A DNA stretch of 57,335 nucleotides from Lactobacillus ultunensis DSM 16047. GTDB taxonomy: Bacteria; Bacillota; Bacilli; Lactobacillales; Lactobacillaceae. The stretch spans positions 1 through 57,335 of the forward strand of contig NZ_AZFO01000010.1 in assembly GCF_001436305.1 (NCBI RefSeq), written 5' to 3'. A program made the translations under genes and the position numbers. Positions 1 through 57,335 of this stretch are shown in pieces. How positions within the stretch are numbered: the first letter of the stretch is position 1; every line of letters begins with the position of its first letter. The notes below the pieces were generated by a model. That model ran no database searches, was not told where the DNA came from, and worked only from the letters and a program-made list of their open reading frames with translations.

Positions 1-251
1 TTGTTTTCATGTATGTTGGTTCACCAGTTTCTTCTATTATTTATCAATGTCAGGTTTTAAAAGTTGATATTCCCTATCAATATAAGGATAAAAATTTGCA
101 GATATCGCATGTAATGAAGATTAAAAAGTTAAAGTCCTATCCTAAAGAAGCGTTCACATTTAAAAATTTAGCTAAACATAATGTTCGTGCAATCCGTGGT
201 CCAAGGCATGTGCCCCAAGAGCTATTAAAGAGCTTATTACAGAAAAATTAA
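1..251 (+). CDS. EVE-like domain protein, C-terminal part (cut by window edge)
   Basis: The reading frame is open to the left edge (codons phase from base 3), so this is the 3' part of a gene that begins outside the window. Roughly 83 residues are visible. They contain MYVGSP, a central basic strand and the ending RAIRGPRHVPQELL, which aligns with the protein at 10215-10580 at roughly two thirds identity by eye. Both look like EVE/PUA-type small domains, a fold that binds modified bases in DNA or RNA; that assignment is from family resemblance and not from any catalytic motif. The gene is followed within 40 bases by a decayed insertion element. Confidence 0.6.
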   Translation, partial: VFMYVGSPVSSIIYQCQVLKVDIPYQYKDKNLQISHVMKIKKLKSYPKEAFTFKNLAKHNVRAIRGPRHVPQELLKSLLQKN

Positions 252-278
252 AAAATAAAAAACTTAGCTTTAAGTGTA

Positions 279-1017
279 GTGACCCTCGAAATTTGGACAT
301 GAATTTCGGGGGTTTACTATGTCTAAATTAACCAAGCAAGAAAACGCAGAATTGCGTCGCCAGAATTTAAAGCTTGCAGTCGAAAACGCATATATAAAAA
401 ATTGGATGCCTTGGTTCAAAAAAGAAAGAGCCAACTAAAACAGAAATAGCACAAGCTGTTACTGAATTAAGGCATGAACTGGGGCTTACCGTGAAGAAGA
501 TCATTGAGATTATCAATGCAAATGAAGATCTGCCGCATATCTCGCGCAGTAACTACTATGACGTTTATACGCTAGGATAAAGATCAGGTCAATCATGGCG
601 ATGTCATGAATCGTATAAAAGAAATCTATGATGAAATTAAGGGGTCGCGATATTGTTGCTTATAATATTTCTCGTCATCCTAAACTGAAACTAGTAATGA
701 AGATGCTTGATGATACTTTTAAGACTAATCAAGCATTAAACGTTTTAATCTTTCACGCGGATCGAGGCTGGTTATACCAATACAAAGCTTACCAACATGA
801 ATTAGCTCTTCGCGATATTGAGCAAAGCATGTCTAGGAAAGGCTGATCTCCAGATGATGGCTTAATGGAGGGCTTCTTTGGCATCCTAAACGTGAAGTGT
901 TCAAGAAATATACTTCACTTGATGAATTAGAGGAAGCTATCAGAAAATATATCAACTATTACAATACAGAGAGAACCAAAGATAAACAAAAAAACGTCTT
1001 GGATCAGTTATTGTAAA
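279..1017 (+). mobile_element. Decayed IS3-family (IS150 group) insertion sequence
   Basis: The left part starts with a TGACCCTCGAAATTTGGACA-like end that folds back on itself: CCTCGAAATT is followed after eight bases by AATTTCGGGG. IS150-group elements commonly carry such terminal sequences. Fragments of the two-ORF transposase follow in several frames. I could not find a matching right inverted repeat before the next gene at 1045, so the element appears truncated on the right as well as deleted internally. It is not expected to be mobile. Confidence 0.75.
319..1016 (+). pseudogene. IS150-type transposase remnant, frameshifted and deleted
   Basis: Three pieces are visible. At 319-438 is an OrfA-like end (MSKLTKQENAELRRQNLKL) that runs into a stop. 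At about 430-640 is the start of OrfB, with a DVYTLG-like linker and NHGDVMNRIKEIYDEIKG, typical of the DNA-binding part. At 628-846 and on to 1016 is the catalytic C-terminal part, with HADRGWLYQYKAYQ, QSMSRKG, then after a TGA stop DDGLMEGFFGILK and YINYYNTERTKDK. These match the second Asp and the Glu region of the DDE domain. The first catalytic Asp region is deleted between about 640 and 660. Several stops and frameshifts make it a true pseudogene. Confidence 0.8.
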
Positions 1018-1044
1018 CTGGCAAGACGCCTGGGAAAAAGTAGA

Positions 1045-2088
1045 TTAATTTTCAGGTACACCTTGATTAAGTTCTTCAACAATTTGGGCAGCAGGTTTAA
1101 TTTCATGAATAAAACTTATGCCCATTCCAAATGAAGCATATCCGGTAGAAAGATCACCTTTAACCATGCCATTGATCATTCCCTGATAATTATTAGCTGC
1201 TGCAAAAATTTCTTTACCCGTTTTTCCTTCTTCATTCATCTTAGCAAGTTTATTTGGCAATTCTCCAGGTAGAGAACGATAAAAGGCTGGAACTGCTCGA
1301 TATAGCAACATTTTATCAGCATCATTATCAACGAGCATTTGCTTAATATTTTCAGCAAGTGGTGCCTCTTCACTAGCTAAAAATGCACTACCTATATACA
1401 CACCTTGAGCTCCTAGTGCAAAAGCAGCTTTAACTGTTCGAACATCACTTATTCCACCTGCAGCAACGACTGGTACACCATGCGCATGATCAACTACTAA
1501 AGGAACAATATCAAAAGTACCAATAACTTTAGTAGGAACTGTACCACCTTCATCAAATCCTGTAGCTCCAATTACATCAACTCCATTTTTAACAGCTTGT
1601 TCTGTATCTTCTGCAGTCGGTGTATTTGAACGATTAATGACTTTTATTCCATTGTCATGTAGAAGATCTACCCAGTTCTTGGACACAGTTTGACCAAAAC
1701 CACCAAAAATAGCAACAGGAACTTTTTCTTCCACCATTAACTTAAACATAGCATAAGCATCAGGATCGTCCTTAGGATCTTCATGAGTTCCTGCTAATTG
1801 AATACCAAACGGTTTATTAGTAATTGAACGAACACCTTTAATTTGTTCTTTCATCATATTTACGGCTCTATTACCACCAATGATGGAACCATTTTCTTTA
1901 GTGCCACAATCACTATGTTGGGAAGCACCACTAGTTGTATCAGGAACTACGTAACCGGCATTTACACCTAGAACGCCTAAGCCTCCTGCCTTGGAAACTG
2001 CACTAACTAAATGATAATTTGTCAAAGTATGCATTGGAGCTTGAATAATGGGCTTTTCAATTCCTAAAACTTTAGTCAACTTGTTCAT
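1045..2088 (-). CDS. Nitronate monooxygenase / FabK-like FMN oxidoreductase
   Basis: A 347-residue TIM-barrel flavoprotein of the 2-nitropropane dioxygenase family, which oxidises alkyl nitronates or acts as an NAD(P)H-dependent flavin reductase; cytosolic. The N-terminus has the family motif PIIQAPM (13-19) and GGLGVLG. The FMN-phosphate region has AAGGISD (209-215) and GAQGVYIGS (226-234). The usual active-site pattern GGH is replaced by GG followed by Thr183, so classic nitronate chemistry is doubtful and a generic flavin-reductase role is possible. The start has an AGGTGA ribosome site 6 bases upstream. It stands alone behind its own promoter, whose upstream 27 bases nearly duplicate those before the OYE operon at 9214, implying shared control. 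Confidence 0.85.
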   Translation of the reverse strand: MNKLTKVLGIEKPIIQAPMHTLTNYHLVSAVSKAGGLGVLGVNAGYVVPDTTSGASQHSDCGTKENGSIIGGNRAVNMMKEQIKGVRSITNKPFGIQLAGTHEDPKDDPDAYAMFKLMVEEKVPVAIFGGFGQTVSKNWVDLLHDNGIKVINRSNTPTAEDTEQAVKNGVDVIGATGFDEGGTVPTKVIGTFDIVPLVVDHAHGVPVVAAGGISDVRTVKAAFALGAQGVYIGSAFLASEEAPLAENIKQMLVDNDADKMLLYRAVPAFYRSLPGELPNKLAKMNEEGKTGKEIFAAANNYQGMINGMVKGDLSTGYASFGMGISFIHEIKPAAQIVEELNQGVPEN

Positions 2089-2128
2089 AATTTTTCACCT
2101 AACTTCCTATTCATATCATTTTGAGGTC

Positions 2129-2178
2129 ATTCTATATCTTGTTAATAAAAAAACAAGTACGCAGATTTTTATGCCTTA
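2129..2178 (-). promoter_or_regulatory. Promoter and shared upstream motif of the nitronate monooxygenase gene
   Basis: On the minus strand a TTGTTT -35 (2151-2156) and TAGAAT -10 (2129-2134) are separated by 16 bases. The 27 bases at 2152-2178, covering the -35 and the region upstream, match 9287-9313 before the OYE operon at 26 of 27 positions. The conserved core reads ATCTGCGTACTTGTTT. Such long identity outside coding DNA suggests a binding site for one regulator; the HxlR protein encoded at 9418 is the obvious candidate by inference. Confidence 0.7.
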
Positions 2179-2182
2179 TAAA

Positions 2183-2751
2183 TCATTTAACCAATTTATC
2201 TGAATCTTGCGGTGAAGCAATAATCCAATAGATTATATTAGCTGCTAAAATAACTAATGCGCTGATTGGCTGCCAGTAGATAAGAATTATCCCTAGTACA
2301 ACAGAAACTAGTTCATAAATCCATCTCGATGGTTTTAACATTTGCAAGATCAATTTTTAGGGTTATCTTTAGCTAAAATCCCAACCATCACATAATATGT
2401 AATTGCCCAAACTGTAAAGATAAGAAAGTAAAAATATGCTGCAACACGTGAATGAATTTGTTCACTTATCCAGCCCGTGGCAACTGGAAAAAGCGACATG
2501 AAGAATAGCCAGATCATATTCAGCCAAAATACCCTTTTTGAAATCCACCTTGCAGTTGTAAACAAATAATGATGATTATACCAAGTGGTGGCGATACGAA
2601 AAAAACTAATTAAGTAAGCTAGAAAATAAGCTTTTTCAGACCATACAGCTAGCCACCCTGAACCACGTGGAATCTTTATTTCTAAGACCATAATAGTCAT
2701 CACAATAGCTACAATTGCATCGGTAAACGCCTCGACTCTTGCTTTGTTCAT
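2183..2751 (-). pseudogene. TMEM175/DUF1211 potassium-channel-like protein, one frameshift
   Basis: The first 133 residues begin MNKARVEAFTDAIVAIVMT, the FSD-type motif of bacterial TMEM175 channels that line the K+ pore, followed by hydrophobic segments. Translation then hits a stop at 2350. The next frame restores a family-like C-terminus (RWIYELVSVVLGIILIYW, then ANIIYWIIASPQ) ending at 2183. Adding one A to the A5 run near 2357 joins them into about 189 residues, the usual size for the family. Either the channel is truncated and lost, or the A run is miscounted. The start has an AAGGAAA ribosome site. It lies 20 bases after the EF-G-like gene and is probably cotranscribed with it. Confidence 0.75.
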
Positions 2752-2771
2752 TGTTATTTCCTTTCATGAAC

Positions 2772-3527
2772 TTATATTTTTGACATAGGATAAAATACAA
2801 TCTGTTCAACTTTGTTCCAAGGAACAATTAAATCATCACTGGCGTGAGGACAGGAAACAGCATTCGCTGAATTTTCAAGATCTTTTTCAGGATTATAAGC
2901 GACTTGATCAATAATGCGCTGTTGATGATGAGCAAATACGAATTCTTGTTTAATAATTGTTAATTGATAATCATCATTCGTTAAAAGTCGTAGCTTTTTT
3001 TCAAAGGAACTTAAATTCTCTTCTGGCATGGTAATATTCATTTTTATTTTTTTATTTTTATCCATTGCAGCCAAAACGTTGCCACGATTTTGCCCAATGA
3101 GAGCTACTATTTGACTATAATGTCTTTCTTCAACCTCAAGTTCAACTTTATTGAACGCAGATAAAATTTTTACCGCATTTCTAGCTCTTAATTTCATCAA
3201 TCCCTGTCGCACAGCACGTAAAGCGGCATTGCGATAATCACTTGCATGACTATATTTCGTTTGTTGACTTCCTCCGATTAAAGTTATTTTAATGTCAGTT
3301 AAAGGAGAATTAGTTAACACTCCTAATAGCTTATTAGATTTGAGAACAGTCATAATCTGTTTTTGCCATTTCTTATCTAATAGTCCATGAGGAATTTTAT
3401 TTTCTAATCGAATACCACTATTAGGTGAGCCAGGTTCTAATAAAAGATGCACTTCTGAAAAATGCCCAGAAGGTGAATAAAAACCAACACCTTCTATCTT
3501 TTCTGTAATAGTTTCACAATATTCCAT
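2772..3527 (-). CDS. GTPase-less EF-G / TetM-type C-terminal domain protein
   Basis: A 251-residue protein that resembles only the C-terminal half of elongation factor G and ribosomal protection proteins. The N-terminal part (EGVGFYSPSGHFSEVHLLLEP, about 12-33) matches the start of EF-G domain IV. SPLTDIKITLIGG, then SHASDYRNAALRAVRQGLMK, matches the end of domain IV and the helix before domain V. NRGNVLAAMDKN lies in the domain V-like part. There is no G domain upstream: the gene has its own AGAGG ribosome site and ATG just after a terminator. It may be a domain-only derivative that touches the ribosomal A site, or a 5'-truncated relic of a Tet-like factor. Tetracycline resistance is not implied. 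Confidence 0.65.
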   Translation of the reverse strand: MEYCETITEKIEGVGFYSPSGHFSEVHLLLEPGSPNSGIRLENKIPHGLLDKKWQKQIMTVLKSNKLLGVLTNSPLTDIKITLIGGSQQTKYSHASDYRNAALRAVRQGLMKLRARNAVKILSAFNKVELEVEERHYSQIVALIGQNRGNVLAAMDKNKKIKMNITMPEENLSSFEKKLRLLTNDDYQLTIIKQEFVFAHHQQRIIDQVAYNPEKDLENSANAVSCPHASDDLIVPWNKVEQIVFYPMSKI

Positions 3528-3550
3528 TTTTACCTCTTACTTAAATTATT

Positions 3551-3587
3551 GAAAAAGGCTCCTTTGTAGAAGCCTTCTTTTTTGATC
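3551..3587 (-). terminator. Rho-independent terminator of the OYE operon
   Basis: Inverted repeat AAGGCT...AGCCTT with a ten-base spacer, followed on the minus strand by TTTTTCAAT. It lies just past the restored stop codon of the HesB-like gene, ending the long minus-strand operon. Confidence 0.7.
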
Positions 3588-3976
3588 TTAAATTTTCTGT
3601 AAATTAATCAAATTTATTTTATTGCTTTTATCTGTTTTATCGTTAAAGGTGAGTGAACTATCAACCATGCCTTCATCACTAACCAAAGATAAAATACCAT
3701 TTTTTCTTTTAACTTTAATCCTGCACCTAACATTCCACTTTCTCGTTCGCTAATGTAAACTGGAATATGATAGTCATTTTCAAGTTTAATATCATAGTTA
3801 GGATCAAAATGATCAATAATTACGAGTTGGTAAGCAATTTCACCACCGCAACTACCCATATCTGAATAGATATTTGCGCCATCATTAAGATTCAAAAGCA
3901 ATAATTGATCTTTTTTTATTTTTTTCTCCAATAATTTTGCGGCATCTTCTTCAATAATTAGATTCTTAGTTTTCAT
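3588..3976 (-). pseudogene. HesB-like iron-sulfur cluster biosynthesis family protein, one frameshift
   Basis: The first about 90 residues (MKTKNLIIEEDAAKLLEKK, then GANIYSDMGSCGGEIAYQL) resemble the HesB-like small proteins annotated as iron-sulfur cluster biosynthesis family in lactobacilli; only one Cys is visible, so a cluster-carrier role is uncertain. After the A run near 3698-3704 the frame yields an unnatural tail ending at 3614. One added base gives NGILSLVSDEGMVDSSLTF and a stop at 3588, the expected family ending, for about 129 residues. The start overlaps the end of the DsbA-like gene by 11 bases, with an AGAGGA ribosome site inside that gene. It is the last gene of the operon. 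Confidence 0.65.
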
Positions 3977-4850
3977 TTTTTATCCTCTTATAAAAACTAA
4001 CATCACGATATTTACTTTCTTTTACCTTGTTTTGCTTTATTAAAGGTAAAATTGCGGTTTTTAGCTCAGTCTCATCATCTATATCAAATAATTCTTCAAG
4101 TTCAATTGCAGAAATAGTTTCAAACTTAGCCATAATTTTTTCTAACGAATCACTATTGAGAGGTATATCAGATTCTGTCAATTTATTACCTGTAATTTTT
4201 TCTAGCAATTCAACCCATTGTGAATAGTTGATTAAGGCATTAGCGAGATAGGTCTTGTCATGATAAGTAATCGTTGCGGAGGGCAATTGCTTGATTTGCA
4301 ATTTTTCTGTAATTCTCTGCAATTGATCAAATTCATTTTCTACTTCATTACTATTTAAAGTTTGTATAAATTGACTTTCATTTACACCATACTTATTTGC
4401 AATTTCTTGTAAAATTGCTAGATCTGTAGTTTGTTTATCCTGCAAAACAGTTGCCTGTTGAATTGCATATAAAAAGTCAAAACGACTTTCTGGTTTCAAA
4501 CGTTCCATAGCAAGATAAGCCAAAATCAGATTACGTGAACTAGTATGTTCTTCATCAAATAAATGCTTACCGGTACTCCCCATGATAATTGGCATTGATG
4601 AAATTTGTTGTTCTTGCAAATAAATTTGCATTAATTTAGCCCAATAAGTGTTTAGAGCCACCTTTTTGCCATAACGAGCTAAAGTGCTTTGATCAACAAA
4701 ATTATATATATCTTTAACTAACTCTACTGGCATAAAATCTAAATCAATTTGATTATCTAACTTAACCAATAACTTTCTTAATACTGGCCATAGTTCCCAA
4801 TGCATCCCCATCATTGGATCTGCAAAAATTCTAATTTGAATTTTATCCAT
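3966..4850 (-). CDS. DsbA-family thioredoxin-fold protein lacking CxxC
   Basis: About 294 residues from the ATG at 4850, chosen because an AAGGG site lies upstream; the GTG at 4859 is an alternative. The opening IRIFADPMMGMHWELWPVL fits the DsbA/FrnE/SpxH family, where FxDPxCPxCW carries the redox pair. Here both cysteines are gone (MMGM), so it cannot act as an ordinary dithiol oxidoreductase. The helical insert and the later LPSATITYHDKTYLANAL (cis-Pro loop region) keep the fold. No signal peptide, so cytosolic. SpxH-like relatives are adaptors for Spx degradation; an adaptor or scaffold role here is inference only. It sits between the tautomerase and HesB-like genes in the operon. Confidence 0.6.
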   Translation of the reverse strand: MDKIQIRIFADPMMGMHWELWPVLRKLLVKLDNQIDLDFMPVELVKDIYNFVDQSTLARYGKKVALNTYWAKLMQIYLQEQQISSMPIIMGSTGKHLFDEEHTSSRNLILAYLAMERLKPESRFDFLYAIQQATVLQDKQTTDLAILQEIANKYGVNESQFIQTLNSNEVENEFDQLQRITEKLQIKQLPSATITYHDKTYLANALINYSQWVELLEKITGNKLTESDIPLNSDSLEKIMAKFETISAIELEELFDIDDETELKTAILPLIKQNKVKESKYRDVSFYKRIKNEN

Positions 4851-4861
4851 TTCAGTCACCC

Positions 4862-5212
4862 TTATCTTGCAAATGCATAACCGCTAGCACCAAAGACCGG
4901 AATATCACGATAATCGATAAAAATATTCTCTGGCTTTACATTTAGAATCTCATTAATACTTTTTGACATATAAAGTGAAAATTCTGGATAACCTTTATGG
5001 CTCTCATTGCCGAAAACTGCTACATCGAGAAAAGCCATCTTTTGACTATCTTCTCCACGTAAGTACATCGAAGTATTAGGTTCAAACATTACCATCAGTG
5101 ATTGTTCACTTTTGCCTGGTACAAAAGCAATGGCCTTACCTAACTCTTTCTTAATTTCTATTTCTTGTTCTTTAGTGATTTTTTGATTTGCTCTTACTGT
5201 AATAAATGGCAT
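4862..5212 (-). CDS. MIF-like tautomerase
   Basis: A 116-residue tautomerase-superfamily protein. It begins MPFITVRANQ, so removal of Met exposes Pro-1, the catalytic base of the family. The C-terminal half GYPEFSLYMSKSINEIL, then PENIFIDYRDIPVFGASGYAF, follows the pattern of macrophage migration inhibitory factor (longer than 60-residue 4-oxalocrotonate tautomerases). Expected activity is keto-enol tautomerisation of phenylpyruvate-like substrates as a homotrimer. It starts 2 bases after the upstream hydrolase, with an AAAGGTGA ribosome site, so it is translated in the OYE operon. A role in handling enol or unsaturated carbonyl intermediates produced by neighbouring OYEs is inference. Confidence 0.8.
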   Translation of the reverse strand: MPFITVRANQKITKEQEIEIKKELGKAIAFVPGKSEQSLMVMFEPNTSMYLRGEDSQKMAFLDVAVFGNESHKGYPEFSLYMSKSINEILNVKPENIFIDYRDIPVFGASGYAFAR

Positions 5213-5213
5213 C

Positions 5214-6086
5214 TTAGTTCACCTTTTCTTTCTGCCAATTTTTAATAATAGAAGCTATTTTTTCAGCCACTTCTTGTTCCTTTTCTTGATATGTATGCCC
5301 AGTTTCTTTGATAAAGATTAATTGATTCTTATCTTTGGTTGGCATATGGTTATTAATATTCTTTAAAAATGAGCTTGGATCTCCTTCCGTAAAGGTGTCA
5401 TAAGTTCCAATTAATAATGCTCCTGTTTTATGAATATTTTCTAATTGTGAAAAATCTCCTGCATCTCCAGAATGAACATTATCTATTACAGGACTATTTA
5501 GCCATTGCTCTGCTGTTCTTGCTTTTGCTGGCAACCAACCAAACATTGAAAACGACAACATTTCCTCTCCTTGACCATTTTTTACTTTGTCCATTATCTC
5601 TTGCTTTTCTGCATTACTTAAGTATGAAGTTAAGTAACGCACATTGGCCGGACTAAGGAAAATAAAATGATCAACTCTCGAATCATCATGAGTAGCTAGG
5701 TAATGAATCACTTTATTTGCACCCAAACTATGCCCTGCAAGGATTACATGGTGATAATTATGTTTTTGTGCAAAATCTAGATATGCTTCAATATCATTAT
5801 CGGCTTCATTAAAGTCCTCATTAAAAGAACCAATAATCTCTTTTTTACCAGTTACCTTGTTATTGCTTTCAATTTGTCCGAAAGCATCCCGAGTTTGAGC
5901 ATATAAGAAATCAATTTCATTTTCATTAAGAGTCTGCCCGATATTGACATAGAAAGGATTGGAATAGAAATTGCCATGGACTCCTGTAATTGCAATCATT
6001 AACCAATCGCTCTTCTTTTCGGAAAATAGAACACCTGTTAATTCCGTTCCTTTTTTGGTATAAACATTTAAAGCTTCATATTTCAT
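5214..6086 (-). CDS. Alpha/beta hydrolase B (serine esterase-like)
   Basis: About 290 residues from the ATG at 6086; an AGGA site lies inside the previous gene's stop region and the paralogue at 8092 starts at the same point of the fold. Longer frames upstream are OYE-B read in another frame. The nucleophile elbow is GHSLG within VILAGHSLGANKVIHYLATH. Late acid and base candidates are the Asp in GTYDTFTEGDPS and the His in ETGHTYQ. It resembles DUF1749-type alpha/beta hydrolases. The pair OYE plus hydrolase occurs twice in tandem, so both hydrolases probably process the same class of compound as the reductases. Substrate unknown. Confidence 0.8.
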   Translation of the reverse strand: MKYEALNVYTKKGTELTGVLFSEKKSDWLMIAITGVHGNFYSNPFYVNIGQTLNENEIDFLYAQTRDAFGQIESNNKVTGKKEIIGSFNEDFNEADNDIEAYLDFAQKHNYHHVILAGHSLGANKVIHYLATHDDSRVDHFIFLSPANVRYLTSYLSNAEKQEIMDKVKNGQGEEMLSFSMFGWLPAKARTAEQWLNSPVIDNVHSGDAGDFSQLENIHKTGALLIGTYDTFTEGDPSSFLKNINNHMPTKDKNQLIFIKETGHTYQEKEQEVAEKIASIIKNWQKEKVN

Positions 6087-6096
6087 ATCATTCATC

Positions 6097-7221
6097 CTAA
6101 TTAAGACCTGTTTGAACAGATGGTGGGAACATCGCATTACCAGCCAAAGTTCCATAAAGCATTGCTGGAGTGAAACGATATTCATCCATTCTTGACCAAT
6201 CAAATTTACTTTGAATTTGGTCTTCTTGACCATTTTTAATCATATCTACTAAGTGTGGATTAAGTTCAACTGAACCACCAACAGCTAAGAAATCAGCCCA
6301 ACCAGTATTAAATGCCTTCAAGCCGTCTTCTTCTGCAAATAAGTCACCAACTCCAATAAATGGAATCTTACCGTTGATTCGTTTATGGAATGCTTCCATT
6401 CTCGTTTCATGGGTATCACCGCCACGACGGATCTTTTTATAGAAGTTCCAAAGAGAAATGTGAATATACTGTAATGGCTTTTCAAGCAAATGATCGACTA
6501 ATCCTAAGGTTTCTTTCATTGTCAAACCATATTCACCTGGTTCTTCTGGTGAAAAACGATAACCGACAATGAAATCTGGACGATTGTACTTCTTACGTAC
6601 TTCGTCAATCGCATCAATGATTTCCATTGGGAAGTTCAATCTCTTTTCAAAACTACCACCCCAGTGGTCAGTACGTTGGTTGTATGTTGCAGAAACAAAT
6701 TGTTGTATTAACCAACCATTAGCACCGTGAATTTCTACCCCATCAAGACCGGCTTTAATTGCTAATTCTGCTGCGTGAGCAAATGAATGAACCATTTCTC
6801 TAACTTCCGCATCAGTCATTGCACGTGCACCACTGTATGGATAGTCACTTGGTGCTAATACATCATAACCTTGAGTCATCGAACGATCTGCTCGAATACC
6901 ACTGTGAGCGATTTGCAAGATACCTAAAGCACCTTGTTCATGAGAAATTTGTGCATATTCTTTTAAAGTCACAATATCTTCATCCCGAAATGCATTTGGT
7001 GATTCAAAACCAATTCCTGAAGGATGAACATTAGTAAATGGAATAATCCACATACCAAATCCTTTAAAACGATCATGCCAAAATCTTCTTGCAGCATCGG
7101 TCAATTCACCATTAGGACCTGAATCATAAACTGTCAATGGTGCCACTACCAAACGATTTTTAACTTTAACCCCATTATTAAATGTGTAACTTTCAAATAA
7201 TTTATCATACTTCTTATCCAT
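6097..7221 (-). CDS. Old Yellow Enzyme family NADH:flavin oxidoreductase B
   Basis: A 374-residue FMN TIM-barrel ene-reductase. The N-terminal VVAPLTVYDSGPNGELTD holds the FMN-contacting Thr. HGANGWLIQQF has His165 and Asn168, the usual pair that binds the carbonyl of unsaturated substrates. WGGSFEKRLNFPMEI is the family signature. The late phosphate loop reads GGSVELNP where most members, including OYE-A, have GR, so FMN binding may differ. Expected reaction is NAD(P)H-dependent reduction of activated double bonds or quinones. The stop is 10 bases before the hydrolase-B start, and hydrolase-A ends 10 bases upstream, so all are in one operon. Confidence 0.9.
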   Translation of the reverse strand: MDKKYDKLFESYTFNNGVKVKNRLVVAPLTVYDSGPNGELTDAARRFWHDRFKGFGMWIIPFTNVHPSGIGFESPNAFRDEDIVTLKEYAQISHEQGALGILQIAHSGIRADRSMTQGYDVLAPSDYPYSGARAMTDAEVREMVHSFAHAAELAIKAGLDGVEIHGANGWLIQQFVSATYNQRTDHWGGSFEKRLNFPMEIIDAIDEVRKKYNRPDFIVGYRFSPEEPGEYGLTMKETLGLVDHLLEKPLQYIHISLWNFYKKIRRGGDTHETRMEAFHKRINGKIPFIGVGDLFAEEDGLKAFNTGWADFLAVGGSVELNPHLVDMIKNGQEDQIQSKFDWSRMDEYRFTPAMLYGTLAGNAMFPPSVQTGLN

Positions 7222-7231
7222 TCTATTACCT

Positions 7232-8092
7232 CTAATATTTCCAATTTTCTTTAATAGTTTCTAATACCTTTTCGGCAACTTCTTGTTCTTTGTTACGATA
7301 AACATGGCTTGCATCTGTGATAAACAACAAAGTATTTTTATCTTTCTTCAACATATGATTATTGATATTTTTCAAATAGCGTTCTGGATTGCCACGGCTA
7401 TAACCGTCATGAGTTCCTATCAGCAACGCGCCAGATTGTTTTATGGCATGCACTTGCTTAAAATCCGCATTGGTTTCTATATGAGTATTGTTTAAAGTAT
7501 TGTCGGTTAACCAATTCCATCCTGTTTGAATTATGCCTTTTTGCCATTTAAATAATTTAAATGGCATTACCTCATCAGCATTTCCCAGTGTAATTTGTTT
7601 CTTTAAATAAAGACGCTCTTTATTAGAAATGCGATCCCTTAGACTATCGACATTTACAGGACTCAAGAAAAAGAACTTATCAATCCCACTATCGGGATGA
7701 GTAGCTAAATAATGAATCACCTTATTTGCACCCAATGATTGACCACCCAGAATGATATGTTCATAACTTTGGTTCATCGCATAATCAAGGTATGCTTGAA
7801 CTTCATCATCACTACGGGAAAAGTTTTCATATTCAGCACCATAGTATTCAATTTGTTTGGTGTTTTGATTAACGGCTTTGGTACGATTAAAAGCATCAAG
7901 TCCATGAGCTACGATAAAATCGATCTCATTTTCACTAAGTAAACTACCAATATTTTTATAAAAACGATTGCTTCTGATATTTCCACCAACTCCGGTCATT
8001 GCAATAAAGGCCGTTTTGGCTTTTTTGTTAGTAAATTTCACTCCGGCAAGTTGAGTACCATTTTTCATAGTAACTTTAATGTTTTGTCGCAT
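7232..8092 (-). CDS. Alpha/beta hydrolase A (paralogue of hydrolase B)
   Basis: About 286 residues. Two ATGs lie side by side; the second (8092) is preferred because the GGAGG site is 6 bases before it. The elbow is GQSLG in HIILGGQSLGANKVIHYLA, with the Ser retained and the usual His of GHSLG changed to Gln. The candidate His is in ITDASHVYRNKEQEVAEKV. It is clearly homologous to hydrolase B along its length (shared KVIHYLATH, FFLSPVNV and INNHMLKKDKNTLLFI patterns). The gene starts immediately after OYE-A; its ribosome site is formed by the last codons of OYE-A. Confidence 0.8.
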   Translation of the reverse strand: MRQNIKVTMKNGTQLAGVKFTNKKAKTAFIAMTGVGGNIRSNRFYKNIGSLLSENEIDFIVAHGLDAFNRTKAVNQNTKQIEYYGAEYENFSRSDDEVQAYLDYAMNQSYEHIILGGQSLGANKVIHYLATHPDSGIDKFFFLSPVNVDSLRDRISNKERLYLKKQITLGNADEVMPFKLFKWQKGIIQTGWNWLTDNTLNNTHIETNADFKQVHAIKQSGALLIGTHDGYSRGNPERYLKNINNHMLKKDKNTLLFITDASHVYRNKEQEVAEKVLETIKENWKY

Positions 8093-8095
8093 CAT

Positions 8096-9214
8096 TTACC
8101 TCCGTCTGCGAGGACGCGGATTACGATAAGCTAGATCAAGACCCTGTTTTTTAGCTTCAAGCATCGTATCAGTATAGCGATAGCGATCTTGATGGGCCCA
8201 ATCAAATTTTTTCTCAATCTTATCCTCTTGATTATTTCTAATCAGATCAATTAAATCTGGATTAAGCATAACCGCTCTTCCCATCGCCAAAAACTCTGCC
8301 CAGCCAGTGTTATAAGCATCAATTAAATCTTTCCCAGTAAATAATTCTCCAACACCAATCAAAGGCAGTTTTCCATTAATTCGATCATGAATGACTTGAA
8401 TTCTAGGCAATTTAGTATCCGCTCCACGTCGTACATGATGATAAAATCCTAATAAGGACACATGCAGATATTGCAATGGCTTGGTAACTAATTTATCAAT
8501 AAACTTTAATGTATCCGCCATTGTAAATCCTTGACGTGGTCGCTCAGGAGAAAAGCGATAGCCGATAATAAAATCAGGACGATTTAATTTTTTGCGAACT
8601 GCATCAATTTCATCAATGATAGCCAGAGCAAATTTGGTTCGTCTTTCAAAATCGCCACCCCAGCGGTCATCCCTGAAATTGATGTTAGGAGCGAAAAACT
8701 GTTCAATTAACCAACCGTTGGAGCCTTGAATTTCGACACCATCCATACCTGCTTTGATTGCTAATGTCGCTGCTTTTGCAAAACTATGTATTATTCGAAT
8801 TACCTCATCATCAGACATTTCTTCTGCAGAACGTATCTTAGATGGAGCTTCAACTCCATACCCTTGGGTCATCCATTTTCTGGCTTTATATCCTGAATGA
8901 CCAAGTTGCATAATTACTTTTGTACCTTGATCGTGACCGATTTTGACGTATTCTTTTAAAGTCTTAAGATGAATATTGCTAAAAGCATTTGGAGATTCAA
9001 AGCCTATACCGGAAGGATCAACATTAGTAAATGGCATAATCCACATTCCAAAACCATGTAAACGATCTCTCCAAAAGTTTCTAGCCGAATCAGTTAATTC
9101 ACCATTTGGACCTGAATCATAAACTGTCAATGGAGCTACCACTAAGTGGTTTTTAATAGATACGCCATTGTTTAAAACATATGGTGTAAACAATGGTTGA
9201 TATTCTTTTTTCAT
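8096..9214 (-). CDS. Old Yellow Enzyme family oxidoreductase A, His-to-Gln variant
   Basis: A 372-residue paralogue of OYE-B and first gene of the operon. It keeps VVAPLTVYDSGPNGEL, RWGGDFERR (184-192) and the phosphate loop MGRAVMLNPD (311-320). The substrate-binding motif reads EIQGSNGWLIEQF: the conserved His is Gln163 while Asn166 stays. This should change which substrates hydrogen-bond over the flavin. The protein ends PRPRRRR, and these codons (CGG AGG TAA) double as the ribosome site of the next gene, which explains the odd basic tail. A promoter with the shared 27-base motif lies upstream and an HxlR regulator is divergent. Confidence 0.88.
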   Translation of the reverse strand: MKKEYQPLFTPYVLNNGVSIKNHLVVAPLTVYDSGPNGELTDSARNFWRDRLHGFGMWIMPFTNVDPSGIGFESPNAFSNIHLKTLKEYVKIGHDQGTKVIMQLGHSGYKARKWMTQGYGVEAPSKIRSAEEMSDDEVIRIIHSFAKAATLAIKAGMDGVEIQGSNGWLIEQFFAPNINFRDDRWGGDFERRTKFALAIIDEIDAVRKKLNRPDFIIGYRFSPERPRQGFTMADTLKFIDKLVTKPLQYLHVSLLGFYHHVRRGADTKLPRIQVIHDRINGKLPLIGVGELFTGKDLIDAYNTGWAEFLAMGRAVMLNPDLIDLIRNNQEDKIEKKFDWAHQDRYRYTDTMLEAKKQGLDLAYRNPRPRRRR

Positions 9215-9263
9215 GTTGAACCTCTTTTCTATTTTACTTACTTTTTGTTAGCTGACATTTATT

Positions 9264-9313
9264 ATATTAAATTCTTAAAAAAATAAAACAAGTACGCAGA
9301 TTTTTATTCCTTA
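9264..9313 (-). promoter_or_regulatory. OYE operon promoter with shared 27-base motif
   Basis: Minus-strand TTGTTT -35 (9286-9291) and TAATAT -10 (9264-9269) are spaced 16 bases, the same geometry as at 2129-2156. The motif at 9287-9313 is 26/27 identical to 2152-2178 and overlaps the -35. Because it lies between the operon and the divergent HxlR gene, it is probably the HxlR binding site. Confidence 0.7.
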
Positions 9314-9315
9314 AA

Positions 9316-9346
9316 ATAAAAAAAGCCCGAGTTTATGGGCTTTTAA
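9316..9346 (-). terminator. Terminator-like hairpin between OYE operon and HxlR gene
   Basis: AAAAGCCC and GGGCTTTT form a perfect 8-bp stem. Read on the minus strand it is followed by a long T-rich run (TTTTTTTATTTT), as in an intrinsic terminator. No minus-strand gene precedes it, so it may shield the OYE promoter from antisense transcription or be a relic of a lost gene. Confidence 0.55.
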
Positions 9347-9417
9347 GATACTATTCTTATTAATCTGATTTTTTTTGTTAAAATTAAGTTAGTTAAAAAA
9401 TATCAGGTGAAGATAAA

Positions 9418-9821
9418 ATGAAAAAAATAAATATGATCAAATTGTTAAACGATTCAATGAAGAAATGCCCGAATATTGTCCTATTACTTATTCAATGAAA
9501 GTTTTAGGTTCAAAGTGGAAAATCCCAATTATTTTTAAGTTAATGATTGAAGATGGCCAGCATTACAACCATTTAAAAAGAATGATTGGCGACAATATTA
9601 CCAATTTTATGTTAACTAAAAGCTTACGTGAATTAGAAGCCGATGGACTGATTATTCGGCATGACGATCATCAAGTCCCTCCGTCTGTTACCTATCATTT
9701 AACACCCCTTGGAAAAGATTTAGCCATGACGATGAATCAATTATTTGACTGGGGACAAGAATTATATTCAAATAAAGAAAAAAATTCTTCCAATTCCATT
9801 GATCACCTGAAACAGCAGTAA
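9418..9821 (+). CDS. HxlR-family redox-type regulator, frameshift in A7 near start
   Basis: The open frame from 9465 encodes 118 residues (MPEYCPITYSMKVLGSKWKIPI), the winged-helix core of HxlR regulators. A better start is the ATG at 9418 with an AGGTGA site 7 bases before it. Adding one A to the A7 run at 9421-9427 would join it in frame, giving MKKNKYDQIVKRFNEEMPEYC. As written, the ATG at 9418 leads to a short dead-end frame. The Cys in EYCPITY corresponds to the N-terminal redox-sensing Cys of YodB/HypR-like members that respond to quinones or disulfide stress. It faces the OYE operon. Translation from 9465 lacks a clear ribosome site. Confidence 0.8.
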
Positions 9822-10178
9822 CCATCTTGTTTAAGAAAACTCATATCTTCAAACAAAGTGTACTCTGTATAAGAACCATCAATACTACGGGCCCATATCA
9901 CCCATCATGGTAATTACCTTTTGCCCCACCTTAAACTTGGAGCCTTCAAACGTCTTGGTAATAACACTTGCGCCTTCGATACCTAAGATACGTAGGAACT
10001 TGAAGTCAGGATCTAATTCTCCTTTACGACTAGTAACTTCAGATTCATTAACATCGAAGGCTTTAATTTGGATTAAATCATAACCATTCTTTACCTCAGG
10101 AATATCAACTTGACTAACTTTTAATTCATCAGTCTTACATGGCTTAGTAAGTACTACTGTATTCATTTTTTCTGTCAT
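9803..10178 (-). pseudogene. Truncated zinc-type alcohol dehydrogenase / quinone oxidoreductase
   Basis: The first 97 residues (MTEKMNTVVLTKPCKTDEL, then RILGIEGASVITKTFEGSKF) match the GroES-like N-terminal domain of MDR oxidoreductases, normally about 320 residues. The frame stops at 9885 after GDMGP. Removing one C from the CCC near 9890 restores GRSIDGSYTEYTLFEDMSF before the sequence ends at about 9803 against the convergent HxlR gene. The NAD-binding domain is wholly absent. It is a non-functional 5' remnant. Confidence 0.8.
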
Positions 10179-10214
10179 TTAAGTATTTACCCTGACGGTT
10201 TAAAACATTATTGG

Positions 10215-10580
10215 TTGATCCCAGCTAATCCAAGTTATTTTGATATTATGAATGCTTTTAATGACACAGATAATATCATTTGGAAACAAAGTACCAAGAT
10301 TAAGCCAGGTGATATTGTTTTCATGTATGTTGGTTCACCTATCTCTGCAATTATTCATCAATGTAAAGTGTTGGAAGTCAATATTCCTTATGATTACCAA
10401 GGTAAGAATTTAAAAATCACCCATGTAATGCGGATTCAACGTATTGCTTCTTATCCTAAAAACGAGTATACCTTCAAGAAGTTAGCTGATTATGATGTGC
10501 GCGCAATTCGTGGACCACGCCATGTTCCGGAGAAGTTGTTGAAGGATTTATTGAAAAGACAAAAAGCATCAAGCCACTAG
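10215..10580 (+). CDS. EVE-like domain protein, 5' end altered
   Basis: About 121 residues from a TTG at 10215. The conserved opening is YWLIPANPSYFDIMNAF, and in-frame codons for HYW lie upstream of the TTG, but no ATG or convincing ribosome site is present. The natural start appears lost where the gene abuts the decayed alcohol dehydrogenase, so expression is uncertain. The remainder (KPGDIVFMYVGSP, RAIRGPRHVPEKLLK) aligns with the protein at the left edge of the window. Family assignment to EVE/PUA-like base-binding domains is by resemblance. Confidence 0.6.
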   Translation: MIPANPSYFDIMNAFNDTDNIIWKQSTKIKPGDIVFMYVGSPISAIIHQCKVLEVNIPYDYQGKNLKITHVMRIQRIASYPKNEYTFKKLADYDVRAIRGPRHVPEKLLKDLLKRQKASSH

Positions 10581-10590
10581 CTTGATGCTT
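10554..10590 (-). terminator. Terminator of the aldo/keto reductase pair
   Basis: Perfect 11-bp inverted repeat AAGCATCAAGC with a 5-base loop, followed on the minus strand by TTTTTGTCTTTT. It overlaps the last codons of the EVE-like gene on the other strand. Confidence 0.75.
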
Positions 10591-10605
10591 AATTAATGAA
10601 CAGCT

Positions 10606-11475
10606 TTATCTTCTCAATTTTTTCAAACTTGAGCCAAAGATTTGTTCAATGGTAGTTGGGTCATGGTGGTCAAAGAATTGACTGACGTTCTTGTCCAAAC
10701 CAGCAATCTTCTTCATATCGTCATCACTTAATTCAAAGTCAAAGACATCAATGTTTTCCTTTTGACGAGTATCGTGTACTGATTTTGGAATAACGATAAT
10801 TCCACGTTGAAGAAGCCAACGCAAGATTACTTGACCGTTCGATTTGCTGTATTTTTCACCAATTTCGTGTAAAACCGGATTAGTGAAGATACCATCTTTA
10901 CCTTCCGCAAATGGAGCCCAGGCTTCAACAGTCACACCATCTTTTTGATTCCATTTAATCTCAGATTCACGTTGGAACTATGGATTAACTTCGATTTGGT
11001 TGACAGCAGGTCTTACATTACTCATCAATTGCAAATTTATCATTTGTTCAGGCCAAAAGTTTGAAACACCGATTGACTTAATCTTGCCAGCTTTCTGTGC
11101 ATCTTCTAAGGCACGCCAAGCACCAGCTACATCACCATAAGCTTGGTGTAAAAGCATCAAGTCAAGGTAATCAGTACCTAATTCTTCCAGGTCATTATTG
11201 ATAGACTTAGTTGCTTTTTCGTAAGTAAAGTTGGAAACCCATAATTTAGTAGTTAAAAAGATGTCGTCACGATTTACATCACTATTTTTAATTGCATCCC
11301 CAACTGCTTTTTGATTATTATAGGCTTCTGCTGTGTCAATTAGGCGGTAACCATTGGCAATTGCTGATTCAACAGCTTTAACTGCTTCGTCATGGTCCGG
11401 AATTTGAAAGACACCAAAACCCAGTTGAGGCATTTCATTGCCATCATTTAATTTCTTTGTTGGAATCTGTGCCAT
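10606..11475 (-). pseudogene. Aldo/keto reductase with in-frame amber stop
   Basis: From the ATG at 11475 (AGGAG 7 bases upstream) the frame runs MAQIPTKKLNDGNEMPQLGF to ...NQIEVNP and stops with TAG at 10978. The same frame continues without shift through FQRESEIKWNQKDG and EAWAPFAEGKDG to 10606. The stop replaces the Tyr expected in the family motif VNPYFQ, so this is a single-base nonsense mutation. All AKR landmarks remain on both sides: IDTAEAYNN (Asp, Tyr), TTKLW (Lys), LLHQ (His), and the cofactor segment PKSVHDTRQKENIDVFDF. It is about 66% like its intact neighbour by eye and looks freshly inactivated. Confidence 0.85.
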
Positions 11476-11490
11476 AGTATTTCTCCTCAT

Positions 11491-12354
11491 TTAATCATTT
11501 GCATGAACGTCAAAAGCATTTAGTAACATATCTGCTACACCTGGTGCATCAGGATCATGCATTCCTTTGCCCTTATCTAGTACACGAATAGCATCCATTT
11601 CGTCGCTAGTTAATTCAAAGTCAAAAATATCTTTGTTGGATTTAATTCTTGCTTCATGGACAGATTTAGGAAAAACAATCACGCCTTCTTGGTGTTCAAA
11701 GCGCAACATAATTTGACCAACATCCTTGTTATATTTTTTGGCAAGTTTATTCAGAATCGGCTCATTGAATAAGTCCTTGTTCCCTTCACCCAATGGTGCC
11801 CAAGCTTCCAAGGTAATACCATTCTGGGCCATTACTCTACGTAGTTCTTTTTGTTGAGAATATGGATTAAATTCGACCTGGTTAACTGAAGGAACATTTT
11901 CTGTAAAAATATCTTTCCATTTATCCCAAATCTTGGGTGTTACATTAGAAATACCAATTGAACGAATCTTACCGGCTTTCTTTGCTTCCACCATCGCACG
12001 CCAAGCTTCATCTACCTTGCCGTATGGTTGGTGAATTAGGTAGAGATCAATGTAGTCTAAACCGAGCTTCTCTAAAGAAGTATCAATTGCCTTCTTAGCA
12101 TCTTCGTATGCGTAATCTTGCAACCACATTTTTGAAGTTACCCAGATTTGATCACGAGGGATGCCACTATCACGAATTACCTTACCTACTTCAGCTTCGT
12201 TAAAGTATGCTACAGCGGTATCGATGTGACGATAACCCAATTTTAATGCTTGGCTGACTGCTTTATAAGTTGAGCCATCAGCAGGAATTTGAAATACACC
12301 AAAACCAATTGCAGGGATCTTATTGCCATCATTTAATTTAAAAGTTTCAACCAT
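11491..12354 (-). CDS. Aldo/keto reductase (2,5-diketogluconate reductase type)
   Basis: About 287 residues from the second of two adjacent ATGs (12354), 7 bases after AGGAG. The catalytic tetrad is visible in IDTAVAYFNEAEVG (Asp and Tyr), TSKMWLQ (Lys) and YLIHQPYG (His). The NADPH site is PKSVHEARIKSNKDIFDF near the C-terminus. Expected role is NADPH-dependent reduction of aldehydes, ketones or methylglyoxal in the cytosol. It precedes the inactivated copy by 15 bases in the same operon and is divergent from a LysR regulator 109 bases away, the usual arrangement for local control. Confidence 0.9.
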   Translation of the reverse strand: MVETFKLNDGNKIPAIGFGVFQIPADGSTYKAVSQALKLGYRHIDTAVAYFNEAEVGKVIRDSGIPRDQIWVTSKMWLQDYAYEDAKKAIDTSLEKLGLDYIDLYLIHQPYGKVDEAWRAMVEAKKAGKIRSIGISNVTPKIWDKWKDIFTENVPSVNQVEFNPYSQQKELRRVMAQNGITLEAWAPLGEGNKDLFNEPILNKLAKKYNKDVGQIMLRFEHQEGVIVFPKSVHEARIKSNKDIFDFELTSDEMDAIRVLDKGKGMHDPDAPGVADMLLNAFDVHAND

Positions 12355-12393
12355 CATTTTTCTCCTGTTCTTTAACTTACACATAGCATGTTA

Positions 12394-12406
12394 ATAGAAA
12401 ATCTAT
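12394..12406. promoter_or_regulatory. Candidate LysR operator between divergent genes
   Basis: ATAGAAAATCTAT, a dyad with arms ATAG/CTAT of the T-N11-A type used by LysR regulators, lies midway between the reductase and LysR starts. Weak evidence. Confidence 0.3.
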
Positions 12407-12462
12407 GGTTTGAAAATTCAAAGATAGGTATGGTAGTATACGCTTAGCGTAAGGTGAAGAAT

Positions 12463-13329
12463 ATGATTGATAATTATCTGTTAGAAGAATTAGTAGCATT
12501 TAACAAATATCAAACTTTAGCTAAGACAGCTAAACATTTGGGACTCTCCCAGCCTGCGATTACTCGTGGCACTAAGAAGCTAGAGCAAGAGTTGAATTTA
12601 AAACTTTTTGATAGACAGCCTAATAAGATTACTTTAAATGAAACAGGAAGATTTGCTGCAGAAAAGGCAGAAAAAGTATTAGTAGTCAACCGTAGTTTTG
12701 TTAGTGAGGTCAAAAGTTTCAATCAAAATCAAACTAAAGTGGTTATCGCTTCAATAGCTCCTGGTCCCTTAATGATAGCTAAAAGAATCGATGATACTAA
12801 TATTCAATTTGAAGATAAACTACTATCTGATAAGAATTTGAATCAACTATTAATTGATCAACAATACACTATAATTTTTACTAATTACCCTCTTCAAGAT
12901 AAAAACATCAGTAATTCCTATCTAGGACAAGAATCTCTAATTGCTAATCTTAACGAATTCACGCCTTTAGCTAATCGAAATGAAGTTAGTTTCCAAGATC
13001 TGCAAGGTATGAGTTTTATTGTTTTACGTGACATTGGTATTTGGCGTGATTTGATTCAAAAAAAAATACCTGATGCTAAGTTTTTGTATCAAAATGATCG
13101 TAATAACTTTGATGAAATTAAGAATTATTCTGTTTTCCCGTATTTTACAACCAATATCTCTCATCTTGATCCACTATGGCAAAAACAAGAAATGGCTGAT
13201 CGACGTCCTGTAAAAATAAGTGATGAAACAGCTACGATGACCTTCTATGCCAATTATTTAGGTAAAAACAAAAAACGGCTTCTGCCCTTTATTACCTCTT
13301 TACAAGATGAATGGGCAAAAATCGATTAA
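12463..13329 (+). CDS. LysR-family transcriptional regulator
   Basis: About 288 residues. The ATG at 12463 is chosen because AAGG lies 7-8 bases upstream; the GTG at 12454 is too close. The N-terminal helix-turn-helix is AKTAKHLGLSQPAITRGTKKLEQELNLKLF (split: LGLSQPAITRGTKKLE is the recognition part), residues about 20-50. The rest is a periplasmic-binding-like effector domain with low similarity to characterised members. Divergent from the aldo/keto reductases, which it probably controls. Confidence 0.88.
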   Translation: MIDNYLLEELVAFNKYQTLAKTAKHLGLSQPAITRGTKKLEQELNLKLFDRQPNKITLNETGRFAAEKAEKVLVVNRSFVSEVKSFNQNQTKVVIASIAPGPLMIAKRIDDTNIQFEDKLLSDKNLNQLLIDQQYTIIFTNYPLQDKNISNSYLGQESLIANLNEFTPLANRNEVSFQDLQGMSFIVLRDIGIWRDLIQKKIPDAKFLYQNDRNNFDEIKNYSVFPYFTTNISHLDPLWQKQEMADRRPVKISDETATMTFYANYLGKNKKRLLPFITSLQDEWAKID

Positions 13330-13422
13330 AGATCGTTTTTAAAATCATTACAATCAAAGAAATTAAAGTCATATTTCAAAGACAAAGTCGCATTTGAAAA
13401 TTTAGTTAATTATAAAAATTTC

Positions 13423-14766
13423 TTAATTCTTAAAGCTATGAACTGGAGCAGGAATAAGTCCTCCACGATTAATTAAATTTGTACTTGAAGCAGGGTTAAC
13501 TGGCATAATTGGTGCATGTCCAAGCAATCCACCAAAGTCTACTTCGTCTCCAACATCTTTACCTGGTACAGGAATCACTCTCACTGCCGTAGTCTTATTA
13601 TTGATCATCCCAATTGCTGCCTCATCAGCAATCATACCGCTGATTGTCGTAGCGGGCGTAGAACCAGGAATAGCAATCATATCTAAACCAACTGAACAAA
13701 CTGCAGTCATTGCTTCTAGCTTTGAAATTGTTAAAGTGCCAGTTTCTGCAGCGGTAATCATATTGGCATCTTCAGAAACTGGAATAAAAGCACCTGATAA
13801 ACCACCAACATGACTGCAAGCCATAATTCCGCCCTTTTTGACGGCATCGTTAAGCATTGCTAAAGCAGCAGTAGTACCATGAGCACCCACTTGACCGACA
13901 CCAATTTCTTCCAAAACTTCTGCTACGGAATCTCCAGCTGCTGCAGTTGGTGCTAAGGACAAATCAACGATACCAAAAGGTACATGAAGACGTTCAGCGG
14001 CAACAGTACCAACTAATTGACCCATACGAGTAATTTTAAAGGCAGTCTTCTTAATTGTTTCAGCGACGACATCCATTGACTCACCCTTAACTTTTTCTAA
14101 AGCTGCTTTAACTACGCCTGGACCTGAGACACCAGTATTAATAACTACATCAGGTTCACTCACACCATGAAAACCACCAGCCATAAATGGATTATCTTCC
14201 ACTGCATTACAAAAAGTTACAAGCTTGGCATTAGTCATGTAATCAAGTTTAGAAGCTTCAACGACTACTTCGCCCATTCGTTTAACAGCATCCATATTAA
14301 TTCCGCTTTTAGTTGAGCCAATATTTACTGATGCACAAACGTATTTAGTCTCAGCCAACGCTTCTGGTAGAGAATCAATTAAAGTATGACTGCCTTTTTG
14401 ATAGCCTTTATTAACTAAAGCAGTATAGCCACCAATGAAATCAATACCTAAAACTTCAGCGGCACGATTTAAAGTTTTTGCATATTTAACATAATCATGA
14501 TCCTTACTAGCAGCAGCAATTAAAGCGATGGGTGTCACTGTAATTCGTTTATTGGCAATCGGAATGCCATATTCTGTTTCGATTGCTTGCCCCACTTTTA
14601 CTAGATCTTTGGCTTTTGTCGTGATCTTATCATAGATCTTTTGACAAGCTCGGTCGCTATCACTGTCAATGCAGTCAAAAAGTGATATTCCCATTGTAAT
14701 TGTTCGAATATCAAGATTTTCACTGGAAAGCATTTGACTAGTTTCAAAAATTTGCTTTGAATCCAT
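13423..14766 (-). CDS. UPF0210 / PFL family protein
   Basis: A 447-residue member of the UPF0210 (DUF711, PFL_3) family, conserved in Firmicutes and archaea. Recognised by [18 protein letters not shown] near the N-terminus, [19 protein letters not shown], and the glycine-rich C-terminal [13 protein letters not shown]. Relatives resemble glycyl-radical enzymes in fold, but no glycyl-radical loop is obvious here and the biochemical role is not established. It follows the ACT-domain gene by 12 bases, and the pair is conserved as a unit in many genomes, which suggests that an amino acid sensed by the ACT protein modulates it. Confidence 0.88.
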
Positions 14767-14778
14767 TTTTCTTCCTTC

Positions 14779-15045
14779 TTAAAGTCCATGCATGGCACTA
14801 AATAATTCTTCATTACGCAAGTTGATCTCAACGTTCAATTTTTGCCCTAGTTTGTTTAAGCAATCATTAAGCTTAACTAAATCTTCATCTTCAGGAACAT
14901 TGACCATCATCGTCATGACAAAATTATCTGCCATCAAAGTTTGCGATACATCCAAAATATTGATTTTCTCATCAGCTAAAGTTTTGCTAACTTGAGCAAT
15001 AATTCCTATTTTATCTTTTCCAACTGTGGTTAAAATGGCTCTCAT
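14779..15045 (-). CDS. ACT-domain protein (UPF0237)
   Basis: An 88-residue single ACT domain: MRAILTTVGKDKIGIIAQV at the N-terminus is the glycine-containing ligand loop, then LADEKINILDVSQTLM and the MMVNVP strand. Such domains dimerise and bind amino acids. No catalytic part. A good ribosome site (AAGGATATTACCC region) precedes the ATG. First gene of the pair with the UPF0210 protein. Confidence 0.88.
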   Translation of the reverse strand: MRAILTTVGKDKIGIIAQVSKTLADEKINILDVSQTLMADNFVMTMMVNVPEDEDLVKLNDCLNKLGQKLNVEINLRNEELFSAMHGL

Positions 15046-15205
15046 GGGTAATATCCTTCTTTCTGATTTTCTTTGATTCTAGCGGAAAAGGTTGAATGAA
15101 ACAAGCTCTAATTCATTTAATTATTCAAGAAATTTGGTTCTAAAACATTACAGCATGGGAAATTGGTTTTTCCCAGACATTTTTTTATCTAATAGAAACT
15201 GATAA

Positions 15206-15910
15206 CTAAGCAAATAAGTTAGGATTATTTTTAGGATGTTTATCTAAAAATTTACTAACATACAGACGTTTAGAATATTCGCTAAATTGATAATTCGCTC
15301 TAGAAGCTTTATCTTCCAACTCCTTTTCCGTTTTTGTAAGTTTAGGTGGATGAGACGCAATACCCATTTCTTTTTCAAATTCTTCAAGAGTCATAGATTT
15401 TCCTAAATCTTCATCTTCACTTTCCTTAAGTTCTTGGAAGATTCTTTCTTGTTCTTTCTTAAAAGTCTCATTGTCATATCCCCAAAAGGAAGCATTGTAC
15501 AAGATATCAACTATCAAATCTTCCAAATAATATTGTGTTAATCCATCATCCGAAACTAAATACCCCATAATTTCATCACGATTAGTTAGTTCGTAACCAT
15601 AATTCTGTGGATTGTCTTTCTGATAAATTTCATTAAGAAATGTTAATTCAAAGTTAGGTTCCTTAAAACCATTGTGCAATACCCAATATGAATAAAAAAT
15701 GCCATAGTTCTTATTTTCGGGAAATTTAGGCGTAATTTCTTTTAATTCATGAATAAATTCTGTAATAGTTTCTCTAGCTATAGTTTTTGCTTCATCAATT
15801 GGTTTTTCTTCGGGGAAGTCTTCAATCGATGATGCAGAATAACGATATAAATAAGTATTGATGATATCTTTCTCGTCCAATGATTTTAGGACTTCTTGTA
15901 CTGTTTTCAT
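15206..15910 (-). CDS. Hypothetical acidic cytosolic protein, paralogue of 35155-35826
   Basis: 234 residues, no signal peptide, rich in Glu, Asp and Lys. The N-terminus MKTVQEVLKSLDEKDIIN and the C-terminus YSEYSKRL-type segment (QFSEYSKRLYVSKFL) match the protein at 35155-35826 (MKTVQETLKTINEKTLID and KYSEYSRKLELKKIM). Shared internal features are a LTQYYLEDLIVDI versus LTQAYLLDLLVEI helix and a following FWGYDNETF versus LFGFKQEGL. It resembles a family annotated only as a domain of unknown function in lactobacilli. Relatives of this kind are sometimes found near toxin or immunity genes, but nothing here proves that. Confidence 0.7.
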   Translation of the reverse strand: MKTVQEVLKSLDEKDIINTYLYRYSASSIEDFPEEKPIDEAKTIARETITEFIHELKEITPKFPENKNYGIFYSYWVLHNGFKEPNFELTFLNEIYQKDNPQNYGYELTNRDEIMGYLVSDDGLTQYYLEDLIVDILYNASFWGYDNETFKKEQERIFQELKESEDEDLGKSMTLEEFEKEMGIASHPPKLTKTEKELEDKASRANYQFSEYSKRLYVSKFLDKHPKNNPNLFA

Positions 15911-16095
15911 TGCTAGCTCTTTTCTTTATTCCATTATTGTCAGTTGTATATTAAGTTTACTAAAATTATAAAAATTGAGAAAGTACAATAAAACCAGAAA
16001 AAACTGCTTTCAAGAAATTTCAAGTGCAAATCATAATTACTAAAAATACTTAGGCATCGATAAAGAATATTTACCAGTTCATTCAATCCAATCAA

Positions 16096-16142
16096 AGTTA
16101 AAAAGGTCAAGCAATGTCATATCAACACTACTTGACCTTTTG
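16096..16142 (-). terminator. Terminator after the acetyltransferase
   Basis: An 11-bp stem AAAAGGTCAAG/CTTGACCTTTT around a 19-base loop, with T-rich sequence on its minus-strand downstream side, directly after the stop codon of the O-acetyltransferase. Confidence 0.75.
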
Positions 16143-16146
16143 ATTA

Positions 16147-16797
16147 TTAATTCATATATTTATCAATTATTTCTTTAGGAATTGGTTTACCATCATAGAA
16201 TTTATCATCTTCTGCGGTAATTTTACGTAAAATTCTCGCTGGATTACCAACTGCAATTACATTTGCAGGGATATCCTTAGTAACAACACTCCCTGCCCCA
16301 ATAATTGAATTATCGCCGATTGTCACACCAGGCAAAATTGAAGCATTACCACCAATCCAAACATTTTTGCCAATATGAATTGGTTTATTATATTGCAACT
16401 TAGGCTTTCTTAATCTAGGAGAAATAGGATGAATTGCCGTTGCTAACATGCAACTGGGGCCAATCATTGTATTATCACCAATAAAGATTTCACCATCATC
16501 AACAAAACTCGAGTTGAAATTAATGACAACATTTTTTCCTACATGAACATTTTTCAATCCACTATTAGCATAAATCGGAGGAATTACATATAATCCTTCA
16601 CCATATGTTCCAAGTGACTCTTTTAAAATTTTATCTCTTTCTTTTAGCCCTTCAGGGGTTTCAGGAGTTTGATTAAATTTAATAATTCGATTAACTAGTT
16701 GATGTTGATAGTTTAAGAATTCTTCATCAACGCTGTCGTAAATTTTACCTGAATTAGCTAATTTATTGTTATATTCAATTTTTTCTTTTGAAATCAT
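16147..16797 (-). CDS. maa: Maltose/galactoside O-acetyltransferase family protein
   Basis: 216 residues of the LacA/Maa left-handed beta-helix family, which moves acetyl from acetyl-CoA to the 6-OH of sugars. The catalytic His is in TAIHPISPRLR. Hexapeptide repeats run through IHIGKNVWIGGNASILPGV and IGDNSIIGAGSVV, followed by the CoA-binding tail AVGNPARILR. The start has an AGGAAG site. It begins 14 bases after the UvrA-like gene, so the two are probably cotranscribed. Sugar specificity cannot be read from sequence. Confidence 0.88.
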   Translation of the reverse strand: MISKEKIEYNNKLANSGKIYDSVDEEFLNYQHQLVNRIIKFNQTPETPEGLKERDKILKESLGTYGEGLYVIPPIYANSGLKNVHVGKNVVINFNSSFVDDGEIFIGDNTMIGPSCMLATAIHPISPRLRKPKLQYNKPIHIGKNVWIGGNASILPGVTIGDNSIIGAGSVVTKDIPANVIAVGNPARILRKITAEDDKFYDGKPIPKEIIDKYMN

Positions 16798-16811
16798 TAT
16801 TCTCGTTCTTC

Positions 16812-19079
16812 CTATTCTGTGGCTCTCTTTAAATAAATTCCTGTTTTTGAATTTGTATCATGACATAATTCTTGAGGTGTACCAGTAAAGCAAACTTTAC
16901 CACCCTTTGATCCACCTTCTGGTCCAATGTCAATAATCCAGTCAGCCTTTGAAATAAGCTCTAGACGATGTTCAATAATAATTACAGTATTGCCATTATT
17001 AACTAACTTTTGTAAAAGCTTATTCAAAGTCTTAATATTTTCACTGTGTAAGCCAGCTGCAGGCTCGTCCATTACATAGATATTGCCTTTTTTATTCAAT
17101 TCCGCAGCTATTTTTATTCTTTGGATTTCACCACCAGATAATGTGCTAGTTGGTTGACCTAAAGTAAGATAACCTAAACCTACATCGATTAATTTTTGCA
17201 AAGCATTAGTTATCTTTTGATTATCAAAGAAGTTAATTGCATCAGAAATAGTAAAATTCATTACTTCTTCAATATTTTTTCCTTGATATTTATAACTAAG
17301 AGCCTTTTGACTGTAACGATGACCCTGACATTCTTCACAAATCACTTCTACTGCATCTGCAAAAGCCATATCATATTTAATTACTCCTCGACCCTTACAA
17401 ATTGGGCATGCACCTTTAGAATTAAAACTAAACCAACTTGGAGCTACATTGTTGGCCTTACCAAAGATCTTTCTGATTTCATCCATCACACCAGTATAAG
17501 TAGCCGGTGTCGATCTAATAGAAGTACCAATCGGTTTTTGATCAATCACAATAGCTTCTGGATGTTGTTTGATAAAATCATATCTGATTAGTGAGCTCTT
17601 ACCGGATCCTGCTACACCTGTAACAGCAGTTAAAACATTCTTAGGAATATCAACATCAACATGTTTTAAGTTATGACAATGTGCATCCCTAATATGAAAA
17701 CTATCGCTCCATTTGCGTGGTTCTTTGTTTAATTCGATTTTTTGAACGAGGTCATGGCCCGTTAACGTATCAGCTTTTTTAAGCCCAGTTAAATCACCCT
17801 GGTAAACAATTTGACCACCTGCTGAACCAGCTTGTGGTCCCATTTCAACTACTTCGTCAGCTAAATTAATAATTTGTCTAGAATGTTCAACTACTAAAAC
17901 ATTATTATGAGCATCACGTAGATTCAGCAACATTTTGCCAATTTTATCAATATCGGCTGGATGCAAACCTGTAGTAGGTTCATCAAGAATATAAGTAACA
18001 TTATTCAAACTGCTACCTAAGTTTCTGACAATCTTAAGTCTTTGCATCTCACCGCCAGACAATGTATTAGTCTTACGATCTAATGATAAATAACCAACAC
18101 CAATATCAATCATATGTTGAATAGTGTTTGCGATTTGTCTAGATAAAGATTTAGCTCTTGGATCATCAATTTTATCTAAATATGGTAGTAATTCATCAAC
18201 TGAAAGAGCCGTCATATCAACAATATTCAAGCCATTAATCTTAGATGCCAATGCCCTAGGGTTTAAACCAGTACCAGCACATGCTGAACATGGGACAGTC
18301 GTCACATGACTTAGTACTTGTGTACGTGATTTTTTGCTTAGCTTAGAAATGTCTCTCTTTAGATACAAACGCTTGAAACGTGGGATAACTCCTTCATAGT
18401 CAACCCGATCCACACGGCCAGTTTTATTAGATCGAATCTCGATTTTTACCTCTTGATTATCGCCATATTTCAATATTTGCCATTCTTTTTCAGAAAAGTC
18501 TTTCAGCTTTTTATTTGGATCTAATTGCGGATTAGTTGAATATAAATAACTTTGCCAACCTGAAGAAAATGGTTCAAATAAAATAGCGCCTTCATTGATA
18601 GACTTATTTACGTCAAATAGACTATCCTCATCAAGTTCTTGAATTTTCCCTAAGCCTGTACAAGTTGGACACATACCTGCTGGATGGTTTGGAGAATAAG
18701 ACATTGATCCACCGGCACTTGGTTGACCGACACGTGAGTAAAGTAATCTTAATAGTGGTGCAACATCAACAATTGTACCTACTGTAGAACGACTACTGCC
18801 GCTACTTGCTTGTTGTTTGACCACAATAGCTGGTGTTAAGTTCTTAATGCTTTCAACATCAGGACGTTGATAATGTGGCATCTTATTACGTAAATATAAT
18901 GAATAAGAATTTTGCCATTCACGACTACTCTCTGTCGCTATTGTATCGAAGACTAAGGAACTTTTACCTGAACCAGAAACTCCAGCAAAGACTACTAATT
19001 TGTTTTTAGGAATTGATAAACTGATATCTTTTAAATTATTTTCATTAGCTTTGATAATTTCTATTTTGTCGTCAGTCAT
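16812..19079 (-). CDS. UvrA-like excinuclease ABC ATPase (short paralogue)
   Basis: About 755 residues from the ATG at 19079, with GGAG 9 bases upstream; canonical UvrA has about 940. Two ABC modules are present: Walker A motifs GVSGSGKSSLVF and GVAGSGKSSLIR, and signature motifs TLSGGEMQRLK and TLSGGEIQRIK. Zinc-finger cysteines are seen as CPTCTGLG, CSACAGTGLN, CPICKGRG and CEECQGH. The UvrB-binding region after the first Walker A is shortened, as in UvrA2/DrrC-like proteins linked to drug or damage tolerance rather than core excision repair. Transcribed with the acetyltransferase; divergent from an AraC regulator. Confidence 0.88.
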   Translation of the reverse strand: MTDDKIEIIKANENNLKDISLSIPKNKLVVFAGVSGSGKSSLVFDTIATESSREWQNSYSLYLRNKMPHYQRPDVESIKNLTPAIVVKQQASSGSSRSTVGTIVDVAPLLRLLYSRVGQPSAGGSMSYSPNHPAGMCPTCTGLGKIQELDEDSLFDVNKSINEGAILFEPFSSGWQSYLYSTNPQLDPNKKLKDFSEKEWQILKYGDNQEVKIEIRSNKTGRVDRVDYEGVIPRFKRLYLKRDISKLSKKSRTQVLSHVTTVPCSACAGTGLNPRALASKINGLNIVDMTALSVDELLPYLDKIDDPRAKSLSRQIANTIQHMIDIGVGYLSLDRKTNTLSGGEMQRLKIVRNLGSSLNNVTYILDEPTTGLHPADIDKIGKMLLNLRDAHNNVLVVEHSRQIINLADEVVEMGPQAGSAGGQIVYQGDLTGLKKADTLTGHDLVQKIELNKEPRKWSDSFHIRDAHCHNLKHVDVDIPKNVLTAVTGVAGSGKSSLIRYDFIKQHPEAIVIDQKPIGTSIRSTPATYTGVMDEIRKIFGKANNVAPSWFSFNSKGACPICKGRGVIKYDMAFADAVEVICEECQGHRYSQKALSYKYQGKNIEEVMNFTISDAINFFDNQKITNALQKLIDVGLGYLTLGQPTSTLSGGEIQRIKIAAELNKKGNIYVMDEPAAGLHSENIKTLNKLLQKLVNNGNTVIIIEHRLELISKADWIIDIGPEGGSKGGKVCFTGTPQELCHDTNSKTGIYLKRATE

Positions 19080-19197
19080 TCTTTTCACTCCTCTGAAGGT
19101 TACATAGATGATTTTTTATAGTGTAATTCAATAATTTACGAAAAAACAGCCAATATGATATCGTTTATTTATAAAATCGTATCAAGGAAGGACACAA

Positions 19198-20109
19198 ATG
19201 GGAAATAGATTATTACAACTGGATCATGATTTGCAAGAACATGTGATTTTTGATAAATATACTTTACCTTTAGTAACATGCATAGATAATCTTGATGACT
19301 ATTATGATCGTTCATGGGATGCTCATTGGCATGAAGGCTTAGAACTACAAATAGTGTTAAATGGAACTGTTGAATACACAATTTGGACTGAAGGCGGACA
19401 AGCTCATAAATATCAAATCAATTCTGGCAATGGAATTTTTATCAACAATGAGATGTTGCACAGAGTTTCAGGCCTTACACCACATACCCAAGTTGGTTGT
19501 TTGATTATCCCACTAGTATTTTTTGATATCCAATGGTTAACAAGTATCAAGAATAATTCATTGACACCAATTCTAGATTCCAATATCCGAGTATTATCAT
19601 TAGACAAGAATAATGACAAACAAGTAATGCTTTTAGCAAAATTAAATCAGATAGTCCATTTATCTAATAAAGAAATTGGTTACGAATTACATACGCTTGA
19701 GCTTTTCTTTTTAATCTGGCGTCAACTTTTATTAGAAATAAAGCGACAAAGTTTATCCAATAATAATTTGTTTAAGCAAGATATTCGTAATAAACGAGTA
19801 AGGAAAATAATCCAATTTATTTATCAAAACTATTCTCATCGTATTGATGCTGAAGATATGGCCAAATTCGCTAATATTAGTCGAGCTGAATGTTTTCGGA
19901 GTTTTAAGTCAGTCTTGAATCAAACTCCCACTGCCTATTTGAACAATTATCGTCTGTCAATGGCGACTATGCTTTTGACTACATCCAATAAAACCATTTC
20001 GACTATTGCAGAAAGTTGTGGCTATCAAACAGTTAACTACTTCAACTACTGTTTTCGTAAAAAATATAAAGTCTCTCCAAGCAAATATCGCTCTAAAAAC
20101 GCTAGTTAA
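19198..20109 (+). CDS. AraC-family transcriptional regulator with cupin-like sensor
   Basis: 303 residues, ATG preceded by AAGGAAGG. The N-terminal part (SWDAHWHEGLELQIVLNG, then GIFINNEMLHRV) is a cupin-type ligand domain with the characteristic His pattern. The C-terminal 100 residues hold two helix-turn-helix units: DAEDMAKFANISRAECFRSF and TISTIAESCGYQTVNYFNYC, ending FRKKYKVSPSKYR. The ligand is probably a sugar or small metabolite. Divergent from the UvrA-like/acetyltransferase pair, a plausible target. Confidence 0.9.
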   Translation: MGNRLLQLDHDLQEHVIFDKYTLPLVTCIDNLDDYYDRSWDAHWHEGLELQIVLNGTVEYTIWTEGGQAHKYQINSGNGIFINNEMLHRVSGLTPHTQVGCLIIPLVFFDIQWLTSIKNNSLTPILDSNIRVLSLDKNNDKQVMLLAKLNQIVHLSNKEIGYELHTLELFFLIWRQLLLEIKRQSLSNNNLFKQDIRNKRVRKIIQFIYQNYSHRIDAEDMAKFANISRAECFRSFKSVLNQTPTAYLNNYRLSMATMLLTTSNKTISTIAESCGYQTVNYFNYCFRKKYKVSPSKYRSKNAS

Positions 20110-20120
20110 AAATACTAAAT

Positions 20121-20420
20121 TCACAGTTTGTGTTGATCCAAACTATGTACTCCACTTGCATAGTGACCCCAAGCACTAAAAATGGTTACACTTTTATGAT
20201 TTACATCAATTGAATACACCACTCGATGGCTTTTACTTAATCTTTTCGAAAAAATACTTGGTTTAGAAATTTTTCTTTCCAGAATTTCAAAATGATGTGT
20301 TTGACTCTTAGGATCTTTTGCAATTTCATCAATAATGCGATGATAGTTCTTCAACAGACCTGCGCGCTTTAATTTAACAATATGCTTTTTCAAAATGTTT
20401 CTTTCTTGGATAACATACAT
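20121..20420 (-). CDS. YoeB/Txe-like toxin, no visible antitoxin
   Basis: 99 residues. The C-terminal half SKRLSKSHRVVYSIDVNHKS then VTIFSAWGHY matches the RelE-fold YoeB/Txe endoribonucleases, which cleave mRNA on the ribosome; the Glu (HHFEIL), Arg (HRVVY) and His-Tyr ending are the expected active-site positions. It has its own promoter (TATAAT at about 20456 on the minus strand) and a GAAAGGATC ribosome site. YefM-type antitoxins normally sit directly upstream, but the 130 bases there hold no such frame; a GNAT relic lies beyond on the other strand. It may be orphaned, inactive or paired with a distant antitoxin. Confidence 0.8.
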   Translation of the reverse strand: MYVIQERNILKKHIVKLKRAGLLKNYHRIIDEIAKDPKSQTHHFEILERKISKPSIFSKRLSKSHRVVYSIDVNHKSVTIFSAWGHYASGVHSLDQHKL

Positions 20421-20548
20421 AAATTAAGATCCTTTCTATAAAGTGTGGTATCTATTATAGTAATGAATCATATTCTCAACTTTAAAAATCAACTTTAATA
20501 TTTACAAAATCGTATCGAAAACTAATCAATCCAGTTTTACCTAAAGTC

Positions 20549-20911
20549 ATGAAGATTAAAGAAATTAAAAAAAACAGTATCTAGACCTATTACTACTAGC
20601 TGATGAACAAGAAAGCATGGTTAACAAGTATCTTAGTCGTGGAAGAATGTACATACTTTTTAAGAAAAACACAGCTATTGCGGAGTGTGTAGTCACCGAT
20701 GAAGGTGATGGAATTTTAGAAATCAAAAACTTAGCTACAAATCCTATTTTTCAAGTCGGCACTAGTGACAGTCCACTTACCTTTTTACAAAAAAATCGGC
20801 TTCAAAGTCCGTGGTCGTAAACGTAATTTCTTTGTCGACAATTACGATCGCCCGATCTTTGAAGCCAGAGAACAACTTATAGATATGATTTATTTGCAAA
20901 AACAAATTTAA
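20549..20911 (+). pseudogene. GNAT acetyltransferase relic
   Basis: MKIKEIKK at 20549 shifts frame in an A8 run, then YLDLLLLADEQESMVNKYL and YILFKKNTAIAECVVTDEG, LEIKNLATNP follow. The acetyl-CoA loop (normally Q/RxxGxG/A) is deleted between PIFQ and VGTSDS. A second frameshift in a T5 run leads to the ending FYKKIGFKVRGRKRNFF and NYDRPIFEA, the family's usual C-terminus. With the cofactor loop missing and two shifts, it is dead. Confidence 0.8.
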
Positions 20912-20919
20912 AAGATATT

Positions 20920-21294
20920 CTATTGCTTAACAAGTTCCACCGTTGCTAAAGCTACCTTATCAGATACCATTAAATCAATAGGATATTGACCTTCATACTT
21001 TTTGTTAAAAGCAGCAGTAACAGCATCAATTTCTGATTTATCCTTTACTGGAACATATTTAACATTATAATTTTTACCATTTAAACCAACTTGACCACCA
21101 TTTTTAACGCCAGCAATATACCACTTGGTATCTTGGGTTCCTTTGGCACCTCTGATATATAACTTATCGTTAGCGACAACTTCCCATACAGGATTTTCTT
21201 CTTCAAAAGTTGCCCCATCATCATTTAAAGGTTTGTTTTGTAAAGTTGGTGCTTTGTCAAATTCATTCAATTCTTCGTTAATCCAGTTACTCAT
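20920..21294 (-). CDS. DUF2255 family protein
   Basis: About 124 residues from MSNWINEELNEFDKAPTLQ at 21294, chosen because AGGAAG lies 6 bases before it. The protein keeps the family pattern: PVWEVVANDKLYIRGAKG, TKWYIAGVKNGG and the ending YPIDLMVSDKVALATVEL. These domains resemble pyridoxamine-oxidase-like or deazaflavin-related split barrels, but function is unknown. Convergent with the GNAT relic. Confidence 0.75.
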   Translation of the reverse strand: MSNWINEELNEFDKAPTLQNKPLNDDGATFEEENPVWEVVANDKLYIRGAKGTQDTKWYIAGVKNGGQVGLNGKNYNVKYVPVKDKSEIDAVTAAFNKKYEGQYPIDLMVSDKVALATVELVKQ

Positions 21295-21500
21295 AACTTT
21301 CTTCCTTTCATCAACTTTAATTTTCAAAAATAATTATAGAAGTCATGACTTAGTTTGAAAATTTACTGTTTTGAATGCTAGCTTAAATCACATTTATACT
21401 ATAAATATTAAAATTTTCTACATAAATATTCAATCATATTCATTTCTTTCACGTTTTCATGGTATCTTATTCTTAACAAAAAGTAGAAAGGAATTACGAC

Positions 21501-24221
21501 ATGACTGTTAAAAAATTAGAAAACAACAGCGACGTAAATGCAATGGCTGACGAAGTTAAGATTTTAACCAATTTGCTTAACGAATCCACCGAGCAATTAG
21601 TTGGCGAAGATGCTTTCGCTAAGATTCAAAACTTAGTTAAAATCTCCGCTGCTCAAGGCCAAGAAAAGCTTAAAAAGCAAATTGCTGGCTTGAACAACCA
21701 AGAAATGATTGTCGTTGCCCGTTACTTTGCTACCTTACCTCTTTTGATCAATATTTCAGAAGACGTAGAATTTGCAAGCAAGGTCAACTTGCTCAATAAT
21801 ACTCATCAAGATTATTTGGGTAAGCTAAAAGATACCATTGATATCGTTGCTAAAAAGAAAAATGCTGAAGAAATCCTTGAACACGTTAATGTTGTTCCTG
21901 TTTTGACTGCACACCCTACTCAAGTTCAGAGAAAGACCGTTTTGGAATTAACGGATAACATTCACCAACTTCTGCGAAGCTATCGTGAAGTTAACAACGG
22001 TACCATTGATCGCGATGAATGGACTGAACAATTGCGTGCTTGCATTGAAATCTTAATGCAAACTGACATTATTCGTGGTCATAAACTTAAGGTAGCCAAT
22101 GAAATTACGAATGTTTTGACGTACTACACTAAAGCTCTCATCCCTGCAATCACCAAATTCACTACTCGTTATAAGGAACTAGCTCAAGAACATGGCCTAA
22201 ACGTATCAAAGGCTACACCAATCACAATGGGTATGTGGATCGGTGGTGATCGTGACGGAAATCCTTATGTGACTGCAGACACTTTGGAACTTAGTGCGAC
22301 CTTGCAAAGTCGAGTAATCTTCGAATATTACATCAAGAAGATCAACGAACTCTACCGCACCATCTCATTGTCAACTTCTTATATGAAGCCTTCAGCTGCA
22401 GTTTCCAACTTATCTGAACTTTCAAACGATGATTCACCGTTCAGAGTTAATGAACCATACAGACGTGCTTTCTACTACATTCAAAGTCGGTTAGTTCATA
22501 CTGAGCAAAAACTTTTAAACATTACTAACATCAATACCTTCCTTAAGGAACGCGATCTTGAGAACTTAAATAAGATCCCCGCTTATCAAAATGCACAAGA
22601 GTTTAAAGCTGATCTAGAAGTGATCAAGACTTCACTTGAAGAAAATCATGACCAAGCAGTAGTTAAAACTGGCTTTACTCAAATCTTAGAAGCTATTGAT
22701 ATTTTTGGCTTCTACTTGGCGACAATCGACATGCGCCAAGATTCTAGCATTAATGAAGCCTGCGTTGCAGAATTATTAAAGAGCGCTGGAATTTGTGATC
22801 ATTACAGTGATTTGAACGAAAAGGAAAAGGTTTCCCTCTTGCTTAAAGAACTTAATGATGATCCACGTAACTTGCATGCTAACAATCAACCAAAGTCTGA
22901 ATTGTTACAAAAAGAGTTGAAGATCTACAAGACAGCACGACAATTAAAAGATCGTTTAGGTGAAGATGTTATCAAGCAACATATTATTTCTCATACCGAA
23001 AGCGTATCTGATATGTTAGAACAAGCTGTCATGCTTAAGGAATATGATTTACTTGATAATCAAAAAGCCAGAATTCAAGTCGTTCCCCTCTTTGAAACTG
23101 TTGAAGATTTGAACAATGCTCGCGACATTATCAAGGAATATCTGAACTTTGATATTGTTAAGAAATGGCTTAAGTCACAAAATAATTACCAAGAAATCAT
23201 GTTGGGATATTCTGACTCTAACAAAGATGGTGGTTACCTTGCTTCTTGCTGGAACCTTTACAAGGCACAGAAAGATCTAACTGCTATTGGTGAAGATCTT
23301 GGCATTAAGATTACCTTCATGCATGGTCGTGGCGGTGGTCCATCATATGAAGCAATTACTGCTCAACCATTTAAGTCAATCAATGATCGTATCAGAATGA
23401 CTGAACAAGGTGAGATTATTCAAAATAAGTACGGTAATAAAGACACTGCCTACTATAATTTGGAAATGTTAGCTTCCGCAACTATCGACCGGATGGCTTC
23501 TAAACAAATCGTTAGTGAAGATCATATCGATGAATTTAGATCTTCAATGGATAAGATTGTTACCGAAAGCAACGAAGTATATCGTAAGCTTGTCTTCGAT
23601 AATCCAAACTTTATTAAGTATTTCTTCCAAGCAACTCCTATTAAAGAAGTTTCTAAATTAAATGTTGGTTCTCGCCCGGCATCTAGAAAGAAGTTAACCG
23701 ACTTTTCAGGCTTAAGAGCCATTCCATGGGTTTTCTCTTGGTCACAAAGTCGAGTTATGTTCCCAGGTTGGTATGGCGTTGGTTCTGCATTTAAGGACTT
23801 CATCGATTCTGATCCAGATAATCTAAAAGAATTGCAAGACATGTACAAAGGTTGGCCATTCTTCCACTCCTTGCTTTCGAATGTAGACATGGTTTTATCC
23901 AAGTCTAATATGGAAATTGCCAAACAATATGCAGACTTATGTGAAGGTGAAAACGTCAAGTCTGTCTTTGACATTATCTACAAGGAATGGCAATTAACAA
24001 AGCAAGTTATTTTACAAATTGAAGGACATAATGAATTATTGGAAGACAATCCAGCTTTAAAGAAGAGTTTAGATTACAGAATGCCTTACTTCAACATTTT
24101 GAATTACATTCAATTAGAAATGATCAAACGTGACCGTACTGAAGAAGTGCAAGGCGTTTATGAAAGTATCATCCCGATCACTATCAACGGTGTAGCTTCT
24201 GGCTTGCGTAACTCGGGATAG
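21501..24221 (+). CDS. ppc: Phosphoenolpyruvate carboxylase
   Basis: 906 residues, the full family length. It carboxylates PEP with bicarbonate to oxaloacetate, feeding aspartate and fumarate. Key motifs: [13 protein letters not shown] (catalytic His, about 138), [12 protein letters not shown] (glycine loop for PEP), and [15 protein letters not shown]. The C-terminus ends [11 protein letters not shown], the conserved terminal Gly-containing tail of PEPCs. An AGAAAGGAA ribosome site lies 7 bases upstream. The secreted GW protein follows 70 bases later; no terminator separates them clearly. Confidence 0.97.
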
Positions 24222-24291
24222 AAAATTAAGTATTCTTAAATATTAATGGCTGCTTATTTGAAATCAGCCTATTTAGAACGATAATAGCCCC

Positions 24292-25851
24292 ATGATGAAA
24301 AGATTTTTTCAAGTATTAAGCTTATTAATTCTATTCGGAGTGTTGGGCTATTTTCTTTTGCCTAAAAAAGTTAATCCAGTCAAAAATGGTCAGATTGTTA
24401 TAAATCAAGCTAAGATTAATGACTATCACACTGTCCAGACTAAATTAGCCGGTAACAAAAATTACTCCATTTATCGCAACGTTTGTCAAAAAGGCGGCGT
24501 GAATGCTTTTACTTCAACAAAGTATTTTAGAAAATCATTGTTGCAATCACAGCATTCCGTTAAAACCAAAAATGGAACATTTTGGCAACTAGTAGCAAAT
24601 GGTCGTACTGTTGGTTGGGTTAATGAAAAGTTCTTCCGTAGAAATGAAATCTCAATTGCTCATAATATTTCCTTAGTTAGAAATAACTATTATGCTTTCC
24701 CAACTAGGGATGCAATCTCCTACGTCGTTGATAAACATGGTACATTAATCGTACCTGATAAAGTTCATGTATCCAGAAAAACTATTAGTTCAGCAACTCC
24801 CAGAATTTACACAATTATTTATAGCTATCATGGCATTAGAGCTAAAGGTAATATTGTTGTGCGGACAAATACCAGTGAAGGTGTAACCGTAGCTGACAAG
24901 ACACCCGTTTCAGGACCTGCTGAGGTTTCAACATTCTCAGGTAGTTCCAAATCTTCGTCTCGTAACTGGAACTGGGAAAACAATTACCAACCCGAAACTA
25001 AAATCAATACCTATCATGGTAAAAATGGTGCTACTATGAAAACTGTATTTTATCAACCACGTTTTCACCTCCTTAACTATCAATCAGAAGATGATCAACT
25101 AAATCAAGTAGGCGTTATTCCTGAAGGAATTAGTTTATTGAAAAATCAGTTAACTGTTTCTTACTTTAGCCAACCTAATTCAACCTGGGGTCATTTAGTG
25201 ACTTACAATTTAAATCAATTAACTGATCCGATTAAGACGCAGAACCTACTTAATATGAATTGGGATGACTTCGTTCATAACAGTCAAAATATTAGTGTTT
25301 CGTCTTACTTAAAGTTAGGACACGGTCAATCACTTAGTATGACTAGAAACTATCTTTATGTTCTAGCCAGTAGCAATCTTGAAGATAATTCTGCTAAGTC
25401 GGAAGAACTATTGCAGATTTCACGAAAGAATTATCAAATTAAAAATCTGTGGACTATCAAAGTTTGGAACCGTTCTGAATTCTTTCCACGTTATTTCCAT
25501 AATGCATTTATTGTGAACGATCATTTGATGTATGCTGTCTTTCATAATGCTAGTAAAGGCTGCTACGAATACTGGCGTTTAACTAGACAAGGCAGCTCTT
25601 GGATACCAACGGAGATTTCTGCTACACAATCTAACTTTGTTAAGAATGATTCTCCTCTTCAAGGTTTTACTTATGCAAACGATCACTTCTATCTTGCTTT
25701 CAATGACAATCTTTTTGAGATAGACAGTTCAGGTAAAGTTCTAAAACATTATCAATTCCACACCCTACGTGAAACTGAAGGAATTGCAGTTCGAAATGAT
25801 AGACCATATGTAGAATTAGCGCGCCGTCCTGAATTGTTGGTTGTGAAATAA
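24292..25851 (+). CDS. Secreted/anchored GW-domain protein with C-terminal propeller-like region
   Basis: 519 residues. Residues 5-24 form a hydrophobic N-terminal signal/anchor (VLSLLILFGVLGYFLL). Residues about 48-112 look like a GW module of the type that binds lipoteichoic acid: NYSIYRNV, then FWQLVANGRTVGWVNEKFF. A low-complexity Ser/Asn linker (SGSSKSSSRNWNW, about 220) leads to about 280 residues of repeating beta strands (LLQISRKNYQIKNLW, LFEIDSSGKVLKHYQF), suggestive of a beta-propeller; it has no known catalytic motif. The ribosome site is weak. Expected on the outer face of the membrane. Confidence 0.7.
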   Translation: MMKRFFQVLSLLILFGVLGYFLLPKKVNPVKNGQIVINQAKINDYHTVQTKLAGNKNYSIYRNVCQKGGVNAFTSTKYFRKSLLQSQHSVKTKNGTFWQLVANGRTVGWVNEKFFRRNEISIAHNISLVRNNYYAFPTRDAISYVVDKHGTLIVPDKVHVSRKTISSATPRIYTIIYSYHGIRAKGNIVVRTNTSEGVTVADKTPVSGPAEVSTFSGSSKSSSRNWNWENNYQPETKINTYHGKNGATMKTVFYQPRFHLLNYQSEDDQLNQVGVIPEGISLLKNQLTVSYFSQPNSTWGHLVTYNLNQLTDPIKTQNLLNMNWDDFVHNSQNISVSSYLKLGHGQSLSMTRNYLYVLASSNLEDNSAKSEELLQISRKNYQIKNLWTIKVWNRSEFFPRYFHNAFIVNDHLMYAVFHNASKGCYEYWRLTRQGSSWIPTEISATQSNFVKNDSPLQGFTYANDHFYLAFNDNLFEIDSSGKVLKHYQFHTLRETEGIAVRNDRPYVELARRPELLVVK

Positions 25852-25943
25852 GAATCTTTATTTATAGTCTTTGCATATAACTTACAAAATGAAAGTAAAA
25901 TTATTATAATAAAAACAAGGATAGTTATGAAAGGAGCAATTTT

Positions 25944-26591
25944 ATGAAAAAAGTCGGAATCATTGGTGCTTCAGGTATGGCAGGTCGTGCAGTCTATAAA
26001 TTAGTTACAAATAATTCACAGCTAGAGCCTACTGGCATTATTCGAAATGAGGACAAAGCTAGAAAAGTTTTAGGTAATAATGCCAACTTATTAATTGGTG
26101 ATGCCTTAGCTATGGATAACGAAGAACTGACAAGGTTTGATGTACTAGTTGATGCTTTAGGTACGACGTCTGCTCAAGCTGATCAACAAATTGAATTAGC
26201 TAAGAAATTAATTGAAGTTGCTCGACAAAGTAAAGCACGTGTGATTTTTATTTTAGGTGCTGGCAGTCTCAAGACCGGTGAAGATCACCACTTGTTCGTT
26301 AAAGATCTAGAAAAGTTGCCAAATGCTGAAAGTTGGGTAAACACGCCACGTCAACAACTTAAGGAATTACAATTTCTTAAAACTATAAATGATGTAGATT
26401 GGTTAGGCATCTCACCTTCTGCTAATTTTACTGCTGGACCTGCTACTAATTACATTTTAGGTAAAGATGAATTACTAAAAAATAAAGCTGGCGAATCCAA
26501 GACAAACTCTGGCACAATGGCTGAAGTTATAGTGAGTGAGATAGTTGAACCAGTTCATCATAAGCAAAGAATAACTGTCGCAAATGAATAA
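25944..26591 (+). CDS. NAD(P)-binding Rossmann-fold oxidoreductase
   Basis: 215 residues, AAAGGAG site upstream. The N-terminus KVGIIGASGMAGRAVYKLV is a GxxGxxG dinucleotide site, and VIFILGAGSLKT resembles the strand after the cofactor domain. It belongs to the NmrA/atypical short-chain group (YwnB/NAD-dependent epimerase-like). The substrate is unknown. A strong bidirectional terminator follows. Confidence 0.85.
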   Translation: MKKVGIIGASGMAGRAVYKLVTNNSQLEPTGIIRNEDKARKVLGNNANLLIGDALAMDNEELTRFDVLVDALGTTSAQADQQIELAKKLIEVARQSKARVIFILGAGSLKTGEDHHLFVKDLEKLPNAESWVNTPRQQLKELQFLKTINDVDWLGISPSANFTAGPATNYILGKDELLKNKAGESKTNSGTMAEVIVSEIVEPVHHKQRITVANE

Positions 26592-26604
26592 CTACTATTT
26601 CAAG

Positions 26605-26640
26605 TAAAAAAGAATGGGAGTAAATCCCATTCTTTTTTCT
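26605..26640. terminator. Bidirectional terminator
   Basis: AAAAAAGAATGGGA and TCCCATTCTTTTTT flank a 5-base loop. It serves the plus-strand oxidoreductase and the minus-strand membrane protease gene, which converge here. Confidence 0.9.
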
Positions 26641-27438
26641 TTACAGTATGCGCAAAACTTTAGAAATTAAATTAACGATTATCGACAGAATCACGCTTAT
26701 GCTCATAATGCTTACAAATATGAATATAAATCCTTTTAAGATTTTATTTACGTATATGCCTAGTCCCAACAAATTTAAAATAATAATTAACACGGCCATA
26801 ATTATGTAAAGTAATGCAAATCCAGTCCAGGAATTGTGCAAATCGGCTGAACTGAGATCAAAACCACCTACAACTAAACTGATTAGCAAAAAAATACCAA
26901 TCCAGGACATAATTCTCTCCAAACTTATTGGGTACTGAAAATAGCTTGTTGTTAATAAACTCAAAAATGCAATCTTAGTATTTCCTTGCATTATCTGACT
27001 GGAAAAGAATTGCAATTGTCTTAGCATGTTAGGTTCCATTAAAACCAAGATTAAATAGACAGCTAATGTACATCCCCATATCGGTGCCGTTCCAATAAAG
27101 CACGTCCCTACTCTTTGATATAAGGATTTAGGATTATAGCTTTCATCAACATAGCCTAAACGACCACCATTAATATCAACTTCTCGAGGTGAACATATCA
27201 ATTTAAAGTGCTCAATATGATGCCCTGCCAAAATTGCGATAAGTAAGTGGCTAAGCTCATGGACAATGATTCCTAACCAACCCAAATATATTTGAGAATT
27301 AACACCTAATGTACTAGCTAAGTTTCGTTTAGTATTGCGATTGATGAATGTTAATAGCAAGACCACTATTGTGGGAATTCCCAACAAGATGAGTTCTTGC
27401 AATAAAGAATGAGTCACGGTTTTAAACAGATAGGACAT
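26641..27438 (-). CDS. Polytopic membrane protein with HExxH (M50-like protease)
   Basis: 265 residues with about five or six hydrophobic segments. HELSH at 60-64 inside the second segment is a HExxH zinc site, as in M50/site-2 proteases or the related YpdC-like families that keep the motif in the membrane. The later EVDINGGRLGYVD segment is probably a loop. No PDZ domain is seen. Its ATG is one base after the stop of the Abi_2 gene, so the two are translationally coupled. Target unknown; a role in regulated membrane cleavage is inference. Confidence 0.7.
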   Translation of the reverse strand: MSYLFKTVTHSLLQELILLGIPTIVVLLLTFINRNTKRNLASTLGVNSQIYLGWLGIIVHELSHLLIAILAGHHIEHFKLICSPREVDINGGRLGYVDESYNPKSLYQRVGTCFIGTAPIWGCTLAVYLILVLMEPNMLRQLQFFSSQIMQGNTKIAFLSLLTTSYFQYPISLERIMSWIGIFLLISLVVGGFDLSSADLHNSWTGFALLYIIMAVLIIILNLLGLGIYVNKILKGFIFIFVSIMSISVILSIIVNLISKVLRIL

Positions 27439-27439
27439 A

Positions 27440-28312
27440 TTAGATTAAAACTTCTTTCAGATACTGTTTTTCTTTAGAATAATTGATTAAATAATTCTTT
27501 TTAATCTGATCAAAACTCATCTTCATTCTTGCAGATGGTTCATCATTCTTCAGTAGTAATAATTGTTGGTAAACCAATTGATAATAATACACATCATCAT
27601 GTTTAATCCCGATCAACCGATAATTATGTGCTGCCCGATTGCGAAAGTCTCGGATGATTTCTACTATTTTTTCAAATTTGACAACCGGTGTTTCATCCTT
27701 AAAAAGCGCTTTTAAAACTTCTTTCTGAACATGATGATGTAACAAGAAGAAATAATTGCATGCTACACCAAAAGACATTTCTTTGATTAAGATCCATGGT
27801 GTAATTTCAGAATAAATCTCATTATAGCCAGCAAAAGGTTCAAGATAATTCTTTTTTATCCTTCTAATTCGACTACGGAGATCACCTCGTCTAATAACTC
27901 GTCCAGTTTGCAACTGATATTTTTCTTTGAGAAAATCGTCTAATTTTAACTGATCATCTTTACCAGATTTTGCCTTTGCCATTCTCAAATTTGCAGCTTC
28001 TGTATCAACTGCGTCGACCAATGCCGCTTTAAAACTTTGTTCAAACAGCTGTAAGTCAATCATAGTCTCATTCTTTAAGCGTTGATCCAGTTGATAAAAG
28101 TCATACAGTTCTTCAAAAGTTGTATTTGGCTTAAATTTCTCAGTCTGTTCATCATCTTTATGCATAAAATGCGAGCTATATTGATGAATAATTTCACGAT
28201 AGCCATATGCCTGCACCTTATTATGGAAGAATTGCTCATCTTTTATCTTTAATCCCATATCTCGGCAGAAATTCAAACGTATTTTTGTGATTTCATCTAA
28301 ATCAATTTTCAT
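27440..28312 (-). CDS. Abi_2 / AbiD-AbiF-type abortive infection protein
   Basis: 290 residues of the Abi_2 family. Seen in order: KVQAYGYREIIHQYS, TFEELYDFYQLDQRLK, then ITPWILIKEMSFGVACNYF (the P-W-ILxxEMSFG hallmark), and FRNRAAHNYRLI. R224-N-R-A-A-H229 is the RX4H motif of HEPN ribonucleases, so RNA cleavage on phage infection is the expected activity. The gene lies 11 bases after the PNPOx-like gene and 1 base before the membrane HExxH gene, making a three-gene unit. Most Abi_2 genes stand alone. Confidence 0.88.
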   Translation of the reverse strand: MKIDLDEITKIRLNFCRDMGLKIKDEQFFHNKVQAYGYREIIHQYSSHFMHKDDEQTEKFKPNTTFEELYDFYQLDQRLKNETMIDLQLFEQSFKAALVDAVDTEAANLRMAKAKSGKDDQLKLDDFLKEKYQLQTGRVIRRGDLRSRIRRIKKNYLEPFAGYNEIYSEITPWILIKEMSFGVACNYFFLLHHHVQKEVLKALFKDETPVVKFEKIVEIIRDFRNRAAHNYRLIGIKHDDVYYYQLVYQQLLLLKNDEPSARMKMSFDQIKKNYLINYSKEKQYLKEVLI

Positions 28313-28323
28313 AATTGTTCCCT

Positions 28324-28791
28324 TTAAAATTTAATTTGCTTCTGAAAAATGGGCTGCTGCCGTAAATCATAAATAGAGCCATTGATTGGCGTAATTGCAA
28401 AAAGACGCAAGATTTCTCGACGTTCGCTAAAGTTAGCAGAAATTTGCTTCATTTCCGGTCTTTTAACAAAAATTTCATTCAGATAATGATCATCGACTTC
28501 GTGTGCATCCCCATTCAAGGTAAAGCCCACACTATTCAAAGTTTCATTACCTTTTAAACCAGTAATTGAAATGCGCGGATGATTCTTCAATCTTCGGTAA
28601 AAAGCCTTTTGATAAGTGGTCGCAAAGATCAATTGATTACCATCTTTGACTTCAATATCGGCTACGTTGGTGATAGGATTACCTTTTTCATCGACCGTAC
28701 CCAAGACCACTGATTGAAAAATATCGACGATTAATTGCAAAAATTCGTCATTAGTTAAGTTATCATCTAATTTTGGTACTTCTTTTCTCAT
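28324..28791 (-). CDS. Pyridoxamine 5'-phosphate oxidase-like flavin protein
   Basis: 155 residues of the split-barrel PNPOx-like group, which bind FMN or F420 and reduce diverse small molecules. VVLGTVDEKGNPITNVADI followed by NQLIFATTYQKAFYRRLK and HPRISITGLKG are family features. It is too short and divergent to assign PLP synthesis. It heads the operon with the Abi_2 and HExxH genes and is divergent from a membrane protein. Confidence 0.82.
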   Translation of the reverse strand: MRKEVPKLDDNLTNDEFLQLIVDIFQSVVLGTVDEKGNPITNVADIEVKDGNQLIFATTYQKAFYRRLKNHPRISITGLKGNETLNSVGFTLNGDAHEVDDHYLNEIFVKRPEMKQISANFSERREILRLFAITPINGSIYDLRQQPIFQKQIKF

Positions 28792-28858
28792 CTCAGATCG
28801 CCTTTCGTTTTAGAGTTATACTAGATCTATTGTATCAAACAGGAAGTGGAGAACATTC

Positions 28859-30142
28859 ATGAAGTTTCTTATTACGAACCTAGAAGCAATGTCTCTAGGG
28901 TATGTTGTCATTCCGAATATTCTTTTTATCGTTTATTTCACGCAAAATGGTCGTCATACGGAATTTGCTTGGCCAGCCATCCTTTTTTACGTAATAGTTA
29001 AAACCATTCCGTATGCCGTGCGTGCGTTTGGTAAAATCAAAAATCCTTATAAGATTTTGACTAGGAGTTTGATCATTGCCTTAGTTGGTGCCTATCTTAC
29101 TCTTTTTTCACCCACGATCATCGAAGGTGCTATTTTATTGGGGATTGGTTTTGCCAGTATACAACCCGCTTATCAGGAATTGAAGGACACATATAAGAAG
29201 CAAAAGAACTGGTCATATGGCAAAGAAGCCCTATATGGTATTTTCTACCTGATAGCTATTCTTGCGCTGGGGATGTGCCTTGCATCAATCTCGTTCAACT
29301 ATTTTGTAATTGAACTGCTAGTATTGATTATTCTAATGTTATATACAGTTCACAGACTATCCTCCCCTTGGAAAAATAACCCAGTTTTTACCGGTCCTTT
29401 TCACTTCAAACCACTAATTCCAACTATTTTGATTTTCCTGATGACTTTAGGGGCCAGAGTTTTAAAACAAACTGGAGACAAAGAAGTAGTTTTCATGACG
29501 CTAACTATGTGGATTATCATGCTCTTCGGCTTTAATTGCCTCCAGCAAAAATTTAAAGCATCACGTCTATGGACCTTCTGGACTGGGGCCGTCAATAATT
29601 TCTTCTTAATCTACAGTATTTTCTATTTTGATGCCTTAGGGAAATTCAATTATTTGTATCTCGCCTACTGTCTCTATATCTTTGCTACTATCGGTGGTAT
29701 GATTCTGGCTAGAAAGATTAAATCTAGTAAAGCTCTTCTTCAAGGCTGTCTAGTAGGATTCATCATTTCGCTGGTACCCAACATGTGGACTTTTTTAATC
29801 GGACTCCTCATTTCTTGTCTTTTCTGTAGTATTACTAATCAATGGGTCTGGCAGAGATATCGTCAGGATAAAGAAATTCCAGCTCTAAATACACGTTTTG
29901 TTAAGCAGCATTACAATATTTTAGGTTCAATCGCCTCTCAGATTACCTTGATTTCACTCTTGATCATTAATAACTTTCTTTTCAACCAAAACACTAATCA
30001 GATTCTGTCCGCTTATTACAATCATACTATAATTAACGGGATGAACTGGCCGTTGTGGATTACAAGGCTGGGATGCATTTTGCTACTGGTTACTGTATTA
30101 TCAATTTTGTTTGTAAGAGAAAAACTTGATAACAATGACTAA
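28859..30142 (+). CDS. Twelve-segment membrane protein, MFS-like
   Basis: 427 residues, almost entirely hydrophobic helices with short basic loops (RRQ-type loops AFGKIKNPYK, ARKIKSSK), consistent with about 12 transmembrane segments. No Walker or periplasmic-binding motifs, so a secondary transporter is the likely class, but substrate and exact family are not recognised. An AGGAAG ribosome site precedes the ATG. Its terminator lies directly after the stop. Confidence 0.75.
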   Translation: MKFLITNLEAMSLGYVVIPNILFIVYFTQNGRHTEFAWPAILFYVIVKTIPYAVRAFGKIKNPYKILTRSLIIALVGAYLTLFSPTIIEGAILLGIGFASIQPAYQELKDTYKKQKNWSYGKEALYGIFYLIAILALGMCLASISFNYFVIELLVLIILMLYTVHRLSSPWKNNPVFTGPFHFKPLIPTILIFLMTLGARVLKQTGDKEVVFMTLTMWIIMLFGFNCLQQKFKASRLWTFWTGAVNNFFLIYSIFYFDALGKFNYLYLAYCLYIFATIGGMILARKIKSSKALLQGCLVGFIISLVPNMWTFLIGLLISCLFCSITNQWVWQRYRQDKEIPALNTRFVKQHYNILGSIASQITLISLLIINNFLFNQNTNQILSAYYNHTIINGMNWPLWITRLGCILLLVTVLSILFVREKLDNND

Positions 30143-30185
30143 AAAGAAATAACAGCTCTCCAAAACTGAGCTGTTATTTCTTTTT
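30141..30185. terminator. Bidirectional terminator
   Basis: A 17-bp stem: AAAAGAAATAACAGCTC pairs with GAGCTGTTATTTCTTTT across a 9-base loop, between convergent genes. Confidence 0.92.
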
Positions 30186-30193
30186 GCTAATGA

Positions 30194-31057
30194 TTATTGC
30201 TTTTTATATTCCCTGCTCAAAAAGTGTTCCATCGTTTCTGGTTCATGTCCAGTAATATGAGCAAAATCATCACTCAAACCATGCAAGTATCCCATTGCAC
30301 CGCCCTTGTACATTGAAGCAAGTTCAGTACCATCACCCTCAGCTACATAAATTTTACCAAATTCTTCAACAGTAACTGGATGATAACCAATTTCGTGACT
30401 GGTTACCTCAGTCATCACAGCTCCCAGTTCCGGCATTGTATAAGAGCGACTCTGAGTGAGCAAATAAGATTTTCTACTCTTCAAGATTTCTCTATTCAAG
30501 GCCATGGTAGCCATTGCTTCAGCTGAATCATCTAAGGTGATAAAACTCATCGCCTGCTTACCTACTGGATAGATCAAACCTTTACGTTCAATTAGTTCGG
30601 GTAAATATGGTACCAAAGGATCAGCATACAGGCTATTCTTGGCAATGGCGTAATTTAAATCAGTCCCAGCAAGACGTCTTGGTAAATACCCATAAAATGG
30701 TGACATCACAAATGGATTGTCCTCTTGATCAGCAATAAAGCTCATTGCTACTAAGTTACCAACATGCTTTTCCTTCATTGCAGCCAAGACATTTTCAAGT
30801 TCATGAACTCGGTCGAAGACCGAATAAGTTTTACTAGCTACATAAATAAGCGTATCGATACCTGAAAAAGCTTTATATAAACTAATTTCATTTTGAAAAT
30901 CGATTTCTCGAATCTCGTAATTTTGTTCAATTAAATTTTTAGCATGAACCTTATTGTGTACCAAAGCCACAATGTCATTCTTACTAGTTTTCTTGCTCAA
31001 TTCCGCAACAACTTTACCACCTAAATGTCCTGTTGCACCAGTAACTGCTATTTTCAT
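30194..31057 (-). CDS. NmrA-like NAD(P)H-binding reductase
   Basis: 287 residues. The N-terminus KIAVTGATGHLGGKVVAEL is a classic GxxGxxG site. It resembles quinone oxidoreductase 2/NmrA-type atypical SDRs; AMSFITLDDSAEAMATM is the family segment after the substrate cleft. It starts 2 bases after the last transporter permease gene, so it is the tail gene of the Opu operon. A link between osmolyte uptake and this reductase is not established. Confidence 0.85.
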   Translation of the reverse strand: MKIAVTGATGHLGGKVVAELSKKTSKNDIVALVHNKVHAKNLIEQNYEIREIDFQNEISLYKAFSGIDTLIYVASKTYSVFDRVHELENVLAAMKEKHVGNLVAMSFIADQEDNPFVMSPFYGYLPRRLAGTDLNYAIAKNSLYADPLVPYLPELIERKGLIYPVGKQAMSFITLDDSAEAMATMALNREILKSRKSYLLTQSRSYTMPELGAVMTEVTSHEIGYHPVTVEEFGKIYVAEGDGTELASMYKGGAMGYLHGLSDDFAHITGHEPETMEHFLSREYKKQ

Positions 31058-31059
31058 AA

Positions 31060-31701
31060 TTATTTACCCTCTTTAATATCTAAGCCTTCACTTAACACAA
31101 TATTCTTAATTAATTTCAAAATTAATGCAAAGATCAAAGTTAAAACTACTGTTAAAATTGTTCCCCACAAAATCGGTATAACATTGCCTGTTTGCAAGCC
31201 TTCAAAAAGCAAGTCACCTAGACCACCTGCACTAATCGTTGACGCAATTGTAGCAATCGCCATCGTTGAAGCTAAAGCAATTTGTAATCCTGAAAAGATT
31301 GCTGGTAAAGCCAAGGGTAGTTGTACTTTAATGAAAATATCGTTATTATCCATGCCTAATCCTTTGGCCACTTCAATATAGTTAGGATCAACTTCACGAA
31401 TTCCTGTTATAAAGTTTCTGAGTAATACGTATTCACTATAAAAAGCTAAAACGAGAATTGCCGTAGTTTTACCTAGTCCAGTTACAGGAATAAGCAAAGC
31501 AAAAAATGCATAACTTGGAACTGAATATAAGAGCGAGAAGAAATAAATCAAACTATTCATCCAATTCTTCTTTCTCAAAAAGACTGCAATTAATACAATT
31601 GCAACTAAGAATGCCAATAGTAATGCTGTTAATACCATCTGCGCATGTTCGATCATTAACTGCATCATGCGCGACGAATTATCTTGCCAATACTTAATCA
31701 T
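31060..31701 (-). CDS. Osmoprotectant ABC transporter permease (OpuC type)
   Basis: 213 residues with about five membrane segments. YIEVAKGLGMDNNDIF (EAA loop) and ALPAIFSGLQIALASTMAIA are the coupling region. It overlaps the ATPase gene by 8 bases. With the other permease, ATPase and binding protein it forms a complete glycine betaine/choline-type importer. Confidence 0.88.
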   Translation of the reverse strand: MIKYWQDNSSRMMQLMIEHAQMVLTALLLAFLVAIVLIAVFLRKKNWMNSLIYFFSLLYSVPSYAFFALLIPVTGLGKTTAILVLAFYSEYVLLRNFITGIREVDPNYIEVAKGLGMDNNDIFIKVQLPLALPAIFSGLQIALASTMAIATIASTISAGGLGDLLFEGLQTGNVIPILWGTILTVVLTLIFALILKLIKNIVLSEGLDIKEGK

Positions 31702-32464
31702 TTAAGTGCTCCCACAATGCTTTATTTTGTCTTACAGTATCTAAAAGTTGAGCAACATAGTCAGTTGCAGGCTTAGAAACAAGTGCTTCTGGTGTGTCAA
31801 ATTGCTCAATCTGACCATGATTCATCACCATTACTTTGTCACCTAAGAACAATGCCTCATTGATATCATGCGTAACGAAGAAAAAGGTTTTATCACTCAA
31901 CTTCTGGTGTAATGACTTTATCTCTTGCTGCAGATTTTGTCTGATAATGGCATCCAATGCAGAAAATGGTTCATCGAAGAGCAGAATTGGCGGATTGGTC
32001 GACAATGCACGAGCCACACCCACTCTTTGCTGCTGGCCACCGGATAGTTGTATCGGATAGCGTTTTTTATATTGTTCTGGTTCAAGACCAACCTGTTTTA
32101 GAAGACTATCTACTTTTTGATTGATCTTGTCTTTGTTCCAACCCAGAAGTTTTGGTGTTACCGCAATGTTTTGGGCAATCGTCATGTGAGGAAAAAGACC
32201 GATCGATTGGACAACATAGCCAATATGACGACGCAACTCAACCAGATTACAACTGCTTACATCCTTTCCATTGACGATCACCTGCCCTGTTGTTGGTTTC
32301 TCTAATCCATTAATCATTTTTAATGTGGTAGTTTTGCCCGAACCGGAAGATCCAAGAACAGTGACAAATTCGCCTCGTTTGATCTCAAAGTTGAGATCGG
32401 AAATAATCTGGTTTTTGCCGAATTTCTTATTAACATGTACGAATTTAATGGTTGAATTAGTCAT
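31694..32464 (-). CDS. Osmoprotectant ABC transporter ATPase, no CBS domain
   Basis: About 256 residues from the ATG at 32464, which overlaps the upstream permease stop (ATGACTAA). Walker A GSSGSGKTT, signature LSGGQQQRVGVARAL, Walker B ILLFDEPFSALD and H-loop VTHDINEAL are all present. Full-length OpuCA/OpuA ATPases carry C-terminal CBS domains that sense ionic strength; this protein ends right after the ABC core, so transport activity may be regulated elsewhere. Confidence 0.9.
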   Translation of the reverse strand: MTNSTIKFVHVNKKFGKNQIISDLNFEIKRGEFVTVLGSSGSGKTTTLKMINGLEKPTTGQVIVNGKDVSSCNLVELRRHIGYVVQSIGLFPHMTIAQNIAVTPKLLGWNKDKINQKVDSLLKQVGLEPEQYKKRYPIQLSGGQQQRVGVARALSTNPPILLFDEPFSALDAIIRQNLQQEIKSLHQKLSDKTFFFVTHDINEALFLGDKVMVMNHGQIEQFDTPEALVSKPATDYVAQLLDTVRQNKALWEHLND

Positions 32465-33089
32465 TTTCTCTAACCTTTCTAATAGCAAAATCCATAATAA
32501 ACATTGAAAGCAGTGATAAAAGTGCTACACTTACTCCGCCAATAACTACGTATTGCATCTTATATAAACCAAGGCCAGTAAAAATCAAAGTACCAAGACC
32601 ACCTGCACCAATGTAAGTGGCCAATGTTGCACTGGAAATGATCTCAACTAAGGCTAATTTAATTCCATTCAGAATATAAGGCAAAGCTAACGGTAATGTG
32701 ATCTGTTTTAACAGCTGCATTTGATTCATTCCTAATGACAAACCAATTTCTTTTAAAACTGGTGACACTTCATTGAAACCTAGTATTGTATTTACCATGA
32801 TTGGTGGTAAAGCTAGAACAACCAATGCGATTAGTGCTGGAACAATTCCTGTGCCAATAAACGGAATCAAGATGAACAACAAAGCCAAACTAGGAACGAT
32901 CCGCAATATTTGCGCAAAAGTTTGGCAAAAGGCTGCAATGACTTTGTTCCTTGAGCCCAGATAACCCAGTGGCAAAGCAATAATTAATGAAATAATCAAA
33001 GCAGTCAGACTAATGAATAAGTGTTGACTCACATAGCCCCAATATTCATTCGATGATGTTGCAAAATAGCGAATAATTTGATTAAGCAT
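32457..33089 (-). CDS. Osmoprotectant ABC transporter permease (OpuC type), second
   Basis: 210 residues, about five membrane segments. The EAA loop is EIGLSLGMNQMQLLKQITLP followed by ALPYILNGIKLALVEI. It ends overlapping the ATPase start and begins 9 bases after the binding protein stop. Paralogue of the permease at 31060-31701; together they form a heterodimeric membrane part. Confidence 0.88.
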   Translation of the reverse strand: MLNQIIRYFATSSNEYWGYVSQHLFISLTALIISLIIALPLGYLGSRNKVIAAFCQTFAQILRIVPSLALLFILIPFIGTGIVPALIALVVLALPPIMVNTILGFNEVSPVLKEIGLSLGMNQMQLLKQITLPLALPYILNGIKLALVEIISSATLATYIGAGGLGTLIFTGLGLYKMQYVVIGGVSVALLSLLSMFIMDFAIRKVREND

Positions 33090-33098
33090 AGATACCTC

Positions 33099-34019
33099 TT
33101 AATAGTTGGCATTAACCCAATTTTGAGCAACTTTTTGATAGTTTTGACCATCAACGTCCACTTTCTTATTTAACTTTTGCAATTCAGTAGTGGTTAATTT
33201 CTGATCAATCTTGTTCAACATATTTTTAATACCAGGATTACTCTTCAGAGTATTATTTCTAACTAATGGAACTAAATTATAGTCTGGCCAGAAGTGCTTA
33301 TCGTCTGTCAAAGCAAAGTACTTGCCTGTGGCAAGCTGACCTTCAGTTGTCGAAGCTGGGGTAATATCACCCTCGCCCTTTGCTAAAATTTCGTATTTTA
33401 AACTCGGATCATAAACCTTGTGACTCTTAAAGTTAAACTTGCCATAAACTTTTTGCAGACCAGGAATACCGTCCTCACGTTTATCGAATTCGCCTTGAGA
33501 AACAAAGCGAATCTTGTTGGCGTTCTTTTGTAAATCTGAGATAGTTTTAATACCGTATTTCTTGGCTACAGAAGTTCTAATGGCAATACCTTGAGCATCA
33601 TTGCTAGGTGCGTAATTAAGAGTAGTCAGATTCTTCTTTGCAATGCCCTTTCGAGCAATCTTCGCAATTTCATTGGCATTTTTGCCAACAATATGTAAGT
33701 TAAGATAAGTCATGGCAATAGTACCAGTGTATTCAGGATAAAGATCAATTTGTCCCGATTTGATAGCTTGGTAGACAACAGAACTAGAAATATTTGGCTT
33801 AGTTTTGACGTTGTAACCTTTCTTTTTTAATGCATCAGCCCAAATTTGCATTACAATTTTGCTTTCACTAAAGTTTTTCGATCCCAGGATGATTGTTGTT
33901 CTTCTTAAAGAACTACTGCTGTTCACGCTATTTTTATTATCATGAGGCCAAATAACTGCGATTATTGCTATAATAATTATGATTAAGCCAATAAGTGAAT
34001 AGATTTTCTTTTTACTCAT
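33099..34019 (-). CDS. Osmoprotectant-binding protein with membrane anchor
   Basis: About 306 residues from the ATG at 34019 (GGAG 7 bases upstream). The family pattern is clear: ILGSKNFSESKIVMQIWADALKKKGYNV, then YPEYTGTIAMTYL and the late NLVPLVRNNTL. Instead of a lipoprotein signal with Cys, it has an uncleaved-looking hydrophobic helix (SLIGLIIIIIAIIAVIWP), so it is probably tethered by that helix. First gene of the operon; an Rrf2 regulator is divergent. Confidence 0.9.
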   Translation of the reverse strand: MSKKKIYSLIGLIIIIIAIIAVIWPHDNKNSVNSSSSLRRTTIILGSKNFSESKIVMQIWADALKKKGYNVKTKPNISSSVVYQAIKSGQIDLYPEYTGTIAMTYLNLHIVGKNANEIAKIARKGIAKKNLTTLNYAPSNDAQGIAIRTSVAKKYGIKTISDLQKNANKIRFVSQGEFDKREDGIPGLQKVYGKFNFKSHKVYDPSLKYEILAKGEGDITPASTTEGQLATGKYFALTDDKHFWPDYNLVPLVRNNTLKSNPGIKNMLNKIDQKLTTTELQKLNKKVDVDGQNYQKVAQNWVNANY

Positions 34020-34154
34020 GATGTTCTCCATTCGTTAATATTCAAGTTACATCTTTAGTTGATAGTTAATAATATAGGCTCATTTATTGCATAGGTCAAT
34101 AGATTTGCACAACTTATTTGTAATTTGTATAATTACATCATAAGGAGGCAAAAA

Positions 34155-34619
34155 ATGAAAGTATCAACTCGTTTTAGTGATGCAATTCACCTCTTAGCTT
34201 TCATTCATATCTATAAAGGACAGATCCCCCTATCTAGTGAAAATATCGCGGGCAGTATTGAAACTTCACCAGTGATGGTTAGAAAGCTAATGAGTGAGCT
34301 GCGTAAGGCTGGTTTAATTGAAACTAAGCATGGTACGCCAGATCCTAAATTGGCAAAACCAACTGATCAAATATCATTATTAGACGTTTATTTAGCAGTT
34401 GAAAAAGACAAGCCTTTGTTTGAGATTGATCATAAGACTAATCCTCAATGTATTGTCGGTGGTAATATTCAAGCAACTCTTAAAGAATATTATCATCAAG
34501 CCGAAGTCGCAGCTAAAGCTAAATTAAATAATATAAAATTATCGGATGTTGTCGATACTATTTTGGTCAAACAGAAAGAAAAAGAATATCAGGCAAAGGA
34601 AAAGACAGATCGTGATTAA
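34155..34619 (+). CDS. Rrf2-family transcriptional regulator
   Basis: About 154 residues from the ATG at 34155, preceded by AAGGAGG. The winged helix is seen as SRFSDAIHLLAFIHIY... SENIAGSIETSPVMVRKLMSELRKAGLIE. One Cys (NPQCIVGGN) lies where CymR/YwnA-type members have none or one; the three-Cys cluster site of IscR is absent, so it is not an iron-sulfur sensor. Divergent from the Opu operon, its likely target. Confidence 0.88.
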   Translation: MKVSTRFSDAIHLLAFIHIYKGQIPLSSENIAGSIETSPVMVRKLMSELRKAGLIETKHGTPDPKLAKPTDQISLLDVYLAVEKDKPLFEIDHKTNPQCIVGGNIQATLKEYYHQAEVAAKAKLNNIKLSDVVDTILVKQKEKEYQAKEKTDRD

Positions 34620-34640
34620 GCGATCTGTCTTTTCTTATGT
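34600..34640 (+). terminator. Terminator after the Rrf2 gene
   Basis: AAAAGACAGATCG and CGATCTGTCTTTT form a 13-bp stem around the stop codon, with TCTT after it. It overlaps the restored end of the next, convergent gene. Confidence 0.85.
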
Positions 34641-35136
34641 ATTATTACTTATATCAATTATAATCATCTTATGATCTTTATAGGCCTCATTAAAACCTAC
34701 TTCCCATGGATTGCCCTGTACCACTTTAATTGATTGGAATTTATTCCTAGTATCAAAAGTTTCACCAGGAAGAGCTTCTTCATAAGGTAACCAAATAATT
34801 TCTTTACTTCTATCTTCATAGATTAAGGTGACAGAAGTTAGATTTTTTCCAGTTTAAAAATCGTTGTGCAAGATTTTCTTGATCTAAATTTTGATTATCA
34901 AGACACATTAAATTAGTTTTCACTTTACTTGCTAATGCATAATCAATTTGAAAATGGGCTCCTTCACAGTGAATATCCGTAGATATTTCATCAGTAGGAT
35001 CATCCTTGAACTGCCACATGTGATGATAGTCCTTTTGAATATTTCTTAAATTAAAAACAGGAACAGCTTCTATTGGTAATGAACCAATTTCACAATTTTC
35101 AAAACCAAATTCAATCTTTGCTACCTTTTTTGACAT
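34635..35136 (-). pseudogene. Hypothetical protein, one frameshift in an A run
   Basis: The first 106 residues (MSKKVAKIEFGFENCEIGSL, CEGAHFQIDYALASKV) run to a stop at 34816. Removing one A from the A6 run near 34850 gives a continuous protein of about 166 residues that ends WLPYEEALPGETFDTRNKF then KMIIIDISNNT at 34635. No motif known to me is present and there is no signal peptide. It starts 18 bases after the hypothetical at 35155 and is probably cotranscribed with it. Confidence 0.6.
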
Positions 35137-35154
35137 AGAATTCGCCTCTTATTC

Positions 35155-35826
35155 CTAAGTTTTGATATTTAATTCCTTCATAATCTTTTTTAACTCTAGT
35201 TTTCGAGAATATTCACTATATTTAAGTTCAGCCTCAGAAGCCTTCCATTCCAAATCATCTTCTTCAGATGTTTGTTTATCAAAATTAGAATTCTTTTCAA
35301 ATTCATCAGCTGATATTAGCTTATCAGGATGTTTATCAATCTCCTCTATTCTAGAATTAATAGTATCTACTTCCGCTTGTAATCCTTCTTGTTTAAAGCC
35401 AAATAAGGAAGCTTCTTCCATAATTTCTACTAGAAGATCAAGTAAATAAGCTTGTGTAAGCTCATTATTAGCTATCCACCAGCTCATTATTTCAGCTTGT
35501 GGAGTAAATTCAAAAGCATAACTTTGAGCCTCTACACCCTTCTTCTTTAGATCATCTATAAAGACGAGATTACTAGATGTTCCAATACCCATGCCATCGT
35601 CCATTTTTCGTTGCATAAAGAAAATACCTTGATTTTTATTTGATTTAATCTTCAACATCTTCAAATGATTAATATACTGATGCATTTGAAGATAAGCGTA
35701 TTTTTTCGCATCTCCAATAGTAATCTTTTCATCAAAATCGTTAAAAGAAGGTGGATTTTGATGAAGATAATTATCAATCAAAGTCTTTTCGTTAATAGTC
35801 TTAAGGGTTTCTTGTACTGTTTTCAT
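35155..35826 (-). CDS. Hypothetical protein, paralogue of 15206-15910
   Basis: 223 residues, highly charged, no signal. It shares with the protein at 15206-15910 the opening MKTVQE.LK, the central LTQAYLLDLLVEI helix and the C-terminal EYSRKLELKK stretch. The C-terminal third is rich in Lys and Glu (coiled-coil-like). It forms an operon with the frameshifted hypothetical downstream. Family function unknown; two divergent copies 20 kb apart suggest gene duplication or repeated acquisition. Confidence 0.7.
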   Translation of the reverse strand: MKTVQETLKTINEKTLIDNYLHQNPPSFNDFDEKITIGDAKKYAYLQMHQYINHLKMLKIKSNKNQGIFFMQRKMDDGMGIGTSSNLVFIDDLKKKGVEAQSYAFEFTPQAEIMSWWIANNELTQAYLLDLLVEIMEEASLFGFKQEGLQAEVDTINSRIEEIDKHPDKLISADEFEKNSNFDKQTSEEDDLEWKASEAELKYSEYSRKLELKKIMKELNIKT

Positions 35827-36049
35827 TATTATTTTCTGTTTCTATAGTATCTATATTCGAACTAACATTCTTTTTAATTATATCAAAAGTTTGTTCACTA
35901 ATGGACGTTTTGTGTTTCCTATTTTTTTGTTGTCGTTGAATTTTAATTCAACGACTTTAATTGAAATTTAAGAATTTAGTAACAAGATACTTTATATAGA
36001 CTAATTTATTTACTTAACATAATTTTGCATATTGCATCCCAATTTCTCA

Positions 36050-36083
36050 CAAAAAATAAAACCGCCAGTAATTTACTGACGGT
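36050..36083 (-). terminator. Terminator of the RclA-like gene
   Basis: ACCGcCAGTAA and TTACTGaCGGT form a near-perfect hairpin with a T-rich tail on the minus strand, immediately after the stop at 36114. Confidence 0.8.
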
Positions 36084-36113
36084 CCTATTCTTAAATATTT
36101 GCCTTAATATTTT

Positions 36114-37433
36114 TTACTTAAATAAATCGTTAAAGCTTTCAGTCATCGTTGGATGGGTATAAATTTGCTCTCTCAATACAGATGCAGGTATCTTTTGATT
36201 AATTGCTAAAGAAATCAAATTGATTAGTTCATAAGATTCAGCACCATACAAAGTTGCACCTAAAATTAAATTAGTCTTTGGATCAACCAGTGCTTTAAAC
36301 AATCCCCTAGGATCTTTTAAAACATGTGCTTTTGGAATTGATGCGACGGGTAATTTCTTTAATTGGTAATCAATCCCTTTTGCTTGTGCTTGCTTTTCAT
36401 TAAGTCCTACATGAGACAAAGTTGGTGTGATAAATACACTGTAAGGAACGTTAATACGATCACTGACCTTACGTTCTCCCTTGCCAAATAGTTGATCTTT
36501 AATAATTCTAAAGTCATCTAGAGAAATATAGGTGAATTGAAGACCACCTTTTACATCCCCAATTGCCCAAACATTTTTTACAGATGTTTGAAGGTAGTCA
36601 TCAACCTTAACTGCACCTCGATCGGTTAATTCAATATCAGTATTCTCCAATCCAAGATTTTCAGTATTGGGTTTACGACCAGTTGCTACCAAAATTCTAT
36701 CAGTCGTAACTTTTATTTCTTTTCCCGCTTTTTCGTAGAATACTGTATTTCCGTCTACTTTAGAAATCTTGACTCCTAATTCAAACTTAATACCAGTATC
36801 TTCCAAGTCCTTCTTAATTGTTGCAGCAATATCCGTATCTTCTCTTGGTAAAAATTCAGAATGCAAATCCAATACAGTCACTTGACTGCCATATTTGGCA
36901 AACATCGATGCGAATTCAAGGCCAATATAGCCAGCGCCAATAATAACTAACTTCTTAGGCAAATCCTTTTGATCCATAGCCGCAGTAGAATCAAGGACAG
37001 CTTTGCTTTCAGCTAAACCCGGAATTGGTAGCATTACTGGCATAGCACCTGTATTAATGAAAATTCTTTCTCCATGAAATTGCTCTTTGTCACCGGCCAG
37101 AGTTTCAACTTCAATTTCATGATTGCCAATAAATTTGGCTTCTCCATCAAGAACAGTAACGGTTGGTTCATCAGCCAGCATATGATAATTCTTATTGCGC
37201 AACATCCCGGTCATCTGATTCTTGCCATTTACTGCATCTACAAAATCAATTCCTTGACCCGCTTCAATAATCAATCTCTTTGAGGGCAAACAAGCGATAT
37301 TAATACAAGTTCCACCATACATTTGATTAGATTTTTCAATGACTAATACTTCCTCACCCTTTTGCGCAAGAAACTTAGCTAAAGTTTTTCCACCCTTACC
37401 AAAACCAATAATGATATTTTTTATGTCTTTCAT
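36114..37433 (-). CDS. rclA: RclA-like FAD pyridine nucleotide-disulfide reductase
   Basis: 439 residues. The N-terminus IIIGFGKGGKTLAKFLAQKG binds FAD; the redox pair is in GGTCINIACLPSKRL. The distinctive RclA features are GMLRNKNYHMLADEPTV, and QFTYISLDDFRIIKDQLFG, and the C-terminal YTHPTMTESFNDLF. RclA-type enzymes protect against hypochlorous or hypothiocyanous acid by reducing the oxidant or copper; the substrate here is inferred from family resemblance. Behind its own terminator and next to a TetR-linked sirtuin locus on the other strand. Confidence 0.85.
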   Translation of the reverse strand: MKDIKNIIIGFGKGGKTLAKFLAQKGEEVLVIEKSNQMYGGTCINIACLPSKRLIIEAGQGIDFVDAVNGKNQMTGMLRNKNYHMLADEPTVTVLDGEAKFIGNHEIEVETLAGDKEQFHGERIFINTGAMPVMLPIPGLAESKAVLDSTAAMDQKDLPKKLVIIGAGYIGLEFASMFAKYGSQVTVLDLHSEFLPREDTDIAATIKKDLEDTGIKFELGVKISKVDGNTVFYEKAGKEIKVTTDRILVATGRKPNTENLGLENTDIELTDRGAVKVDDYLQTSVKNVWAIGDVKGGLQFTYISLDDFRIIKDQLFGKGERKVSDRINVPYSVFITPTLSHVGLNEKQAQAKGIDYQLKKLPVASIPKAHVLKDPRGLFKALVDPKTNLILGATLYGAESYELINLISLAINQKIPASVLREQIYTHPTMTESFNDLFK

Positions 37434-37627
37434 GATCCTATCCTCTTACTTTTTGTAATTAACTTCTTGCTTAAATAATAACCTAGAATCTCTATTCAGT
37501 CATCAACGATGCTCAAATCTAGACTATTTTTCAAATCAAAAATTAACTACATTTTTCAATATATGTAGTTGACTCTACACATAGAATATAACTGTTCTTA
37601 ATTTATAATCGCATTCATCATAATATA

Positions 37628-37675
37628 CTTACATAAAGTTCACTACATTATGTATGAAACTAATCGGTATGTAAG
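37628..37675. promoter_or_regulatory. Candidate TetR operator upstream of the sirtuin operon
   Basis: CTTACATA (37628-37635) and TATGTAAG (37668-37675) are perfect inverted repeats. An inner ACATTATGT (37645-37653) is itself a dyad. They lie just before the first sirtuin gene, whose operon ends with a TetR regulator, so autoregulation is plausible. Confidence 0.4.
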
Positions 37676-37689
37676 AAACGAGGCAAAAG

Positions 37690-38550
37690 ATGAACAAAAT
37701 TGATGAACTATTAAAACAAGTTAAAGCTGCCGATGCCATAGTTGTTGGTGGCGGTAGTGGTATGTCAAATGCAGCCGGAATGGATTTTTGGTATTCAGCT
37801 AGTCCACTTTTTATGAAATATATGAAACCTTATTATGATAAATATCACTTCGAGGGAATTTTCAAAGGCTACTACACTCCCTTTGATTCAAAAGAAGAAA
37901 AATGGGCTTTCATGCTTTATGCTTACAAATTAATTTTTAATGAACCACCTCAAAAGCCAACATATGAGTATCTAAAGACAGTTATTGGCAATAAACCCGT
38001 TCACTATGTAACTACTAATCAAGACGGCTTATTCAAAAAGTATTTTGGTGAAGATGCAGTTAGCGAAATTCAAGGTTCTTGGTCTTTTATGCAAAGTTCA
38101 AATCCTGAAACAGATAAAAATTTATATGATGCTAAAAAGATTGTTAAAGAATTACTACCCAAAATAAAGAATTATAAGCTTGACTCACAATACTTTCCTA
38201 AGAGTCCTATCAATGATGCTGAATTGATTGCCTGGGTTCGTGGTCCCCAATTTTTAGAAGATAAACGCTACAACTATGAATATAAAAAATTCAATAAATT
38301 CTTAGCCAAGCATAAAGGCGAAAAAATACTCTTTATTGAAATGGGTGTTGGCCGGATGACACCGATGTTTATCCAGGAACCCTTCTGGGATATGACGCAA
38401 TATATGAAAGATTCTTTCTATATTAATATCAATCCGAAAGATGCTTTAACTAATCCAGTAATCCGTGATCGTTCTCTTTTGATTGGTGATGATATTAATG
38501 AAGTTCTTAAAGAAGCTGCTGCAAAGATTAAGGAGGAAAAACATGACTAA
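37690..38550 (+). CDS. SirTM-like sirtuin (NAD-dependent deacylase/ADP-ribosyltransferase)
   Basis: 286 residues. The NAD site is VVGGGSGMSNAAGMDFW (about 18-34), TTNQDGLFKKYF (Asn110, Asp112) and EIQGSWSFMQSS, where Gln128 stands in place of the catalytic His of standard sirtuins. That Gln is characteristic of SirTM (class M) sirtuins, which ADP-ribosylate GcvH-like proteins. No zinc-binding CxxC pairs are present. The partner genes usual for SirTM (macrodomain, GcvH-L, LplA2) are not in this window. Overlaps the next gene by 8 bases. Confidence 0.75.
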   Translation: MNKIDELLKQVKAADAIVVGGGSGMSNAAGMDFWYSASPLFMKYMKPYYDKYHFEGIFKGYYTPFDSKEEKWAFMLYAYKLIFNEPPQKPTYEYLKTVIGNKPVHYVTTNQDGLFKKYFGEDAVSEIQGSWSFMQSSNPETDKNLYDAKKIVKELLPKIKNYKLDSQYFPKSPINDAELIAWVRGPQFLEDKRYNYEYKKFNKFLAKHKGEKILFIEMGVGRMTPMFIQEPFWDMTQYMKDSFYININPKDALTNPVIRDRSLLIGDDINEVLKEAAAKIKEEKHD

Positions 38551-39880
38551 AGAAGCTGCAAGTACTGCAAAAGAATGGATTGACAACGCAGATGCAATTT
38601 TAGTAACTGCAAGCAATGGTTTCTCTATTTCTGAAGGATTAAACTTATTTGCTAACGACAAAAAATTACGTGAAGTTTTAGGAGATCTGGTAGATAAATA
38701 TCATTTACCTAATATCTTAACTGCTCTCTCATTTGATTATCCTAATGCTTTAGATAAGTGGCGAGCATACGCCAGAATAATCGAATATTACGGTAATAAT
38801 TATGAAAAAACCAACTATATGCAAGATTTGAAAAAGATCATTGCTGATAAGTCATATTATATTTGGACTTCAAATATCGATCATCATTTTGAGCTAGCTG
38901 GTTTAAACAATACTTTTGAAATAGAAGGCAACTGGTTCGAGGCTATTTGTTCCAAGAACCCAAAGAAACATGGTATCTTCAGATTAGGTGAAAAGATCCA
39001 CGAAATTTATCAAAAAGATCAAGCAGGCACTTTGACTGAAGATGATATTCCCAAATGTGATCAATGTGGAGCTCCTTTATCTCTAAATTTACCTGGTGAT
39101 AACTTCCAAATTAACCAACAAAAATTAGCAGGTTTCCAAAGCTTTATCGAAAATAATGAGAATAAAAAACTTCTAGTATTAGAATTAGGCATAGGTCCAC
39201 AAAATCAAATGATTAAGGCCCCAAGTATGCAGTTAGTCGCTTCATCCCCTAATATTCACTACATTACTATTAATAAGGGACAATTGTTTATTCCAGATTC
39301 GATTAAAGACAGATCAATTGGGTATTCCGCTTCAATCGGCACTGCCTTTAAAGAGTTATTAACTGGTAAAAGTTTTGGTGCTCAGACTCAGGGACCAGAA
39401 AAGGTTAAGTCTAAACCACAATTAACGCCTGCACAGATCAAAAAGCAGGAAAAAATGATGCGGCTTTTCTATCCTAATTATATGGTTGATCAAGGTTTCC
39501 GCCCTGGAAGCTTTCCTATGTATCTAATGGTTGATGATAAGCATCCTTCACATCTGCACACTGTTCAATATGGGCAATCTTGGATGTACTCTATGGGAGA
39601 TGCAGCTGTCGTTCACTGCTTTACACAAGAAGGACAATATTATAAAGTACGGTTAGGTCTTGATAAGAGCAAAGGCGAAGTTCATGGTTTTTATGCAGAT
39701 CCAGGTACCTTTGTTGCGATAGAAGATACTGATGATGCAGGCGTAGGCTTTTCACAAATTAGTACTGAAATTCCAACTAATAGTTCAGGTGCAATTATGG
39801 TTCCAAGAATTGACAAACTGATTCAGCTGTTCCCTGATCAAAGAGACATTATTCAACGACTTGCAACACCTGAACCATAA
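38543..39880 (+). CDS. Degenerate sirtuin paralogue with extra C-terminal domain
   Basis: 445 residues from the ATG at 38543 (AGGAGG 8 bases upstream; the frame is open further but lacks a start signal). The first about 290 residues follow the sirtuin fold: ILVTASNGFSISEGLN in place of GAGxSxxxG, WTSNIDHHFELAGL, and one CDQCG zinc pair. Both the GAG loop and the catalytic position (EIEGNWFEA) are changed. Residues about 305-445, after QLTPAQIKKQEKMMRLFYP, are an unfamiliar domain with HTVQYGQSWMYSMGDAAVVH and YYKVRLGLDKSKGEVHGF. It may be a regulatory partner of the preceding sirtuin. Confidence 0.7.
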   Translation: MTKEAASTAKEWIDNADAILVTASNGFSISEGLNLFANDKKLREVLGDLVDKYHLPNILTALSFDYPNALDKWRAYARIIEYYGNNYEKTNYMQDLKKIIADKSYYIWTSNIDHHFELAGLNNTFEIEGNWFEAICSKNPKKHGIFRLGEKIHEIYQKDQAGTLTEDDIPKCDQCGAPLSLNLPGDNFQINQQKLAGFQSFIENNENKKLLVLELGIGPQNQMIKAPSMQLVASSPNIHYITINKGQLFIPDSIKDRSIGYSASIGTAFKELLTGKSFGAQTQGPEKVKSKPQLTPAQIKKQEKMMRLFYPNYMVDQGFRPGSFPMYLMVDDKHPSHLHTVQYGQSWMYSMGDAAVVHCFTQEGQYYKVRLGLDKSKGEVHGFYADPGTFVAIEDTDDAGVGFSQISTEIPTNSSGAIMVPRIDKLIQLFPDQRDIIQRLATPEP

Positions 39881-39900
39881 ATAGAAAGCAAAGTGATTTA

Positions 39901-40488
39901 ATGCCAACAAATAAAAAACGTAAAACAGATCGACGAACTATCTATACCATTACTATAATTAAGGATTCTTTCCTTAAATTGGTGAAAAAAGAAGGCTATA
40001 GAAAGGTTACAATTACTCAAATTTGTAAAGAGGCAGAATTAACTAGATCAACTTTTTATCTGCACTTTAATTCAATCACAGATGTGTTAAATGAGGTACT
40101 TGATGACGCACTAATGCTAGATCAAGACTCTGACAACTGTACGAATGGTGATTTTTCGATCGATTATTTAAAGAAAAACGAATCGCTAATCCCTGCTTGT
40201 CAAAGAATTGGGAATTCTGAAAAGTATCAAAAATTACTAATGGATCCAGATTTAAGTGAGTATATTATCGGACGAATAATGGCTCACGAACGAAAGCAAA
40301 CGATCCCCTCTATTATGAAAAAAACTGGTTTATCTCAAAAAGAAGCAGAAACTATTTTCATCTATATGATTCATGGCTCTTTTGCAGTTAACCGAGCACA
40401 TCATTTTATTAAGGATGATAGCTGGTTTAGGGATGTTCAACTGTTAAATAAATTTGTAGAAGCAGGCTATGAAAAGTTAGCTAAATAA
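39901..40488 (+). CDS. TetR/AcrR-family regulator
   Basis: 195 residues. N-terminal helix-turn-helix: IIKDSFLKLVKKEGYRKVT, ITQICKEAELTRSTFYLHF (about 20-58). The ligand domain has no recognisable signature. It starts 20 bases after the sirtuin gene with a weak ribosome site, so it is the third gene of that operon and probably its repressor. Confidence 0.88.
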   Translation: MPTNKKRKTDRRTIYTITIIKDSFLKLVKKEGYRKVTITQICKEAELTRSTFYLHFNSITDVLNEVLDDALMLDQDSDNCTNGDFSIDYLKKNESLIPACQRIGNSEKYQKLLMDPDLSEYIIGRIMAHERKQTIPSIMKKTGLSQKEAETIFIYMIHGSFAVNRAHHFIKDDSWFRDVQLLNKFVEAGYEKLAK

Positions 40489-40491
40489 TTA

Positions 40492-40550
40492 AAAAAAGAC
40501 CTATTAAATCAAGGTTTGTTAATACCAAGATTTAATAGGTCTTTTATTTT
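40492..40550. terminator. Bidirectional terminator
   Basis: A 17-bp stem, AAAAGACCTATTAAATC and GATTTAATAGGTCTTTT, separates the TetR gene from the convergent NADH oxidase gene. Confidence 0.92.
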
Positions 40551-40566
40551 GAGCTATTATCTATAT

Positions 40567-41931
40567 TTAAAATCTAGCCATACCTAAAGCATGTTGTGCA
40601 GCTAAGTTAAGCAAACTCCATTGACGGTCAAATCCTGGTTGGAAGAAGAAGTCTTGTTCAGCAAGATCTTCTAAGGTCATCTTATGACTAATTGCCAATG
40701 CTAAAACATTGCCTTGGGCGGTAATGTCATACTTAGAAAGCACTGCACCACCTAAAATTTGATGATTATATGGATTGAAGGTCAAACTTACATAAACCTT
40801 TGGATTGTCTTTTTCAGGAATATAAGCTGGACGCATTGAATCTTCATAGAAACTAGTTGCGTAAGGAATATCATTCTTCTTAGCTGAGAATTGGTTCAAG
40901 CCAGCTGTAGCAAAATGATAATCAAAGATACTCAATGCGGAAGCACCAACAACACCCTTAAAGGTCTTGTCTGGCTTAGCTTCAAACAAATGATTTACCA
41001 AATATTGCGCTTCACGACGAGCAGTCGTAGCTAAAGCAATTGGCATTGGCTTACCAGCTGGAATTGAGAGTGGCAAAATTGCATCCCCAATTGCATAAAC
41101 ATCCTTAATATTGGTTCTCAAGTATGGATCAGTCTTAATCCAGCCTCTTTGATCAAGATCAACCGTACCCTTTAGCCAATCAGTATTAGGACTTACACCA
41201 GCAGATACAATTACTAAATCGGCTGGAACTGCACCTTGATCAGTTTCAACGCTAGCAACCTTCTTATCACCCTTAAAACCAGTGATCTTAACACCCATCT
41301 TGAGGTCTATTTCTTTCTTGAATGCAGGTTCTAATACATCAAGGAGTTCTGGATTGAGGTAAGTTCCAAGAGGACGATCAATCATATCCATCAAGGTCAC
41401 ATGCTTACCAGCCTTAGCAAAGACTTCACTAGCTTCAGTACCAATATAACCAGCACCAATAACAACAACATTCTTAATTGATGAATCTTGCTTAGCAGCA
41501 TTTAACTTAGTTGCCCAATCACGACCACGCATTAAATAGATGTTTCTTAAATCACTATTTGGTACAGGCAAAGTCTTTGGAGTTACTCCAGAAGACAAGA
41601 TTAACTTGTCATACTTTTCTTGACTTTCTTTGCCGTTATTCAAATCCTTTACAGTAACAGTCTTATTATCAGGATTGATTGCTGTTACTTGATGGTTTGC
41701 AAAAACATGTCCGCCCTTGGCTTCAACATCTTCTGGTTTAAAGTTACGGACGTCATCTTCAGCAGTTACCTTACCTTCTAAGTAAAGCTGCATACCACAT
41801 GACATGAAGGAAATGAAGTCGCCAGCTTCATAAATAGTTACATCTACATCATCGTATTTGTCCAACAATTCAATTGCAGACTCATGACCACCATGAGAGG
41901 CACCGACGATAATAACTTTTCTTTTATCCAA
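40567..41931 (-). CDS. nox: NADH oxidase (water-forming type)
   Basis: 454 residues of the NOX/CoA-disulfide-reductase family. IVGASHGGHESAIEL is the FAD site, and FISFMSCGMQLYLEG carries the single redox Cys of water-forming NADH oxidases and peroxidases. VVIGAGYIGTEASEVFAKAG is the NADH site, and DVYAIGDAIL binds the FAD ribityl side. Expected to use O2 to regenerate NAD+, also lowering O2. Preceded by AGGAGG; no partner gene. Confidence 0.9.
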   Translation of the reverse strand: MDKRKVIIVGASHGGHESAIELLDKYDDVDVTIYEAGDFISFMSCGMQLYLEGKVTAEDDVRNFKPEDVEAKGGHVFANHQVTAINPDNKTVTVKDLNNGKESQEKYDKLILSSGVTPKTLPVPNSDLRNIYLMRGRDWATKLNAAKQDSSIKNVVVIGAGYIGTEASEVFAKAGKHVTLMDMIDRPLGTYLNPELLDVLEPAFKKEIDLKMGVKITGFKGDKKVASVETDQGAVPADLVIVSAGVSPNTDWLKGTVDLDQRGWIKTDPYLRTNIKDVYAIGDAILPLSIPAGKPMPIALATTARREAQYLVNHLFEAKPDKTFKGVVGASALSIFDYHFATAGLNQFSAKKNDIPYATSFYEDSMRPAYIPEKDNPKVYVSLTFNPYNHQILGGAVLSKYDITAQGNVLALAISHKMTLEDLAEQDFFFQPGFDRQWSLLNLAAQHALGMARF

Positions 41932-42042
41932 CGTAAAAAACCTCCTCGAATAAACTTGCAGTTTAAGTGTAAACCGCTATTGTAATACAAATCAAAGAAT
42001 TGGCTTATTGCTTGAATACAGATTTTTTAAAGTGTATTTAAT

Positions 42043-43380
42043 TTAGATAGTTGCTTCAGTTTTGAAACTAACTGCAGGAAAAATTAATTGATAATTATCA
42101 TGAATTTGTTGCTTAGTAACATGTAATCCAATTAAAGGAATATAACCGTTAATATCATTAACAGCAGTCTGACTACTTTCCGCAGCTCCAACTAACTCAC
42201 CTTTTTTGTTAAAGACTAGACTCAATTTAGCGGATTGATCATTCCGTCCTGCGTATTCCATATCAGAATGACTTAACTTATCAATATCTTTAACGGTATA
42301 GTCCACATTATCTCTAGCTTCATCCACATTAACACCAACTTGAGCAATTTGTGGGAAAGTGAATGCAGAAGAACCAATAATTGGATACTTAATTGGAGTA
42401 TTATCATTATTAATGAAAGCATGAGTTAAATATTCTGCCTCAAATTTAGCAGTTGGTACTAGCTTAGGTTCTTTCTTAGAAATAACATCTCCAAGAGCAT
42501 AAATATTATCAGCAGCGGTTTGTAAATGATCATTAACAATCACACCATGTTTATCCGTCTTCACATCTGTATTCTCCAACTTGAGGCGATCAATATTGGC
42601 AATTCGTCCACTAGCATCTACTACATAATCCGCTTGTATTTGAGTATCTTTAGAAGTAATTACAGTAAAACTATTTTCAGCCCTTTTAATTTCAGAAACT
42701 TCTTGACCAAAGTAAAACTTAATACCACGCTTTTTCATTTCTGCGACAGTATTTAAAACGTGCTTACTTGAAAAAGCCTTCATTGGTCGATCAAGGAACT
42801 CGACAATACTTACATCAGCTCCTGCGGCTGATAAAACTGTAGCCAATTCCATTGAAACAATTCCCGCGCCAATGAAAGTAACGGTTTTTGGCAACTTATC
42901 TAAATCGAGTACATCATTACTGTTATGTGTATACTCGTTTCCTGGGAAGTTCAACTTACGAGGCTTCTCTCCTGTAGCAATAATAATCTTGTCAGCTTTA
43001 TATTTTTGTCCGTTAACTTCAACAGTATGATTATCTACGAAGCTAGCTAAGCCATAAAGAGTTTCTACATTTTGTTTCTTAAAGTTATTTTCTTCACCTT
43101 GAGGGACAGTCTTCCAAATAACTTTCTTAGTCTGCATCAACTTAGCCCAATTGATACGACTAACTTGTTCAATTCCACGGCCTAATAAAGCTTGGCTTCC
43201 TAAAACATTACGTACAGCCCCTTCCAAGAAGATCTTTGGTTCACATCCGTAGTTAGGACACGTACCACCAAACTTATCCCCTTCAATAACCAAAATAGAC
43301 TTCTCAGCATTTTTCATATTTTTTGAAAAATTTATAGCTGCTGGGCCTGCACCAATAACAATAAAATCGTATTCTTTCAT
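42043..43380 (-). CDS. Glutathione-reductase-like disulfide oxidoreductase
   Basis: 445 residues. FIVIGAGPAAINFSKNM binds FAD. GGTCPNYGCEPKIFLEG has the CxxxxC redox pair and the GGTCPxxGC pattern of glutathione/bacillithiol-type reductases. AGIVSMELATVLSAAG is the NADPH site, and GDVISKKEPKLVPTAK the FAD tail. The C-terminal HPT-like His of classical members is not clear here (ending QLIFPAVSFKTEATI), so the disulfide substrate is uncertain. Monocistronic. Confidence 0.82.
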   Translation of the reverse strand: MKEYDFIVIGAGPAAINFSKNMKNAEKSILVIEGDKFGGTCPNYGCEPKIFLEGAVRNVLGSQALLGRGIEQVSRINWAKLMQTKKVIWKTVPQGEENNFKKQNVETLYGLASFVDNHTVEVNGQKYKADKIIIATGEKPRKLNFPGNEYTHNSNDVLDLDKLPKTVTFIGAGIVSMELATVLSAAGADVSIVEFLDRPMKAFSSKHVLNTVAEMKKRGIKFYFGQEVSEIKRAENSFTVITSKDTQIQADYVVDASGRIANIDRLKLENTDVKTDKHGVIVNDHLQTAADNIYALGDVISKKEPKLVPTAKFEAEYLTHAFINNDNTPIKYPIIGSSAFTFPQIAQVGVNVDEARDNVDYTVKDIDKLSHSDMEYAGRNDQSAKLSLVFNKKGELVGAAESSQTAVNDINGYIPLIGLHVTKQQIHDNYQLIFPAVSFKTEATI

Positions 43381-43536
43381 ATTTTGTACCTTCTTCTTTT
43401 AACTTACTATTTATAAGTTAAATATAGCTTCTTATTCACTTAAGCACAAGAATGTTGCTTATTAAATATAAGTGGTTATGATTAATTAACCATGACCACA
43501 AGGGGAAATTTTAATAATAACTGATTAAACTCTTTA

Positions 43537-45030
<1,494 letters not shown>

Positions 45031-45050
45031 TTAACATCATTTCTTAAATT

Positions 45051-45110
45051 ATGAAACCGGCTTCATATCTGACATTTTTATATTACTTTATGGGAACATT
45101 CCCAGGTCAA
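45051..45110 (-). promoter_or_regulatory. Promoter and LacI-type operators of the GH1 gene
   Basis: Minus-strand TTGACC (45105-45110) and TAATAT (45080-45085) form a promoter with a 19-base spacer. The spacer is filled by the dyad TGGGAACATTCCCA (45091-45104). Downstream is a second dyad, ATGAAACCGGCTTCAT (45051-45066), with a central CG like LacI/cre sites. Two sites around the promoter fit repression by the LacI protein at 45149-46111 or by CcpA. Confidence 0.6.
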
Positions 45111-45117
45111 GGACAAA

Positions 45118-45153
45118 ATAAAAAAAAGTTGTAAATAACTACAACTTTTTAAC
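45118..45153 (-). terminator. Terminator of the MarR-LacI operon
   Basis: AAAAAGTTGTA and TACAACTTTTT with a 6-base loop and a TTTTTTTATTTT tail on the minus strand; overlaps the LacI stop. Confidence 0.85.
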
Positions 45154-46111
45154 AAGTGCTTCTTTTAATTAAACGTGGATGTATCTCTTCTTTATAAAAA
45201 TCTTTTTGTTCGAGATTCGAAATAATATAATTTACATCATTCTTTACTTGTAAATTCAGACAAGTATCAATAGTCGAAATATTCATGAATTTACCAAAAT
45301 CGCTATTATCAAAACCAAAAACTTTTATATCGTTAGGCACCCTTAATCCTTGAGCGTGAAGATTTGAAATAAATTCTGCGGCCACATAATCAGAATAAGC
45401 AACAATTATTTTGGGTGCATCCCGATTATTCAAAAACTTATTAGCTGCTTTTTCCCCCGCTCCTTCTTGTTCAGGATAAAAGAGTTGCCATTGATTATCC
45501 GCGTTGGGATATTTTTGATCAATTGCATTAATGGCTTTTAATCTTGCCTTAGTATTGTTTTTAGTAGGATCATTAAGAATATGTCCAACTTTCTGAACGC
45601 CATACTTATTATAAATATACTCTAAAATTTCTTTATACAAAGGGTAATGATCTATAAACGAAGAATAAACTTTATTACTCTTTATTCTTCGCCAAGTAAC
45701 TATCGGTCCATACTTAGCATATCTTTCAATAAACGACCAATCATTACGATTAGCGACAAAGAACAATCCATCTAAAGCATGTAAACGAAAATTATCTAAG
45801 ATCCTAATTTCATCTTTTTTACTTTTAGTAAAGTAAACAGTAACGTTATATCCTTTTCTTTCAGCAAAATGAGTAACAAAGTTAAGCAAAACACCCACAG
45901 AAGGATAATAGCTTTTTGCTATAAAACCGATAGTTCTGGTCTTTTGATCACGTAACTGTCTTGCCAATAAAGATGGAACATAATTCAGCTCATTAGCTGC
46001 TAAAATCACTTTTCTTCTCGTTGCATCAGCTACATAGCCATGGCTGAAAACACGAGAAACAGTTGACTTTGAAACTCCAGCTTTTCGAGCTACATCAAAA
46101 ATATTGGTCAA
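45149..46111 (-). CDS. LacI-family transcriptional regulator, TTG start
   Basis: About 320 residues. The start is the TTG at 46111: CTGGAG lies 6 bases upstream and translation begins directly with TNIFDVARKAGVSKSTVSRVF, the LacI headpiece. A longer frame is open but has no ribosome site. VIL AANELNYVPSLLARQL (hinge) and the effector domain follow. It lies 20 bases after the MarR gene and probably represses the GH1 gene. Confidence 0.88.
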   Translation of the reverse strand: MTNIFDVARKAGVSKSTVSRVFSHGYVADATRRKVILAANELNYVPSLLARQLRDQKTRTIGFIAKSYYPSVGVLLNFVTHFAERKGYNVTVYFTKSKKDEIRILDNFRLHALDGLFFVANRNDWSFIERYAKYGPIVTWRRIKSNKVYSSFIDHYPLYKEILEYIYNKYGVQKVGHILNDPTKNNTKARLKAINAIDQKYPNADNQWQLFYPEQEGAGEKAANKFLNNRDAPKIIVAYSDYVAAEFISNLHAQGLRVPNDIKVFGFDNSDFGKFMNISTIDTCLNLQVKNDVNYIISNLEQKDFYKEEIHPRLIKRSTC

Positions 46112-46131
46112 TTTAATCTCCAGTTCATAAG

Positions 46132-46746
46132 TTAACAACCACAGCCATGGCGTCTATGATGCATCCCTCCAAAAGGCATCCCCATTGGCATTCCCATATG
46201 ACGGCAGCGATGCATCATTTCATCAAAATCGTTATCTCCCATTCTTTCACGCATAGCCTCCATCCTTTCTTCCATTTCATCAAAGAACTGTTGATCTTCT
46301 GGTCCAGCTTCTGCAGAAATACGTTTACCATAAGCATCTTTTAAACGATCCACATAAGAACCAAATTGTTCTAATTCTTCGTCACTAAACTCATTAAGTA
46401 CATCATCTGTTTCGTTTATAATCTGTTTAACTTCTTTACCCTTATCAGTTAAATCTATCCGCATTACACGTCGATCTGTAGGATCAGGTTGACGTGTGAT
46501 ATATCCTTCACGCTCCAATTTTTTTAAACTCTCATTGAGTGATTGTTGTCTAATACCCAACAAATAACTTAAATCCCTAGTTGTCAAATTTGGCTTAATC
46601 TTCAACATTGCCAAAATTCTTCCTTGGCCACGACTTACGTCTTGTAGTGGACTAGCTCCACGATGAGCAAACATATGGAATCTACGCATTGCATGTATTA
46701 ATCCCATCATCTTATCATTAAAATCCATTCTTAAATCTTTATTCAT
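46132..46746 (-). CDS. MarR-family regulator with Met/His/Cys-rich tail
   Basis: 204 residues. The winged helix is TTRDLSYLLGIRQQSLNESL, EREGYITRQPDPTDRRVMRI (the DxRxxR wing). After the usual MarR length comes an acidic helix (DEMEERMEAMRERMGDND) and a terminal MHRCRHMGMPMGMPFGGMHH, RRHGCGC, rich in Met, His and Cys, which could bind a metal such as copper or zinc. Two palindromic operators lie between it and the rib operon riboswitch. Cotranscribed with LacI. Confidence 0.85.
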   Translation of the reverse strand: MNKDLRMDFNDKMMGLIHAMRRFHMFAHRGASPLQDVSRGQGRILAMLKIKPNLTTRDLSYLLGIRQQSLNESLKKLEREGYITRQPDPTDRRVMRIDLTDKGKEVKQIINETDDVLNEFSDEELEQFGSYVDRLKDAYGKRISAEAGPEDQQFFDEMEERMEAMRERMGDNDFDEMMHRCRHMGMPMGMPFGGMHHRRHGCGC

Positions 46747-46773
46747 GTTAATTTCTCCTGTCTTCTATTTTTG

Positions 46774-46825
46774 TATCAGGTACCTGTAGATTACTTTCAA
46801 GCATAATGATACAGGTACCTGTATA
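46774..46825. promoter_or_regulatory. Twin MarR operators
   Basis: Two near-identical palindromes, TATCAGGTACCTGTAGA (46774-46790) and GATACAGGTACCTGTATA (46809-46825), both centred on CAGGTACCTG. They lie just upstream of the MarR start and overlap the likely promoters, fitting autorepression. They are also about 60 bases before the FMN riboswitch on the other side. Confidence 0.75.
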
Positions 46826-46883
46826 AAAATTTACATTTGACAAATAGAAAAAACCGCTTTATCTTGAAAGGGAATTAAATATT

Positions 46884-46991
46884 GTTCTTCGAGGCAGGGT
46901 GAAATTCCCGACCGGCGGTAAAGTCCGCAACCCGTTTTGGCGGTGGAGTCCTTATGGCACCGATAGTATAGTCTAGATGGAAGAAGAATAA
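46884..46991 (+). promoter_or_regulatory. FMN riboswitch (RFN element)
   Basis: The conserved RFN blocks are present in order: TTCTTCGAGGCAGGGTGAA, TTCCCGACCGGCGGTAA, AGTCCGCAACCCG, GGCGGTGGAGTCC, and GATGGAAGAAGAA closing the P1 stem. It binds FMN and turns off the downstream rib genes by terminating transcription. The expression platform is the terminator at 47053-47080. Confidence 0.97.
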
Positions 46992-47052
46992 TTTTTTGTA
47001 CCCCTTTTTTTGTCGTGCAATAAATTATTTTGATAATGAATTCTATTATTTC

Positions 47053-47080
47053 GACCTCGGAGTATTCCGAGGTCTTTTTT
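47053..47080 (+). terminator. Riboswitch expression-platform terminator
   Basis: GACCTCGGA and TCCGAGGTC flank a 4-base loop and are followed by TTTTTT, between the RFN element and ribD. Confidence 0.9.
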
Positions 47081-47103
47081 GTTCTGTTAGGAAGTGATTT
47101 TAA

Positions 47104-48162
47104 ATGGAAAAAGATCAGTATTATATGAACTTGGCTTTACAAGAAGCTAAAAAAGGTCGCTTTCAGACTTGGAAAAACCCAATGGTTGGTGCTGTGATCG
47201 TTAAAAATAATCAAGTACTAGCTACCGGACACCATATTCATTATGGTCAAAATCATGCTGAACGCGATGCCATTTCAAAACTAACCCCAGAACAATTATT
47301 TAATTCAACTTTATATGTCACTCTTGAACCATGCAATCATTATGGAAAACAGCCTCCCTGCTCTGATTTAATTGTAAAAAGTAAGATCAAGCGAGTAGTT
47401 ATTGGACAAGTAGATCCGCATAAGTTGGTTACTGGTAAAGGAATTGCTAAATTAAAAAGTCACAATATAGAAGTTAAAACCGGAGTTTTAACTAGCAAAA
47501 TTGAAGAACTTAATAAATTCTATAATTACTTCTACCGAAATAATAAACCGTGGATCACCATCAAAGAAGCTACGAGTCTGGATTACCGTGTTAGTCAAAA
47601 TAAGAATACTCGTACGAATATCACTAACCAGTCAGTTTACTTCAGAGTACATCAAGAACGTGCAAATTATCAGGCAATCATGATTGGTTCAAGTACTGCA
47701 ATTATTGACGATCCTTCACTACTTACATCAGTTAAGACCGACTATCCACCAATTAGAGTTATTGTTGATCGTCGTGGGAGACTTTTAAATCATTTAGATT
47801 TGAAAGTCTTAACCGATCATCAAAGTCTAACCTGGATTTTCACTCAAAACAAGGATTTAATACGGAAAAAATTCAATGATAATATTCAAGTTTTATTGAT
47901 GAAAAGTAATGAATTGAGTGAAGTAGTTAATAAGCTAGCTCAAAGGGAAATTCAATCAATTTATGTCGAAGGTGGTCCCACTTTAGCCAGATCATTTTTG
48001 AATGAAGACTTAGCTAATGAGTTGATCGACTATATTGCCCCTACTTTTTTAGGAAGTGCCGGGCCAGCTGGAGTTTTACCAAGAGGTAATCTCAATTTAC
48101 ATAATGTACAAATTGAAAACCTAAATAACAATATAAGAATTGACGGTGAGATAAATGTTTAG
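47104..48162 (+). CDS. ribD: Bifunctional riboflavin deaminase/reductase
   Basis: 352 residues. N-terminal zinc deaminase: HAE at 51-53, with C77 and C86 in LEPCNHYGKQPPCSD. The C-terminal reductase runs from about 150, with YQAIMIGSSTAIIDDPSLL and IYVEGGPTLARSFL. It converts the GTP cyclohydrolase II product to the ribitylamino-pyrimidine phosphate. AGGAAGTGA upstream. First of four tightly packed rib genes under the FMN riboswitch. Confidence 0.97.
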   Translation: MEKDQYYMNLALQEAKKGRFQTWKNPMVGAVIVKNNQVLATGHHIHYGQNHAERDAISKLTPEQLFNSTLYVTLEPCNHYGKQPPCSDLIVKSKIKRVVIGQVDPHKLVTGKGIAKLKSHNIEVKTGVLTSKIEELNKFYNYFYRNNKPWITIKEATSLDYRVSQNKNTRTNITNQSVYFRVHQERANYQAIMIGSSTAIIDDPSLLTSVKTDYPPIRVIVDRRGRLLNHLDLKVLTDHQSLTWIFTQNKDLIRKKFNDNIQVLLMKSNELSEVVNKLAQREIQSIYVEGGPTLARSFLNEDLANELIDYIAPTFLGSAGPAGVLPRGNLNLHNVQIENLNNNIRIDGEINV

Positions 48163-48751
48163 TGGTTTAGTTCGTGGGGATGCTCACATAAAAAATATTA
48201 TTAAAAACGATGAAACAATTTTATTAACTGTAAGTTGCATTCCTGATTTTACTAAAAACTTAAAAATTGGAGATTCAATTGCAATTAATGGAACATGCCT
48301 AACAGTTGAAAAATTTACAGAAGATAGTTTTCAAGTCACAATGATGCCCCAAACCTATAAAAAGACTACTTTTAAAAATCTAAAGACTGGTGATCAGCTT
48401 AATGTAGAAAAATCATTAGAAATTGGACAACGGTTAGAGGGCCACATCGTTACCGGTCATGTTGATGATGTTGCTAAAGTAAAAAGGATTATTCCAAATG
48501 AAAATGCAATTGAAATCTGGTTTAAATTCCCTACACGCCTGGAAAATCAAATTGTGCCACAAGGTAGTATTGCGATCAACGGTGTTTCACTAACTGTTAT
48601 GGATACTAAAGATAATACTTTTTCAGTTGGATTAATTCCCCACACACAAGATGAAACTAATTTATCAGATTTAAAAGAAGGCTCAGAAGTCAATATCGAA
48701 ACCGATATTCTAGGAAAATATGTTGCGCAAAATTTAGAAAAGAGAGATTAA
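48155..48751 (+). CDS. ribE: Riboflavin synthase alpha subunit
   Basis: 198 residues of two lumazine-binding repeats: MFSGLVRGDAHI and GHIVTGHVDDVAKV begin each repeat; SIAINGTCLTVEKF and SIAINGVSLTVMDT are the paired barrel strands. It dismutates two 6,7-dimethyl-8-ribityllumazine molecules to riboflavin. Overlaps ribD by 8 bases. Confidence 0.96.
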   Translation: MFSGLVRGDAHIKNIIKNDETILLTVSCIPDFTKNLKIGDSIAINGTCLTVEKFTEDSFQVTMMPQTYKKTTFKNLKTGDQLNVEKSLEIGQRLEGHIVTGHVDDVAKVKRIIPNENAIEIWFKFPTRLENQIVPQGSIAINGVSLTVMDTKDNTFSVGLIPHTQDETNLSDLKEGSEVNIETDILGKYVAQNLEKRD

Positions 48752-48752
48752 A

Positions 48753-49940
48753 ATGGATGTTAAAAAAATTCAAAATGCTATCGATTGGATGAAAAAAGGC
48801 GGTTTAGTAATCGTGGCTGACGATGAAGACCGCGAATCAGAGGGCGATATGATTGGCCTAGGCTCAAAGGTTACACCAGAAAATGTAAACTTTATGACAA
48901 AGCACGCTCGTGGCTTGCTTTGTACTCCAGTAAGCAAGAAAATTGCAGAAAGACTAAAGTTGCCACAAATGCAACAAGACAACACTGACCCATATGGTAC
49001 CGCCTTTACTATCAGTGTTGATTACAAAACTACTACTACCGGTATTTCTGCATATGACCGAGCAACGACTATTAAAGCAATTGCGAATCCCAATTCTAAA
49101 CCTGAAGATTTCTTCAGACCAGGTCATTGTTTCCCATTGGTAGCTAAAGATGATCAAATCAAACAGCGAAATGGTCATACTGAAGCTTCAATTGCATTGG
49201 CCCACTTAGCTGGAGAACCGGAAGTAGCATATATCTGCGAAGTTATGAAACCAGATGGTCATATGGCTAGACGTACACAATTAAGACAAATCGCTAAAGA
49301 ATATCATATGCCTTTTTTAACCATCGCCGAACTGCAAGAATACATTAATTCTCCAGCGAGTAAACTTACAGACTTTGTAAATCTACCAACTGAATACGGT
49401 GAATTCAAAATTAAAAGTTATGGACATGGCAATGTTGCCTTAATTAAAGGTAATATTGATCCTAGCAAACCAGTACTAACTCGTGTTCATTCCAAGTGTC
49501 TAACTGGTGACACTTTTGGTTCTAAACGTTGCGATTGTGGTCCTCAACTTCATCAATCTATGAAAAAAATTGAAGAAAATGGCTCTGGTGTAATTCTGTA
49601 TCTCAACCAGGAAGGACGCGGAATTGGTTTGACCAATAAATTACGTGCCTACGCTTTACAAGATCAAGGACATGATACATATGAAGCCAATGAATTATTA
49701 GGATTCAAAGCAGACGAGCGTAACTACGATGTTGCAGCAAAAATGTTTAAAGACCTTGGAATTAAAGTCATGGATTTGTTAACCAATAATCCAGATAAAA
49801 TTGATCAATTAGCAGATTACGGTATTACTATCAATCAACGCATACCGCTAGAAATCAAGCCAAATAAGTTTGATTTGTTTTACTTAAAAACCAAGAAAGA
49901 AAAGTTCCATCACTTACTAAAATTGAAAGAGGCAGAATAA
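48753..49940 (+). CDS. ribBA: Fused DHBP synthase / GTP cyclohydrolase II
   Basis: 395 residues. The N-terminal half is DHBP synthase (DDEDRESEGDMIGLG and RPGHCFPL). The C-terminal half is GTP cyclohydrolase II: the zinc motif C-x10-C-x-C starts near residue 249 (KCLTGDTFGSKRCDCGPQL), followed by LYLNQEGRGIGLTNKL. It makes both starting blocks of riboflavin. One base separates it from ribE. Confidence 0.97.
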   Translation: MDVKKIQNAIDWMKKGGLVIVADDEDRESEGDMIGLGSKVTPENVNFMTKHARGLLCTPVSKKIAERLKLPQMQQDNTDPYGTAFTISVDYKTTTTGISAYDRATTIKAIANPNSKPEDFFRPGHCFPLVAKDDQIKQRNGHTEASIALAHLAGEPEVAYICEVMKPDGHMARRTQLRQIAKEYHMPFLTIAELQEYINSPASKLTDFVNLPTEYGEFKIKSYGHGNVALIKGNIDPSKPVLTRVHSKCLTGDTFGSKRCDCGPQLHQSMKKIEENGSGVILYLNQEGRGIGLTNKLRAYALQDQGHDTYEANELLGFKADERNYDVAAKMFKDLGIKVMDLLTNNPDKIDQLADYGITINQRIPLEIKPNKFDLFYLKTKKEKFHHLLKLKEAE

Positions 49941-50408
49941 ATGAATGAATATAAAGGTAATTATACAAACATTCACGGTCCAATTGCTATTGTTGTTTCC
50001 AAGTTCAACGAAATTGTTACTAAAAATTTGGTTTTAGGAGCTCAAGAAACGTTAAAACAGTTTGGTATCAAAGAGTCCGATGTTGATGTTTTTTGGGTAC
50101 CGGGTGCCTTTGAGATTGGCTTTACCACTCAAAAATTACTGAACAGCAATAAATACGCCGGTATTATGAGTTTGGGTGCCGTTATCAAAGGTGAAACCGA
50201 TCATTATTCAATGATTATTCAAAATGTAACTGGTGCAATAATGCAAATGAATTTACAAGCAAAAATCCCTATTACCTTTGGAATTCTAACTACAGAAAAT
50301 ATTGAACAGGCATTACAACGATCCGGACTGAAAGCAGGTAATGAAGGCTCATCTACAGCACAAAGTTTATTAGAAATGATTTCTCTCAATGATCAATTAA
50401 ATAAATAA
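49941..50408 (+). CDS. ribH: Lumazine synthase
   Basis: 155 residues. [12 protein letters not shown] binds the pyrimidine; [17 protein letters not shown] has the catalytic His; [13 protein letters not shown] and [13 protein letters not shown] close the fold. It condenses DHBP with the ribitylamino pyrimidine. Starts directly after the ribBA stop; a long terminator follows. Confidence 0.97.
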
Positions 50409-50460
50409 TAAAAAACAACTGTTTTACTCATTAAGTAATATGGGTAAAACAGTTGTTTTT
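50409..50460. terminator. Bidirectional terminator after the rib operon
   Basis: AAAAACAACTGTTTTAC pairs with GTAAAACAGTTGTTTTT (17 bp). It also serves the convergent small gene at 50462-50707. Confidence 0.92.
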
Positions 50461-50461
50461 A

Positions 50462-50707
50462 TTAACTATGCAATTCTTTTCTTAACATCTGTAAGACAAT
50501 CTTAATTTCGTCATTTTCTTGACTACCAAAGATACGTGTAAAAGATTCATCTTTCTTAAATTCTTGCGTGTAGTCATACTGCTTAGTCAGTTCTTTAATA
50601 CGATTATCGAATAAAAAGGCTGCATAATTCTTATATTTAAAACATTTTATTTTTGGAACTGGCTCGTCAACATTAATTTCTGAAACAACCCAAATATAAT
50701 TCTCCAT
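50462..50707 (-). CDS. Small hypothetical protein
   Basis: 81 residues, MENYIWVVSEINVDEPVPK at the start and a charged helical C-terminus (KIVLQMLRKELHS). No signal peptide, no motif recognised, weak ribosome site. Bounded by the rib terminator. Coding is likely but the role is unknown. Confidence 0.5.
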   Translation of the reverse strand: MENYIWVVSEINVDEPVPKIKCFKYKNYAAFLFDNRIKELTKQYDYTQEFKKDESFTRIFGSQENDEIKIVLQMLRKELHS

Positions 50708-50875
50708 GTTTATTAGTCGCTTTCCATAAATTTATAAAGTAGTCTTTATTTCTGATTATATCACATGCTTACGCACAATTTGTGCTTTATTAAAGATTGT
50801 TCCTAATTTAATTGAACCGGTTGCATAAATGACATAAACATAGAGAAAAGACGAATAATATTGACTCATTTGATA

Positions 50876-51625
50876 TTATTTCAAATACTTTTTAGAAATC
50901 CAGTATTGTTCCCCAGTTTTATCACGTAATTGGTAACAGAGACCACAATTTTTAATATGCATTTTGGCTACAAAATGATAACTCCGATTTCCCTTTAGAT
51001 ACCTATCAGTTAATTGTCCGTGATCAGAAACTGTTTGTATTCTCTTGCCAGCTCTTACTCGATAAACTTTTTTCAATCTTGTCAAAGCTGGCGCATGGGG
51101 ATGTCTTTGGTTAAACCACACATCCTTTTTAGTCTTAATCGGTGAATCAAAGTTAAAGTAATAATCACTAGCCAGATACTTAATTTCACCTTTTTTGTTT
51201 GGTTTAGCCGTAATCTTTTGTAAAGTTGAATCGTCTAAATTCCAGGTTGGACCGATAAAGGTATACCATTTATTTTTATTTAAATGATTAATCGTGATAT
51301 AGGCGCGACCAATATAAACATTATTTGGACTGAAATCTTTTTCAGTCACCATAATTGGCTTATCTAGATATGGTGCCCAGAAAAAATCAGTGATTTCAGC
51401 AGACTTGATTCTTCCAATATTGGTCTTTAAGTCAGTAACTTTTTGGTTGTATTTAAAATTGTATTGTTCGAGCAAATTATTACGTATTCCAGTAATAGTT
51501 CGCATTGGAGCTGAATTAGTAACTGTGATCTTCGTTACTTTCGCTGCTTGAACAGGAGAAGCAATACCCAAAAAGGCAATTAAACTTAAACTAGAAATCA
51601 AGGCGACGATAAAATGTTTTCTCAT
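50876..51625 (-). CDS. Secreted hypothetical protein
   Basis: 249 residues with a signal peptide: basic start MRKHF, hydrophobic core LISSLSLIAFLGIA, and a likely cut after SPVQA. The mature part is rich in Lys, Tyr, Asn and Trp. The C-terminal 60 residues (VYRVRAGKRIQTVSDHGQL, RDKTGEQYWISKKYLK) resemble the ending of SLAP/GW-like wall-binding repeats in lactobacilli, but only loosely. Two Cys (CGLC) may form a disulfide. Confidence 0.65.
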   Translation of the reverse strand: MRKHFIVALISSLSLIAFLGIASPVQAAKVTKITVTNSAPMRTITGIRNNLLEQYNFKYNQKVTDLKTNIGRIKSAEITDFFWAPYLDKPIMVTEKDFSPNNVYIGRAYITINHLNKNKWYTFIGPTWNLDDSTLQKITAKPNKKGEIKYLASDYYFNFDSPIKTKKDVWFNQRHPHAPALTRLKKVYRVRAGKRIQTVSDHGQLTDRYLKGNRSYHFVAKMHIKNCGLCYQLRDKTGEQYWISKKYLK

Positions 51626-51744
51626 CTTTACACCTTCTCGTATTATTACAAATAGAAAACTGTATTGAAATTTGTACCAACATTTCTAATTTGAGTTTAC
51701 TACAAATAATTTTCATTAAACATATTCTTTATTAATTTAAAAAC

Positions 51745-51777
51745 GAAAAAAGACCTAAAAGCATCACACTTTTAGAT
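51745..51777 (-). terminator. Terminator after the RibD-C-like gene
   Basis: GATCTAAAAG and CTTTTAGGTC around a 7-base loop with TCTTTTTT on the minus strand. Confidence 0.75.
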
Positions 51778-51789
51778 CCCAGTTTAATT

Positions 51790-52448
51790 TTAATTAGTTA
51801 AATACCTAAGCCAAACAGCACCATCAGCATAGCTTTTTACACTCTTTAACTTCAATAGCAACGGATGATTATCAGTTAAGCTGGCTGACCAGTTCTACCA
51901 TCAACGCCTGGTCCAACTAAAATACTGATTTCATCTACTAAACCAGCTTTCAAGAAACCACCGTTAATTCGGCCACCACCTACAACTGCTAAGCGATCAA
52001 CTCTAAATTCTTTGTTTAAAATCTCCATTGCTTTCTTCAAATCAACATGTTCTTTACCAGCTGCGATCCAAGAAATATTTCTAGAATTAAGATAGTCAAT
52101 ATATTCCTTTGAAACATTTTCACTGGTTAAAATCAAGTGTGGAAAAACAGAACTAGTCTCCGTCTCCCAAATCATTCGACCTTTGGAATCAGTTACAATG
52201 TTATATGAATTAGCAACAGCATTCTTTTGAAATGTAATTTTATCCAATTTTTCTTTAGATTTAGTATTAAAACTGCCTTCTGCCATTTCGGTTTCAGCCG
52301 TTACACGACCACTAACCCGAGTTGGTGCACCAATAGTATCTAAAGTCGAATAATATTCACTGTTACCCTTCAGCTGTGCAGTCATTCCGCAATCAATACG
52401 GCCATCTACTGAAGTCATCATGTGTACGATAATATAAGGTTTATTCAT
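51790..52448 (-). pseudogene. RibD-C-terminal/DHFR-like reductase, one frameshift
   Basis: The frame gives 190 residues: IIVHMMTSVDGRIDCGM, VTAETEMAEGSFN, then LAVVGGGRINGGFLKAGL and LVGPGVDGRTGQPA, the reductase fold shared by RibD-C and DHFR-like proteins. It stops at 51876. One T added after GCTT gives LTDNHPLLLKLKSVKSYAD, GAVWLRYLTN to 51790, the usual family tail (about 219 residues). This gene is not part of the rib operon. The short form may still fold; the terminator follows the longer end. Confidence 0.75.
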
Positions 52449-52554
52449 TATTTTGTCCCTTCTATCTTTGTCAAATACAATTTAACATCTAGGATTAATA
52501 ATGACCAATACTTATCTAGAATAGCTGACTATGCACTTTAATTATATTAAGACT

Positions 52555-53490
52555 TTACGCCTTCCTATTTTCGCGTAAATAATCATATAATACACCGTCT
52601 CGTAAGCCACAGTTAGAGAAAATGACCTCACTAATCTGCAAGTTCTGTAAGACTAAGCTAATTGGAATTAGACCGCCGATGATAACGTCAGCCCTATTCT
52701 TAGCTAAACCTGGAACTTTCATTCTCTCATCTTTATCCATAGAAATTAATTTGCTTACTAAGTCAAAAATATATTTTGGTGGCAAATGCATCCCATGAAT
52801 ATCAGGCAACTCATCAACTTCATCAGTTAACTCCCGGCGATGAATCTTCGCAATCGTCCGGTTGCTGCCACCCAACGCAATCAGTGGCAGATTATGTACC
52901 TCGCCCAACCAACGTACAGTAGAAATCTTCTGTCCAGCAGCGTTCATAGCATTATAAAGGTTGCTGGCACTTATCTTATCAGACAATTTATAGTTTTGTG
53001 AAAGCAAAACCGCACCAATTGGGACACTAACTCTTTCCTTGCATTCACCGTTCTGCACCCAAATTAGCTCTGTCGATGCGCCACCACAGTCCATGATGAT
53101 CCCATTTCTGACAGGTAAAGTATTAATCACTCCAACATAGTCTAAATATGCTTCAGTGCTTCCTGAAATTACACTTAAATCAATGCCAACCTGTTCTTTC
53201 ACCATTTTTAAAAAATCAGCTTGATTCTTTGCTTGCCTTACAGCTGCAGTCGCAACGGCTTTGACTATCACATGGTCATATTGGGTATATTTAGCTTTAA
53301 ATTCTTTTAAAGCAGCAATTGTTCGTTTCATTGGCTCATCTTTTAGAGTCTTTTCCTTACCCATATTTTCAGACAAACGAACGTATTCACGATAATATCC
53401 TTGAACACTATAGCCGCCGTATTCATCAATTTGTGAAATCTGCATTCTGACTGAGTTTGAACCCAGATCGATTACAACTAAATTCGTCAT
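52555..53490 (-). CDS. ppx: Exopolyphosphatase / Ppx-GppA
   Basis: 311 residues. The ASKHA phosphate loops LVVIDLGSNSVRMQI and GIIMDCGGASTELIWV are intact, as are GAVLLSQNY and LPLIALGGSNRTIAK. It removes terminal phosphates from polyphosphate or pppGpp. The length matches the single-domain (no HD) form. Third gene of the operon with ppk. Confidence 0.93.
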   Translation of the reverse strand: MTNLVVIDLGSNSVRMQISQIDEYGGYSVQGYYREYVRLSENMGKEKTLKDEPMKRTIAALKEFKAKYTQYDHVIVKAVATAAVRQAKNQADFLKMVKEQVGIDLSVISGSTEAYLDYVGVINTLPVRNGIIMDCGGASTELIWVQNGECKERVSVPIGAVLLSQNYKLSDKISASNLYNAMNAAGQKISTVRWLGEVHNLPLIALGGSNRTIAKIHRRELTDEVDELPDIHGMHLPPKYIFDLVSKLISMDKDERMKVPGLAKNRADVIIGGLIPISLVLQNLQISEVIFSNCGLRDGVLYDYLRENRKA

Positions 53491-53528
53491 AATTTACTCC
53501 TTTAGTTAATCTGTACGCAGTATAAAAA

Positions 53529-55712
53529 TCACTCATCCTTATCGTCAAGGGTTAAATCATTGTCTTCTCTGCGCATTACTTCAAAGGTATCAGGTTCTCT
53601 ATCCATTTTCTTCTTTTCCTTTAATGCCCGTACCTTTTCCTCAGCTTGACGAATGAAAATCTCTTGTGAATTAACCATCTTCTTGCCACGACGATCAATC
53701 ATCGTGTAAACATCATTATGTAACACCCGTGCTTTTACATTGTCCGACCACATAGTGTTGTAAATATCAATTGCTCTCTGCTTAAGGTCAGGTTGCAAAA
53801 CTGGAAAAAGAGTTTCAACACGACGATTTAAATTACGCTTCATCATGTCAGCACTTGAAAGATAGATTTCCTGATTGCCATCATTATAGAAATAATAAAT
53901 TCGACTATGCTCAAGCAAACGCCCAACTATCGAATGTACCTCAATATTATCACTAATTCCGGGGATATCTGTTCTTAAACAGCATATTCCACGCACAATT
54001 AAATGAATCTTAACTCCTGCATGAGAAGCCTGGTATAATTTGGCAATAATTTCAGGATCCGATAAAGAATTCATTTTCATGTGAATTTCGGCTTTTCGTC
54101 CCGCTTGAGCAATTGCAATTTCATTGTCGATCTTTTCATTGATAAACTCACGAATATGCTTTGGCGAAATGCGTAATTGGTTAAAATATGGCGGCCGAGA
54201 ATACCCCGACAGCATATTAAATAGATTAGTTGCATCTACACCAAATTCACGACGGGAAGTGAAAATACCCATATCAGTATAGAAGTGGGCAGTAACGTCA
54301 TTATAGTTACCAGTACCCAAGTGGACATAGCGACGAATGCCATCTTCATCCCTGCGAATAACCAACGTGATTTTGGTATGAGTCTTTAGGCCCTTCAAGC
54401 CATAAATGACATGGCAACCCATTTGTTCAAGAGTTCTAGCCCAATGAACATTATTTTGTTCATCAAAACGAGCTTTAACTTCAACCAAAACAGTTACTTG
54501 CTTACCAGCTTGAGCTGCTTCACCTAAGTACTTAATAATCGGTGAATTTCCAGATACACGATAAAGAGTCATCTTGATTGCTAAAACTTGATCATCATGA
54601 GCAGCTTTACGAATAAAATTCAATACTGCATCAAATGAATCATAAGGATATTGAACCAAATAATCTTTTTCACGAATATGACTAAAAATATCACTGGATA
54701 ATTCCAAATCTGGGTCAATATAGCCCTTGATTGGTCCATAACGCAATTTATCGTGTCCCTTAACAGCCCCAGTTAATTTCTTCAAGACAGTTAAATCAAT
54801 TGGACCGGAAATTTCATAGATTTCATCTTTATTGACTTTTAATTTATCAAATAAACGAGTCCGCAACTTATCGCCCATATCTTTTTCGATTTCCAAGCGG
54901 ACAACCTTACCATGTTCTCGATCCTTCAATTGTTTCTGAACGCTACGTAAAAAGTCTGATGTATCCCGTTCAGCAACGTCTAAATCCATATCACGCGTAA
55001 CTCTAAAACAAGCAGCTTCTTTAACTTCATAGCCATCGAAGAACTTACCAATAAACTCCTTAATAATATCCTCTAATAGTACAAAACTATTATCGACATT
55101 TGGCAGTTTAACCAAGCGTTTAAAGTTATTTGGCACACGAATCGTTGCATATTCATGCTTGTCGCTCTCTGTATCTTTTAATCGTACAGCAATATTTAAT
55201 GAATTATTAGCTATAAATGGAAACGGCCGGTTAGTATCATCAGCCATTGGCGTAATCACTGGATAAAGTTCATCAGAGAAGTAACGTCTAACAAATTCAT
55301 ACTGATTAGCATTCAAATCTTTGACATTCTTGATAAAAATATTCTTCTTTTCTAGCAATGGTAAAAGCGAACGCCAATAAGTTGAATATCTTTTTTCAAC
55401 AGCACGGTGTTCTTTTTTATTGATTTCTGTTAATTGTTCCTCCGCAGTCATACCGGAAGAATCAGTTGTTTTTATACCAGCTGCGACCAACTTATGCAAT
55501 GAAGCAACCCGTACCATAAAGAATTCATCAACATTGCTTTGAGTGATACCTAAAAAATTAACTCGCTCCAATAAAGGATTGTCTTTATTTCGTGCTTCTT
55601 CCAATACACGATCATTAAAGTCCATCCAGCTTAATTCACGATTTTTAAAATATTCTGGTTTACGAAAAGGTTTAGTTTCTTCCTTTTCATTCTTTAAAAA
55701 TGTACTGCTCAT
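53529..55712 (-). CDS. ppk: Polyphosphate kinase 1
   Basis: 727 residues. The N-domain starts KNRELSWMDFNDRVLEEA. The catalytic core shows ALKMTLYRVS-type AIKMTLYRVSGNSPII, LVEVKARFDEQNN and GLKTHTKITLVIRRDEDG, where the His forms the phosphoenzyme, then HLGTGNYNDVTAHFYTD. Makes polyphosphate from ATP at the membrane. Its ATG overlaps the ppx2 stop (TAATG). Confidence 0.95.
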   Translation of the reverse strand: MSSTFLKNEKEETKPFRKPEYFKNRELSWMDFNDRVLEEARNKDNPLLERVNFLGITQSNVDEFFMVRVASLHKLVAAGIKTTDSSGMTAEEQLTEINKKEHRAVEKRYSTYWRSLLPLLEKKNIFIKNVKDLNANQYEFVRRYFSDELYPVITPMADDTNRPFPFIANNSLNIAVRLKDTESDKHEYATIRVPNNFKRLVKLPNVDNSFVLLEDIIKEFIGKFFDGYEVKEAACFRVTRDMDLDVAERDTSDFLRSVQKQLKDREHGKVVRLEIEKDMGDKLRTRLFDKLKVNKDEIYEISGPIDLTVLKKLTGAVKGHDKLRYGPIKGYIDPDLELSSDIFSHIREKDYLVQYPYDSFDAVLNFIRKAAHDDQVLAIKMTLYRVSGNSPIIKYLGEAAQAGKQVTVLVEVKARFDEQNNVHWARTLEQMGCHVIYGLKGLKTHTKITLVIRRDEDGIRRYVHLGTGNYNDVTAHFYTDMGIFTSRREFGVDATNLFNMLSGYSRPPYFNQLRISPKHIREFINEKIDNEIAIAQAGRKAEIHMKMNSLSDPEIIAKLYQASHAGVKIHLIVRGICCLRTDIPGISDNIEVHSIVGRLLEHSRIYYFYNDGNQEIYLSSADMMKRNLNRRVETLFPVLQPDLKQRAIDIYNTMWSDNVKARVLHNDVYTMIDRRGKKMVNSQEIFIRQAEEKVRALKEKKKMDREPDTFEVMRREDNDLTLDDKDE

Positions 55713-57241
55713 TATCTATTCATACCCTCTTGCTTTAACGTAACTTTTATTCCAAAAACATCTTCAAATAATTTTGCCCTCTTGTTAAAGGACCATCTCT
55801 CCAATGTAATATCTGAATTAGTCTTAGCATGAATAATTAAATGATTGTTTGTCTTAATAGATAAAACAATCTTTTTTATCTTTTGTCGATGAGAAGCATC
55901 CAGTGCGGTTGCTAAACGCAAAATAGCAGACAATTTAGCTACCTCTAGTTGTATATCAGGAGCTAAATGACGGTAATGATGACCACCAATATCTGGGGCA
56001 CTATAATCATCATTAATAGTCTGATAACGACAAATTTCACTGACAATCTCATTATCACGATCTGAAAGTCCAATCAATTTGTTTGCATCCAGAATTTCTG
56101 CCGATTGTTCAAAACGTCTCTGCTGGTTAACAAAACTACCAATATTATCAACCGTTGCTGCTAAAGCTAACAGAGTACGAGCTTGTTTTGATAAGAGATG
56201 CACCTTGCGTAAACGATCAAAAATGTGCAAAGCAAATTTACGTACTTGATTTGCATGGTGCATGTCGACCAAATACCAACTAGCCATATTCTGTGCAGAG
56301 GTCATCACAATGTCATTGCTAGCAATTTTTTGATGAGACTTCTTTCCCTCCAACATTAATAGACCAGTGATTACCGATAAATCAGTCACATAGATATCTT
56401 TTACATTTAATAGAGATAAAAACTGATGAATTGAAATTGCATTAGGAATCGTATGTACTGCTACAGTTGGTTCTAAATGATACTTTTGAATCATGTCGGC
56501 AACAGGCATTTCAATTAATCGATTGTAAAATTGATCAAAATCCTCACGTGAGATCTGGTTAGTACTGTTTTCTTCTTTTAAGAAAGCTGCATTTAAAGCA
56601 TCTGCGTGCTGAATAATTACTGAGCAAGGTGAGCTATCCTTAATTTGACGAGCCAAATGATCAATTTTAGCTCCCAAATAATCACTAATTACATCAATAG
56701 GATCATTAGGCGTTTCGTTAGTAATCTCGGCTAATTGTTGAATTTCGTGTGGTCCTAAAGGCAGGCTCCAGCTAGAAATAAACTTATGGTTCTTAAATAA
56801 AGATAGATTTATCATAGCTGAACCCAGACTAAGTAAATAGGTCGACTCGTACTTATTTGCTGTAATATCTTGATTTAAGCTCTTTAAACCACTAAGCACC
56901 TTGGCATAGACTATTTGTCCTCCATTGAGCCATTCAATATTTAAGCCAGTTCTTACTCTAATCTGATCAGCAATAAAACTAGCTGACATTTCGTCAATTA
57001 ACTGTTCATTGCCATAGAACTTGTAGTTCTTAATTTGATATTCGGCTAACTTTAACTTAAAACCCTCAATAGCGTCACAGATCTTGTCCATATCCTGTTC
57101 GAACACTTGACTCTTACTATCTGCTTGTACAAAGGATGGTGAATCAATCTTTTCGAGGATCGTAAGGTCATGTAAATCAACGATATTGAGTTGAATCTTA
57201 TAAGAAGACATGTAAATCATACCAAATAAAGCTTTTTTCAT
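55712..57241 (-). CDS. Degenerate Ppx/GppA paralogue (ppx2)
   Basis: About 509 residues from the ATG at 57241 (a GGGTGA site upstream). The overall plan is a Ppx/GppA ASKHA domain followed by an HD-like domain, but both sites are altered: the N-terminal loop reads GMIYMSSYKIQLNIVDL instead of DIGSNSxRLxI, the second loop ...YLLSLGSAMINLSLF lacks GGxS, and the HD position reads ATVDNIGSFVNQ. It heads the ppx2-ppk-ppx operon and is probably a regulatory or structural pseudoenzyme in polyphosphate metabolism. Confidence 0.85.
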   Translation of the reverse strand: MKKALFGMIYMSSYKIQLNIVDLHDLTILEKIDSPSFVQADSKSQVFEQDMDKICDAIEGFKLKLAEYQIKNYKFYGNEQLIDEMSASFIADQIRVRTGLNIEWLNGGQIVYAKVLSGLKSLNQDITANKYESTYLLSLGSAMINLSLFKNHKFISSWSLPLGPHEIQQLAEITNETPNDPIDVISDYLGAKIDHLARQIKDSSPCSVIIQHADALNAAFLKEENSTNQISREDFDQFYNRLIEMPVADMIQKYHLEPTVAVHTIPNAISIHQFLSLLNVKDIYVTDLSVITGLLMLEGKKSHQKIASNDIVMTSAQNMASWYLVDMHHANQVRKFALHIFDRLRKVHLLSKQARTLLALAATVDNIGSFVNQQRRFEQSAEILDANKLIGLSDRDNEIVSEICRYQTINDDYSAPDIGGHHYRHLAPDIQLEVAKLSAILRLATALDASHRQKIKKIVLSIKTNNHLIIHAKTNSDITLERWSFNKRAKLFEDVFGIKVTLKQEGMNR

Positions 57242-57335
57242 TATTATTTTCACCCATAGATACAATTCATTTTTTAATAATATTCTTTCTAAGAAAATTA
57301 TATATTAATTTTACGCGTGGTGCTAGTTAAATCGT

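Follow-up and report, generated by a model that had tools for sequence, protein, structure and literature searches.

What task could bring together two flavin reductases, two hydrolases, a tautomerase and a DsbA-like protein in one tightly packed operon? The question is raised by a locus of Lactobacillus ultunensis DSM 16047 (NZ_AZFO01000010.1), analysed here in a window of 57,335 nucleotides, the whole stretch of DNA examined, to which all positions refer. Old-yellow-enzyme (OYE) type flavin reductases are widely used biocatalysts, and their natural substrates are mostly unknown. The recurring gene set described below suggests an undescribed way to handle reactive compounds. With modest confidence, it is read here as a horizontally mobile, HxlR-controlled cassette that would reduce and then hydrolyse an electrophilic compound.

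All seven ORFs of the block were confirmed on the minus strand: OYE-A (8096–9214), the A-type serine alpha/beta hydrolase HydA (7232–8095), OYE-B (6097–7221), the serine alpha/beta hydrolase HydB (5214–6086), a MIF-like tautomerase (4862–5212), a DsbA-fold, YjbH-like protein (3966–4850), and a HesB-like ORF (3614–3976). The gene of an HxlR-family regulator (9465–9821) is divergent on the plus strand. The gaps from OYE-A through the DsbA-like gene are 0, 10, 10, 1, and 11 bases with the chosen starts at 6086 for HydB (alternatively 6092) and 4850 for the DsbA-like gene (alternatively GTG at 4859), and the HesB-like ORF overlaps the latter gene by 11 bases. The tight block and the adjacent HxlR regulator of the original prediction were thus both recovered. 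A consensus scan of the minus strand found no terminator-like sites between the first and last operon genes. The GC content gave no sign of a foreign block (0.341 vs 0.348), and a phage origin was rejected after no match was obtained in a phage collection.

The DsbA-like query had no relative among the named genomes; therefore, the loci for comparison were gathered by alignment of the hydrolase. In the 29 loci collected in this way, the hydrolase is accompanied by an OYE in 28, an HxlR gene in 20, a MIF-like tautomerase in 16, and a DsbA-like protein in 16. Nine loci had no HxlR hit, and two of them (L040 and L043) carry a LysR gene instead. The hosts belong to Lactobacillaceae, Selenomonadaceae, Pasteurellaceae, Desulfovibrio, Synergistota, Treponema, and Bacteroidota, with one copy on a Klebsiella plasmid; the hydrolase-MIF-DsbA stretch of this copy had no DNA-level match in E. 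coli. Judging by record titles, the sources include ruminants, koala, the guts of rabbit or other hosts, and, for the lactobacilli, food or gut. Conservation of the neighbourhood had been set beforehand as the test of the unit, and the gene set does recur, both in further genera of Lactobacillaceae and in other phyla. Its gene order is shuffled between lineages. The drawn trees point to transfer between phyla. An OYE-hydrolase core is, as far as sequence comparison indicates, conserved across phyla, and the genes for the tautomerase and the DsbA-like protein behave as an accessory pair that is mostly found together: both are present in 15 loci, neither in 12, and one alone in 2. Of the exceptions, L026 ends at a contig boundary, and L027, where the MIF gene is followed by a symporter gene, may truly be without the DsbA-like gene. 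The original prediction knew of no described pathway with this set, and no paper describing it was found in the open-licence literature.

The HesB-like ORF, which had been counted in the gene set, was removed from it. It passes PF01521 (54.2 bits; cut-off 26.3), its reading frame breaks in the assembly at an A-run near 3700, and a tail in another frame matches its relatives. A blast search with the window protein detected no relatives in the other cluster loci, though HesB-like relatives occur in 36 of the 60 genomes searched, own genome counted. The gene is, on this evidence, a local, frameshifted passenger outside the conserved unit.

Both window OYEs belong to PF00724 (176.6 and 200.1 bits; cut-off 27) and fall below the NCBIfam NamA equivalog threshold of 431 (110.4 and 129.4 bits). 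They are 60% identical to each other, and OYE-B shares 80% identity with its C. crustorum counterpart. OYE-B has His165 and Asn168, with Trp170 replacing the proton-donor Tyr; the corresponding OYE-A residues (OYE-B numbering) are Gln165, Asn168, and Trp170. The Tyr that follows the His/Asn or His/His pair in classical ene-reductases of the NamA/YqjM type is found in none of the 28 cluster OYEs, where its position is taken by Trp or Phe, and in 33 of 37 distinct relatives from outside the clusters (Bacillota only; 41 of 50 non-own places examined; flanks of up to 1.5 kb). Four of these 37 controls likewise have no Tyr, and Phe also occupies the position in one L. caccae OYE that has no hydrolase beside it. 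As the 28 cluster OYEs are related, the Tyr was lost independently only about twice. PMC3659409 states that some OYEs do not depend on this Tyr and that water can take its place. Two distant OYE types are paired with one hydrolase family, and both have lost the usual proton donor. The OYEs of the anaerobic clusters are nearest to the BaiCD / bilirubin reductase type models, far below the family cut-offs; they are single-domain proteins of about 320–365 aa with Phe at the Tyr position and, at the C-terminus, a cysteine motif that hints at an iron-sulfur cluster. OYE-B resembles YqiG-type OYEs (39.5% to a Deinococcus relative annotated yqiG and 36.7% to a S. aureus record); unlike it, the five closest relatives detected outside clusters in Bacillota (L089–L093) keep Tyr. 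The S. aureus YqiG orthologue OfrA is induced under stress from quinones and aldehydes, and the available part of the source describes no such hydrolase, tautomerase, and DsbA-like set for it (PMC9152700).

HydB (GHSLG) passes PF12146 (30.2 bits; cut-off 27) and three further hydrolase models, and HydA (GQSLG), 47% identical to it, by itself passes no Pfam model and keeps the Ser-Asp-His triad positions. Among the aligned hydrolases, Asp and His are present in 32/32 rows and Ser in 31/32 (Pro in L034), as in serine alpha/beta hydrolases. The diverged active sites proposed for the duplicated pair were confirmed: beside the Gln of OYE-A in place of His165 of OYE-B, HydA has Gln for His119, next to the nucleophile, and Gly at the site of His37. 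A recent tandem duplication can be dismissed, because both trees unite the A-type genes from six loci in one clade (hydrolase 100/99, OYE 100/99). The A pair stands alone in C. crustorum, with its own operator; this species and Companilactobacillus kimchii each also carry a copy of the B set. The duplication is, as the trees indicate, old.

The window tautomerase scores just under the PF01187 gathering score (20.2 vs 22 bits), and its family profile matches solved MIF structures in the PDB at 4.6e-11, in support of the MIF-like assignment. The window protein has the N-terminal catalytic Pro, which 13 of 15 rows share as Pro2 (the remaining two have irregular beginnings); Lys34, also carried by the window protein, is found in 12 of 15. 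The Cys-less DsbA fold was upheld as well. The protein passes PF13743 (63.2 bits; cut-off 27), contains no Cys, and has DPMMG at the place of the CxxC of DsbA thiol oxidoreductases. DPMMG is invariant in 14/14 rows, eight of which are Cys-free and six carry 1–4 Cys elsewhere. The best solved relative of the family is the YjbH/SpxH adaptor (6ghb, 5.5e-16, profile positions 107–282); the N-terminal part matches weakly (7.9 bits), and there is no CxxC. Unlike YjbH/SpxH, the family also occurs in Gram-negative bacteria, where Spx is not known to occur. The kinship is one of sequence likeness, and a role as Spx adaptor is putative.

The HxlR regulator passes PF01638 (75.2 bits; cut-off 20.8), is 75% identical to the C. 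crustorum copy, and has, like the redox regulators of the YodB/HypR group, an N-terminal Cys, here within a CPI motif. The CP motif is present in 11 of 15 aligned rows, and the other four begin after it by start choice. In the assembly, the N-terminus is out of frame, with an apparent frameshift at an A-run near 9424, and the homologous upstream N-terminal frame has no start codon. An operator-like element (9284–9314, minus strand) precedes the operon, as in all nine Lactobacillaceae operons read, and it stays before the first gene, whichever gene this is. At up to 3 mismatches, the own genome of 2.16 Mb contains two sites (none in the reversed control): the one before the OYE-hydrolase operon and a second copy (2149–2179, minus strand) upstream of the gene of an NMO-family (nitronate monooxygenase / FabK-like) flavoenzyme (1045–2088, minus strand; PF03060, 169.1 bits). 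In the Lactobacillaceae family sample, the element was detected in 8/8 hydrolase-carrying genomes and in 6/389 others. Outside Lactobacillaceae, where 21 loci were scanned with the matrix, the top hit precedes the OYE in four and adjoins HxlR in one; the other 16 gave no site near the cluster. Related HxlR operators adjoin nitroreductase genes in two other genomes. The copy that precedes the operon overlaps a -35 box placed by eye; the promoter so placed was not listed by the consensus scan, which gave fewer promoter-like sites than shuffled sequences (16 vs 27.6). No DNA palindrome was seen in the element by eye, and the literature occurrences of its core strings that were viewed, part of all matches, appear unrelated. 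Judged by sequence alone, one operator-like element is common to the Lactobacillaceae operons and, in the own genome, the NMO gene, which is proposed as a putative regulon member to be added to the unit. NMO relatives also occur in L019, L038 (the same gene as L011), and L043.

Several known systems are built on related lines. In E. coli nemRA-gloA, a repressor, an OYE, and a further enzyme act on one reactive compound; the regulator is of the TetR type, the enzymes are a glyoxalase and a classical OYE, and no hydrolase or MIF-like protein is known to take part. The MhqR and YodB/HypR systems of B. subtilis combine thiol-based MarR/HxlR repressors with flavin reductases, and the mhq operons include a hydrolase; the enzymes differ, however, and an OYE-hydrolase-tautomerase-DsbA set is not known from them. 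The locus might itself be a general redox and quinone stress regulon, in which OYE and NMO reduce quinones or nitro compounds while the repair or carriage of other damage products falls to the hydrolase, tautomerase, and DsbA-like protein, with no pathway. HxlR control, the nitroreductase genes adjoining related operators, the NMO gene under the same element, flavodoxin/FMN-reductase type genes near 6 of the 29 loci, and the induction of OfrA by methylhydroquinone reported in PMC9152700 fit this reading. It nevertheless appears unlikely, as one and the same hydrolase accompanies OYEs of two distant types and keeps near them where the clusters are rearranged, which speaks for a substrate in common, and the DsbA-like family has no CxxC. 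Chance neighbourhood or common ancestry alone is very improbable: several Lactobacillaceae loci are closely related, but the set is retained across phyla in differing orders, with the operator kept before whichever gene is first.

The lactone pathway offered in the original prediction is possible. In its catabolic form, the degradation or biotransformation of one dietary or plant unsaturated lactone or ester (coumarin-like), the OYE would saturate the ring and the hydrolase would open it. The core of ene-reductase and serine hydrolase fits such a route, record titles place many of the hosts among gut or rumen bacteria or the lactobacilli, and 4 of the 29 loci have a gene for an ABC transporter of the SbmA/BacA type. 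The B-type hydrolase is also better conserved across phyla (49–62% identity) than the OYE of the anaerobic loci (23–33%), which would be the pattern for a hydrolase that recognises a single substrate. This catabolic version is regarded as a tentative alternative, because a widely recurring downstream catabolic gene is missing (apart from the core genes, no ORF family is common to more than 6 of the 29 loci, with Pfam run on 20 of 178 flanking ORFs), a tautomerase is superfluous in a coumarin-type route, the OYEs have no Tyr, and none of the coumarin papers listed deals, by title and abstract start, with such a gene set. HxlR control and the nitroreductase genes by similar operators incline us somewhat towards electrophiles.

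In an electrophile-processing cassette of this kind, the reactive compound or a related electrophile would modify the N-terminal cysteine of HxlR, and the modified regulator would release the putative operator and induce the operon. The OYE would transfer a hydride from FMN to an activated C=C bond, a quinone, or a nitro-alkene. Because Trp or Phe replaces the proton-donor Tyr, the product may leave as an enol, enolate, nitronate, or hydroquinone. Where the accessory pair is present, the tautomerase would convert the enol form, with the DsbA-like protein assisting as an isomerase or carrier. The serine hydrolase would then cut an ester, lactone, or activated C-C bond and therefore make the step irreversible. 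The A pair, an old diverged copy, would serve a second substrate or a second bond. A bolder version, considered fairly unlikely, is a split ene-reductase. Here, the OYE without a proton donor would transfer hydride only and release an enolate or nitronate; the MIF-like tautomerase and DsbA-like protein would ketonise the enol, an NMO-family enzyme would remove the nitronate where oxygen is available, and the hydrolase would cut the product, the cassette and its operator having passed from phylum to phylum in gut and food environments.

The gut, rumen, and food hosts suggest that the compound handled by the proposed HxlR-controlled cassette is common in such habitats. Since two OYE lineages have lost the proton donor, a testable change in their chemistry is predicted, and the operator is a basis for an inducer screen in food-grade lactobacilli. 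A hydrolase kept beside the OYE across phyla, often together with a tautomerase, would provide a direct handle on the natural OYE reaction.

On this contig, complete at 57,335 bases within a 2.16-Mb draft genome, the reading of ORFs bore out the seven minus-strand genes and the divergent HxlR gene of the original prediction. The operon genes are separated by gaps of 0 to 11 bases, with a single 11-base overlap. The sequences showed that the catalytic triad of the hydrolases is conserved, the tautomerase proline is present, and the CxxC motif of the DsbA-like protein is absent. In profile searches, the MIF profile matched MIF structures at 4.6e-11, the closest match and nearest relative of the DsbA-like family was YjbH (5.5e-16), and no close solved relative of the hydrolase family was found (best profile match 3.6e-4).

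Several genes of this region appear damaged. The HesB-like frame is shifted at an A-run near 3700; among eleven relatives, the annotated tail matched none and the tail in the other frame matched ten, several weakly. A homologous frame for the HxlR N-terminus, lacking a start codon, lies before 9465, downstream of an A-run near 9424. Nearby, at 9885-11490, are an alcohol dehydrogenase fragment and an aldo/keto reductase interrupted by a stop codon, adjoining what appear to be intact aldo/keto reductase and LysR genes. These frameshifts and split or truncated genes may represent assembly errors or decay. Two related ORFs (9-251 and 10215-10580; 65% identity over 79 residues) flank the nitronate monooxygenase-family (NMO) gene, the operon, and HxlR, and may delimit an inserted block; base 1 is also the contig end. 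The window also encodes a free-standing 251-aa protein (2772-3527) with elongation factor G domains IV and V only, without the GTPase part (PF03764 above and PF00679 below cut-off). Elsewhere on the contig lie two adjoining genes presumably of SIR2 type, followed by a TetR-like gene (37690-39880), and an apparently complete riboflavin operon (presumably ribD, ribE, ribBA, and ribH; 47104-50408), which thus shares its contig with the flavin enzymes.

A collection of named species genomes was scanned with an alignment of four hydrolases, yielding 30 loci, 28 with 45-62% and two with 27% identity. The 28 close loci and one Klebsiella plasmid obtained via protein search were taken. Per-gene profiles were applied in all frames to approximately 6 kb around the hydrolase in these 29 loci, whose counts are not independent since C. 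crustorum alone contributes two and several are closely related. An old-yellow-enzyme flavin reductase (OYE) was found near the hydrolase in 28 loci; in the remaining one (L030) only 1.2 kb separate the hydrolase from the end of the contig. HxlR was detected in 20 loci, some at only about 30% identity, and MIF and DsbA-like genes in 16 each (both in 15, neither in 12). One alone occurred in L026, where the cluster is cut by the contig end, and in L027, where a symporter gene and then the contig end follow MIF and the DsbA-like gene may be missing.

Gene order varies by lineage. C. kimchii and the Klebsiella plasmid have OYE-Hyd-MIF-DsbA, C. crustorum and L. mudanjiangensis have Hyd-MIF-OYE-DsbA, Limosilactobacillus has MIF-OYE-DsbA-Hyd-OYE-Hyd, and the two Selenomonadales MAGs have OYE-MIF-DsbA-Hyd and MIF-DsbA-OYE-Hyd. 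A constant set in shuffled order speaks for selection acting on the set as such. Within Lactobacillaceae the hydrolase (E up to 1e-30) is uncommon and patchily distributed, occurring in 8 of 397 sampled genomes that belong to four genera; at this threshold it was absent from every other sampled member of the window's own genus, in which there is a remote relative at 28% identity. In the drawn trees the phyla are intermixed, and Limosilactobacillus hydrolase B falls among anaerobes while its OYE-B falls among lactobacilli, which points to putative transfer and recombination of cassettes. No papers describing such a gene set were found among the open-licence literature searched.

The conjugative plasmid of Klebsiella pneumoniae (NZ_CP045691.1, 32201-36726) carries OYE, hydrolase, MIF, DsbA, and NMO genes consecutively, with a LysR gene upstream. 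A MIF-like match, 30.7% identical to the window tautomerase, was located in the Subdoligranulum variabile record OY725852.1 (19307-19645). A gene of flavodoxin/FMN-reductase type (family by Pfam), possibly an electron donor, lies near the OYE-hydrolase pair in L036 (8266-8943) and L025 (10976-11644), with related ORFs in L017, L034, L037, and L039 by clustering. An SbmA/BacA-type ABC transporter gene flanks four of the 29 loci (L034, 12227-13924, by Pfam; L013, L018, and L029 by clustering).

The A-type OYEs and A-type hydrolases formed matching clades of six members each, and their genes are adjacent in all six loci. In C. crustorum the A pair stands apart as an operon that has a copy of the operator-like element to itself, and no HxlR match was obtained within approximately 6 kb by profile search. 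The matching clades and this stand-alone pair indicate that the window tandem unites two old modules.

The OYE of Lactobacillaceae, Pasteurellaceae, and Klebsiella is YqiG-like (the gene is split in Mannheimia, L022), whereas the anaerobe OYE is of a different, shorter type with the C-terminal cysteine motif CxSCNxCY...C. The anaerobe type is nearest to the BaiCD and bilirubin reductase models, with scores far under their cut-offs in the eight OYEs scanned. Long branches with support of 100/100 separate the two groups. Hydrolases beside the anaerobe-type OYE retain 49-61% identity with HydB, whereas identity between that OYE and those of the window is 23-33%; thus, the constant part is the hydrolase, not the reductase.

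Position 170 of OYE-B was equated with the YqjM proton-donor tyrosine via a YqjM/L018 alignment and then an L018/OYE-B alignment. At this position, 28 cluster OYEs have Trp (13) or Phe (15) and none has Tyr. This alignment comprised both OYEs of the window and 26 of 37 OYE matches. Excluded from it were two duplicates of named loci (L005 and L011), two near-duplicates (L023), genes that are split or partial (L022 twice, L026, and L039), the Klebsiella copy, which has Trp, the orphan Erwinia copy L044, which has Tyr, and a third OYE of L. caccae, which does not adjoin a hydrolase and has Phe. As controls, homologs of both OYE types were taken from samples of 149 Bacillota genomes; beyond the window's genome there were 50 places, 41 of which yielded loci, representing 37 distinct genes, three with internal stops. 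Tyr was present in 33 of the 37, and no hydrolase of the family occurred within flanks of at most 1.5 kb. The difference from the cluster OYEs (Fisher's test, 2e-14) is fairly read as two losses in two lineages. As passages of one paper state, tyrosine is the usual OYE proton donor, nitronate may arise if protonation is not concerted, and water can substitute for the tyrosine's role in some OYEs (PMC3659409).

An operator-like element similar to TTAAGGAAgAAAAATnTGCGTACTTGTT lies upstream of the first gene in nine Lactobacillaceae operons, irrespective of which gene is first; it was not found in the three other regions read, all upstream of convergent hxlR genes. It overlaps a -35 box inferred by eye, in a promoter not listed by the consensus scan. 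When the window's own genome was searched for a 24-nt pattern, allowing 3 mismatches at most, two sites emerged, before OYE-A (9287-9310) and before the NMO-family gene (2152-2175), versus zero for the reversed control. A 19-nt pattern, allowing at most one mismatch, gave 17 sites in 14 of 397 family genomes (reversed control, 5). The ten exact sites all stand before a cluster gene or the window NMO gene. The seven inexact sites comprise one within a cluster, one beside HxlR and a TMEM175-like gene, two beside HxlR plus a nitroreductase gene, and three that appear unrelated. The element was present in 8/8 hydrolase genomes versus 6/389 others. A weight matrix from ten sites, applied to 21 non-Lactobacillaceae loci, matched best before OYE in L017, L018, L024, and L025 and by hxlR in L030 (16.7-22.6 bits); no match exceeded 13.4 bits in the other 16 loci, or 11.5 bits in eight mononucleotide shuffles of four loci. 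A terminator-like hairpin (9321-9344, minus strand) lies immediately upstream of the operator element. A TMEM175-like potassium channel gene (2350-2751) is upstream of the NMO operator, and in another family genome (L056, 1552-2163) such a gene adjoins an HxlR gene with a similar operator.

The gene set and its co-occurrence, the operator-like element, the triad, the tautomerase proline, and the lack of CxxC and of the tyrosine are sequence-level evidence, and the reading they best support is an HxlR-controlled electrophile-processing cassette. Within this model, in which the order of the reactions, the role of the DsbA-like protein, and the nature of the product are inferred, HxlR would bind the element and sense an electrophile, and reduction and hydrolysis would proceed in series.
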